A DNA stretch of 60,000 nt from Bolinopsis microptera. Its lineage: Eukaryota; Ctenophora; Tentaculata; Lobata; Bolinopsidae. The stretch is from the NCBI RefSeq assembly GCF_026151205.1, contig NC_087080.1:13527337-13587336 (forward strand). Direction: 5' to 3'. This document shows positions 1-60,000 of this stretch, one piece after another. The notes under the pieces are model-generated. The model was not told the DNA's origin, searched no databases, and was given only the letters and a program-made list of their open reading frames with translations. Every line of letters starts with the position of its first letter. The first letter of the stretch is position 1. The translations under genes were made by a program, and so were the position numbers.

Positions 1-484
1 ACAAATTAATTTCAAGCATGTTCTATTAAATCGTCATCGGTCATCCTACCCCAGTAGGTCCTTCTCCGCGACTCTGCGGCCAGTTCCGATCGTTCTTATA
101 TTTAATTAAGGGTCGTTGTTTCGGTATAAATATGAGCTAGGCTTGAAATGAGATATATAAATTATGAGTAGTTTACTAATACTCATTTTGAGGTGAGCGT
201 GATTAAGTCGTAAGACTGGTGGTCGTAGGATATGACTTAACATTAACCACTATTCAGACGAGAGGGACGTTCTCACTTTTGGGAGTACTCAGAACCACTT
301 AAAATACTGGGAGTAAGGATTTACTGTTTCCTTGCTGCGCTCGCTACTTTCCTCCTTACAGGTTCCCTTTGAGATCTGCAAATCTTTTTTAACAAGCTTA
401 CTGTTGAATTGTACAGGGTGTCCGTGTATGAACAAGAAGCTTACTTAGCTTTAACCCTAACTAGAATAACTATTTCACTGTTTT
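1..484. other. No gene recognised
   Basis: AT-rich sequence at the window edge. I see no exon with a convincing family match. A pyrimidine-rich run ending in TTTTAG at 476-485 serves as the splice acceptor of the innexin-like exon that follows. Confidence 0.5.
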
Positions 485-485
485 A

Positions 486-870
486 GGACGAATGTTCCAT
501 ATTGGTAGTTTCTACACGTTAGGACTAGACTGGAGTAACCCGTCCACTGACAACTATACCCACGTCAAGGATGTGCTCTTCCCAAAGATGGTCGGGTGCA
601 CTTTACAGAAGTATGGCCCATCAGGTTCGTTACTATACTTCGATTTAACACTTAATCGTTTTAATCAAACACTTATATTGCAGTTCGCACACTACCGTAC
701 CATTAAGTTAATGGGTATAATGGCTATGACACCTCGAGGCTTATTGTTGGTACAATGCCTGGTTCTTCTGCCGACAGTAATGTAAATGATATGTGATTCT
801 ACCTCTTTGCCAATTTCCGCCGCACAGTAAATCACCGTAGTCTCTTTTAGTAGTAGTTCTTATTGTCTCG
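486..870 (+). pseudogene. Innexin-like exon remnant (gap-junction protein), disrupted
   Basis: After an acceptor-like TTTTAG the frame reads through a stretch typical of the first extracellular loop of innexins, with the block FPKMVGCTLQKYGPSGS at about 571-630. Innexins form gap-junction channels in the plasma membrane. About 120 bases later the segment CLVLLPTVM, then NDM and FYLF in shifted frames with in-frame stops, resembles the conserved run after YGPSG in the family. Between the two blocks is unrelated sequence with no usable donor, and no further innexin exons follow in order. I read it as a decayed or rearranged fragment. A diverged exon of a gene starting left of the window is the alternative. 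The YGPSG block is the strong part and the downstream half is weak. Confidence 0.55.
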
Positions 871-1012
871 CTCAGTAGGTGTCTGACGTTATAGCATTGT
901 GCATGGTAAAACAGTCTTTTCCTTACAATTTGGTTCAGGAAGGTGATAAGTGAAAGTACTTCAATTTGTATAGTGTATACGTGATTAAGAATTGTAATTA
1001 CAATGGACTTAC

Positions 1013-1075
1013 TTATTGGAGATTATATTGGGGAACATTGAGACTCTCAATGTTCCTCAATATAATCTCCAATAA
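1013..1075. repeat. Near-perfect 63-nt hairpin
   Basis: Two 31-base arms separated by one base (1044), with a single arm mismatch. The transcript of either strand would fold into one long stem. It is not part of a recognisable gene. It could be a tiny fold-back element or an end-to-end TIR pair. Confidence 0.85.
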
Positions 1076-1180
1076 ATTCAGATTTCCTAGTTCTCCAACT
1101 ATAAACTCATGCTGTACTGAAACCAAAAAGTTTCACCTGCCATCCAACAGGCCCACTTTTAAGTATCCCCAGATAGTATA

Positions 1181-1380
1181 AACAATTCCCAAACTATCCT
1201 CCTTGTAACCAAAACAGAGGTGCTAAAATGCACCCTCTGATTATCAAAACAGAGATGTTAAAATGAACTCTCTTTAGCAATCTCTAAACAATTCCCAAAC
1301 TATCCTCCTTGTAACCAAAACAGAGGTGTTAAAATGCACCCTCTGATAATCAAAACAGAGATGTTAAAATGAACTCTCTG
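1181..1380. repeat. Direct duplication of about 100 bp
   Basis: Two copies of a unit beginning AACAATTCCCAAACTATCC and holding the internal motif AAAACAGAG(A/G)TG(T/C)TAAAATG twice per copy. The copies differ by only a few substitutions, so the duplication is recent. Confidence 0.85.
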
Positions 1381-1533
1381 CTCTACCCTGCTGTACTTAA
1401 TGTCGTACACTAATATATGCCCAAATATACCCAATACTACGCCAAAATACTGTTTAATGTCAATGTCCTAAATACTGTGTTAAAATGATATGCTTTGACA
1501 CTGACCATGAGATAAAATAGAAGATAATGAATA

Positions 1534-1653
1534 CCTTACTCGGGAATATTATGACTGGGATAAAGTGGTGGGTTTTGGAAAATTCCGCCATATTTTCCCG
1601 GTCATTAATTTTCCCAGTCATAAATTAACCCGCTATAATGTTCCCGAGTAAGG
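1534..1653. mobile_element. 120-bp MITE with TA target site
   Basis: Terminal inverted repeats CCTTACTCGGGAA / TTCCCGAGTAAGG are flanked by TA on both sides, as for Tc1/mariner-type elements. There is no coding capacity. Confidence 0.75.
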
Positions 1654-1680
1654 TAAACTAATAGCAATACATTTTGATGC

Positions 1681-1770
1681 TTGGTGGGTTTTGGAACATT
1701 CCGCCATATTTTTTCCGGTCATTAATTTTCACAGTCATAAATTAACCCGCTATAATATTCCCGAGTAAGG
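1681..1770. mobile_element. Truncated second copy of the 120-bp MITE
   Basis: Repeats the right two thirds of the element at 1534-1653, from GGTGGGTTTTGGAA to the terminal CCCGAGTAAGG, followed by TA. The left TIR is missing. Confidence 0.75.
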
Positions 1771-1804
1771 TAGTACTAAAACTGCTAAAACGAGTACACA
1801 ACAT

Positions 1805-1841
1805 GCACTGCAGATACTGTAGTCTACAGTATCTGCAGTGC
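1805..1841. repeat. Perfect 37-nt palindrome
   Basis: Two 18-base arms (GCACTGCAGATACTGTAG and its complement) around a single T. With the hairpin at 1013-1075 this makes two near-zero-loop palindromes within 0.8 kb. Confidence 0.9.
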
Positions 1842-1919
1842 CGTACTTTATGATGGGAATTAGGGATGAGTTAAGGGTGTACGTTACTTGAACTCTAAAT
1901 TGTATTTTTTACAATGATA

Positions 1920-2046
1920 AGATATGTTACAGGTCTGACAAAGTCGTCCGGTATGTGCACGATGGCGCCCAATGTTGTGAACCAGTACCTCTTTCTCCTC
2001 ATTTGGTGGGCTCTAATCATCATGATGGGTAATTTCTGATTGTTGT
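1920..2046 (-). pseudogene. Short fragment related to the 2846-3100 reading frame
   Basis: The minus strand at about 1967-1991 matches about 3065-3090 (GTACTGGTTCACAACATTGG against GTACTGGTTTACATCATTGG). In the shared frame these read GTGSQHWAPS and GTGLHHWVPS. The two segments look like copies of one repeat-borne coding piece of unknown function. Confidence 0.35.
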
Positions 2047-2196
2047 TTTTTAGTTAACGTTAACATCATTCGTGCGAGCGTGTTTCGACGACAGAACTAC
2101 AATAGACAGTACTGCGACAGCAACTAGCTTTTATTTGAACTGACATTAAAACGTATCAACTATTGCAGGACTGTTGCAGGACTGTCGCATTACTGT

Positions 2197-2252
2197 CGCA
2201 GTTTTACTTTTATCGCAGTTTTACTTTTATCGCAGTTTTACTTTTATCGCAG
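2197..2252. repeat. 17-bp tandem repeat, about 3 copies
   Basis: The unit CGCAGTTTTACTTTTAT is repeated head to tail in otherwise featureless sequence. Confidence 0.8.
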
Positions 2253-2539
2253 TGTTGTCGCGGACACACGCTCATACGAGTCGCTTGAATCAAATATTAT
2301 ACATTTATTCGTGACTACCGACTAACTGTGATTCGTGACTTATACCGACTATACCTTTACTAAGGCAGAACTAGACACCACCGTCTACCATTAATTCATG
2401 GTCGTACAAACCTCATCAGACATTAAACACGACTTACTCATTGAAAAAAACTTGAATTATGCATTATCATTATGTGACTCAGCTATATTAATAATTATTA
2501 ACCATTTATATATAACTATAAATAGAGGAATATTAGGAA

Positions 2540-2615
2540 GGGGGGGGGGGGGTGCCTCAAATATTGTGTGAAACTTGTTTTCAAGATAGCTGTTAACCAA
2601 AACAACTAGGGTCCA
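2540..2615. repeat. G13 tract plus 65 bp shared with 11147-11235
   Basis: A run of 13 G is followed by sequence (GTGAAACTTGTTTTCAAGAT and onward) about 80 percent similar to that following the G23 run at 11147. This is a dispersed repeat whose 5' edge is the G-run. Confidence 0.6.
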
Positions 2616-2704
2616 ATATCATTATTATTATGTCTAATTCAAAAGTATGATCATTATTCACTGTTCACTTATTCAGCACCTCGGTAAATGTTGCTGTGTT
2701 GTCT

Positions 2705-3100
2705 AGATCTATTTGGTTAATAGATTTCTCACTCGTATTTTCACAGACCTCTGTTGTCTCATGACATGAATTTTGTACAGAACATTTCCTAGCCCAACAC
2801 TGAGCAAATCTCTCACGTCAGTCTTGCGTCTTTTGAGTATGGTTTTTAAAGCTCGGTTGAATTCCTGTTTTTGCTGTCCCGGGTGATTATCACCGTGCAA
2901 TTCAGAGGACTACAAATTGGACAAACTTCTTTAACTCTTTGTTGGAGAATGGCTCCCTCAAAAGCAACTGTACGATTAGATAGAGGATTTGCATTATTTT
3001 TAACAGGTTCCAGCTGGCTGATAAACTTGTCTGGACTCTGGAATGTGTAACTGTACAGACTAGGCACCCAATGATGTAAACCAGTACCGAAGCTATTCAC
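2705..3100 (-). pseudogene. Unrecognised two-frame coding remnant
   Basis: Two overlapping minus-strand frames (3100-2846 and 2900-2709) each look protein-like, one with a CPIC motif and one ending in a basic stretch (RQQRSVKIRVRNLL). Joining them needs a frameshift near 2880. The upstream part resembles 1920-2046, so it is probably a repeat-derived gene fragment. I do not recognise the family and propose no function. Confidence 0.35.
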
Positions 3101-3123
3101 GAATAATTAAATACTTTAGAACG

Positions 3124-3380
3124 CTCCTCTATCGTTGTTTTGAGTGTCCGATCCAAAACCAAAACCTGGGGTTACACGAGACGTGGTAGACTGAGAGCGT
3201 GTAGACCGCTCCTCTATAGTTGTTGTTGAGTGTCCGATCCAAAACCAAAACCTGGGGTTACACGAGACGAGGGAGCCTCTGAGCGTGTAGACCACTCCTC
3301 TATCGTTGTTTTAAGTGTCCGATCCAAACCAAAACCTGGGATTACACGAGACGTGGGAGCCTGTGTGCGTGTTAGTTTCC
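3124..3380. repeat. 85-bp tandem repeat, three copies
   Basis: Copies start near 3124, 3209 and 3293 and share CTCCTCTATCGTTGTT and GTGTCCGATCC, then CCTGGG(G/A)TTACACGAGACG. The open frames on both strands here (to about 3642) are low-information products of the repeat. Confidence 0.85.
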
Positions 3381-4911
3381 TGCGAAAGCCGAAAGGTGTT
3401 ATTTGCCTGTGAGAAGAGCGGTTATGCTGCGGTTCTAAGGTTATTAGAGCCAGAGAGCCTTTCCTTTTTATAGAGCTGGCTAGTCCCTTCCATAGGTTAG
3501 AAACACCCAAGCACCTCCCGTTCGAGCCACCCACCCCACACCACGTGGAGGTTCGGTGAGGTTTTCGTGAGGCTGATTTGAAATGTACATTGTTTCGTGT
3601 GGCCCAACTTCTCAAACAAATCACAAAATAGACACAGTTCAACTAAGAGATGGTTATTCAGTTTTCGTTTTGTGATTACTTCTTTACTTTGTATGTACTT
3701 CTTACATTCTTAGCTGTATAATTAATCCGTAAAATTCCGCTCCCATCAGTGATCGGTCCCAATCAGTCCATTCCATCAGAAAATCCGTCGTACCGTTCAC
3801 TGCCGTAATGTCCTATAATACCCCTTGCACAATTTCACACAACATATAGTTTTTGAAAATTTTATTTAATACTCGTATGTCCTCTTCAGATCGTGCTGCA
3901 CTTTCTAAAGGTGCTGTCTTTATAACTCTCCTATGCCATACCTCTATCATGCATGTCTTCAATGCGATTTGTATTTAAAAGTAAAGATATCAAATTTTGT
4001 CCATGCCTTATATAAATGAGTCATACTTTTTTACACATTTGCTCACACATTGCTATGACATGGTTAACCACCTTCCTTGTGTTGTTGGTTAATCATATGA
4101 GTGCAGAGCGGGATACAAATACGTGATATAAATACCTACTTTCATTTCATTTCAATATTATTATTCCCCTGCAAACTGAATCAATCGAATATTTGTAATT
4201 TTATTGCACCGATCTAGAATTGAGGGTTTTTTAAAGACTTTCAGTAAGGGCAAATACACATAAAAATCATGATCATATCATTCCCGGTCTTCTTAGTTCT
4301 TACTTTAAGTAAATTTTGTTCAAAGTTCATAGTGTATCAAGGAGTAATATCGTCAACCGTGCGGCCTTATTTTATTTTGGTTATCAGAGATCAGCTCAAC
4401 CGTCAATTCTGACTAGTATATTATTAACTGTCGAAAATTTGCACGGCCAGAATTTACGCGATTTAGATTATGGCGGTTTGGTCGTCTTAATATTTCGTGT
4501 AAATTATAACTGATAAGATATACACGGTGACTATTTCTCGGTCGAATAAGCCACATCAAATTAATAAATGCCTAATTATCTCTACATTATCTTTAACATC
4601 GTCATTAGAGGCAAGTTTTTTGATGCGAAGTTAAGCTGCTGATGAACGTTAATCACGGTGATCTCATGAGGTGGCTTAATTCTCCTCCGCTCTATTGGCA
4701 ATTATAATACATCAAGTCATCACGCAAAATATATTAATATATCGCATTCAAGTTAAACACTGGGAGCGTCTACAATATTTTATTTGATATAAGTTATAAT
4801 TTGAGACTTTTTTATGTTGCCATATTATTATTATTCATTGCTGCTAGTATCATAATGTTTTTTTCTTACCCCATAATTCCTGCAGATTTTTAGTTTTCCG
4901 TTTAATGAAAC
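3381..4911. other. Intergenic; probable 5' region of the sulfotransferase gene
   Basis: No coding exon recognised. A pyrimidine-rich acceptor-like site (TTCCTGCAG, ending 4885) lies 26 bases upstream of the sulfotransferase ATG, so the gene may have a spliced 5' untranslated exon in this stretch. Confidence 0.4.
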
Positions 4912-6564
4912 ATGGCTTTAACCCGTGGAAGGGTATTGCACAGCAAGGTTGTCTGGATCCTGATCCTTTGTGCTACTTTCTACATTGTTATAATTTTACT
5001 AGAAACCAATGAGCCGTCCAGTAACAGTGCATCTGAAAACCAACACTCTCCAAACATCACGAAAGATCGGATTATAGAAATCGTGAAAGATCTCAAGATG
5101 AAGTATGACTATGGTGTAGCAGAGGTTAACTTCGACAATAGACATGTTCAAGGTCCAACACTTTCAGCAGCTGTGATGAAGGGGAACATCATACCAAGCT
5201 CCCAATCGAGAAACGTGGATGAGAAAAGGATCAAATCAGAATTGATCCTCGGAAATGTAATGGAGAAGAAAGAATTGAAAACACCTGATATTCCTTACGA
5301 GATATTTTTTCCACCTGAAGGTGCTTGGAAGGGGAAGATTGATCATAAAAATGTCATCAAAAACCTTCCTGAAAAATACCAGAACATTAAATTCCTGAAG
5401 ACCGCTCCAACTTATGAGGAAATGGAAAACGATATGGAGGATGCTATACCGGAACAGGAAACATTCGGAGATCTAAAGAAGATGAACTGTGATGATACTT
5501 GTTGTTATCTTAATGGCAGAAATGTAAGTAAAGATATTATCATAGAGAATCCTAAAGACATGTTCACTTTTTTACCGCCAAAAGAGGATTTCATAAAGGA
5601 GTTTAAAAACCCTTGCTGGAAAGGGAAAGATGCTTTAGATAGGGACAATTTGTTTTGTCTCCCTTACTTTTTCATTATCGGTTTCACAAAATGTGGCACG
5701 ACAGATTTATTTGCAATACTCAAAAGGCACATTTTAATAAGTTCTCGGTCCAGCAAAGAAACACATTTCTTTGATAGAAGAAGAAAAGGAAGAGGGAGTA
5801 GGATGCAACGAGGTCCTTATAACCTGCCCAGATCATTTAGGTTCTACGCTAACAGAGGAACCTACCGAGAGGATTTGATGAGAACCTATAAAGAAATAGA
5901 GGGAACAAACGTACTGTTTCACGGTATCACTATGGACGCAACGCCCTCCTATGTTTGGGATAACGAATTCTGGGAGACATTCCATCCCGGTTATAAAGAA
6001 CCACCAGTAACTAACGCAGACACAATTGCCAAACTGAATCCTAAAACTAAATTCATATTCTCATTGCGGGACCCCATCAATCGGATGAGATCAGCGTACC
6101 AGTTTTTCTGTTCGTTTACCGGAATATACGCCTGCGACAGACCGATAACTCCGGAGAAATATCACAATCTAGTGGTTGATGCAGTTGAGATATTTAACAC
6201 CTGTCTGAAAAACAATACGGTAAGAGCCTGCACCTACAGCACTGAAACCCACCAGCTAGCGACCCATCTGTACGCAAGTATGTACCACGTGTATATAGCG
6301 GACTATATGAAGTTGTTTCCTCGTGACCAGCTCTACGTTCTCCAGATGGAGGAACATATTAGTGACCCAATTACTTCTACTAATAAACTCTGTGACTTTC
6401 TCGAGATTCAGCGATTTCCGGAGGACACTTTGCGCAGTTTTCTGGACAAGCACAAGACAAGGAACCAGTTGAATGAAGATAAGAGGATTCCCTACGTCCT
6501 GCCCCAGACAACAAAAGTTCTCGAAGAGTTCTTTCCTCAGACATCTAGTAGATGTGTTGGGTGA
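4912..6564 (+). CDS. Golgi carbohydrate sulfotransferase, CHST15 (GalNAc4S-6ST)-like, frameshifted 3' end
   Basis: Single-exon frame of 550 residues with type II Golgi topology: short basic cytosolic tail, membrane anchor at about residues 13-31, then stem and lumenal catalytic domain. The 5'-phosphosulfate-binding loop GFTKCGTTDL is at about 257-266. The 3'-phosphate-binding segment FSLRDPINRMRSAYQFF starts at about 383. Family members transfer sulfate from PAPS to GalNAc of chondroitin/dermatan chains; the exact substrate here is inferred. The C-terminus is odd. After LEEFF the frame ends in unrelated residues, but the +1 frame continues into LGDEKWYWNRPH and a stop at 6593-6595, which resembles the family's conserved end. 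A small indel near 6530-6545 therefore breaks the last 20 or so residues. Whether it inactivates the gene, is a polymorphism or is an assembly error cannot be told. Confidence 0.85.
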   Translation: MALTRGRVLHSKVVWILILCATFYIVIILLETNEPSSNSASENQHSPNITKDRIIEIVKDLKMKYDYGVAEVNFDNRHVQGPTLSAAVMKGNIIPSSQSRNVDEKRIKSELILGNVMEKKELKTPDIPYEIFFPPEGAWKGKIDHKNVIKNLPEKYQNIKFLKTAPTYEEMENDMEDAIPEQETFGDLKKMNCDDTCCYLNGRNVSKDIIIENPKDMFTFLPPKEDFIKEFKNPCWKGKDALDRDNLFCLPYFFIIGFTKCGTTDLFAILKRHILISSRSSKETHFFDRRRKGRGSRMQRGPYNLPRSFRFYANRGTYREDLMRTYKEIEGTNVLFHGITMDATPSYVWDNEFWETFHPGYKEPPVTNADTIAKLNPKTKFIFSLRDPINRMRSAYQFFCSFTGIYACDRPITPEKYHNLVVDAVEIFNTCLKNNTVRACTYSTETHQLATHLYASMYHVYIADYMKLFPRDQLYVLQMEEHISDPITSTNKLCDFLEIQRFPEDTLRSFLDKHKTRNQLNEDKRIPYVLPQTTKVLEEFFPQTSSRCVG

Positions 6565-6830
6565 TGAGAAGTGGTACTGGAATCGTCCGCACTAACCTTG
6601 TCATAGGTTTAGTCTCCATCATCAATTATACACTTTTATTTTCAATGGTTTAATTCGATAGTTCGTTATAATAGACTTCACACTTGCATTTATTTGATGA
6701 GGGCGGTACTGCCAACTGCGGTATGTACAATTTAATAATTTGTTTCAATACTGATCGAACTGTGACCGACGGCCACACTTGTACTGCAGAAAACTTTATG
6801 GACGTCCAGAATAGTTTAATATAGCTTGTC

Positions 6831-6885
6831 TTACTGGGCCGCGCTCAGCCTGTCATTCCGCCTAATCTCTATGTTTGGGATTCCG
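6831..6885 (+). repeat. Repeat flanking the captured sulfotransferase fragment (left copy)
   Basis: TTACTGGGCCGCGCTCAGCC followed by TGTCATTCCGCCTAATCTCT. The same block occurs at 7343-7384 in the same direction and at about 8897-8937 inverted. The final 25 bases are duplicated in tandem just where the sulfotransferase copy begins. Confidence 0.8.
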
Positions 6886-7320
6886 CCTAATCTCTATGTT
6901 TGGGATAACGAATTCTGGGAGACATTCCATCCCGGTCGGTTATAAAGAACCACCAGTAACTAACGCAGACACAACTGCCAAACTGAATCCTAAAACTAAA
7001 TTCATATTCTCATTGCGGGACCCTATCAATCGGATGAGATCAGCGTACCAGTTTTTCTGTTCGTTTACCGGAATATACGCCTGCGACAGACCGATAACTC
7101 CGGAGAAATATCACAATCTAGTGCATAGTGGTTGATGCAGTTGAGATATTTAACACCTGTCTGAAAAACAATACGGTAAGAGCCTGCACCTACAGCACTG
7201 AAACCCACCAGCTAGCGACCCATCTGTACGCAAGTATGTACCACGTGTATATAGCGGACTATATGAAGTTGTTTCCTCGTGACCAGCTAGCTACGTTCTC
7301 CAGATAAGATGGAGTGACTT
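6886..7320 (+). pseudogene. Partial duplicate of the sulfotransferase gene, broken
   Basis: Copy of about 5949-6345 of the upstream gene, covering the 3'-phosphate-binding segment but not the 5' half. I see only two substitutions (near 6985 and 7023) but several small insertions: 4 nt near 6937, 7 nt near 7124, 2 nt near 7289 and 5 nt near 7305. Each makes a short direct repeat such as GGTCGGT or AGTGCATAGTG. They destroy the reading frame. The two ends are scrambled and flanked by the same dispersed repeat, so it looks like a recent capture or duplication inside repeat sequence. Confidence 0.9.
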
Positions 7321-7342
7321 ACTGGGCTTATTATTATTAGTG

Positions 7343-7425
7343 ACTTACTGGGCCGCGCTCAGCCTGTCATTCCGCCTAATCTCTATTCTAATGAACATAA
7401 TAGCCTGGGGTCCCCAGGTAAAGCT
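7343..7425 (+). repeat. Right copy of the flanking repeat
   Basis: Repeats the 6831 block in direct orientation, then continues with AGCCTGGGGTCCCCAGGTAAAG. The CCCCAGG motif recurs near 8870 (inverted) and 9850, tying this piece to the GC-rich repeat field further right. Confidence 0.75.
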
Positions 7426-7701
7426 TGTCTTATCCAATATTACACATAGCACAATTGATTTAAACTTAATTTCATATATTATTGTGCCGATCTGGAATAT
7501 AAATTTAATGTTGTTATTTCGAAATGTTATTTTTAAAACGTTTCTGGTTTCTCAGTCTTCTGTTTCAATATCTTTACATTCATAATTATGATTAACAGTA
7601 ACACTGATTATCAAAATCCAACGCTGAATCCAATACATAAAAATAAAGTTTAGATAAGAAAATTAAGATTTGAGTATCTTCCAGGACTGAACGGGTTAAA
7701 T

Positions 7702-7820
7702 ATTTTGGTGACAGTGACGGAGTTCTTACCTGTTAAATTCTACAAAAAGAGGATTGTGAGCTTGCTGAACACGAATACTTCTCCTCAGGAAAATGTGGAC
7801 GGGTACCAAGGTGAACCGTG
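7702..7820 (+). other. Possible terminal exon of an unknown gene
   Basis: An acceptor-like TATCTTCCAG (ends about 7684) is followed by an open frame of about 45 residues ending in TGA at about 7820. It has a hydrophobic stretch (LNILVTVTEFLPV) followed by basic residues (KFYKKR), like the end of a membrane segment. No upstream partner exon can be assigned. It is weakly reminiscent of an innexin membrane-exit segment, but that is a guess. Confidence 0.2.
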
Positions 7821-7829
7821 AACTCTTAT

Positions 7830-8885
7830 TACTTTTAAATAATTTCACAATTAGAAATAACCGCAGTTATTAACTCTCATGACGTTATGACGTGGTAATT
7901 GTTATTATTTCACCGTTTGCGTTATAGTTATACTTATAGTTATAATTGTTTACGCATCACCATATAATTCTATTTCTAGTGTAAAAATTCATCTTGATGT
8001 CGCACTTTATTCTATGTTTTATAATTTTGATCGTCGCCATGCTGAACTTAACTATTCCATTAACAATAAAAAATAACAGGTGTGACGAATAACGAGATAG
8101 AGCTGGTATTTAAACACTACGATCACAGCAGCCACGTGATATTACAGCGAGTGGTGTACTCAGTAGAATCAGTCTACGTTACCGCAGTCTTCAGACATCT
8201 TGCCAGACACGCTGTTTCAGAAACCACTAGTGCAGACGACTGAGTCTCTAGAAATCAGAATGTCTGGTGGCTAAAAAGACCTTATGATTTGGCTACATCA
8301 ATATGGATATTTTTTAAGGGAAATTTAAGTGATACGTTTTGTTTTGGACAAGTGACACATAAATTATCTAATCGACATAATTATAAATTTATCAAAATCA
8401 AAAATAATTTTACGTTTGTCCTGAAAAATGATTAAAGTTGTAGCTTCTCAAATCAAAATGAAAAATGACAGAGGTATGAATAGGGCCAGGGGATGCACGA
8501 TAAACGCTGTTTATAGCTGTAACATAATGTCTGATGGTTGGATATGCTTTAAATTTTTCGGACACTTTCCTTGTAAGTCTATGATATGAGTAAGCTAACC
8601 AATTTTTGTTAAAATTGGATCAAGGGAAGGTTATTCAATACGCATTTGTTTCTAGAATTTTGTGCTGGCCGAAATTAGCGCTAAAAAACCATCCTATTCC
8701 TACAGTCGGCACGCGCGGCTCAAGCTGTCGATGGCGCACTACCTAGTATGAATTGAAGCATAGCGAGTTTATTCATTTCGTTTGATTCACGATGTCGCAA
8801 TCCTTCGCATCTCGCCGATCTGCATCTGTGGTTGCGAGAAGATGCGCGGCGCGGCCTTACCTGAGGACCCCAGGCTTTAATGTTG
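7830..8885. other. Intergenic, nothing recognised
   Basis: AT-rich sequence without long open frames, clear repeats or family matches. Confidence 0.5.
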
Positions 8886-10140
8886 GTAAACAACAATTAA
8901 AGATTAGGCGGAATGACAGGCTGAGCGCGGCCCAGTAAAGCGCGGCCAAGTAGTGCATAGCGCTACAATCATTTTTGCTCTATCCAGAGCCCTTGCGCTT
9001 GCAGTAGCGCGCGCCCGCCCTTGACTTGTGAAACAAGCGCGCCCGCAGCGGCGCGAAAGCACATGGTTAGGTGAACAATCATTTCGTGTGCATGTGATCA
9101 GGTGATCACCCGTGCAATTAGGAGACCTGCAGTTAAATTGTTAAAGGCTGCCGCCCAATTAAAATGTCCTCAGGACATGATGTCCTTTTACAATAATTTG
9201 AAAAGGTGCAAAATATGTTTTCACCGAAAGCATATGAAATAAGTATAATATGCAGGAGTGAGTATGAATACAACATGCTTGATTTTGTTGACCATTGTTA
9301 ATGATCTGGCCCGGCGCGCGCTCCTTCGTAGCTCTTGCCATCGAGAAGAAAGCGGCGCGCGCTACTTCGAAGAAACTTAGACGAGTAACATCCGTCAATT
9401 GATTTTGCTTAATTGACCCAGGAAACCTTACCGTTAGGGGCCTAACTTCGGAAGTAAAAGAGATATCTGAAACGTTTGGTTTTCAATAATTGAAGCGTGC
9501 AAATGCAATGAACTAACGAGCGCGCGCGGAGTTCAACAAGCTGTGAAGAGGCGATCACCCTGTAGTAATATCGCCAGCCGGTAAGGTCTGCTGGGGACGA
9601 TTTCATTTCATCGCAGCTGGGCGCGGCACAGTAGCGCATCTCGCCGATCTAGCGATGTCTAGCGATGTCTACCGATGACGGATGTCGCTGTGAGAAGCCT
9701 CATTGAGTGCGCGGCGCGGCACAGTAACGCATCGCGCTACAAGGGGTTAACGGGTGATACTCGTAAAATATCTGTTCCATATATTGGAACCGTCGACGAG
9801 TCCAACTCGGCGCGCACGTCCTGGTAGTTTATAAACCTACCATACAAGGGGTCCCCAGGTAACAGTCAGCAGTGGTTAGCAGCAATTATTAGCAGCAGTT
9901 TAACAGGTGCCATACTCGTAAAATATTTGTTCCACTTGACCATTGTTAATGGTATGGCCCGGCGCGCGCTACTTCGTAGCACTTGCTGTAACATTTCGAG
10001 AAGAAAGCGGCGCGCTACTTCGAAGAAATGTAGACGAGTAACATCCGTCAACTGTTCCACAGGACCGTCGACAATTCCAAATCGGCGCGCGTCCTGGTAG
10101 GTTGTAAACCTACAAGCAGCAGTTAACAGCATGAGTTTCT
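8886..10140. repeat. GC-rich repeat field (GCGCGC-rich, transposon-like)
   Basis: Much richer in CpG than its surroundings. About 140 bp at 9285-9403 (GACCATTGTTAATG, CGGCGCGCGCT, GACGAGTAACATCCGTCAA) is repeated at 9935-10050. GCGCGGC(A/C)CAGTA(A/G)CGCAT recurs near 9605, 9710 and, less exactly, 8930. It shares its left-edge motif with the repeats around the sulfotransferase copy. No intact protein is encoded. It is probably a nonautonomous element of unknown class or several nested copies. Confidence 0.6.
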
Positions 10141-11146
10141 TTGCACTTTAGTCTCCCTGTGACCTCGGCAAAAGCTACTCACACTATTGTACTTTTCACG
10201 AAGAAATACGTCAGTAGCGTTTTTGAGTTGGAGGATCACTTCGCCGCTTCGACGCGCCGCGCAAACTTTAGCATTCTTACTTCGCATCTGACGAGATCGT
10301 TGCTTTGCAAAGCAAAGCATCAATTTGCAAGGGTTGACATCCAACATCGCGATCGTCAGTCAAGTTTTTGAGCTTTTTATATACTTTTTCTATTCAATTA
10401 AAGCATTTCTTTTTATTCAAAGTTATTAAATTTGAATACATTGCAAAATTCTGAATACATTGTAACCATTTATATATTGTTTGAAAGAAGTTAAAACAAT
10501 GCGCGCGATTTGGGGAGCTGGATTATGCTTTTGGCAAAAATATAACCTGCGCCTTTTTTAATTGACTATTGATAGCTGTTTTGCGCAGCGCCAAACTGAT
10601 AGGGCCTGTCGTGATATCATGGATCGCTTAGGTTCCACCAGGATCTTAGGTTCCACCAGGATCTGGTATGGTAGTCCTCATAATTCTGCGGCCTCTATGT
10701 GTCGTCATCTCGCACAACTCCGAAAAACCGTTGTGAGTTTGGCATGTGAAAATTTGCAGCCCTCCAGACATCGATTGGGTTAACGAGTTGTCGTACGTCA
10801 CCTCAAGATCGGGTGACAGGGGGCTGAACAGGCCAGAACCCAATTGATTGGATCTGAGGTCACGTGATTATGAGCCTGAGGTCACGTGACTATGACGTCA
10901 CCAGAGCTCGTTCTCCGTTTCCCGCTCTTTAGACCAGGTGAGCTTGCATGCTTGTGAAAGTGGGTGTAAGTTACATCCAATTACCCCTAATAGAATGAAG
11001 ATTTATTTTCTGACAGAAAGCTAGAAATTTACCAAAATATCGACTTTGTTCAAAATTTATTTTGATGATCACTCCTAACCTAAAATTGCACGAGAAATCG
11101 ATTAAACTTGGTTTCAGAACTCAACAATGCTTCCTTATGCCTTAAG

Positions 11147-11169
11147 GGGGGGGGGGGGGGGGGGGGGGG
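11147..11169 (+). repeat. G23 homopolymer
   Basis: Uninterrupted G-run at the inner border of the left MULE TIR. It could form G-quadruplexes, and its length is likely unstable. Confidence 0.9.
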
Positions 11170-12460
11170 TTCACCCTGATATTTTTGTGAAACTTAGTTT
11201 CGAGATAGCAGTTAACCAACAAACTAGGACCGGTGACCGAACTTTTGAGGGGGTCCCGGACCCCAACCGCCAAACGGTGCCCGCGGGGCAGCCACGCCCA
11301 TATTTGGTCCAAATCAGGCCCAATTTAGCCAAATACCCTGAACATGCCCAAAACCCAAATTTTAGGTGCTCTTTTTGTAGCTAGTGGTCCCCTGAACTCG
11401 TATATGAATTTTCATCAAGATTGGACAAAAATGACTGAGTTATGAGCCAAAAACCATATGACCATATTTGGGCATACGCACCAAATTTGATCGATTTTGG
11501 CCCATAAATTGGTCAAATATCAATATTTTTGAATGAAACCAACTTTATATGGAAGGTAAGCCTATACTACACATTCTCTATGATTATCAGCTCAATATCT
11601 ACCTAACTGTGGATTCTGTGTTCAAATAGTTGCAAAAAATGAACAAAATCGCCCATTATATATCAGTTCGCGATATTTGCAAAACTGACTTCGCTCAAAA
11701 CAATAGAACTCAATAGGGTTTCAATATTTTTTCATGAAATTTTCAGAATCGACGTAGAATCGCCTCATGACCTTAAGTTTTGTATTAGAATTTTAAGTTA
11801 GGCCTTTAACAAAATTTGGCGGCCAAATTCTGAAAAATGCCCGATATTCTTCAACGGTTGAAAAATTCCGAATCTTATGGTTAAGTAAGAATTTTCATTG
11901 TGTCTTATCGAAAGTGAATGAGAGAAACACTTGTGACAATTTTATTTACTGGTCCTCTTATTTGTAAAGCTATCCTCAATACATTCAATGACAAAGTGTG
12001 ATAACCGTTAAAACAGGGGTCGAATTCACAAAAATAACGTAAACCGTTGATTTCGATTTAAAGCAATCGCCGCTCCTGTCTCTTGATTGCTGATGATGAT
12101 CAGGAACGCATGACGTATAAATATCATCACGACGATTATTGGTCACTCGAAATCGACCCGTTAAGAATGCAATGTAAGTGCGATGGTTTTTTTTTGTGCA
12201 TTTGTTACCTGTTACTAATTAATCCACAGGATCAAAATGTTTATTGTATCGATAAAAATGGATTTTAAGGCATAAGGAAGCATTGTTGAGTTCTGAAACC
12301 AAGTTTACCTTATCGGACCTTATTTGGACGGACATTACATGAACGGACATAATTATGAACGGACATTAATATGAACGCTCGAAGGCATTCAAAACCATCA
12401 AAAATCCGAATGTTATTTTTTTTTAAATTTACGTTTTTTTAATTTCAGCAAATGATTTTT

Positions 12461-12614
12461 AAATCCATTTTTATACAGTAAGTAAGAAAAGCAGTCATTG
12501 AGCAGTAAAAATGTTAAAATATGTGTACATGATCAGTAAATCCATTTTTATACAGTAAGTAAGAAAAGCAGTCATTGAGCAGTAAAAATGTTAAAATATG
12601 TGTACATGATCAGT
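12461..12614. repeat. 77-bp tandem duplication inside the pogo-like element
   Basis: Two near-identical copies of a unit starting about AAATCCATTTTTATACAGTA and ending TGTGTACATGATCAG. Confidence 0.9.
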
Positions 12615-12697
12615 TTCTAATATGACATATCATCTTCATCAAATGGGTTTTCGTGCATGAAATAGTCCATGCTTAAAGCATCAGTGAATTCTAGCTT

Positions 12698-13030
12698 TTA
12701 TATGGAAACCTTTTTTATCAAACTACCCCGGTCCTGCATTTCAGTGTTAACTTTTACAAGCCATTCGGCATGAAGTGGTTTTATCTTAGACAACATAAGG
12801 TTAACCTTAACATCACGTGGAGCTTTCCCAGCACTTATCTGTTTCATTACCTCCCCTGAGTAATATGAGCTATAACAACGTCGGACAATGTCCTTGGCGA
12901 CACGATTTACCGTAATATCTAAAGGCTGGAACAAGTTTGTCATGTTGGCGGGGACTAGTTCATGAACTATGTTGTTGTGTGCCATAATTTCGTTGACTTT
13001 TTCCCGCCAAGTGACCCTTGAAAACATCAT
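12698..13030 (-). pseudogene. DDE transposase fragment (pogo/Tigger, CENP-B/jerky-related)
   Basis: A 110-residue frame containing VPANMTNLFQPLDITVN (about residues 26-42), which matches the block around the last catalytic acidic residue of DDE_1-type transposases. The N-terminal DNA-binding domain and the first two catalytic aspartates are absent from the 976-bp element, so it cannot transpose on its own. Confidence 0.8.
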
Positions 13031-13795
13031 ATACTAGTAAAGTTTTCTGTGCCTCCGGTAGACCAAGGAGAACCTTTCCGTCGTTAACTTACGGCACAAT
13101 AAAGTTCTCAAAGTTGTCATATTCTGGACAAAAAGGTTCGAAATGGAAAAATTTTTGAAAAATTTGAACGGACTTTAACTTGGACGGACATTAATTGAAC
13201 GGACTTTATTTGAACGGACATTAAGATGAACGCTAGGGCCTCCAGCGTTCAGGTAATGTCCGTCCAAATAAGGTCCGATAAGGTAATCGATTTCTCGTGC
13301 AATTTTAGGTCAGGAGTGGTCATCAAAATAAATTTTGAACTAAGTCGATATTTTGGTAAATTTCTAGCTTTCTGTCAGAAAATAAATCTTCATTCTATTA
13401 GGGGTAATTGGATGTAACTACAGTACAGCTGTACTTACACCCACTTTCACAAGCATGCAAGCTCACCTGGTCCAAAGAGCGGGAAACGGAGAACGAGCTC
13501 TGGTGACGTCATAGTCACGTGACCTCAGGCTCATAATCACGTGACCTCAGACCCAATCAATTGGGTTCTGGCCTGTTCAGCCCCCTGTCACCCGATCTTG
13601 AGGTGACGTACGACAACTCGACTCGTTAACCCAATCGATGTCTGGAGGGCTGCAAATTTTCACATGCCAAACTCACAACGGTTTTTCGGAGTTGTGCGAG
13701 ATGACGACACATAGAGGCCGCAGAATTATGAGGACTACCAGATCCTGGTGGAACCTAAGCGCTCCATGATATCACGACAGGCCCTACCAAACTGA

Positions 13796-14801
13796 TCAAG
13801 CGAATCCAAAATTATTTTAACTTCCTCCATGCTCACATCGAACTTTATTTAAATCTATTGTGAAAAAACATAGTATAGTATATTGAATATGCAAATATTC
13901 CGCGCGCCTATTCATAGAGCTGACCATTTCCCAAATATCATTAAGAGTCTTTTTTCGGGAAACAAAAAAATGTATGTATGATGTACAGTACATTACATTT
14001 ACATACAGTAACGTTTTAAACTAATAGTTTATATAATTACAATCTATTAAATTTATTGAGTATTATGTAACGGAATGGAATCGATTCTACAGGGTGTGTC
14101 CAGTTGTTTTGAAAAGAAAAGCTTTTATATATTAACAGGAAACGATGTAACAGAGTCAATATATTTTAATGTTGCCATGGGGTGGCAAGTCGAAGTCCCC
14201 ATACATCGTAGTACAGTCCGATAGTTTTATTGTGTCCTAATATAACACAGGAAAATGAATTCAGCAGAACATCGGACAATTTAATTGCATAGACAATAGA
14301 CTGGCAATGAATCATGTTGATCAACTTGCAATGTTAATAAATTCTTGTTCGATTTTTAAAAGCATGTTCTAATAATTCTGTGACAATTTCACATCAGTTG
14401 TAGTTGGTTATGCAGTTAATAAAACAAAAGTTAATAAAACAAAAGTTAAATTTATTACCAATTATTCAATCAATACATATCATAAATTCTACTATTGGAA
14501 ACACGATGCAGGATGGATGTCTTAAACTATAATTTTGTTGTCACTAATAATCTATTTACTTTCAAAGTTGAATTTAAGTTAAGTATGAAATGCCACCACA
14601 TCATAGTTAGGGTAAAATATTATTCTTAAATTTTAAAATTAAGAAGATTGCTCTATGACTTAAAATTTAAAATTTAGCAAAAGATATCTAATTTTTAAAT
14701 AGTTGGTTACAGTTTATGACAGTAATGGCATGACCAGTGGTCATGCCAGTACATGCCAGTACTGTGGGTTTGTGCAGTGGTTTCAGGTTTCTATTGATGT
14801 T
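13796..14801. other. 3' flank of the immunoglobulin-domain gene
   Basis: AT-rich, with no exon recognised. Simple AT repeats only. It should contain the 3' untranslated region of the minus-strand gene that ends at 14802. Confidence 0.5.
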
Positions 14802-17800
14802 TTACAGTATTGATTTCAATACACCAAATGCAAGCACAAATGCCCACAAATACTTGATTATTGGCGTGGAAAAATTCTTAAAACAGAATTGTGCACCCTC
14901 TGAACAAGGCTCCTCTATGTAAACATCTGCATCTGGACCCGCTTCAGGAGAGTCTTCTGTGGTCTGTCTATTAATTGCATAGCATGTAAATTTACCTTCG
15001 TCTTCCTCGTTGGGTGCTGTAATCGTAAGAGTTGTAAGTATGTCTGTTACACGCTCAATACGATACCTGTAAGATTTTAAATCTTTATTTTATAGCCAAT
15101 GAACACAAATATTTGCTTGGTGATGTTAGGTTAAACTTTCTTCAAGTCAGCAGAAAAATCGGGAAACTATGGAAAGGGAGCCTGCCAAACAATATTTTTA
15201 TCTTGCAAATGTAACCTTCAGCACACATACTGTCAGGATATATATTTCCAGTTCTATATATCAAACGTTTAGTTTATATTATAGGACCTTTGGCTTACAT
15301 ACTGTTACCTTAACTTTGTTATCTCTCAGGATATATTGTTATCTACATGTTCCTGTGATAATCCTTTGAAGACTATTTCACTATACCCAGCCGTGTACCA
15401 TTGCCTTAGAAGACAGGCCGTGATTATATCCTCAAATTATTTGTTATATAGTAGTGTTGAAAGTATACTGGAATGTACTATAAACGTTTTAAGTGTAAAT
15501 GATTCATCTCTATAAAATTGTTTGTGTCACCTTGTGAACTGAACAGCTTTATCCTCTTTCAAGAGCTCTTCAGTAATGTTTGTTCCCTCTGTTTTGTTGT
15601 TGGTAAACATGAAATAGATGAATGAAGGAGGTATTCCATTAGTTTTGCAATTCATTGTAATGGGTTTGCCTATCTTCTCTGACTGAAATGAAGGTAATGA
15701 GTCACAGTTGATTTAAACCTGCACATTAACAAATGTATTATCCTGATTTACTGCACCCTAATTCACTGCAAATCCCTATTAAGAGTCAGTGGCGTAACGA
15801 AAGGCCCTGTTGACCCCGCTGTGCAGGGGGGCGCCGTCTTAGGGGGGCGCCAAATCGTCGTTTGAATGTGGGACAATTTCGAAAACTTAACTAAAGTACT
15901 AGCAAAACTGCGCGTTTTGCTCTAGATACACACTTTTTTAGAGATTTTACCGGCGTATTCTTTGAAATCACCTAATTTGTTCAATTTTAGGGAGGGGCAC
16001 CAAAAGGGGAGGGGGCGCCAACAGGGGGGCGCTTTTTTCGGCAGGGGGGCGCCAACAGGCAACGTTACGCCACTGTTAAGAGTGGCCATTCCTTCCCTAA
16101 AATAAGGCTTGATTTACACAGCGTGTTCAAACAAAACCCCGATTTACTGTAAACCCTGATTTACCATAGCTGTTTCCTTCCTTAAGCTCTGTGGTAAATC
16201 ACGGTATTACCACTCCTTAACTTACTTGGATTTGGTTAAGGGGTCCTTTTACAATTGGCTTCGTGATTTTATCAAAGACCCTCACTGTTAATTTCTTGAA
16301 TGTTTCCTCCTCTGTAAAAATTCAATTATTAGAATCCATTCTTTCATAAATCATACTAAGCAAAATTAATTTATATAAATTGGCAACTAAAGTAGATGAC
16401 CTAACTACTCACTCTCCCCAGTTTCTACACCTTTTAGGTCTGCAACTGTTGTCATTGTATCTGTGTCTATGAGAAAACAAACTACTGGATCACTCATCTC
16501 TATTGCATCAGCCATGTCACTTTTGTAATTCTCTATAGCAAAATCCTGCAGTAAAAAATTAAAAACTCATCGCCAACTATGAAATTGTATTGACAGAATT
16601 GTTTAGCTTTACCTTTCATAATTTAAAGTACAGGTACAGTGCAGTTGTATATGAAATTTCTAATGACCTTTTTTTATAGCCATATTAAAGCAATACTGAG
16701 TATGTAATATATATCAGTCACCATATAATATATAATATAGATATAGATATACATACTATATTATATATAGTAACTAATAGAAGTTGTATCCTAAATAGGC
16801 AATTATATGGTAGCCTTAAAAAGGCAATATAGACCTTATTTGGGCCACATCTAAGGTAGGTCAAACTCCACTCGACATAATTTCTAGCCTTTTCAGCTAA
16901 ATTTATCTCCACTAAAACTATTTTAAAATCTCTGTTTTTGTAAATCCTTTTAAAAAACTGGTTTACTCTTAGTAATATGTACTTGTTTAGTTAGATGCCC
17001 TAAACTTGCGTCATCATCTTGTTTGATAATACTCCATCCATCTGTATCCTCTATATCCAAAGAATCTGCCCATTTGTCATCATCTGATGCACCAGGATTT
17101 AACTTTTTAAACACATCATCAGTTTCATCAAGGTGAAAATATTCCTCTCCTAATTTCCACCAGATTTTGTACCTAGCTTCTTTCGTGATTCCACAGCTTA
17201 AAGAATTTGTGATTAAAGTCCATGTATAGTCTAAGATGTATTATAAAACAGCACAAAGTCGATTGTTAATATGTTCAACTATACCTGATGTTGAATGTAT
17301 CTTTTTTCACGTAGTAAACTTCAGGAACACTTTCAATGTATTCATACCAATATCTTGGATTTGGTGTAAGATAATCTACTTTTGTGTCAACTATATACAC
17401 TGTTTTATAGTTCTTCACCAAAGATTTTGATCCAATACCATTTTCCTGATAACACTTGAAATTCCCATTGTCGCTGAAGGTAATTAGATTATATTGCCTC
17501 TATCAGAAGAGTATTAAAAATTATCACATCATGACCTTTTGCTAGATACTGCAATGAGCTATTTTTATTAATTATACAGTTTTATTTGATAGTCAACAAA
17601 TGATGTAATTTTAAAAGCTTTTGCGCCAAAAAAAGTCTTTTACTATCTATGTACATTGTGCAATGTGCATGTTGATCTCAAAACAGTTGATTTTTTGTTA
17701 TATACATAAATCATTGTAATTTTAAATACAATTCAGCTTGATTTACCTGTAGGTTATAGTCTGCTCGTAAGTGGGAGGATCTGCCGCCGTTACTTTTTTA

Positions 17801-20640
17801 AGTTCCTCCTCAGCACCATCTGTGTCATCTAACCAGAACCACATTCTTAAAGGAGCTGGGAAGCTTTCCGTATCAGAGACAATTTCACAGTTAAATGTTG
17901 TTGACTTTTCATGGGTAACGTCTATATCTGTTTCTGTAGGATCAACCTGGTAAAGAAGTTTATAATATGATAGAAGATTGTTAAAGTGACTTATTAACTT
18001 AGGGGTCGTTCACATATTACGTAATCAGCCGAGGGGGGATGGGGTTTCCAAATGCTTATGGTTGATTATGGGGGGGGGGGGGGTGGGGTTGGTTTTATTT
18101 TTTACCCTTTAGAATATTAACAATTTGACAATATTTTAATACAAATTCCACTCTGATAGTGAACAAATTTAGAAATTGATCAAATATCCGACTGTAGTAA
18201 GTAGTTTAGAAGGTGATTGGCCGGATGTAATAACAATGATTTCGGCTCATTATGATCAGGTAGCATCAAACGTAAAGAAAGGTGTTTCCAGGAAAAAAAA
18301 GTCAAAAGGGGGGGGGAGGAGTGGGGGTCAGGCCATGATTACGTAATATTGCTGTCAGGAGGGGGGAGGTTGGGTCTTGATTACGGTTGATTACGGAGGG
18401 GGAGCGAGGGGGTAAAAATTGCTAAAATATTGATTACGTAATATGTGAACGATCCTTAATTAAAGTGACCTATTGACTTAGTCTAATTACTTAACAAGAA
18501 GGGTGCAGTTCATAAAAGTGAGTAAGGTTTTGTGGAATGTGTATTGCTAACTTACTTCTTTTACTTCTGTTACAGTGAAGACATTCCAAATCGTATTTGT
18601 TTTTAAAGTTTCATCTTCAGAAGACTTTATACATTGTATAATGGTATCCACGCCATCATGTTCAAATTTATAAGTTTGTGTAGTACTATCACTGTTTTTC
18701 ACTCCATTGACAAACCATGCAAAAGTGTTACCATCGCCTGTGGTATCCCGTTTAATTAAAGTTTGGTCGTTTTCTATCAATAGGAATTAAATTTCGAATT
18801 ATTATCGACATCAAATACATCGCATTAGTGTGTTTTGGAAATTGTACAGCTTAAAAGTTACAGCTTGTGTCGTGTTAAGAATATTTGAACACTTACCACA
18901 ATCCATCTCTTCAGATTCTTCTTTATCCATCAAGAACATAGATTCGTTTATCATTGTGACTTCGTCCCTGTTCAAATGTGATATAATGGATGATGACAAC
19001 CTCATGATGAAATAATAGATAGTTAGTTAACCGAAACTTAAACAGTGAGGTTACTCCCCAACTGCAGCCTTTTTAAAGCTCTAACGAATATTTTCATTTT
19101 CAGATACAAAGTGTACAGTATAGCAGTAGTATAGGTGATCAGTGCTAAATCTCACCCATCTTCAGCTGCAAAATCTGCCGTAGTTGTTCTCACAACTAAT
19201 TGTCCACCTTCACCTCTATTTAAATCGCTACTTTCTACTGTGTATTTGCAGTACACTGACCCTTCTTGTCCGTCTGTGGTCTCGATAGCTGTGATGGATG
19301 GTGTCATGAAGGGCTGTACATAATCAATTACGACGGAGAAGTTAAATTGGGGACGCAAAATGCGAAATAAAAGATATATTTACCACTGTCGCTATCACCA
19401 TTATAGCAGGTGAGTGTCACAGTTACGTCCGGTAGTTGAGGTACCACTGCCTTTACTAGATCTTCTAGCTTGCTCGATTCAGCTGATGTTTTTTAATCAA
19501 GATTCAGTTTTCAAATCATCAGTTGTGCTAGATCTTAATTTCCAAAAGTGTGTTTTGGTTCGTGTATCAATCGAAATCTATCATGATTTGTATTTAAGTT
19601 TAACAATTATTGATCAATCATAATTATGCAGAATAACTATTAGATAATGGAATGGAATTTGTAGTTCGTATACTTACTGTTTATTTGTGTCCTGAAGTCT
19701 TTGGTAAGGAACAATCCGGTTTTGTCTGTTATTTGATGATAATAATAATCTTTGCCATCAAACATCACTTTACTGAAGAATGCTATAACTGGCTTGCCTT
19801 CATTGCTTTCTTCTCCTGTGGAAATTGTGTAGGCCTGTTATTATTCGGAACTAGCGTAAATTTATCAGATCAATTAACATTATTATTATATTGATGGCGT
19901 CACATGCCCAAATCTAACGTCGGTCATCAAAGCTCCTAACATCTTGGCCTGGTTTGTAATACAATTACCATTATTGAAGTGCTGACAAGGATACTGTCCT
20001 TCTAAGTAGAGCCCATCTTCATCTGCTTCCAATTTTTCACTGCAAGTCCCACTATCTTGAGCAAAATCAGAGCAAAACACCAAACTCAACGAATTTCTGA
20101 AAATTGATGTGGAAGCTTGAAATCAATAATTTGTTTATAAACTGCATTTTCAAACTTTATTAATATCGTTGTGGGATTCTATTTCCCAGTTGAATTCCAC
20201 GAAGCTGGTGTCTGGGATTCTGCCCAACTTCAAACTAGATTATTATAATGTACTCAGTGCCACATATTTCTAGCTGAGATATATGAAGGGTCGCAGCTAG
20301 AATATATAACTTTATTTATGAATCTTTCTATTTTAGTTCTTTTCGGCTAGAAAGCGATGTATAAATTTCTAATAATTATTTTTATCATGATTCATATGGA
20401 GCTACAGCATGGCATTTAAAGAATTCACGATGCATTACTACACTCATAAGCTTGTTTACAGTTTTAAAACTCATAACGCAAAAGAAATGTATAAACAGCG
20501 TACGTGAAAGAGAGAGATTTAAATTGTTGAGATTGCGGTTTTTTAGAGGGTTTAGTACAGCCTGCTGTATCAGGCCCAGCGTAAACAATCCCCACCACGA
20601 CAACAAACAACAAAAGCGATTTCATCTTGGCAGAGGGCAT
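14802..20640 (-). CDS. Secreted/GPI-type immunoglobulin-superfamily surface protein, 14 exons
   Basis: Exons (minus): 20640-20504, 20096-19969, 19815-19678, 19482-19384, 19288-19156, 18967-18897, 18773-18556, 17946-17747, 17473-17285, 17196-16983, 16545-16413, 16311-16226, 15682-15531, 15066-14802. All junctions are GT-AG and phases chain without a break, giving 720 residues. The start at 20640 has a second ATG five codons later that directly precedes the hydrophobic signal peptide KSLLLFVVVVGIVYAG. Ig-like hallmarks recur: STTFNCEI with MWFWLDD, then DNGNFKCYQ (exons 8-9); SCGITKE with KIWWKLG (exon 10); ITMNCKTNG, then EDEGKFTCYA (exons 13-14). The C-terminus is a short hydrophobic tail (KYLWAFVLAFGVLKSIL) ending the protein, which suits GPI anchoring or a tail anchor. 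I infer a cell-surface adhesion or recognition role. I cannot name the gene. Introns carry a hAT MITE and a TTA-flanked MITE. Confidence 0.85.
15787..16075. mobile_element. hAT-type MITE, 289 bp, intronic
   Basis: TIRs CAGTGGCGTAACG / CGTTACGCCACTG are flanked by the 8-bp duplication TTAAGAGT (15779-15786, 16076-16083), diagnostic of hAT elements. GGGGGGCGCC is repeated several times inside. It sits in the intron between exons 12 and 13 of the Ig-domain gene. Confidence 0.9.
18002..18455. mobile_element. TTA-flanked MITE (family A), 454 bp, intronic
   Basis: Ends GGGGTCGTTCACATATTACGT / ACGTAATATGTGAACGATCC, flanked by TTA on both sides. G-rich interior with several G-runs. A TTA target suits PIF/Harbinger-like elements. 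It lies between exons 7 and 8 of the Ig-domain gene. Relatives are at 53532, 56700, 57627 and 59420. Confidence 0.8.
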
Positions 20641-21250
20641 ACTGTATGGCGACAAACTGCGACAACATTTGGTTTGAGAATAGATGTCACCTGATGACAA
20701 TCGTGTCAGGGTGCATTTGTTTAATTGCGTTATACTGCGTTAATGAGGTCTTGATAATACAATTTATCCAATTTGGACGAACCGATGAAAAATGATCCTT
20801 AACAACGGTAATTCCTTGACGATCATGGGCTAAGAGGTCGACTAGGCGACTTCTCGGAGGGTAAGTGACCTGTTTCAGGGACAATGTCGACATTATATCA
20901 TTATAAGGTGACTTGTTGGGCAAAGCATACTGTCATTTCATTACGTGACGATATCCTCTAATTTTAGATAAGTCTCGCTTTGTCGGGGGGTTTAGAGTTA
21001 GAATTATTATCATAATTAATAAGCAGCTAAAACAATACGATTATTTAACAACGCAATAAAACGCTGATTTTATGATTATTAAGCTAAGACAGTGTGCGTG
21101 TTCTAAGTTCATTACCTACCTTTTTAAAATCAATTCAAATTTTGAAATTTTGCTATTCCATGCCAGGTGGTACTGGTAACCTTATTTGAGTATGTTTTTA
21201 GCATATTCGCATATTTTAGGACTCAATGACATAACGAAAGCAGACCTACA
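20641..21250. promoter_or_regulatory. Divergent intergenic region shared by two genes
   Basis: 610 bp separate the start codons of the Ig-domain gene (minus) and the centrosomin-like gene (plus). It must hold both 5' untranslated regions and probably both promoters. I see no convincing TATA box. Confidence 0.5.
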
Positions 21251-24200
21251 ATGGAGCGTCCTTCTTCCGGTGAGAGAAATATTACAGTTTCTTCAAAACA
21301 AGTTATAATTGACCTGTCCAGTCTTAGTTTTCCATAACTCATAAGTTAATATTTCTGTGCGAACATTTTAAGGTTAACAATATTAAACCCAGTTCACGTT
21401 GGTGATCTTAATTATCATGATTTTCAACTTATCTTATTAATATCATTAATATAAACCAACTTATCATTATACTTAGCACTTACTGAATAGATTTTTCTTC
21501 AGTGCCAGCAGGGCTTCATCTCCCTCGTCCGCCATCCCCCTTCATGAACCGAGGAAATGCGGTTGGAAAGGAGGAAACTTCCAAGGTTATCATTAACGCA
21601 ACATATTATCTGTTTGTCATCATTTATTTACTAGATATGCTAAATCTAATCCACAGTTTGCCCCACACTAGATATATGCTAAATCTAATCCCCAGTTTGC
21701 CCCACACTAGATATGCTAAATCTAATCCCCAGTTTGCCCCACACTAGATATGCTAAATCTAATCCCCAGTTTGCCCCACACTAGATATGCTAAATCTAAT
21801 CCCCAGTTTGCCCCACACTAGATATGCTAAATCTAATCTCCCAGTTTGCCCCACACTAGATCTCTAGATATGCTAAATCTAATCCCCCAGTTTGCCCCAC
21901 ACTAGATATGCTAAATCTAATCCCCAGTTTGCCCCACACTAGATATGCTAAATCTAATCCCCCAGTTTGCCCCACACTAGATATGCTAAATCTAATCCCC
22001 AGTTTGCCCCACACTAGATATGCTAAATCTAATCTCCAGTTTGCCCCACACTAGATATGCTAAATCTAATCCCCCAGTTTGCCCCACCACAGCTGATGGC
22101 AGATCTGAAGAAAGCGAACTTTAGTCTGAAGCTGAAGATATATTACCTGGAGACAACTCTGAGCAAAGTGTCCGGAACAGAACAGTTTGATGTCCTCACT
22201 GAGGTTTCAATGAGTATAAATAAATCATAAGTACCATGGCAACAGTTATATTACCACACATTTAAATGGAATTTTTCCCATATATATAACATATTTGTCT
22301 AGGACGTTTGACAGTTTGGGAAAAACACTTACGACATTGATAGTCATTCAAATAGAATTAATAACTTTTTCATGTTTGCAGACTTTTGAGTTCGCTTTTA
22401 TATAAATTAAAAAATTATCATACTTTTCTTGTATATATTATAGTATGAGATGTTAAAGTTGTACTACATATGTATCTACATATGTACTACAATGTGCCTT
22501 TGTTTTTTAATGATTTTCTGATAAATCCATCCTTCAGAATGTTCAGCTAAAAGTTGAAAAAGAAAATCTGGCAAAAGAATTATCTACAAACAAGGAGCTC
22601 CTCATAAAAGCCTCGTAAGTTGACCCAAAAACTATTATTTTAAGAGAAGACTTGTGTTATAACTTAGATATATAATGTAAGTGACTTCTGTTTGAGGCGT
22701 GTAACATGCTCGCTATCAACCGATCTATTGTCCTTGATTTGAGCTGGGCAGTGTTTTAATCATTTGCACGTCGAAAATCTTCGATGATTGTTCAAATGTG
22801 ACAACTACAAGTGGCCTTTAAGTTTAAGACTGGATTCCTAGGTTTATTGTCAAAATTCATTCGTTTATTGAAAAAGTATAATGTAAACACTCTAGTTCTT
22901 ATCAGTTATCGCTGCTAACCAAGCATGAGCAAATACTGTTAGATCCAGCTTGATAGTTCTCAAATAAGATTATAATCAATTTAACATAATATATAACATA
23001 AAGTATAGAGTATTCATATTGTATAAAGTATTGAGTATAAGACTACATTGTGCCACTCTACAAGGTGAAGGATTTACAGTAACGGTTGACGTGTCCCACA
23101 TTCACTTGGTACACCCACACTGCACACATCACACTGCACAGTGTGTGGCTGCTGCTTGAGACCTGTTAAAACATGCCCCACTCGTCACCTCACTGCTACT
23201 GTATCCATATACTCTACATCTGAAAATAATGGTGTAATCTGACATGCAGGAATCATCATTTTTGACATGATTAGACGAGATTAGGAGAGTTTTATTGGCC
23301 CTGATGTGTTGTTTGATTATGTAACGAGCTGTTCTATTGGAAATGGAAAATATTGTGATTGAAAGAGTGTTCTAGTGGTTGGAAACTTAGTAATGTTTTA
23401 CCGTCTACATAACCACAATCAAATCAAGTTGTAATGACATAAACATAATCTCACGTCATCATAAATATGGGGGGGGGGGTCAGGGGTGTCACGTCCGTCT
23501 ATGTCCGCTTGTCTCATAGAATCCAAAAAGGACAGGACATAGGCGGACATAGGCGGACATAGGCGGACATAGACGGACATAGGCGGACATAGGCGGACAT
23601 AGGCGGACATAGGCGGACATAAATGGACACCTAAATTGCTAAATAAAATGTTAAATTTTTGCTGTTATAGGGGGGATCATGTTTTTGTCCGTTCGGTACC
23701 CTATATTTTCAAAACGGACAAAAAATAGAGCGGACAAAAACGGACAAAAATGGACAAAAACGGACAAAAATGGAAATAACATTTAGATGCTTCCTCCTCC
23801 TACTCTTCCTCCTCCTCCCCCTGGGTCTTCCTGATCTTCCTCAGTCCTCTTCCTCCTCCCCTCCTCAGTCCTCCTCCTATTCCTCCTCCTCGTCCTCAGT
23901 CCTCCTCATCAGTCCTCAACAGTCCTTCTCCTCCCCAGTCCTCCTCCTCCTCCTGAGTCCTCCTCCTGGGTCCTCCTCCTCCTGGGTCCTCCTCCTCCTC
24001 TTCATCCTCCTCAGTCCTCCTCCTCATCCTTCTCCTCAGTCCTCCATCCTCCTCCTCAGTCCTCCCCCAGTCCCCCTCCTCCTCCTCCTATTCAGTCCTC
24101 CTCCTCCTCCTCCTTCTCAGTCCTCCTCCTCCTCCTGAGTCCTCTTCCTCCTCCTCTTCCCTCTCAGTCATCCTCCTCAGCCATCCTCCTCAGTCCTCCT

Positions 24201-27200
24201 CCTCAATCCTCCTCCTCCTGGGTCCTCCTCCTCATCTTCATCCTCCTCCTCTTCCTCCTCGGTCCTCAGTTCTCCTCCTTCTGGGTCCTCCTCCTCATCC
24301 TTCTCATCAGTCCTCCTCCTCCCCAGTCCTCTCCCAGTCCCCCTCCTTCTCCTCCTCCTATTCAGTCCTCCTCCTCCTCCTCCTCCTCAGTTCTCCTCAG
24401 TCCTCCTTCTCATTTCTCCTAAGTCCTCCTCCTGAGTCCTCCTCCTGAGTCCTCCTCCTCTTCCTTCTGAGTCCTCCTCCTGAGTCATCCTCCTCCTCCC
24501 TCTCAGTCATCCTCCTCAGTCATCCTCCTCAGCCATCCTCCCCAGCCATCCTCCTCAGCCATCCTCCTCAGTACTCCTCAGTCCTCCTCCTTCTCAGTCA
24601 TCGTCAGTCCTCCTCCTCAGTCCTCCTCAGTCCTCCTCCTCCTCCTGAGTCCTCCTCCTCCTCCTCCTCCTGGGTCCTCCTGGGTCTTCCTGATCCTCCC
24701 CAGTCCTCTTCCTCCTCTCCTCCTCAGTCCTCCTCCTACTCCTCCTCCTCGTCCTCAGTCCTCCTCATCAGTCCTCAACAGTTCTCCTCCTCCCCAGTCC
24801 TCCTCCTCCTCCTGGGTCCTCCTCCTGGGTCCTCCTCCTCCTGGGTCCTCCTCCTCCTGGGCCCTCCTCCTCCTCAGTCCTTCTCCTCCTCCTCCTCAGT
24901 CCTCTTCCTCCTCTTCCTCCTCTTCCTCCTCTTCCTCCTCTTCCTCCCTCTCAGCCATCCTCCTCAGTCCTCCTCCTTCTCAGTCCTCCTCAGTCCTCCT
25001 CCTGAGTCCTCCTCCTCCTCAGTCATCCTCCTCAGTTCTCCTCCTCCTCCTAGGTCCTCCTTCTGGGTCCTCCTCTTCCTGGGTCTTCCTGATCCTTCTC
25101 CTCCCTCTCAGTCATCCTCCTCAGTCATCCTCCTCAGTCATCCTCCTCAGCCATCCTCTTCAGCCATGCTTCTCAGCCATCCTCCTCAGTACTCTTCAGT
25201 ACTCTTCAGTACTCTTCAGTCCTCAAAATGTTTGTCCGCTAATGTCCACCAATGTCCGCTAATGTCCACCAATGTCCATCCAAGTCCGCCAATGTCCGTC
25301 CGGGTCCGCCAATGTCCGTCCAAGTCCGCCAATGTCCGTCCGAGTCCGCCAATGTCCGTCCGAGTCCGCCAATGTCCGTCCGTGTCCGCCAATGTCCCAA
25401 AAAACACGTCCGTTGTCTCATAGAATCCAAAAAGGACAGGACATAGGCGGACATAGACGGACATGACACCCCCCCCCAATATGTCAACAAAGTTAAGCAG
25501 AGAAGAAGAAAAATTATCTTGCTATATAGCTCATAACTAGGGAGGATTTTAAAGTTTCCGAGACATTGATAGAGTTAACTTCCTTGGTGAGCAGGTGCCA
25601 TAACTTGGCTGCTTTCACTCCAAAAGAGTCTTCTTAGTGGGTCGAAAGAAGAATTGTGCCTTTTCATTAAATGTAGGCACAGTAGCTTTTACGCCGTCCC
25701 GAGAGCTTAAACTGTATGTTGATGATGTTAGGAACTAGTCCATTCATCATCTTCCATGTATGGATTAAAATGAATCACTCTCTGCGTCTCTGCAATGATA
25801 TCCAGTTTCTGCAGGAATACCCAGTAATCAAGATTCTGGCAGCCACTGATCCGACGAGTTTGGATTATTTCAATAGTTTTAATATCTAATGATTTTGTAT
25901 TCTGTAAGACTTATCGTCGTCCTACGGGCTACGTCAAAATACCTGTAGACAAAGTGTTGCCGCAACTTTATTGGCCAAGTACTACAAGAATAGTTAGTCT
26001 AGGATCCGTATCTTCTATTAACGTCACGCATCCTGGTGCTGGGATAGAAGTTACACTGTATTATAATATTAATATTTGGATATAAATAGATCTGATGAAA
26101 GTTTGAGCGAAGGTCCGTAATTTGAGGTACGGATATGTATCTAAATATTATGTAGATATGTCTAGATACGGTTTAAATGTGTGCAGTTTGTGTGCGAATA
26201 GGGTATACTGCGATATAAAAGAACCTCTATAATATTCTGCTATATTATACTTGATAGGGTATAAAAGTACCTCTATATTCTGCTATATTATAGGATATAA
26301 AATATTAAAAGAACCTCTATATTGAACTTGTTGAGCAGCCAGTATATGTGGAGAGATCTATACGCCACGTTAATAGGATCCTAACATTTAAACAATAGAT
26401 CTCTCACTACAACCAATGCAACACCAATATTGTTGCTAGGGAACAGGGTCGACATACTTTTGTTATCTGCACACACACACACACACACACACAATCGTGG
26501 GACAATAGTGGCTAACAAGAGTTGTGTTTTAACGTCTGTTAATTATGAGTCCTCTGTCACACTTCGGACTAAATCAGGTCCAATCCTGCTTTTAGTGTCC
26601 TGTGTGACATATCAATTGTATATGATCAGCTGGGTAAATATCCTGGTCCAATTTAAACTGGTATCGTGGCATTACGTAATACAGTGGTACGCCACAAAGT
26701 ACGCCTCATAGTACGCCCCATAGTACGCCTCACAGTACGCCTCATAGTACGCCCCATAGTATGCCCCATAGTACGCCTCATAGTGCGCCCATAGTACGCC
26801 CCATAGTACGCCTCATAGAACGCCTCATAGTACGCCCCATGGTACACCCGTCACGATTGAGTCTGAGATTAGCCAGAACTAACCGCTTGAATTAGTCAAA
26901 GCCAGTCGCAACTTTTCAGCGATATCATCAGGGATTGTAATACGTGAAGAGAACTTGAAGCCTGGAGAATGTTTAATCTGGAAGTGAGCCATGAAGACAT
27001 GGTGGTTGCATGAATTAATATCACGAGTGTACTGTGTAGTCTCGGATCTTGTAGTCTCATTTTACTGTTCTAGACCAAATTTGGTACTCAAAGAATCTAG
27101 TAAACAAAGGCCTCTACTTATTTTAATAGTTCAATGTAAGTTAATGTCTCCGTGTAGTGTTGTTTCCCCAATGCGATGTCATCCTATGAATTGATTACCC

Positions 27201-30200
27201 GATTAGCCGTCCTGTCCAATGTGTCCCTCAACTTTGTTAGCTAGTAAAATAGCACTGTGCAGTCAACTAAACCAAATTATATAATAGCCTAAATTCATAG
27301 GGACGTGACATGCAGGGTCATTGGCTAATTACAATCACGTGACCTTTTTCCTGGCATCTTATTAGTCTTCTCTCCTTGCTGTCCGATCCAGCGCTACGAA
27401 AATTTTACCGAGCATCAGTATATTGACTCGTGGTATTGTGTATCTTAGTGTACTTGTGTGTGTTTGGAATTGTATTAGAGCTGGTCTGGTTGAGTTGTTA
27501 CTGAAATCATCTCGTTTAAACGCTATACAGGGATAGCTAGAGGTGGAAGGAGAGGAAAAGAGGGCCTTTTTCTTGTTACATGTCGTATGACTTGGCTTTT
27601 CGTTTGATCAACGACAATTGGTTTCAAACGGGACAGGAACTTTATAACCCTTATCATGTGGTACAGGGAGAGTTTGATAATCCTGCCCACGGGTAAATTA
27701 TATTACTTTGTTTTGTGTTTGATTCTATGTTGATTAGGGGTATTTAGTGTGTGTTATGTTGAGGTAATTGGCTAATTAGCGTGTATGTGTGTGTGCCCTA
27801 TTTTGCATAATTATAAATTATTCAATACACACTGATGAGATATTCTGGTGTCTTTGTTTTTAAGTTTCCTCCCCTACATGCACTTCAGTTACCATATGAG
27901 TGAGATCCGTAATTCCAGCCTTTCAGACCACGTCTTATCATATCTTCCAATAGATGACAGTCTTCCAGTAAACGATAGTTTTTAATAAGCATGACAAAGT
28001 TAATACTTCAATACGGTTAATTAATCATTAATCATTAATCATATTTAATAAGTATAGTGTCCTACTGACTGGTACAGGTATTATAAAAGAACTAATTTAA
28101 CCGAATCTAATGAGATTTCAATTGACAATATAATGCTGACAGCATCGTAATCCCTTGGGGATAAATTTAAAGCAATGCATGGCTGTCAACAAATACAACT
28201 GTCAATATCACACCGAGTTTATAATCAATCTGTCATGAATACTTGACTGTATATTGGTATCAAATCAAATCAAATAATAACGCCACAAACGTCATCACTC
28301 GTCACCATACAAATTTCTACAAACATATTTGTATTAAACACATCTTGCTGTTTTAAAACTTGGCTTTATTTCAGATCTGTGGTGGACAGCTTATCTTCAA
28401 ACCAAGGGAACCAACAAAAGGTCAGTACGTATAGTTCGTGGTGAATTTGATTATATTGAATTCACCAAATATTAGCTGTTTGAGACGAAGTTTTTGTCTT
28501 CCTGTAACTATTGTAGATGCCATAAAACCAGATTTAGTTAGCTGTGTTATGTAGAAATGGAAACCTTAGTCCTTACAACCTTAGTTCCTCACTTGACGAC
28601 ACAGTGAACCCTGCTGCTCCAGCAGCTCCAGAAGTTAAGCTGCCGTTTGAATTTTGGTTTTATAAAAGCCGTAGAGAAACAGATTTAACCGGTTACCTGA
28701 GGATGAATTTCGATATTTCTCGCCCTTGCATGGCGACCAAACCTTACAATTTGCCGCCCTCTGTTCGAAGAAACGTAGCGCGCGGCGCCAATCGGTATGC
28801 TTCTGTTAAAAGTTTTTCGCGCTCGCAGTTACTACGACTTCCGAAAATTTGACGAAAATTCGTGCCAAATTTGGCTAAAACGCAATCAGCTAATTATAAT
28901 CAATCTATAATACGACCTTTTGTGTCGACAGTTTTTTGGTTTGAACGTTGTGAGCGTGTTTCTGGCCGATATATACCATAGCATGTGTCATCCAATACGA
29001 ACGCACCATGGAGTTATTGTGGCGGGAAATTTAAACACGTGGGAAATATTTTCCGATATAAACAAGGCCGAAGGAGCTTTGTTGACTTTATTAATCATCG
29101 AATTTATTGAATACTTCATACCATATGCTTATTTGTAATTGTTCATTATAAATACACAGGACAATAACTTATAATTTCAAATTTCCCAATCTCTAAATTC
29201 CGCATCGTCTCAACTCTTAGACCCGTGACTACACCAGCATCATGGAAATGGTCCAACCTTTCTACTATACCTAATCAATGCATCGAATTTTATATCATCA
29301 AAAGCATTTACTAATTTTATAAGGCTGTAACACATCGTTAGATTGTTGCGATTGTAGCATTATCGTTAAACGGGTCCAATAAATTCATAACAGACTTCAA
29401 ACACAATTTTATGCTTTACATGGGACTGTTTATTATGCTGTTTTTTCTTTACATTCAGCTTTGCGCAGTGGCATTACCATAGTTAATGAGGTCCAACCGA
29501 GACGTGGTTATTGCTAGTTGAAAACTAATCCCAATATCCCGCTATTGCGATCTTTCATTAGAGAGCTCTAGCAATTTTTCCTGGGCTGCTGGTCAGCCCT
29601 TCCTTAAAACTTAGAACTTGACATGACTAGCCGTTTTCATCACTAGTTTAGCGAATATTTGTTGCCGTTTTATATTATATCTTGTCTTGTCTGAGATCAT
29701 ATTAATTATACCGAATTTCTCGTCAGTGATTGTTTTTTTGACTGTCAATGAAGCAAACTCAATTAGAATTATGATCATGAACTTTTTTGTTGTTTTGTAG
29801 AATCTAAGAAGCTCGATTACGTTTAAAATGTGGTAAATATAATTCAGTAAATTTCTATCAGCAAACTGCAAAAATCATCTGAACAACAGTTCGACTTTGA
29901 AACCATTGAGAAGCAAACCACTAACGATATACTTAATATGATGATTGAATTTTAAAACAACTATCATGGCATTCAAGTTCGTGTGTTTATTTGTGTGATT
30001 TAGTTTGTTGACAAGCAAAACCACTTATTTGAAGATCAGATAACTCTGAATGGTAGATAATAATGAAGATATCTTAATAGAACTTACTATGTGAGACTAA
30101 ATTCCTTGCAGTGGCTATTACCAGCGGTTTAGCGGTTACATAATATTAAAATAGCCAAATGACATGAACTTAAAATAATGCGATGAAAAATCGACTTGAA

Positions 30201-33200
30201 GTTGAGATGGTACATTAACAAGTAGAGATGGTACATTAACAAGTAGTACAAAGTTATCTGTTGGAGTTGGAAATACAGCATGTCACTTTAGAATTGGAGT
30301 TTTATATTTTCAGAAAATTTCTAGAAATTAAACAGATTCTTATTCAAGAAGAATGTTAATATCGAGAATGATTTTTTAAAGAAATTTGAAGATTTGTAAC
30401 CTCGTACATTGTACTCATAAAACCTAGTTCCGACTAACATTCATCAGACACTTCAACTCTAACATTTTCTACCCATTTCCTGATCTCATCATACCGTTTT
30501 GCGAATACCTCAGACTCTTACGTTGTCTAGAACCGCTAGGATTGAGCACCACTGAGCCTTGAACAGAGGTTAAATGTAACACTTTAAACAGCTCTGTCTT
30601 GAGTTCGCTGCTCCTCAACACAATGATCAGTGGATTAATAGCTGCGTTAACAAGAGGTAGTGTTAAGAGAAACAGAGGGTAGAGATTCTTGTTGACATCC
30701 TCGTTTATCCTTTTATCAAGGATGAGTGAGATGATGATTTTTGCAACTAACTGGTAAAGTGTTGAGAGACTTGTGCACAGTACAAACAGAAATGTGATGC
30801 AGGTAACGGTTATGGTGACGTATATTTTGCGGGCAGCTGATTCGTTGTTTGGGGCTGGTTTTCTGAGAGATCTTACCAGAATAACAAGACACACCAGACT
30901 CAGAATACAGGGGATGATAAAGGGTATCAAATTGAGGATGAACCCAACTATTAATCCGTAGTATGTTTTGATTCCCTTTTTCTTGTTCGGTGAATCGTAT
31001 TTCTTGTAGAAAATTCCAGCAATTTCCAATCCAAGCTGTCCATATGACATGGAGAAAGCCTTTTTATGTATGTGAGGTCTGGAACTAATCCCGTGATACT
31101 CGAATGCAGCAACAGGAACCCACAAAAGAATATAAAAAGCAACCGAGGACACTGCAAGCTTCATGTTGATTCTATAGAAGGGGAGTTTGGCTTTGACAGT
31201 CCTCGCAACACATAACACAGCATTAACGAAGGTTGATACTCTGTAGAACAAGTTCCAAAGTATAGTAACCACAACTAGGGCTTTGTTTTCTATCATATCT
31301 GGTTCAATGACTGTCTTCTCCCAATACTGTTTGATGATTAGAGCTGATTCGATGACGACGGACATGGCCATGAGTCCATCACTGCTAGACATCAGAAAGA
31401 ACATGCATGGTACAAATTTCCTGAACTGATTTCTATAATGATTCACGACAAAAAGGTTTAGAAGTATGATGGGAACGCAGAGGATTAAGTTCGTTATGGT
31501 GAATGAAAGTCTTGAGATGTTGATTGCGTCTTCAGGTTTATTCCCAGATTCTGATAAGTTGACTCGCAGATTCATTGTGTGAATTTGATTCCTGATAATA
31601 TAAGGTGTGAAGTGACAATTTTCAACAGAGTTAAAGATAATGATTGTATAATTTGCGTCAACTATACTATGTTGAAATGAATGTTCAAAAAATAATGTAG
31701 CAGCACATTATCGGATGTACAAGCAGATTCTGAATATCTTAATAGCAAAACTAATTAGGTGACACAGTCAAGCAATGATGGAGCTGATGTCTGAAAAGTG
31801 TCGAATAGTGAACTAAAGTGCTTGATGATTAGTGTCCAAAATTTCTAGCTGCGAAGAAAAGCAAACGCTCTTTTAAAGTTATGAAAAGATACCGCCGCGA
31901 CGTTTCAATACTTTGAACAACGTTTGAAACGTTTCTTGACTAAACCTAGCTCCAACCTGTAATTTATGTCTTTTTGCCAAAAGATTCCAATTTCTTTTTC
32001 AACTCTACGAATACCCAGGAGTCATCTCCAACAAAAACTTGTATAAACGCTGCAATGCTGAACCATTGTCAGGAAAATTGGCCCGTAGTCGGTGGAGAAT
32101 GTTAGGACATGTTTTGCGGGGTTCTGTTGACGGACCAGCGTTTTCTTCCCTCATTTTTGCCATCAATACACTGGACTTACCAGGGAGAAGAGGAAGACCC
32201 CAAAGCAATCTATTCTCGATGATTGTGCATGATTTATGGACACGTTCATTGAAGTTTGAGGATATTGGTAAATATTAGTGACCCTACTGAATGGCACGAT
32301 GATGTAAAATGTGTCACACTATGAAACTATATAAACCCTCAATGGTTAGGATAATCGTTTCATCCTCTAGATAAACTTTGTCGCATAACGATATCTTTAT
32401 CAGACGATAAGATATCGCTTAAATGCGGCCGGCAGTGAGTTGTAAACTTTGTCACACTATAAAAACGTGACGGAGTTTATATGGACCCCTTGTTGCCGTG
32501 TTTGACCAAATTTTCGAATTTTAAATTCATAGAATAGCTGTATATGACTATTATCTACATATTTAGCGACTTTTTTCCTTAAATGGTAGCACCATGTAAA
32601 CTCCGTCACACATTTAATAAATTTATATGAGGGATGTTTATGACATCCTGACAAGAAATCCCGAATAGTCTAGCATTATTTTGTGAGCTGAATGTGTTTG
32701 GAATTGTTCACATATTTCATTGTTATAGGCAAATACAAATACAGAAGGCAGAAATAGGTAAATTTAGTCACATAAATTTGTATGATATCTCAACATGTGT
32801 GAAATTGAGTAAATATTAGTATACCAACTTAAACACCCTATATTACGTACTATGGATCAATTAACAATATTTCAACCATACGCCGGTCATATAAATTATT
32901 ATATGGCAGTGATATGTTAACATTGGATAAATTTCAACACCTGAACAGGGTAAAAATTTGTAAATTTCGTCACAAAAAAAATATTATAACTTTATTTGCT
33001 CCGTGTTGGCAAAATAACTAATTTATCGACATAGTGATGGTGATAAAGTAACATTATATACTAATTGAGGTATGATTCTTCAAAATAGGGGCAAGAAATG
33101 TAAATTTCGTCACATCAGCCATTGCATTAGTTAGTTAGATTTTCTTTCATATCAACTGCCCTTATTATAGTTGGAATGGATTTATACAGGAAATATAGAA

Positions 33201-36200
33201 ACCCATGCCCATTTTTCATCACATTGAAATTATACTGTTTGGGCAGGAAAAGTAAATTTCGTCACATTTCGGTAAATTAGTGATATCAAACTCAGCATTG
33301 TTAAACTTGAGTTCTGATTTGCTGAAAAATAACCTACCAATAATTCCTGGAAGAATATTGAATTCTAATCGGGGTATGGTTCTTCAAAATAGGGTCAAGA
33401 AATGTAAATTTCGTCACATACGTCATTGTAAAATTTAGATACACTTTCTTTCACATCAACAGTCCTAATTATAGTTTGAAATGATTAATTCAGAGATAAG
33501 GAAATATAGAAACCCTTGCCCACTTTTCATCACATTGAAATTATACTGTTGGGGCAGGAAAAGTGAATTTCGTCACATTTCGGTAACTTAGTAAAATTAA
33601 ACTCAGAATTGTTAAACTTGAGTTCTGATTTGCTGAATAATAACCTACTAATAATTCCTGGAAGAATATTGAATTCTAATCGAGGCATGTTTCTTCAAAG
33701 TCACATCAGCCATTGCATTAGTTAGATAGATTTTCTTTCATATCAACTGCCCTTATTATTATTGTGACAATTTTTACATCAACTGCCCTTAACTTGAATC
33801 AGCTCTATCCGTGCATCGTCCTTATATACAGTTTTCCCGCCTTCCAAACCAAAACCAGATATAAATGATTTCAGCAATTCACCCAAAATTTATATTCCAT
33901 ATAATGTGACAGAATTTACATCATTTCCCAATAAGTGCATATATTTGCTAACTTTTCAAAACAACATATTTTAGGGCCATGATTGGTAGAAGAACCATCA
34001 AATAATGAGTTGAAAGGGTTTTGAGGACACCTCACAGTAGAAAAGAGGTATCGTATTCTGAGTGTGACAAAGTTTACGAAATATTGCCATAAAACCGTTC
34101 GATCCCTGCCCTTTAGCCAAATGTTGTATCATAATTGTTAGAATGACCTAATCTCCTATATTTTAAACCAAAAAATGCTAATTGGGCAGCTATGGTTAAC
34201 ACAGTCACAAAAATGTGACATTTATTACATTATAGTGCCTAAAAACAATAAATTTTATTTCTGAGCCGTGTATATGGAAGGATGGGTCACGTGGCTAATG
34301 TCCAGAACTTCTGAACACGCTATTTTTTTTGGTTTACCAATATCCTTAAACTTCAACATGAACGTGTCCATTTACGATTTCGTATCATTTTGTGACGATG
34401 TTTACATCAACTGCCCTATACTTCAATCAACTGTATCCGTGTATCGTCCTCATATAGAGTTTTCCCGCCTTCCAAACCAAAATCAGATATAAATGATTTC
34501 GGAAATTCACCCAGAATTTCAAATTCCATATAATGTGACAGAATTTACATCATTTCCCAATAGCCAAGTGCATGTATTTGTTAACTTTTCAAAAAAACAT
34601 ATTTTAGGGCTATGATTGGCAGAAGAACTATCAAATAATGAGTTGAAAGGGTTTTGAGGACACCTCACAGTAGAAAAGAGGTCTCGTATTCTGAGTGTGA
34701 CAAAGTTTACGAAATATTGCCTTAAAGCCGTTCGATCACTGCCCTTTAACCAATGTTGAATCATAATTGTTATATTGACCTAATCTACTATATTTTAGAC
34801 CAAAAAATGCTAATCGGGCAGCTATGGTAAACAATGTCACAAAAATGTGACATTTTTTACATTATAGTGCCTAAAAGCAATACATTTTATTTCTGAGCAG
34901 TGCATATGGGAGTATGGGTCACGTGGCTAATGTTCAGAACTTATGAACACGCTAGATTAATATATGTTAAAATTAAACCACTATCGTCAAAAACGCTGTT
35001 TTAGAAATTTACCAATTTCCTCAAACTTCAATGAACGTGTCCTTATGTAAAAGAAATCTTTCTATGTACAATATTTCTTATCTGTATTATCTCCGTAATT
35101 TAGCTTATGACAAGAGATATTGGCAGAAATTACAATGAAGTTTTGATATTTAGTTATTTGTTTTAGGGAAAGATTAGACTTGGGCGTTGGTTTTTTAACT
35201 ATCCCTTGTTTAGAACCTTTATTCATTTTTTATATACTCTACTACATAGATAAAAAAGAATTTGAGAAAATTTGTCAGAAATTAACGGCATCGCCCAGCG
35301 CCCTGATTAAGCGCATATTGTACGAGATAAAAAGTAAACTTTTCAAACGAGTCATTTAAACAGTTATGGTGCTTGTGATGGGTCTTAAACCGACGCAAAA
35401 CCGCGATATCAGTCGCTGATATCTCCAAAATATTCGGAACTTTTGCAAGTATTGAGAATTAGATGAAGCTGCGAATCATCCTAATTTTTAAAATTTTGAC
35501 CATTTTTTAAAACTCATATTACAAAGAAAGAAGTTATTTCAAAAGATGAATGATGAGAATGACTCCCGGGAAACAGCTAAATTGACTCTCAGCCAAACAA
35601 ATGTGAAACACTACAGTAGGGGAGAAATAGATATATTTTGTGTACACTCAGGGTTTCGACATCGCTTCATGATGCGTCGTTCACACGAATAAAACAAGAA
35701 ATTGACTTATCATTTTTAAATTTAGCTACACTCTCACTGCAAGCACATGGATGGGTCATAATGCTCAGTATTAGACCGAAATTTATTATTTTAAAACAGA
35801 ATCTATGATTATTTACCTAAACGTCTTAACAGGAGGATCCAAGGCTTGCAGAGGAGAATGAAGAGCTACAAAAACTCATCAATAATCTTGAAAATGTGAG
35901 TATTTCTGAGTTTGATCTATTTAATTCTGTTTAATTAATAAACGACTTTCATTACTTACATTATCAATTAATTTTGTAAAAACCAGGCGGCGTAACCTGT
36001 AACTACTCACAACTGTGGGGTTACTTTTTTGAAGGTTGTTTTTAAGATATAACGGAGATAAGTTCTTTGTAAGATCATCCTTTATTATACGCAAAACACA
36101 ATGTGCTCTTGAGTCTACTATACAGAGTCTACAGCAGACACTGTTCGACACTCACGTCACTTCTAACATAATAGGGAGATTTAATTTAGTAAGCACAGTT

Positions 36201-39200
36201 TAGGGCAATATGTCACCTGACAAGCAGAGCAAGGATCACCTGCTGTACTCCTTTATAATGTGGAGCGTGTGCCCTCTCCTCGTCTTAGTCATTCTCTCTT
36301 TATCACGTGACATATCAGTCATATAGGAATATCCGTGTACAAAGTTAGCTTTGTTTTCTACTTGCTTTGTTTTTGCTGCAGCATAACCGTTTTTCTGCAG
36401 TTTAACTTGATTATTGCGGATCGTGCAGGATCGAAAATTCGCATCTTACCTCGTTTTCTGTTGACATTATTGTTAATTGACTCGTTACTATTTAACGCAG
36501 TTGTTGGATTCGTGCAATGGATCCACTTAAATTACACATTGGTGAGATCAGACCGCCGCTAGAGTTCTCTTACTCAATTGTAAGTAAGCTTTATGTCATT
36601 AAGAGTCTTAATGACACAATTGATTCTAAAGGATTGGGTCCCATTATTTGTATTTTGTAAACAGCATCCACTGTGCTTGTTTAATGAACAACAAACTATT
36701 TAAGTGTATTGACCATTCAACAACCGAGATCTTTACATCTGAATGTGTCATTTCCGATCTCCGCAAGAGTTGCTGAGCACAAATATCCCATCATTCCATT
36801 CAGTGCTTACAATACAAACAGTAAGATTGCATGTCTGAGAGGATCCTCAATAAGAACTTGAGTTTGACCTATCACAATGCATGATATTATCACGTGGGCG
36901 GTCTTGGACCAATAAAGAACCTGTACTTGGATGTTATGTAGCTGTCTTGAAAACAAAAAACGTGTATTTTGAGTTTTTACTGAATATCTGAAAGATTGTC
37001 TGTAGTTTTCGTTGAAGGTAGAGTGCTTATAGGACCAGAATCCGATTTGGAATGTCTGTTAGTGTTATGACCCTTTTTGAGGTTTGGTGAGAAGTTCAGA
37101 GAATTATCTTTTAGTTTTATTCTGCTTGTTATCTCACGAGATTCCTTCCACTAAGATCCAATAACTTCATTGAACATTCGTTTAGTTCCAAACCATATGG
37201 CACCATGCTGTAGTGGTAGTTAGTTAGGCGTTGTTTTCACAAGATATAATATCGCAGGAACTGTTGAGCGTTGTTTTCACAAGATATAATATCGCAGGAG
37301 CTGTTGACAGCGCGCCAGGACTCAGAGGAGAAGTCGGTGGAGCTGGAACATGTTCACGCTGATTGTATGCTACTGGAGGACCAACTCCTCCTCAAAAATG
37401 AGGTAATAACCAGTGCTGGTCGGCTGCATGGTTGGAATTTGATCTAGTTTAAAGATTAGTTCCTCTATTTGACGTGCCAGATTCTCCAATTTATTGTAAA
37501 TCAACTATATTTAAACCCACAGAACCCTGTACTAAATTTCTTTAAGGCACTGCAAGAGAAAGAAGAGAAAGGAGCTGATGTTAACGAGGACCTTGAGGCT
37601 CTTCAAGCTCAGCTAGCAGCTCAGGAACATCTTTATCAGGTAAATAAGTTTTACGATAAATCAGTAATTTGCTTATCAGAGTTGGACCTGTTTCTATATT
37701 TAAAACTTATGTCTTATGAACGCATCTTGATCTAAAATAAATTTATGTCATCCTGAGGATCAGGTTAGGTTAATTTAATTCAAGATATTCAAATCGTTAC
37801 AACTTTACAAGCAACTTTTGTGCTGTATCCTCTAACATGCTGTAGTTAACCAGTTACCTGTCCCAGACGGAGACGGATGATATGAAGAAGGAACTGGAAG
37901 ATGTTAGGGAGGTTATGATTAAGACGCATGAGGAGAATATCGGCCACAGACTGACTCTCGCTGAAAAGGAAGAGTCCATCAAGGTGGGTAGTTGATCTTT
38001 TTTTGTTTAACGTTTTTTGTTTAACGTTTGTTAACGTTTTTTTTTGACGTTTGTTAAATGTTTAACGTTTTTGTTTAGCGTTGGAACGCCATGCTGTGAC
38101 CTATTTGTTTGAATTCCAGATTTCCGTATTTTTATATTGACATTGTTATGAATTAAAATATGATGTAATTCCTTATAGATCCTTAATATTCGTTACTCGG
38201 GGTCAGTTGATACGACATGCATAATCCATTTTAGTTTCCTTTATTTCTCATTCATTTCTCCTTTATTTAGGTCTCCAATTCTCCTTTATTTTATCACCTC
38301 AGGATCTGACAGACCAGCTCTCTCTTTGTCCACATGGGACATGTTGTCACGGGGACAAAGGAGGAGACGAATCCAGTGAAGCAGGAGATAGTCGGTCTAG
38401 TCTGCTCGAGGCGCTTAGTAACTTTACTTCTACTAATGCTAGGTTGGTTACTTAGTAACTTTACTTCTACTAATGCTAGGTTGATTACTTAGTAACTTTA
38501 CTTCTACTAATGCTAGGTTGGTTACTTAGTAACTTTACTTCTACTAATGCTAGGTTGGTTACTTAGTAACTTAACTTCTACTAATAACTAATGCTAGGTT
38601 AGTTACTTAGTAACTTCACTTCTACTAATGCTAAGTTAGTTACTTAGTAATAGTAACTTCATTTCTACTAATTCTAGGTTAGTTACCTAGTAACTTTACT
38701 TCTACTAATTTTAGGTTAACACTTTAAGTGTTGTCTGAAGTTTTGTGTTATCTTTCTTTTTGTTTCAAATCACCGACTGTGCAATGAAGATTTTCCCTGA
38801 AATGAAAATAAGTTACACACGATAATCGTTAATCATATTATTAATAAAATACATCTTTCTCTAGATTAATAAAATGATAATTTAAACAAGACGCTGTTGA
38901 ATCACCATCCAGTTTGCATTTTGTAGGTCGTAAAGATACAGCTACATTATTTTTACAAAGTAAAACCTAAAACCGACAGCTGCAGATGTCTTTTAGGGTC
39001 ACGTGATATCAATTATGCCCCATTCCCTGCTGCAATAAATTTCTAAATGACAGTATACTCGCCGCTCCCGAATGTATTGAACATTTATTTGCCAGTTGTT
39101 CGTAACATAGTGCACCTGGTGCATGCTTTTTTAATACCTTCTTTGCAAACTGCAGCCAAGTCACTCTAGCAAAGATTATTGCCTCAATTTCTTGTAATTT

Positions 39201-42200
39201 TGCATGCATGAGGCATAAGATTATTGCACTAAAACTATTTTACATTATGTCTTTTAGATGGGTTTGATCATATCGTTAGCCGAGGCCAATTTTTAGATCG
39301 GGTTAATCGTATCTCTCTATGTAATCTCTAATTTTTCGATTTTGACCGATAAAAAGAAAATAACCTTCGAGCTTAATCCGTAGTTCTTAAAATTATTGTT
39401 TGTTAGATTAGAAGAAGAGCTGAACAGTATGGAGAATACAAACACGGAACTGAAGAACATGATAAACACGTTAAACAACGAAAGGGAGGCCCTTCTCGAA
39501 CAGGTAATTGTCTCTCGAGACCTGGTATCCCGGCTAAAGTTTGGAATTTTGAGATATATTATGTTGAATTAAGTACTACTTAACATGCATTCTCTTCGGG
39601 CTTTGTGCGAATCTTACATTTTTGGACAGATGTTATTTGGATCATGTTTAGAGAAAGACATATAAATCAATGATCTCTGAATTTATTAATATGCTCAGTT
39701 GGGAGATAGGGATGAGTTACAGCAAAAATTGAGAGACTACGAAATGGATATGGAACAGCTTCGTCAGGAAATGCATGAGGTTTGGGAATTAAAGTACAAA
39801 TTATTGCTCTTATCTGCTGGTAGAAAGCCTCAAGAGTCAAGGTTTTCCATTTCCAAGATCCTGATTTCTATCTTTCTATGGATATTTTTTATATAACTAG
39901 AATCAGGGTTTTCCTGCTGCGAGATCATTATTTCTTTTTTGGGGAGATTTTATATTTTTTAATATTTAACTAGATTCATAATTTAAGCTGATATAAAGCT
40001 TGCATCGCTAGTACAACAAAAACTATTTGCTGTTTCATTCTTGAAAGTTTCCCCCATAAAAGCTGATTACTTGCTAATAATAAGCTGGCATGACCTTGCA
40101 GCTGAGGCTGGCAGACTCTCCAGACAGAATGAGCGAACTTGCTGAACTAACGGCAGATCTGGCTGCTGCAAACGAAGAGATTGAGGAGCTTCGACACAAT
40201 CTAGCTCAGGCTAAAATCAACAATGATATCTCTAAGAACGAGGTGCTGGCCATTGCGAATAAATTAATGATAGCATCATTTGCTGAGGAGAAATGTATTT
40301 CTTGTTTATTCATCGCAGCCAGAAATCATTATCAAAGCTCAACATCCCGCACAACTCTGCGTCAAGTCACTATAAAGATTTATATGGCCACGGCTTAATC
40401 ATCTCATCGCCAACTTAGCACAGACCGCTACAATAAAATCAAGATACATTAACTCACGAACTCGAAGTCACAAAAGCTACATTAGCTTACAAAGTCTACA
40501 TTAGCTCAAAAAGTATACTTGGGGACACTACCGTTTAACCTCATCACCACACATTTTACCACGGGACCATCATGGTGTCACTATCTTAGCCTTCTTAACA
40601 CCCACAATATCAACTATTCGTCAGGGCTAACCGCTGATATAACTCTAAATATTTGTGCAGGCTGCCATACTGAGAGGTAACATCGAGGAGACAGAACAAC
40701 AGAGACAGGAGGATGAACACATTGCCAAGTCTCTTAAACAGAACGTGGAGAAACTTTCCAAGGTTCAAAAATTAAATAATGATAGTACTATATTATAATA
40801 TTAGTGTTCACTCGTAAAACCTGAAGATTTGCTTTGTATTTACGAACGAGTAAATTATACTCTTGTTTTGTTCAGATGTGGTGCTTTTCCAGTTCTGATC
40901 CCATCCCCTTCTCTCCCTGTATCCCCATCTTTCCCATTTCTCCCTGTATCCCCATCTCTGAGATCTGCTCCATAATCTCGTTTTGATTTGATGACTGCTT
41001 TATAAGTATCGTGTCGGATGTTTTCAATTGAGTATTTGTTTGAAAATGTTTCGACAGTGTTTGATATGATTATTAACGCAGGAAAACGCGGAGTGCTCCA
41101 AAGAAAATACCCTTCTCCAGCAAGATAACGAAATGTTTAGGGAGAAAGTCCAGGATTTAAACAAAGAAATATGTAAGCAATGGTTGTGTTTTATTTTTCT
41201 ACTTGGAATCTCCGAATTAAATGAATGTGGTACAATATTATGACCGGAAGAGTTTATACAAAGGCTAGCTTTCTCAGTTTACTCCATAACTAACTCGGTA
41301 GGTGAACTGAAGGAGGAAGCAAGAGGGCTCCGTAAAACTAGCGACATTGTAAATGAGAGCAAGGTTAACGAACTTAACGAGGAGATCCTCTCCCTCAAAC
41401 AGAGTCTCTCTGACGCTAATGAGGACCTCAAATATTGCAAGGTCGGTATCCCATCTCAATATTAACTATCAGGTTTAACAATGGTTCTTCCTAAAGAGAT
41501 GAATTATTTTCCGTAGGAGATGAATTTTATGTTTGTTAACTTAAAGATGGTTAATTGCTTGAAGATTTGCTGTTCATCAGGTGACACGCAATTAACACTA
41601 CAATATACACCACTACCAGTACCACAGAGTAAATGTATAGTTAATGATAAATTAAGAGGTCAAATAATCCGGGGTCATGTCAGTATCACTGCATGTAGCA
41701 CAAAATGTAAAAGTAATGTAATAAATAAGTTGAACATGGTGTTACCTACTTGTCGTCGGTTAATATGATCGTAATAATTGGCCTTTTAATTCATTGTTTG
41801 TAACTATTCTTGAAAATATTCCAATAGGAAGTCCCTTTGTTCCGTTATAACTTGTTCCCACAACCCATGGATTGTGCAGGAAGACATGAAGACGTTAGAA
41901 GGGGACTATGAGCGGACCACAGAGGAACTAGAGCTACTGGAAGAGGAGTTGAAAGAGGGCGAGGTCAGGAGAGTGACCCTGACTGACGAACTTGATGAAC
42001 TCAAAGAGGAACTCCTCAAAATCAAGGTTGTTGTCATCAAGCACATCTCATCTCGTCTCACGATAGATGTTGTCAGTGTGGTCGCATGGTGTTACTTTCA
42101 TGACGTCATAACTGTCACATGGTTTCACTCTCGTGACGTCACCATTGTCACATGGTTTCACTCTCGTGACGTCATCATTGTCACATAGTTTCACTCTCAT

Positions 42201-45200
42201 GACGTCATCATTGTTACGTGGTGTCACGGAATCATTTTCGCTCACAGTCACGGAAAGGCCAGCTTGACACAGTTCACAACGTTGCTGATCATCAGTGTTT
42301 AGTAAACCTTACTGTTTGTTTACAAACATTATCACACCTCCTAAGATCACTCACTCACTGCACGTAGAACAGATCATCTCACTTATAGAAGTTCAGAAAA
42401 GCAGCAGTTAGGCGTTATATTATCAAAGATCTCAATAACAAGCACACAGAATTACTGTCCACTAATCCACAAAGAGCGGTAACCACCATGCCAATTTCAT
42501 GTTCATCTAATTCAAAGGTCCCCCGACTCTGCTACATTATTTCCTGAATACCATCTGTTCTGCGACCTCAAGTCTCAGTTCCGCTCGCCACCGTCCAACT
42601 CAGAACGAAATCTAGAACACATGATTAAAACTTGTTAAAACCGTTATTTTCAGAGTCAAGGACATGAGGAAAAGACGAGGTTGAAGCACGAGAAGAGTAA
42701 GGCCCAGCAGGAGTTGGCAGATTACAGGAATCAGGTTTCGGAGCTGATTAATGAGAGAGAAAAGATGGATAAAAACTTAAAGCAATTGAACACTGACAAA
42801 GGAAAAGCATTGTTTGAGGTTGGTTGTTGTCAATGTTATCTTCTTTAGTAAAATATAAGATCATCGAAATAATAAGATGTACGCGAAAATTTGTCATAGC
42901 TAAATGCCTTTAAATTACAATTTCAGGTAAAGAAACTTGAATCAGACATGGAGAAATTGAGAAAATCCAACCAGAATATTGAAGGAGAGATAGAACGGTT
43001 GAAGGAGGAGGAAAAGAAGAGGATTGCAGAAAAAGATTCGAATATGGGCGCTCTCTCCGCACGGAAATCTTACATGGAGGACAGGGTTAAAGTACGTTCA
43101 TAAACACTGACACGAGATACTGACTGCTGACACGAGATATTGACACGAGATACTGACAAGTGCATAAACATTGACATGAGATACTGACAAGTGCATATTC
43201 ACTGACAAATTTGATTTTAAAACTCACTTCGAGATTGAATGAAAGTTTCAGATTAAAAGCAACAAAGTATAAGTTTCATCTGAAATTAAGGTTGTAATGT
43301 AAAAGCTGATACAGATCTTCAAAATGTTTATTTCAGGAGTTGCAAGACACCAAACGCTCTCTTGAGGACTCCGTGTTAAGTTTGAAGGATCAGCTCTCCA
43401 CCACTCCCTTACCTGGAAACTTGTATGATAATGTCATCTACGAGAACATTGATAATATAGACCCTGATACTGGTTTGTCTTTGTTTAAAATATTTAGATT
43501 CAATTTCACTCAATAGTAATTGTTCGACTGTGCCATACCATATATTATACTACGTGACAAAATATATTTACTTTTATAGTAATTAGTAAAAGTGTCAGCA
43601 AAAACGAATGATTACGTCGCAGGAGAAGATGAAGGGGATAAGTTGAAGGATACGATTATTAGTGAAATAAAATCTGAGCGCGACCATCATCGACAGGAAC
43701 GCAAGGATCTCGAAAATGTGAGTACCGAAAAAATTCAAGAATCATCACCACGGACCACCTGATTCAGTCTCATTTGGTGATTCTTTCAAAAAATTCTGAT
43801 TTTTCTGAATAAACTTTTCACTTTTATACTGTTATAATGAAAGTAAGTAGACGTTAAGGGGAGATACACCAAAACCGTTTTTGCTCCGAACATCGATTTT
43901 ATTTTATATTATTTTTAAATAGACAAAAAGAATAAGATTGTACACCTTCAAAATTTTTTAAAAATATTCCCTCATCGAGAAAAAAAATATTTTTCTTTTT
44001 CGAAAATTTTTAAAATTTGGAGAAGTCTGTCACTGTAATACCGATAGTTCGGCCATTTAAAAAGTTTTTTGGCTGATTTTTTTACTGAACATTACTTACA
44101 CTCCGTACTAGAAGCCATTGAAAGGATTATATAATTGAACAATAAATGACCAAGTTACAGACCGAACAAGGTGAAAAAAGAAAAATTGGGATTTTTGCCT
44201 ACCACCAAAGTTGTACATTTCACCACCCGCCCAGGTCATCAGATATCGCTTCAAAAATTCTTGTGAGTGTGGTTGGTGATCATGGCAAGCTTTTTGGAAC
44301 CGGATTTCTCTCAATTTTGAGTTTTAAGCTATGCAATGTGGCCTCAAACGACTTAGTAAAATTCATCGTAAAAAAGGGCAAAAAAGGCAGATTTAAGGCT
44401 TAAAATGCCTATAACTCAAAAAGTATCAGTTTTTTTTGAAATAATTTTTACAGGATCGTAATCAGTTTGGTAAGACGAATCTTTTAGTACCAAATAGGTG
44501 CTTTTAGAAGACAAATTGTCTTAAATAATTTTCTAGCTCGAACACAAGGGTCCCCCCTTGTATAAATTTTGTACAAATTGTACACATTTTTTTACAAATT
44601 TTGTGGCTTTGAATATTATTATATATTATAAATGTCGTACTAAAAGATTCGTCTTACCAAGCTTATTACGATCCTGTAAAAATTATTTCAAAAAAACTGA
44701 TACTTTTTGAGTTAAAGGCATTTTAAGCCTTAAATCTGCCTTTTTTGCCCTTTTTTACGATGAATTTTACTAAGTCGTTTGAGGCCACATTGCATAGCTT
44801 AAAACTCAAAATTGAGAGAAATCCGGTTCCAAAAAGCTTGCCATGATCACCAACCACACTCACAAGAATTTTTGAAGCGATATCTGATGACCTGGGCGGG
44901 TGGTGAAATGTACAACTTTGGTGGTAGGCAAAAATCCCAATTTTTCTTTTTTCACCTTGTTCGGTCTGTAACTTGGTCATTTATTGTTCAATTATATAAT
45001 CCTTTCAATGGCTTCTAGTACGGAGTGTAAGTAATGTTCAGTAAAAAAATCAGCCAAAAAACTTTTTAAATGGCCGAACTATCGGTATTACAGTGACAGA
45101 CTTCTCCAAATTTTAAAAATTTTCGAAAAAGAAAAATATTTTTTTTCTCGATGAGGGAATATTTTTTAAAAATTTTGAAGGTGTACAATCTTATTCTTTT

Positions 45201-48200
45201 TGTCTATTTAAAAATAATATAAAATAAAATCGATGTTCGGAGCAAAAACGGTTTTGGTGTATCTCCCCTTAATATATTATAGTAATTATACAATATAAAT
45301 TATACAATACACGTACATGTAAGTAACACTTTGTATGTCTTAATGTAATCCATCTACCTTTTATAACCGTACGCGTAGGAATAGAATATATAGCATGTTA
45401 ATCATTGTCATTCCATAATTGAATAATTAACATTAATTAATGGTTTAGGAGCTGCGACGAATACACGAGATGATTCATGATCTAATTCGGCAGCTACACC
45501 GCTACAATAACGACACCCACAACCCTCTTCAACTGGCCATGCACGACGAAGGTGAGACATGTTGTTACTTCTTTGTGGTGGAATACTTGTAATCCAGCCT
45601 AGAAAGGGAGGGGCTTTCTAAAACCTAGTTTCATTTTTACACAAAGGCTTTGTGTAAAAGTGGTGCAGGGAGAAGGGGACGGGGGTACGGGGGACCAGGG
45701 GACCGGGACGGGGGAAGTACTATAGTCTATTAATAACCCAGTCAAACTGAAGCTGCAGGAAACGAGGTGGGACATCTTGTTACTTTCTTGTGCAACATTT
45801 CAAAAAGGGTGGAGCTGTGTATATAAAAGAGTATACTTATTACTTGTGGAGGGTTCACAATGTACTGGATGTCAAGTACAGGTGCTTTTAGCTCCATTAT
45901 AGCTGCTCGGAGCGTTAGTTTGTATTTAAAACACCGTCCCCATTTAGCTAATACCTGGAACTTGTCATTTGTCTTGTAGGTTGACTTTTTAGCTCCAAGA
46001 TTAAGATACGGCCAGGCTTACTAGAATTATCAGCAATTCTTTAGTCTGTATGTTCGGGTTGTTCGAGCGTATCTTTGATCCTTTTACCACATTTGGACAG
46101 TAAGGAGGAGCCCTTTATTGAGCAATCCTTGGACTTAATATTACCCGGCAATACAATCAGTGATAATTCTTTTGTTCTCCACCAGTCCCACTGTCCCAGT
46201 GGTCGCCACTGCTGGTTACCAGTATTGTTATTTATCGACCAGATCCTTTCCATTAAGACCTGATAAACAAATTGTAACGCCACCCGGATTTATATAATTT
46301 TTGTGGTGGACTTTACAAAGGGACAATAATACAATCAATCCTCCCCAAAAGGTCATATAATCGAGGATGATTTGATTGAAAGCAGTGTTAATCGTTGTAC
46401 AATCGGGCAGAGCAACGGTAACCCCCGTGGTGAGAACAGGTGTTCTTATATCACGTAGCAAATCTATTAAACTGTCACCCCTCCAATTTAGTGAGTGTGT
46501 CCTGATTTGCAGTGCTTTGCATCGACATCTCCTTCTCTCCCTTCTTAAATCTTTTTTGTGTGGCATCATTCCAACTTTGCTTAACAATTGTTATTTGCCT
46601 TGCGTGTATCTTCTTTCAGTCCTGCTGCAGGAGTTAGCAAGACAAAGGAAGCCTACAGCAACGCCTATATAATAAAATCGGAAAGTAACATTTACCAGCC
46701 TGAGACGTTTCCTTGATCTGGACAATGCTTTGTTGTATAGTGCTGGATATGTTTCGTGTTTTTGGTTCAGTGTATTTGATATGGTCCGGTGCTGCGGTAC
46801 TGTGGAACATTCTGGAGATTCTCCTTAAACTTTTGAAAATCAGGTGTTTAACCAGATTTTGTGTGGGTCCCAAAGCCCATACAATGAAGGAGAAAGAAGT
46901 TATAATCGCTACCCAGATACATCAGGACACCACATTGCCTCAGGTTAAGAGAGAGAAATGGTTCTCTATCTGTGACATCTCCTCTAGAATTATCCTGGCT
47001 TTGGTCGCCTTCTTCTGTGCACTTCTTTCCCGACCTATCTCACTTATCAAATACACCTATCTTTTCAATAAGATATTCTCAGGGAAAATCAAAGCTATTT
47101 CTTCCGTGGTACTCCTCCCGTTTTGGCCGATCATCGTGTTCCTGAACACCCTCATTTTCAACAACCTCTCCTTCCTGCCCATGCTCAATGTAAATGATGA
47201 CGCACTGGAATCCCTGCAGTTCTTCACAAACAACCTGAGTCCTACCGCAAGTGTTCTGTTCGATTTTAGCCAGGAACTGTGTAATTATGTGGGAAATTTC
47301 TACATTCTAGGACCTCATCAAGAAGCGATACAGACCATGTATTGGGACACAGACAAGACGACCAAGGTGTTTTGGAGGAAGCAGCTGAGCGATCAGGGAG
47401 CTAGGATACCTACAGAGATAGGCGTGTGGGACGGAGACAAGTTAGAACTGAAGGAAAAGCTGGAGGAGTACAAATCTCTCCTGATTAAAGTTACTGATTC
47501 ATGTATGGGAATTGGAGACCTGTTCTTGAGGCATGGAAATGACTACAAGTCCCCCGAAGACATCGAGCAGATCTTCCAGAGCAAGTATCCTGGTAAACCC
47601 TGCCTGTTGATAGAGTTCATTGCCGCTCACCCCGATCTCAAGGTTCACTCACTCGACATACTCACTGCCAAAGACCCCACTGGAAATGTTCAACTGGTCG
47701 ACATTGTGGTGTGGGCAGGATCCGCCTCGGAGACATCCCACGGAGCAACCAACTGCTACATGATAGACCCTCACACTGGCTTGACCTGTAACTACGGCAA
47801 GTGGTACAACCCCAACTTCGTCAACACTTCCTCTGAAGGGCTGGGAGTGTACTACCCGGGGGTAGCTGAAGCTGTTGTGACAGCTGTGGAAACACACGAG
47901 AGTTTACCTTACTCGTGGTTAAACGTTGTAGGGTGGGACTGTATGGTGACTGAGGATTCTGATATTGTATTTTTTGAGGGTAACCTAGCAGCCTGGCGAT
48001 GTCCTAGGAGACTGTTCTTGTCGCTTAGCAATTTAATATATTTTATTGGTTATATCAGTTGGGTCGGCAATTAGATTTGTCCTTCTACTTAAGTCGTTTT
48101 AAAATAATGTTGAGTGGGAAACTGGGAACTGGGATATTGAAAAGGATATTATTAATTTGCTGACTAGTATGATGGGATAGAAGTTAGAACTTATTGTGAC

Positions 48201-51200
48201 CGTGTTTGAGTTGGAGTGACTTTGCTAGATAATGTTTATTGGTTTCCTTTCTTGCATATCTTAAACTTATTTGAATCGATTAAAAATTCTTGCTGCATTT
48301 GAATCAGTTGTTTGATTTTTCTTCATTAAGAACAAAATTGAGAATAGTCAAAATGTTTAAAATCAAAATTAGAAATGTTCAATATCCATGAATTGGCGAT
48401 GACTGGAATTTGATTGAAATGTTCACCCCCCGTTTTAAGATCTTAAATTGTCAATTTTTCCAGATTTCCTGGTGGAGTCACTTAAGGACGCAATAGAACT
48501 AGTCGTGAACGCTTTGATCGGGTCACGTGACAGACAAGTATCCAACACGTCCTCTCTACAAACCACCAGTGGGGTTATTTCCTGCAGTGACAATGACGTC
48601 ACTGATCTCCACAGACGATACGACCGTCCGGTAAGATGTTCTTTTCTTTTCGAACTCTGATTTTATTTTGATAAGTTTGAGTTCTGTTTTTAAAACAGCT
48701 GTGCACGGCGGACAGGTCACTTTTTCTACGGGTTTTGATATTTGATATTTCCTAAAAAGGACATTTAAAACACACTTTAGATCTCCTAAAAAGGAGATGT
48801 ATAGAATGATTGTAATAATACTGGTTATTCCATGTCCGTCTATTCTTGGGGAGGACAACTGGCTGAGTGCTAGCATGATATTTTGCTCTCCGCCACCTGG
48901 AGGGATTAGTTACTGTAACGTGTCCCCCAATAACGTGGTACTTTTACCACCTTACAACAATGGCTTGTTGTTTATTCCGAAAATTGCAACTTTGATCTCG
49001 GTTCCCCTTTCACTAAAAAGATAAGGTGGCGTGGACGGGCTACCATGCGATAAATTTGTGACATTTTCATCATGGTTTTAAAAGATCTTTTAAATGCATA
49101 CTTTGCCCGAGCTTATTGTTCATAAATCGATTCTGTTCGTGGTCAATCGAATCAAATAATTCAAACAATGCTGAATAGATTTTCACGGATTATTAAATTC
49201 TGTGATCGTTGTTTCGGTTGATAGTTTATGTGACAGTTGATGTGGTGTTAAAAGAGTGGTCGAATTATGCTCCCCGATCGTTAGCCACCACATTCGTCCC
49301 TCAACACGGTGCTCCGGGACGGGAATTATTGTTTTTATGTTAAACTAATACTTGCTTGTTCAATTGCATCATGTATAAAGTCCGTCCTTGACTTTAAACA
49401 GCACGCTTAAGAAGCTTTTGATAGAGTTCAAGGCATCGGCGACGCATGATCCATTGGAAGCTGGCATATTTTCCCGCGGTTTCGGCAGAATGACCGACAT
49501 TGGTAAAACCAGTCAAAACCGTCGTGGATTGCCGGCAAATTGTATCGAGTTTAAATCACATGCTTATTTTCCTCGAACACGTGATTGATAGACCAAGGCT
49601 TATAGTACACCTCTCTTTTCATGCTTGTTGTACTGTTTAAATGTTTATAACATTACGTTTTTTGCTGCGATGATTTAAAATATTTTCATAATGTTTATAG
49701 AATTTGAACAATGAAGACGGCCGGAGACCGACGCCCCATGTGGCTCTGCTTGTGACTCGTTTTCAAAAACTCAAACTCGCTCACAATCCTGCTATCTCTT
49801 CCATTTTGCTCCAGGAAAATTTGTTGTTGTAATTTTTGCTATAGCACGATAAAATGGTTGCGTTTGATTCAGTGGATATTGAAATTCCGAAGGATTATCA
49901 GAAAGAGAGATTTATTATTATTGAGGTATTTTTTCTCTTTTGTTTTTTTTTCTCTTTTGTTTCATTATTGTCCTCTTTTTGATAGACTGCCCGAGTATTT
50001 GTATTTTTATAAAAATGTTGTACCAGACAAATTGGTAGCTTCAAACTTCTAGAAGGGCGACTTTTGATGTTTCTTTCCGGAAAATCTCAAATGGCTCCAC
50101 AGTCACAACTTAAAAAGACTCAAACAATAATCCTCCTGAATTTAGTGATGGTCACATTAACCCCCTCCTAACTTCCAGGAGGATCTTGCAGCACTACAAC
50201 GAGAAAACTCCTTGCTGCATTCTAACCTGTTAGAGAGTAGAGAGCTAATAGCCGCACTCCGGAAGGAGATGAAGGACTTGTTAGAGAAACTAAACTCTAC
50301 TAACTCCGAAGATAGACATGTTAGGGATATGTTAGTTCAGGTACTGTACCACCTTTTACCACTTTTACCACCTTTTACCACTTTTACCACCTTTTACCAC
50401 TTTTACCACCTTTATCCGCTTTTACCATCTTTTACTATTATGCTATACCACTTTTAGTAAGACTTCATTTGTCGCATAATAGCAAGAAATTCAGAAAATC
50501 TCAGTGCTCTTGTTTGTGGGGGAGGGTAATTTACTGTTTACAGTGTTAGTATTAACGTTTAGTTAGATTGGGGCTAATATTGGGTGGACAGTACTGTGAG
50601 TGACTCAATTCAATTTCCGTCCAAAGCAGCAACATTCGATATAATACTCTGGAAATAATTTCTCTTCAAAATCACTACTTTATTTGCGAATATTGTGAAA
50701 TTTCATTCCCATCTTTTTCCAGATTAATAACCTGATCTCAACAAGTTTGCTGCAGTCCCCCGAAAAACCCAGTAACGGGTACAGTCTCGCAAATAGTCAC
50801 GATCAACATGAGTACAGCAATGTCGACATTAATGGTCAGTCATGTTTCAGACAGTCTTTAAATTGTTCTTTTGACATTTCTCATGCATGAAAATAATGTT
50901 TTTTAAAGCATGGGAACAGCATGCGTGCTGCTGCGCTCAAATAATAATTTGATCTCCGTTACATATCTTATGAAATTTGCGCTTCTTTTGATAAACATTT
51001 TAATATTGAATCTAGTGCAGAGTCTAGTGTTGGCAATTTTAAATATTCAAATCGTTGACAATTATATATTATGTATTCCAGGTACTGATATGGCATCAGA
51101 TCACAGAATGACTGCTCAGAGACTCAAAATTAAAGAGTCTCGTCTTTCAGAGTTAGAAGGGAAACTCAAGCAGTCCGTACAGGTTGGGATAGTAACTAGT

Positions 51201-54200
51201 TTAATAGTAAGACAAAATATAGCGTGGGAAACAAAATTTGACGGGTCAATTTATTGCAGGTGATGAGAAAAACTATATAACTAACTAACTCCAATATGAT
51301 GAAAGCCCTAAGAAATTATTTTCAGAATTTCAGCCACTTTGAATTTATCTTCCTTCCAGGAGCTGTCAAATACAGAATGTAAGTTGACTGCCACGCAATC
51401 CAAGTTAGCGGTGGCTGAACACAAGATTCAAGGGCTGGAACAGAGACTTCACAAACAAAAATCTAGGCCTTCCGATACAAGGTACATACATGGGTAATAG
51501 CTAGGGAGGGACATAAAATTCATATTTTCAGCATATAGCTGTTAGTATTAGCATATATTATTATAAAGCTATATGCTGAAAATGTAAATTTGTAATCTAT
51601 AATCTTGTATGACCAGGGACGGGCACGTAATCTTAGATAGTAACTATTAGAGTATTAGAGTATTAGGTCAGACGAGATACATACAGGCCAGCTTGCAAAA
51701 ACGCGACATTGACGACACCAAACTGCTAATTATATGCCCTTCCCACTTTTAGTAATTTCTGGCCGCTGTTTTAACAAGCCTCCATCTACTGTTCATCAGA
51801 GCTTGTGCTTGTAAGCTTTGCATAATCCTGGCCTTGTTATCACACGTTTACAAACAAACTTTGAACGTGTTTTTCACGTGGATGATCTTCCACAATCCAC
51901 AGCTATTTTAAGCTGCACAACTCAGACGTTTTGCTGACGTCCAGCGGCATTTTTTCATCTCTCAAGACTTCGTGATCATGTCAATGATATTAATATAACA
52001 TTGATAACGTCATTACAACTGCTTACTTATGCCGTCATCTTGTCTCAGTTCGTCGCTGCTCCTAAACCAGAAGATGGACTCGTTACAGCAGCAGCTGCAG
52101 AGCACTGAGGGCCTTCTCCGGGAGAAGAGTAAACTAATTCGTGATAAGAACGAGGTATTTTAGAAGTTATTTAACAGATCAAAGGCTATCAGGCTACATT
52201 ACATGTCTTACTTTGGGTTTAAGAATTTTCTTCGTGTGGACCAGTTCGGTTTGCTTATTATCTCCATTAACTCTGCAAACGTTTAACCACATATCTCGAA
52301 TTTTGCACGGTCAGCAAAGTTTAACGGCATATTTATCACCGCAACGGTTTTTGTTTTAATATGGCCACCGATGAGCATCTTCTTCTCACGAAGAGTTGCA
52401 CAATAAAGTATTAAGATATCATATCTTAATTCATGTTGCAAGTATCGCTCAAGTTAATATCCCAAGTTCGCGATGATCTGCGGCTAAATTCTCCCGATAT
52501 GAAAGTAAATTGTGCATGCTGAGAGTAGGGGGAGTAGAATATTAGCTGGATGTTAAAGATACGATTTGTCTCGCCAGGTTATAGATAGTTTACTTGACGA
52601 GAAGAGGAGCAGGTCCCGCTGTGAGGACTGTGCCAAGCCGAGATATGGTGCCGCTGATGACGTCACACATAACGCTACACATAATTTGACACATAATACC
52701 ACGCATACTTCTACACATAATCATTCCTATGGCAACGCCTACAATTCTACTACATACTCTCCCCGTGAGTGGTATTTATGATTTATAGTCCAATCGTTCA
52801 CCACTAGCCAGCCTTTGGAAGAGGGTTTGAAAAAACTTCCTATACAAAATTTCTACACAAAAGCTACATGTGAAAAGTGGCTTGCAGAGAGGTCTAAAAT
52901 TGCCAAAAAATGGCTGACGGTGGTGAACGGTCCTATAGAAGAGTAATCATTATTGAACCAATTGTTAATCAATTCTATTCAACTCCTTTTTTATCATAGT
53001 TACGATTTCGTTAGAACATCTCTAGGCGTCAATCCATGCCCAATATTGGCTCCAAGTTTCTCTATTCATAAATTTGTTGTTTAAACTTTTAGACAAAATA
53101 TCAAATTGGTGTCTGTCTAGATAAAAAGTAAGTTAGAATCAGCCCATGTAACAAATATTGTTAGTGCGGTCATTATGTTTTTATATGGCAATGTTCCAAT
53201 CCGGTAGAGGCTCTACTGCTCTTATTTTAGTCGGTATTTTTGGCTGGAATGTTGGTATAATTTCAGTGATTTTATCTCGGCTAAAGTTAAAAAATATTTT
53301 GAAGAGATTAATAAATGAAAAGATAACACTATACAATATAATGTACAACCTTTTGTTACCGTGTGGGAGCGATTCATGGTGTTAAAAAACACTCAGCCCA
53401 TTTAATTACAATATTGTCACACACTGGTTACTGTATGGGATCACGTATCAAGTCAATAAACTATAAAGTCAATCTAACAGGAATTTAACCTGGCTTTAAC
53501 CTGGCTTTATACTGGCTTTAACCTGACTTTAGGGGTCGTTCATATATTACGTAATCATTTTTTTTGGGACCATTTTTACCCCCCCCCCCCCCTCCGTAAT
53601 CAGTTTTACACATAGCTATTGTGTCAAAATTACACTAGCGCGGAAACCCCCCCCCCCCCCCCCCCCTCCGCTGATTACGTAATATGTGAAAGACCCCTTA
53701 TATTATGTTTACAGGTTCCTACTCGCCTCACAACCTGACTCCCTCTACAATGCAAGTATCGGACTACATCTTGTTGTGTGCTTCTAACTGGTTGGACGAA
53801 CTGCCAGAACTTATGAGAGCTCTCAGAAACGCTGTCCACAACAGCCTCATCGACTGCAAATCCGTTCAGGTATTGTGGACATTGCAGATTTGACACGTTC
53901 AATTAATACTTTTACATTTTTTTATATTAACACTTTTTTCTATTAATATTTCTTTCTATTGATACTTTATCTCCATTAATAAAATATTAACTACAAATTG
54001 GAGTGCCAAATTGAATGCTCTAAGGAATACCATTGTCTTCGATGTTCGGCTCCAATTCACTATTCACACTGCACCGTATTGCAGACGAGAGTGAACGAGA
54101 GGAAGGCAACATGGGCGATGACGGAGGTATCCAGACTGTCTACAAGACTTGATGCAGTGTACAGGCTCCTGCAGCACGTGGAGAACTTGTCTTGTCAGCA

Positions 54201-54652
54201 GCCACCCTCCAGACTCATGCACTCTCTTCAGCATGATGTGAGTTAAATGAGGATTACATTTTTTTAAACCAGCAGAATATTTGAATATCTGATCGAGTAT
54301 GACTTAAAATGAAGTTTGTTTACGTTTAATCATTGCCATAAATTCCCATTTAATTTATAGCATAATCAAACTTGGCCATTTTGAAAGTTTCTGTTTCAAG
54401 GTACAATCCAAAGATCACGAGATCAAGTCCCTGAACGACAAACTCCTGAAACGCAGCAAAGACGTTCAGAAACTAAGATCAAGAGTAGAAGAACAGGACA
54501 AACAGAGAATTAAACAGAAGATGTTCAAGAATAACCTGGCTGGACTGAACCCGTCCATCCTCAGCAAAGTTATTGACACGGAAACAGTGCTGCGGGAGGC
54601 CCACAAGTCACTTGAGAAGCGGATGATCGCTAAGGAGAACCATTATTCGTAG
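21251..54652 (+). CDS. Centrosomin / CDK5RAP2 / myomegalin-like centrosomal coiled-coil protein, 32 exons
   Basis: Exons: 21251-21269, 21503-21585, 22093-22203, 22538-22614, 28375-28420, 35833-35895, 37298-37402, 37547-37639, 37867-37983, 38303-38442, 39407-39503, 39699-39779, 40102-40242, 40661-40762, 41082-41172, 41278-41441, 41880-42026, 42654-42818, 42927-43091, 43337-43472, 43623-43717, 45449-45551, 48464-48630, 50179-50340, 50723-50834, 51082-51182, 51360-51481, 52049-52154, 52578-52764, 53715-53869, 54085-54237, 54401-54652. All junctions are GT-AG and phases chain to 1285 residues. Exons 3-4 (residues about 35-97) encode centrosomin motif 1, with DLKKANFSLKLKIYYLE followed by NVQLKVEKENLAKEL. 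In this family CM1 binds and activates the gamma-tubulin ring complex at centrosomes and other microtubule-organising centres. Most of the rest is heptad-rich coiled coil, with non-helical inserts such as the T-H-N repeat in exon 29. I could not identify a CM2 at the C-terminus. The start ATG has G at +4. Confidence 0.88.
21634..22085. repeat. 37-bp minisatellite abutting the CM1 exon acceptor
   Basis: About 12 copies of GATATGCTAAATCTAATCCC followed by CAGTTTGCCCCACACTA. The array fills intron 2 and runs into the acceptor of exon 3 (GTTTGCCCCACCACAG, ending 22092). Each unit carries a pyrimidine-CAG resembling a 3' splice site. Confidence 0.9.
22615..23460. other. Intron 4, proximal part
   Basis: AT-rich intron sequence with no other feature seen. 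Confidence 0.5.
23467..25475. mobile_element. Composite repeat element with inverted ends (GGACAT-rich)
   Basis: The left end (G-run, GTGTCACGTCCGTCTATGTC) and right end (GACATAGACGGACATGACAC, C-run) are inverted copies. Both inner borders carry CTCATAGAATCCAAAAAGGA in direct orientation. Between them are a 10-bp GGACATAGGC array (23535-23620), CGGACAAAAA repeats (23708-23770), a long CTC-rich tract, and a 20-bp AATGTCCGTCCGAGTCCGCC array (25240-25400). It is probably a transposon-derived block expanded by tandem duplication, in intron 4 of the centrosomin-like gene. The open frames here are repeat artefacts. Confidence 0.6.
23785..25220 (+). repeat. 1.4-kb polypyrimidine (CTC/CAGTCCTCCTCC) tract
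   Basis: Almost pure pyrimidine on the plus strand, built from CTCCTC and CAGTCCTCCTCC units broken by GGGTCC or GAGTCC. Mirror-rich homopyrimidine DNA of this length can form triplex (H-DNA). It lies within the transcribed intron. Confidence 0.9.
25500..26429. other. Intron 4, middle part
   Basis: AT-rich sequence with short local duplications (TCTATATTCTGCTATATTATA near 26225-26310). No gene recognised. Confidence 0.5.
26470..26493. repeat. (CA)n microsatellite
   Basis: About 12 CA units. Confidence 0.95.
26689..26850. repeat. 12-bp satellite, about 13 copies
   Basis: AGTACGCC(C/T)CAT units with minor variation. No coding meaning on either strand. Confidence 0.9.
27300..27579 (+). promoter_or_regulatory. 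Candidate internal promoter of the centrosomin-like gene
   Basis: An inverted CCAAT box (ATTGGCTAAT, 27320-27329) and a CACGTG E-box (27336-27341) lie about 240 bases upstream of an ATG exon. They sit in otherwise plain intron 4. Promoter function is inference from spacing and the downstream exon. Confidence 0.4.
27580..27692 (+). CDS. Candidate alternative first exon of the centrosomin-like gene (CM1-less isoform)
   Basis: ATG-initiated open frame encoding 37 codons plus two bases, beginning MSYDLAFRLINDNW and ending at a GTAAAT donor. Phase 2 is exactly what exon 5 (28375) needs, completing GGA (Gly) and continuing into SVVDSLSS. The resulting protein would be 1226 residues, replacing residues 1-97, including CM1, with this 38-residue start. 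In Drosophila, testis cnn isoforms use alternative first exons that lack CM1 and act on mitochondria-derived structures. The parallel is suggestive, not proof. The alternative is a chance frame, but codon content, donor, phase and upstream boxes agree. Confidence 0.55.
27693..28374. other. Intron between the candidate alternative exon and exon 5
   Basis: AT-rich, with no further feature except short ATTAATC repeats near 28020. Confidence 0.5.
28535..28855 (+). other. Unassigned open frame in intron 5
   Basis: Open for about 100 codons, with a proline/alanine run, the stretch LPFEFWFYKSRRE, and a possible donor GTATGC near 28795. It starts after TTATGTAG, which could be an acceptor. FWFYKSRR is faintly like the cap-binding region of eIF4E-class proteins, but too short to assign. 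It may be a decayed exon. Confidence 0.2.
28860..30468. other. Intron 5, left of the receptor gene
   Basis: AT-rich with no gene recognised. A 20-bp direct duplication (GAGATGGTACATTAACAAGT) is at about 30206-30246. It should include the 3' untranslated region of the minus-strand receptor. Confidence 0.5.
30469..31575 (-). CDS. Divergent class A-type seven-transmembrane receptor, intronless, nested antisense
   Basis: A 368-residue frame with seven hydrophobic segments at about 24-44, 56-79, 101-124, 138-160, 207-236, 252-278 and 299-321. Extracellular N-terminus with sequons NLS (6) and NIS (19). TM7 ends LVNAAINPLIIVLRSS, a variant of the NPxxY motif. The position after TM3 reads ART instead of DRY, and TM6 lacks the usual CWxP. 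A basic tail of about 45 residues follows. This fits the large lineage-specific rhodopsin-like families of early-branching animals. Ligand unknown. The gene lies wholly inside intron 5 of the centrosomin-like gene on the opposite strand. The start at 31575 precedes a short hydrophilic N-terminus, and no signal peptide is seen. Confidence 0.85.
   Translation of the reverse strand: MNLRVNLSESGNKPEDAINISRLSFTITNLILCVPIILLNLFVVNHYRNQFRKFVPCMFFLMSSSDGLMAMSVVIESALIIKQYWEKTVIEPDMIENKALVVVTILWNLFYRVSTFVNAVLCVARTVKAKLPFYRINMKLAVSSVAFYILLWVPVAAFEYHGISSRPHIHKKAFSMSYGQLGLEIAGIFYKKYDSPNKKKGIKTYYGLIVGFILNLIPFIIPCILSLVCLVILVRSLRKPAPNNESAARKIYVTITVTCITFLFVLCTSLSTLYQLVAKIIISLILDKRINEDVNKNLYPLFLLTLPLVNAAINPLIIVLRSSELKTELFKVLHLTSVQGSVVLNPSGSRQRKSLRYSQNGMMRSGNG
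32039..32276 (+). pseudogene. LINE reverse-transcriptase C-terminal fragment
   Basis: The frame contains RSRWRMLGHVLRG and, 20-odd residues later, LPGRRGRPQSN. These correspond to the R-WLGHVLR and GRRGRP blocks at the C-terminus of endonuclease/RT polyproteins of RTE-like and related LINEs. The upstream RT domain is absent, so this is a 5'-truncated insertion. Confidence 0.7.
32285..34870. repeat. Array of TAAATTTCGTCACA motifs with an orientation switch
   Basis: About ten forward copies of (G)TAAA(T/C)TT(C/T)GTCACA (near 32298, 32443, 32595, 32762, 32951, 33098, 33247, 33402, 33560) are followed by inverted copies TGTGACAAAGTTTAC or TGTGACAGAATTTAC (near 33905, 34060, 34215, 34535, 34697, 34848). 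Between about 32950 and 33560 the spacing is near 150-155 bp. Larger direct duplications overlie it: about 310 bp (33065 and 33370) and about 625 bp (33811 and 34439). No open frame of note. Confidence 0.75.
34980..35832. other. Intron 5, distal part
   Basis: AT-rich, nothing else recognised. Confidence 0.5.
36885..37081 (+). promoter_or_regulatory. Possible second internal promoter and short ATG exon
   Basis: CACGTGGGCGG (36891-36901) and CCAAT (36909-36913) precede an ATG frame 37052-37081 (MSVSVMTLFE) ending at GAG|GTTTGG in phase 0, the phase of exon 7. Such a short frame could arise by chance. Confidence 0.2.
37228..37307 (+). repeat. 40-bp tandem duplication of the exon 7 splice acceptor
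   Basis: Two copies of GCGTTGTTTTCACAAGATAT followed by AATATCGCAGGA(A/G)CTGTTGA. Both carry the same acceptor CGCAG. The downstream copy (exon start 37298) keeps the frame. The upstream copy (37258) adds 40 nt and runs into a stop. Confidence 0.9.
38414..38714 (+). repeat. 37-bp minisatellite that includes the exon 10 splice donor
   Basis: About eight copies of CTTAGTAACTTTACTTCTAC followed by TAATGCTAGGTTGGTTA. The first copy forms the end of exon 10 (coding, to 38442) and its donor CTAG|GTTGGT. The rest are intronic and carry the same donor-like site in decaying form. Confidence 0.9.
42101..42207 (+). repeat. 33-bp tandem array of CRE palindromes (TGACGTCA)
   Basis: Perfect TGACGTCA octamers at 42101, 42134, 42167 and 42200, exactly 33 bp apart, in intron 17. 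The spacer is (C/T)CATTGTCACATGGTTTCAC-like. TGACGTCA is the full CREB/ATF consensus. Regulatory use is inference. Confidence 0.85.
43854..45272. mobile_element. 1.4-kb fold-back element with 0.64-kb near-perfect arms
   Basis: Left arm 43854 to about 44491 is the almost exact inverted complement of about 44635 to 45272, with one homopolymer indel and a few substitutions near the loop. The loop is about 140 bp. Ends are TTAAGGGGAGATACACCAAA and complement. If TTAA is the target duplication, the element begins GGGGAGATACACC and suits a TTAA-specific (piggyBac-like) mechanism. An 85-codon frame (44146-44403 and its mirror) has no recognised family. The element lies in intron 21. Confidence 0.85.
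46725..48074 (+). CDS. Membrane-anchored ATP-grasp protein, intronless, nested
   Basis: 449 residues from the ATG at 46725; the frame is open for a few codons upstream without another ATG. Hydrophobic segments lie at about 8-36, 85-105 and 120-145. A soluble region follows with ATP-grasp features: FWRKQLSDQGARIPTEIG, SLLIKVTDSCMGIGDLFL (lysine and glycine-rich loop), LIEFIAAHPDL, LDILTAKDPTG, and the terminal GWDCMVTEDSDIVFFEGN carrying the Mg-ATP acidic and Asn residues. It most resembles the sugar-transfer-associated ATP-grasp group (PF14397 type), which joins a carboxylate to an amine or thiol using ATP. The substrate is unknown. It is uninterrupted inside intron 22 of the intron-rich centrosomin-like gene, same strand, so retroposition or gene transfer is possible. 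Confidence 0.75.
   Translation: MLCCIVLDMFRVFGSVYLIWSGAAVLWNILEILLKLLKIRCLTRFCVGPKAHTMKEKEVIIATQIHQDTTLPQVKREKWFSICDISSRIILALVAFFCALLSRPISLIKYTYLFNKIFSGKIKAISSVVLLPFWPIIVFLNTLIFNNLSFLPMLNVNDDALESLQFFTNNLSPTASVLFDFSQELCNYVGNFYILGPHQEAIQTMYWDTDKTTKVFWRKQLSDQGARIPTEIGVWDGDKLELKEKLEEYKSLLIKVTDSCMGIGDLFLRHGNDYKSPEDIEQIFQSKYPGKPCLLIEFIAAHPDLKVHSLDILTAKDPTGNVQLVDIVVWAGSASETSHGATNCYMIDPHTGLTCNYGKWYNPNFVNTSSEGLGVYYPGVAEAVVTAVETHESLPYSWLNVVGWDCMVTEDSDIVFFEGNLAAWRCPRRLFLSLSNLIYFIGYISWVGN
48631..50178. other. Intron 23
   Basis: No further exon fits the phase. An open frame near 49388-49588 looks fortuitous because its acceptor would place a stop in the phase-0 frame. Confidence 0.5.
50341..50452. repeat. 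TTTTACCACC short tandem repeat
   Basis: About ten imperfect copies directly downstream of the exon 24 donor. Confidence 0.85.
53532..53697. mobile_element. Family A MITE, 166 bp, next to the exon 30 acceptor
   Basis: GGGGTCGTTCATATATTACGT and the inverted right end ACGTAATATGTGAAAGACCCC, flanked by TTA (53529-53531, 53698-53700). The interior contains C12 and C20-type runs. Only 14 bases separate the duplicated TTA from exon 30. Confidence 0.85.
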
Positions 54653-54703
54653 TAGACTGATCCCAATTAGATATTTGTAGCTCCCGTCTTGTGGATATTA
54701 GTA

Positions 54704-55469
54704 CAGGGTGGGCCAAAAGTCAGTGTGCAAACGTTGGGTCTTATACCTCCGCTGAGTTTTATATTTGAGAGCTGTTGCTTTGCAGATGGCATACTGTACT
54801 TACTGGTTCGAGGATTCCGTCGTCAAAATTTGAAAATTCGAATATTTTAGACCACGCCCATTCAATATTAAAACACCTATATTGTTTTCTCTGAAAATCC
54901 TGAACGCCTAATTTTTTTAGAGACGGTAGATTATCAAATGTTGCATATGATCTGAAAAAATGAGGCAAAACGGATTAGAAATGACGAAGTTAACAAGCAT
55001 TTTGTGTATCTCGTTAACAAATTGACTGGGTGATTATGTGACACCGTGACACGACACCTTAATTGGGCACCCTTAACAATTCCCATAATGTTTAACGGGG
55101 TAGTTAACGGGGTCACCTTATCACGTGATTAGGTAAACCAATCACCTGATCACACGTAATGAACAAGCTTGTTATGCTTCATATCTCGGTCATCTGAGAA
55201 GCTAGAACTCTCATTCTTTCAGGGCAAACGTAATTCGAATGGCCAAACACAATTCAATAACATTTAGCTTGATCCGATTATCCAAACTATCAAACAAATG
55301 TGAAAATGAACCTCCATTTGAAAAAAATGAACGCGAATATTTTTCGAGTTGACAAATTCCTCGAACCAGTGGTGGTACTAAGTCATACCAGAAGGAAGTA
55401 TTTCAATTGGGCACTCAGTGACTGAGCTATTAAGGCCAACGTTTGCACACTGACTTTTGGCCCACCCTG
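54704..55469. mobile_element. Mariner-type MITE, 766 bp, in the 3' region of the centrosomin-like gene
   Basis: TIRs CAGGGTGGGCCAAAAGTCAG and complement (about 36 bp), flanked by TA at 54702-54703 and 55470-55471. CAGGGTG-GCCAAAAGT termini are typical of IS630/Tc1/mariner elements. No transposase frame. It starts 51 bp after the stop codon. Confidence 0.9.
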
Positions 55470-55471
55470 TA

Positions 55472-56526
55472 GGATTGTCCAATTGTTGCAGAATATTCGT
55501 GTTCGACTATTCAGAGTCGCTCTGTAAATCTTAGAACAGTGAAGATTGGTGCTTGCAACTAAATGATACAATTTATGATTACCTTAGGGTTTGCCGTTTT
55601 AGTGTCGGGTATTGATACTATCATATTATGTTCTGTCGATTAAACTAAACTATTTGTTATGAGCTCATATTGCCATGAATGGTAGGAACCATTGTGGATA
55701 GCATGAATATTTGAAAGTTTGGTTGATTACGAGATAATCTAAATAGCGATTTTAATATCTTATAATTCTGTTTGTTCAGAACCAAGGAGACAATATTTTA
55801 AATTATTTGTTTTTTGTACAGAAAGCGGAAATGATACCTTATTTTATTCTGTATTTGTAGATAACATTTTAACAATGCAATTTTCAACAGCTATCCGGTC
55901 GTTTTGTGCGCGTCTATACTCGTACTTCGTTATATTGAATGCTCCATTGATGAGATGATTTCAGTATTAAACCAGTTTTAAAATTTTGTCAAGTGCGGTT
56001 TCTCACCTTAATTAAGATCGAAATATTGTAGACAAAACAGCTCATCAATCGATTTATTGATAATACTCAACAACTTAAACCACAATTTTTATTTAAATGT
56101 AAAATTAATAAACATATAATCACAATTTTAACTGATACAATGCATAATTTAACAGCGATCACGAAGCATTTAATTATTACTTCGATTTCGAAAACTGAAA
56201 GTAAAAATCTGCTTATAATTTATTAAATTCTGAATAAAATACGACTAAAATAATAATGTGGTTTAATCTACGGTTGATTGTTAGGATAGATTTTAAACAA
56301 CAATTAATGATTTGTCAGTACACTAGCTAAAAGATTGTTAATGTGATCAAAACGCTTCCTATGGATAAAAACAATTATAATTCTTATTAATAATTCCTAT
56401 TAATCAAGAAATATTGGTAGCAATAGCTCTTCTCTAACGTCGGTAATGAACCTAAAACTTAGCATATTTACAGCACCCTTGAAACACGTGATATGATGAC
56501 GTCACATGACGTTTTTGTGAGATCAC
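55472..56526. other. Convergent intergenic region
   Basis: AT-rich. It should hold the 3' untranslated regions and poly(A) sites of the centrosomin-like gene (plus) and the tropomyosin-like gene (minus). AATAAA occurs near 56232 on the plus strand. Confidence 0.5.
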
Positions 56527-57539
56527 TCAAATATCAATTAGTTCGTTCATGGAATCGTCGATGAACTGGCCGGTGCCCTTGTAGTCGTCCATGTAGGCTG
56601 CAACAAGATCTTCCTGTTGCTGAACTCTCTTTAACAAATACACCACCTGGAATGGGGATAATGCTAAAAAGTGTTTTTATTACGTAATTGGGGTCGTTTA
56701 CATATTACGTTAAATCACTGATGCGGAGGATGGGGGTTTCTAAATGATTACGCTAGTGTAATTTTAACACAACAGCTATGTGTAAAACTGATTACGAAGG
56801 TGGTGGGGTTAATTATTACGTTATGTGAAGGACCCCTTAAATTATTGGTGAGGGATCATCCACATAATAAAATCTATGTAAGCCAGATTTTGGTAATTTT
56901 AAACCCCAGTCCTCTGTTAACACTTTACAGTTTACAGTTAGCTTTTTTGTATAAATAAAACTAGCGGATTCATTTCAAACCCTCCTTCTTAGTCTGTTAA
57001 CCAGGCTTGTGATCGAAATTACACAATCTCAAACTTTCACCCTGTAACTACTAATAACCAGAACAGTGGTCCCCATCACATCGCATTCAAACTTAAGAGA
57101 AGCACAAAAAAGGTATCATTATGATACCTGTCAGGTAAAATAATAGATCTGGATTCTGATGGGGAAGTGAACCATATTTTTCTGACACGTGACAGCGATT
57201 TAATTTCATAACCAATCATCCTCCAGCTGCACAGATCAATAAAAACTTAAAATCACTGCCGATTCGGCAGTGCCTGAACGTCAAACAAACGTGGTTCCCA
57301 AGAATCCAGATCTATTCTTGTCAGAAGTCAAATCCCGGTCCTAATCATAAACAGTTTTGGTGTATGTCCCCTTAAGACCTGTCAGGGTAGGCATACTGAG
57401 GTAAGTATAATATGAATATAAAAATACCTGCCGCTCCGAATTATCCGCCCTTTTATCCGCTTCGTGCAGATCCTCCTTCAGTATGTTGACTCGGGCAGTC
57501 AACTCGTCCTCCGTGTTTTGGCTGGTTTCTGTTAGGTCC
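56527..57539 (-). CDS. Tropomyosin-like protein, last two exons (partial)
   Basis: Exons 57539-57428 (phase: one leading base) and 56646-56527, joined by an intron carrying a MITE, encode the C-terminal 76 or so residues ending at a TGA. The first exon is a heptad-rich helix (TARVNILKEDLHEADKRADN) and the second continues VVYLLKRVQQQEDLVAAY and ends MNELIDI. The EADKRADNSER-type run and the end of the form D-x-x-MNELxxx resemble tropomyosin C-termini (usual length about 284 residues). Tropomyosin is an actin-filament coiled coil. I could not find upstream exons before the window edge. Another short coiled-coil protein is the alternative. Confidence 0.6.
56700..56836. mobile_element. Family A MITE, diverged copy
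   Basis: GGGGTCGTTTACATATTACGT to ACGTTATGTGAAGGACCCC. The left flank is not TTA; the right is TTA. It sits in the intron between the two tropomyosin-like exons. Confidence 0.75.
57347..57376. mobile_element. Terminal fragment of the fold-back family
   Basis: ACAGTTTTGGTGTATGTCCCCTTAA matches the right end of the 43854-45272 element (CGGTTTTGGTGTATCTCCCCTTAA), again ending at TTAA. Confidence 0.65.
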
Positions 57540-57626
57540 CTGGAAAGTATCGGAGTAACTGCGGATAAAGTTGCGTTTCATTACATTTACTTAATGCCAT
57601 ACACGATGGAATTAGGAATAAGGGCC

Positions 57627-57839
57627 GGGGTCGTTCTCATGTTACGTAATCACTTTTTAGACCATTTTTACCCCCAGCCCCCCTCCGTGATCAGTTTTAC
57701 ACATATTGTAGCTATTGTATCCAAATTACACTAGCGTAATCGTTTGGAAAGCCCCTCCCCCTCGGCTGATTACGTAATATACAGTAGGCCTTACACTGTG
57801 CTTTCAGCAATACTCATATGAACGATCCCTAAACTCAAT
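57627..57839. mobile_element. Family A MITE copy
   Basis: GGGGTCGTTCTCATGTTACGT at left, CTGATTACGTAATAT followed by about 50 bp of other sequence and then GAACGATCC at right, which looks like an internal insertion near the right end. It lies upstream of the tropomyosin-like exons. Confidence 0.7.
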
Positions 57840-58973
57840 GTAATGAAGTTGTTTCGGAGCCACGAGGCGGGATAACTTTAACATCTAATTTCTACGTACA
57901 GATGAAACAGTTATCACGTGCGCGGACATAATTTCGCAAATTTTAGCAACGCGCGTTACTGCGGACAAACATCAAAATTCCATGTGAATTTTAGGGCATG
58001 TCGTTGACATATTCAATAGGAAAAACAAAACAAAATGATGCTGACGGAAAATGAGCTGTCTAAGTTAAAACAGTTGGGGGACAAAACCTCATGATGTAAG
58101 TCTAGCAAGAGAAAAATGACAGCAGTTGCAAATAGATAGTTCCTATCATTAGAGTATTAATGCGAAGACTCGCCAGTACTATAAAGCTATAAGGAAATGC
58201 ACTACTTTATCATGTACATTGTACATGTGAGCGGGCCCCAATAATTACAGTCGCTAATATATTTCCAGCTGGTGTGGATGCTATTGTTTGAATGTACTTA
58301 TAGGAAGCTGAGGAAGGCAAATTCAAGAAGAATGGGACTGGCTAGTATTACGTAAATAAGTCCTAGGTAATGTAATATAAGTTAAAACACAATGATTCTC
58401 GATACGTTAACTCATTTTTATAATGATGACTCATGCAGGCTAATAATTGTTTCGGGTGTATTAGATTGAGAGTAAGATGGATCCGATGAGTCGATGGTTA
58501 ATTACTCTTGCGTATATAAAATACCTGAAATAAAGGTATTATGCTTGCTGATAATACCTAAAGTATTATCTACCGACAAATTACCATGTTTATCGATATA
58601 TATATATAATATAATATGAGCAATATGCTCGGTGTAGTACATGTCATACTTCCTTTGTGGTCACAATAATGCACCGCTTTAAAATGTAGCACACAGGAAT
58701 AGGACGAAAGATTTATAGACCGTTAGGTACACTAAAGACACCACATATTTGCCGATACGTTGAGAGCCCGCTTCTCCAAAACTGTGAGTATAAATGGACA
58801 GTGGTTTACTACAGAGTTACTAGCCGGTTAATCGATGTAACTCGTAGTAGAAGTTGCTAGGTAGGTGGGTATGTAGGACTATGACAACAGTATGTAGACT
58901 ATTACATTCGACTGGAGGATTATCAACTGTCATACTGTATAGAGTATAGACATTAGACATGGGTATTACCGCC
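57840..58973. other. Nothing recognised
   Basis: AT-rich, no exon or repeat of note. Probably intron of the tropomyosin-like gene. Confidence 0.4.
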
Positions 58974-59116
58974 TACCAGTACTTACTGTAATACCGGTAC
59001 TTACTGTAATACCGGTACTTACTGTAATACCGGTACTTACTGTAATACCGGTACTTACTGTAATACCGGTACTTACTGTAATACCGGTACTTACTGTAAT
59101 ACCGGTACTTACTGTT
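58974..59116. repeat. 18-bp satellite, about 7.5 copies
   Basis: GGTACTTACTGTAATACC repeated head to tail with almost no variation. Confidence 0.95.
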
Positions 59117-59419
59117 ACTTACTTGTAGACAACATTTGACCAATGTTGATAATTACATGATGGTAACTGTTAGGTATCAGGGGATACAAAATGTTGCGAG
59201 TTCGTTTTGAAACATTACCACGATAGTGACGATCAACCATTAAACATCGACCAATCAAAAGCCAGCATCACAGGCATTCCAAACTTGCGCCACTTCTTCA
59301 AATATAATGTCACTAAAAGATGCTAAGTATGCAGATCGAGTCAATTTGAATTGAACTTGGCTGATCACTTCCTCGACCATTGCAATCTTAACGCTGCAAC
59401 CAAGGCCAAAGCGTCCTTT

Positions 59420-59590
59420 GGGGTCGTTCAGATATAATATGTAATTATATTTCTGGCACATTTTAACCCCCTCCGTAATCAGTTTACACAAAGCTATTGT
59501 GTTAAATTACAATAGCTGTGTAAAACAGCAATAGCGTAATCATTTAGAACCCCTCCCTCTCCCTCAATCATTACGTAATATGTGACCACT
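59420..59590. mobile_element. Family A MITE, diverged copy
   Basis: GGGGTCGTTCAGATATAATAT at left and ATTACGTAATATGTGAC at right, with the C/G-rich interior typical of the family. Confidence 0.65.
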
Positions 59591-60000
59591 CTATAACATT
59601 CAGTTAATCGCCTGAAACCCAAACCATCACCTCTTTCTAAGACCATCACACTTGGAACACAGCACTTGTAGCTCAACAGCAACAACAATCATATCATTGA
59701 GTCAATCACTGGGGTCCACCTCACGAGAGAGATATTGCTAGATTTGTTACCACGTTACTTAAGAACTGTTAGAAGTTGGCTAACTCTCTTGCTATCTCAT
59801 GATCAGTGTTGAAGCAGTGCGGCGCCCTCCCATGCTAAATGCAATTGCTACACATGTAAGTTATGATCACGTGCTTCTGAGAATCAATCTGATATCAACC
59901 CACCTGAAAGTTCGCTTACTATATAAATAAAATAACTATTGTATATTATGACGTTATACCATTATCGATCATGACATTACTTTCCGAGGACTTGGTAGTC
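59591..60000. other. Nothing recognised to the window edge
   Basis: No exon, repeat or family match seen. Confidence 0.5.

Follow-up and report, generated by a model that had tools for sequence, protein, structure and literature searches.

A stretch at 27580 to 27692 in the fourth intron of a ctenophore centrosomin/CDK5RAP2-type gene can be read as an alternative first exon that would bypass CM1, but probably this 5.76-kb intron holds such an open frame by chance. On that reading it is coincidence that the ATG frame reaches a passable GT and does so in the phase in which exon 4 ends, and we infer that the stretch is not used. The further claim, that a dedicated promoter in intron 4 gives this animal a CM1-less centrosomin whose N-terminus is lineage-specific, is unlikely. 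The analysis covers a window of 60,000 nucleotides of Bolinopsis microptera DNA, by which we mean the whole stretch that was analyzed, and all positions are those of the window.

The host gene and its CM1 exons

The window contains a centrosomin/CDK5RAP2-type gene, the sole Cnn_1N match found in an exon-by-exon profile search of the genome (264.65 Mb, 232 contigs). The match lies at 22096 to 22203 and scores 28.9 bits. Exons 1 to 5, the joins of which are predicted and were read from the splice sites around this match, together encode 112 residues, and the joined model reaches 60.2 bits with Cnn_1N against a Pfam cut-off of 28.5, residues 31 to 97 aligning with profile positions 4 to 70 of 74. 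Predicted exon 1 (21251 to 21269, forward strand, as are all the exons described here) has the start context ACAATGG, begins MERPSS, ends in phase 1 and enters the Cnn_1N-matching model through a splice-consistent join. In the joined model, CM1 begins in predicted exon 2 (21503 to 21585), has its core, LMADLKKANFSLKLKIYYLE, in exon 3 (22093 to 22203) and ends with NVQLKVEKENLAKELSTNKELLIKA in exon 4 (22538 to 22614), which ends in phase 2. The core in exon 3 is the part found by the genome search, and it also matches a CDK5RAP2 CM1 chain in the PDB (E 0.015); the donor of this exon, GAG/GTTTCA, is weak. Because exons 1 to 4 supply 290 bases, the codon for residue 97 is divided between exons 4 and 5; CM1 lies within exons 2 to 4 and its end is the start of exon 5. 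Exon 5 (28375 to 28420), the first exon that the two proposed transcripts would share, is placed by its in-frame join and splice sites; it is preceded by TTTATTTCAG, reads (S/G)VVDSLSSNQGNQQK and ends in phase 0. The preliminary description had recognized a centrosomin gene in which the exons ahead of exon 5 carry CM1 and exon 5 follows exon 4; the Cnn_1N score of the joined exons bears out the identity, and the predicted joins and the Cnn_1N alignment bear out the arrangement. Judged by its sequence, this is an ordinary centrosomin/CDK5RAP2 orthologue that normally makes a product with CM1.

A 37-base minisatellite of 12 copies (21630 to 22087) stops 5 bases short of the exon with the CM1 core. 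Since it adjoins the acceptor at 22093, a change in repeat length could disturb that acceptor.

Downstream of exon 5, exon-chain prediction, which uses codon scores from exon 6 onward, gives 15 exons between 35833 and 45551, most of them coil-like by eye. Predicted exon 6 (EDPRLAEENEELQKLINNLEN; 35833 to 35895), predicted exon 7 (37319 to 37402), which holds the first in-frame ATG past exon 5, and the coil-like predicted exon 8 (37523 to 37639) come from the exon chain together with splice sites; the chain continues with the coil-like predicted exon 9 (37846 to 37983) and with further coil-like exons to about 45.5 kb. The link at 38303 to 38442 overlaps a tandem repeat and is doubtful. With strict splice thresholds the chain came to just four exons, of which one fell within the frame at 46.7 kb described below; the chain given here uses relaxed ones. 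Pfam gave no match to a 417-residue part of the predicted coil body (E up to 1e-5), nor did the PDB to a 306-residue part (E up to 0.01); the link between CM1 and the coil body rests on phase and position because these body parts lack a Pfam or PDB match. Between two groups of coil-like predicted exons lies an uninterrupted stop-to-stop frame of 456 codons (46704 to 48071, forward strand), which matches nothing in Pfam at E up to 1e-5.

Other elements occur within and beside the gene. Predicted intron 5 carries, in sense orientation, a full-length match to the U4 spliceosomal RNA (RF00015, 103.1 bits) at 29457 to 29597 on the forward strand. It is one of at least three U4 matches in the genome, the other two scoring 105.9, with 41 of 18,298 candidates scored. 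Nested antisense in the same predicted intron is a single-exon open frame at about 30460 to 31575 (reverse strand), with 368 residues from the first ATG, apparently multi-pass-membrane and GPCR-like by eye, for which there is no Pfam match at E up to 0.001. Far upstream, a sulfotransferase frame (PF13469) in 4915 to 7304 is followed by a broken partial duplicate at about 6820 to 7304, as read by eye in the translations.

An in-frame candidate first exon in intron 4

The proposed alternative first exon (forward strand) begins with an ATG at 27580, runs for 37 codons plus 2 bases and ends at 27692 before the donor CGG/GTAAAT; it encodes MSYDLAFRLINDNWFQTGQELYNPYHVVQGEFDNPAH. It ends in phase 2, as does exon 4, and both join exon 5 in frame, the junction 27692/28375 reading ...NPAHG SVVDSLSSNQGNQQK. 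Since exon 4 and the proposed exon share a phase, the two starts are interchangeable on paper. The sequence thus offers an ATG exon with an in-frame join to the first exon after CM1; the preliminary description is correct on this point as sequence arithmetic, and a CM1-less reading from the 27580 start is possible.

The donor is passable. Scored with weights that are general animal frequencies, not those of this genome, and that give relative values only, it reaches 2.17 and ranks third of six, exons 1 to 5 having 3.9, -1.06, -3.18, 1.26 and 3.04, respectively. Under the same weights, the sites that exons 1 to 5 themselves use range from -3.18 to 3.9 for donors and from -0.27 to 2.05 for acceptors. 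A favourable start context has a purine at -3 and a G at +4. The proposed exon, with TAC ATG T, has neither and its context is poor; that of cnn exon 1 is ACA ATG G.

Intron 4 also contains a pyrimidine-rich TCC-type array at 23790 to 25195, flanked by short GGACATAGGC- and GTCCGCCAAT-type repeats; the GC skew is -0.506 over 24001 to 26000.

Frequency of such frames, codon content and homologues

Exons of the same kind were counted, meaning an ATG followed by at least 37 codons and ending in phase 2 at a donor at least as good. When the 3,750 non-repetitive bases of intron 4 were shuffled with dinucleotides preserved, 41 of 400 shuffles held one or more, and 100 of 400 did when any phase was allowed. 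Ten anonymous 10-kb pieces of the same contig gave 44 such donors per 200,000 strand-bases, 7 of them of phase 2, a phase-2 rate that corresponds to about 0.2 expected per 5.76-kb intron. Six real stretches, comprising both strands of non-repetitive intron 4 and of two parts of intron 5 (22,860 strand-bases, a background that includes predicted exon 6, the U4 gene and partly exons 7 and 8), have phase-2 exons beginning at 1, 0, 0, 0, 0 and 1 ATGs, the proposed exon included. Both strands of the whole window hold 14 such donors, 7 of phase 2, again with the proposed one among them. From these counts, such a frame is expected in roughly one intron of 5.76 kb in five to ten. Intron 4 has another ATG frame, of 48 codons (26991 to 27135), with a better donor and a different phase.

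The codon content of the proposed exon is intron-like and lends no support to coding use. Its codon score is -0.016 per codon, a value equalled or exceeded by 13 of 34 intronic ATG frames of 37 codons (a background that leaves out predicted exon 6, the U4 gene and exons 7 and 8) and by 215 of 410 anonymous ones, which may include real coding frames. The score was trained on 1,297 codons from three long open frames in the window, two of them without a Pfam match, against introns. Twelve of the 20 other exons in the model were scored; 11 of these fall between 0.109 and 0.279, and exon 5, with 15 codons, stands at -0.134. Exons 2 to 4 (0.199, 0.246 and 0.109) are the fair comparison, because exons 6 onward were partly chosen by codon score. 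The test is weak at 37 codons, and exon 5 is also low. With an earlier codon score, partly trained on the coils of this gene, 16 of 40 background frames, from a background that also includes predicted exon 6, the U4 gene and partly exons 7 and 8, were as good; by frame, that score gave -0.89 for the claimed frame and 0.47 and -7.28 for the two shifted ones.

The 53-residue product has no Pfam relative at E up to 10. In the PDB its one match, a limonene synthase at E 0.11, was taken as chance, and among viral contigs 21 pattern matches were returned, none of which was confirmed. A genome search for a paralogue of the peptide, at E up to 10, matched its own locus and exon 5 alone. A repeat origin of the exon was considered and rejected: the 441-base stretch from 27280 to 27720 matches only itself in a genome search that skips very common words.

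The ATG-free run and the promoter boxes

The stretch proposed as promoter and 5' untranslated region (27311 to 27579, forward strand) carries ATTGG at 27320 to 27324 and CACGTG at 27336 to 27341, and no ATG begins anywhere in the 269 bases directly upstream of the 27580 ATG. ATG-to-ATG gaps of at least 270 bases number 5 of 391 in nearby, mostly noncoding DNA, a background that likewise includes predicted exon 6, the U4 gene and part of exons 7 and 8. When 250 ATG-free upstream bases were required together with frame, phase and donor, 3 of 400 intron shuffles still yielded an exon. Under the same filter the anonymous pieces (200,000 strand-bases) retain 4 donors when all phases are counted and none when phase 2 is required, and the window retains the proposed exon alone. 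The ATG-free run favours a real leader, but it is suggestive and not a test, because the filter was picked post hoc, after the sequence had been seen.

The window has 25 copies of CACGTG against 6.64 expected, an enrichment of about fourfold. The anonymous pieces of the contig hold 30 copies in 100 kb, and half of these (15 of 30) lie no more than 30 bases from a CCAAT or ATTGG, compared with 6 of the 25 in the window. The arms of an inverted-repeat element at about 10.6 to 13.8 kb account for four of the window copies. This element (10597 to 13789) carries paired TCACGTGA sites, and its four listed longest-arm pairs are 96 to 100% complementary, the longest being 188 bases at 99%. Because the box pair is common in this genome, the CCAAT and CACGTG boxes say little about a promoter. 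The preliminary description had placed an internal promoter here, with these boxes upstream; the boxes are indeed present, CCAAT as ATTGG, but an active promoter is not supported by a pair so common in DNA of the contig.

Isoforms of the family in flies and mammals

The testis isoforms of Drosophila cnn had been put forward in the preliminary description as a CM1-less precedent, and this is wrong. As far as the relevant passages of PMC8164090 go, CM1 is present in all Drosophila Cnn isoforms; in testis Cnn-T the difference lies upstream of CM1, and domains for mitochondrial localization take the place of PReM and CM2. The passage on CnnT in PMC6162459 states that it 'retains the CM1 domain', through which the γ-TuRC is recruited (to mitochondria). 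On these accounts Cnn-T resembles the proposed ctenophore product in belonging to the same gene family and in having an N-terminus peculiar to the isoform. It is otherwise the opposite, keeping CM1 and recruiting γ-TuRCs without PReM or CM2, whereas the proposed product skips exons 1 to 4, which hold CM1. Because CM1-less isoforms are reported in mammals and not in the fly, at least in the portions of the literature cited here, the argument that such isoforms are either older than insects or arose twice has to be recast.

Two mammalian cases are closer. The mouse isoform Cdk5rap2-V2, inferred from 5' RACE, lacks the γ-TuRC-binding domain according to passages of PMC4556188 (it is also cited in PMC9508486). 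It belongs to the same gene family, and a start downstream of CM1 drops the γ-TuRC-binding part. Unlike the arrangement considered here, its transcript starts near exon 7, uses a start codon that lies in a shared exon and is known from 5' RACE clones (PMC4556188, same passages); in Bolinopsis the start would be a separate intronic ATG exon, proposed from sequence alone. Myomegalin is closest in design, with isoforms that differ at the N-terminus, one of them without CM1, as summarized in part of a review (PMC4113106). In RPE-1 cells the isoform without the CNN1 domain binds EB1 and is associated with the Golgi; the proposed ctenophore peptide is not known to do either. The passages on myomegalin in PMC7349303 contain nothing on CM1-less isoforms, and among the papers listed by a literature search none dealt, judged by title and start of abstract, with an internal promoter for the centrosomin/CDK5RAP2 family. 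Within these sources, the family is already reported to have isoforms without CM1, and the idea is a known one.

Competing readings of the intronic frame

An intron-like codon score, a poor start context, a box pair that is common and the frequency of such frames in shuffles are all as expected if the 27580 to 27692 stretch is an open frame produced by chance. That account, which we think probable, is less comfortable with the ATG-free 269 bases, the failure to detect a repeat, a donor ranking third of six and the CM1-less isoforms of mammals. A real alternative first exon, transcribed from an intron-4 promoter at about 27.3 to 27.6 kb and spliced from 27692 to 28375, would accommodate these features, and we regard it as possible though doubtful. 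Its product would lack CM1, carrying 37 new residues at the N-terminus ahead of an unchanged coil-like body, and it could anchor or dampen nucleation by keeping scaffold and binding surfaces without recruitment or activation of the gamma-tubulin ring complex. The in-frame junction and phase match with exon 4, the ATG-free bases found in 3 of 400 shuffles, the lack of detected repeat copies, the passable donor and the precedents described in parts of PMC4556188 (mouse Cdk5rap2-V2) and PMC4113106 (myomegalin isoform) speak for such an exon. Intron-like codons, the weak start context, a box pair that is not distinctive and the lack of a homologue in Pfam, the PDB, viral contigs and the genome speak against it, as does a chance frequency of roughly 10 to 20 percent once the post hoc filter is set aside.

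The weak start context takes on a different meaning if transcription starts in intron 4 but the exon is untranslated or weakly translated, since leaky scanning would then be favoured and a CM1-less protein could be made from a later in-frame ATG. The first such ATG after the junction lies in predicted exon 7, and the start codon of mouse Cdk5rap2-V2 also sits in a shared exon, going by the passages on that isoform (PMC4556188). Exon 7 is itself a prediction, however, and the intron-4 transcription start is putative; this reading is improbable. Still less credence, indeed very little, attaches to the stretch as an internal cassette exon that would be spliced in after exon 4 and before exon 5. 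Three AG sites, giving exon starts at 27543, 27555 and 27561, would keep the exon-4 frame open and in phase, but the tracts before them contain 7, 3 and 1 pyrimidines of 18, respectively, and would make poor acceptors.

The correction of the precedent now carries more weight than the isoform idea itself: the fly testis isoforms keep CM1 and so provide no parallel. The isoform idea nevertheless makes a cheap and well-defined prediction, of one junction and one start region. If it were true, the split between nucleating and non-nucleating isoforms known from mammals would extend to another animal lineage, and would either predate the duplication that gave CDK5RAP2 and myomegalin or be independent of it. 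The separation of scaffold from microtubule nucleation by means of N-terminal isoforms would then not be confined to mammals.
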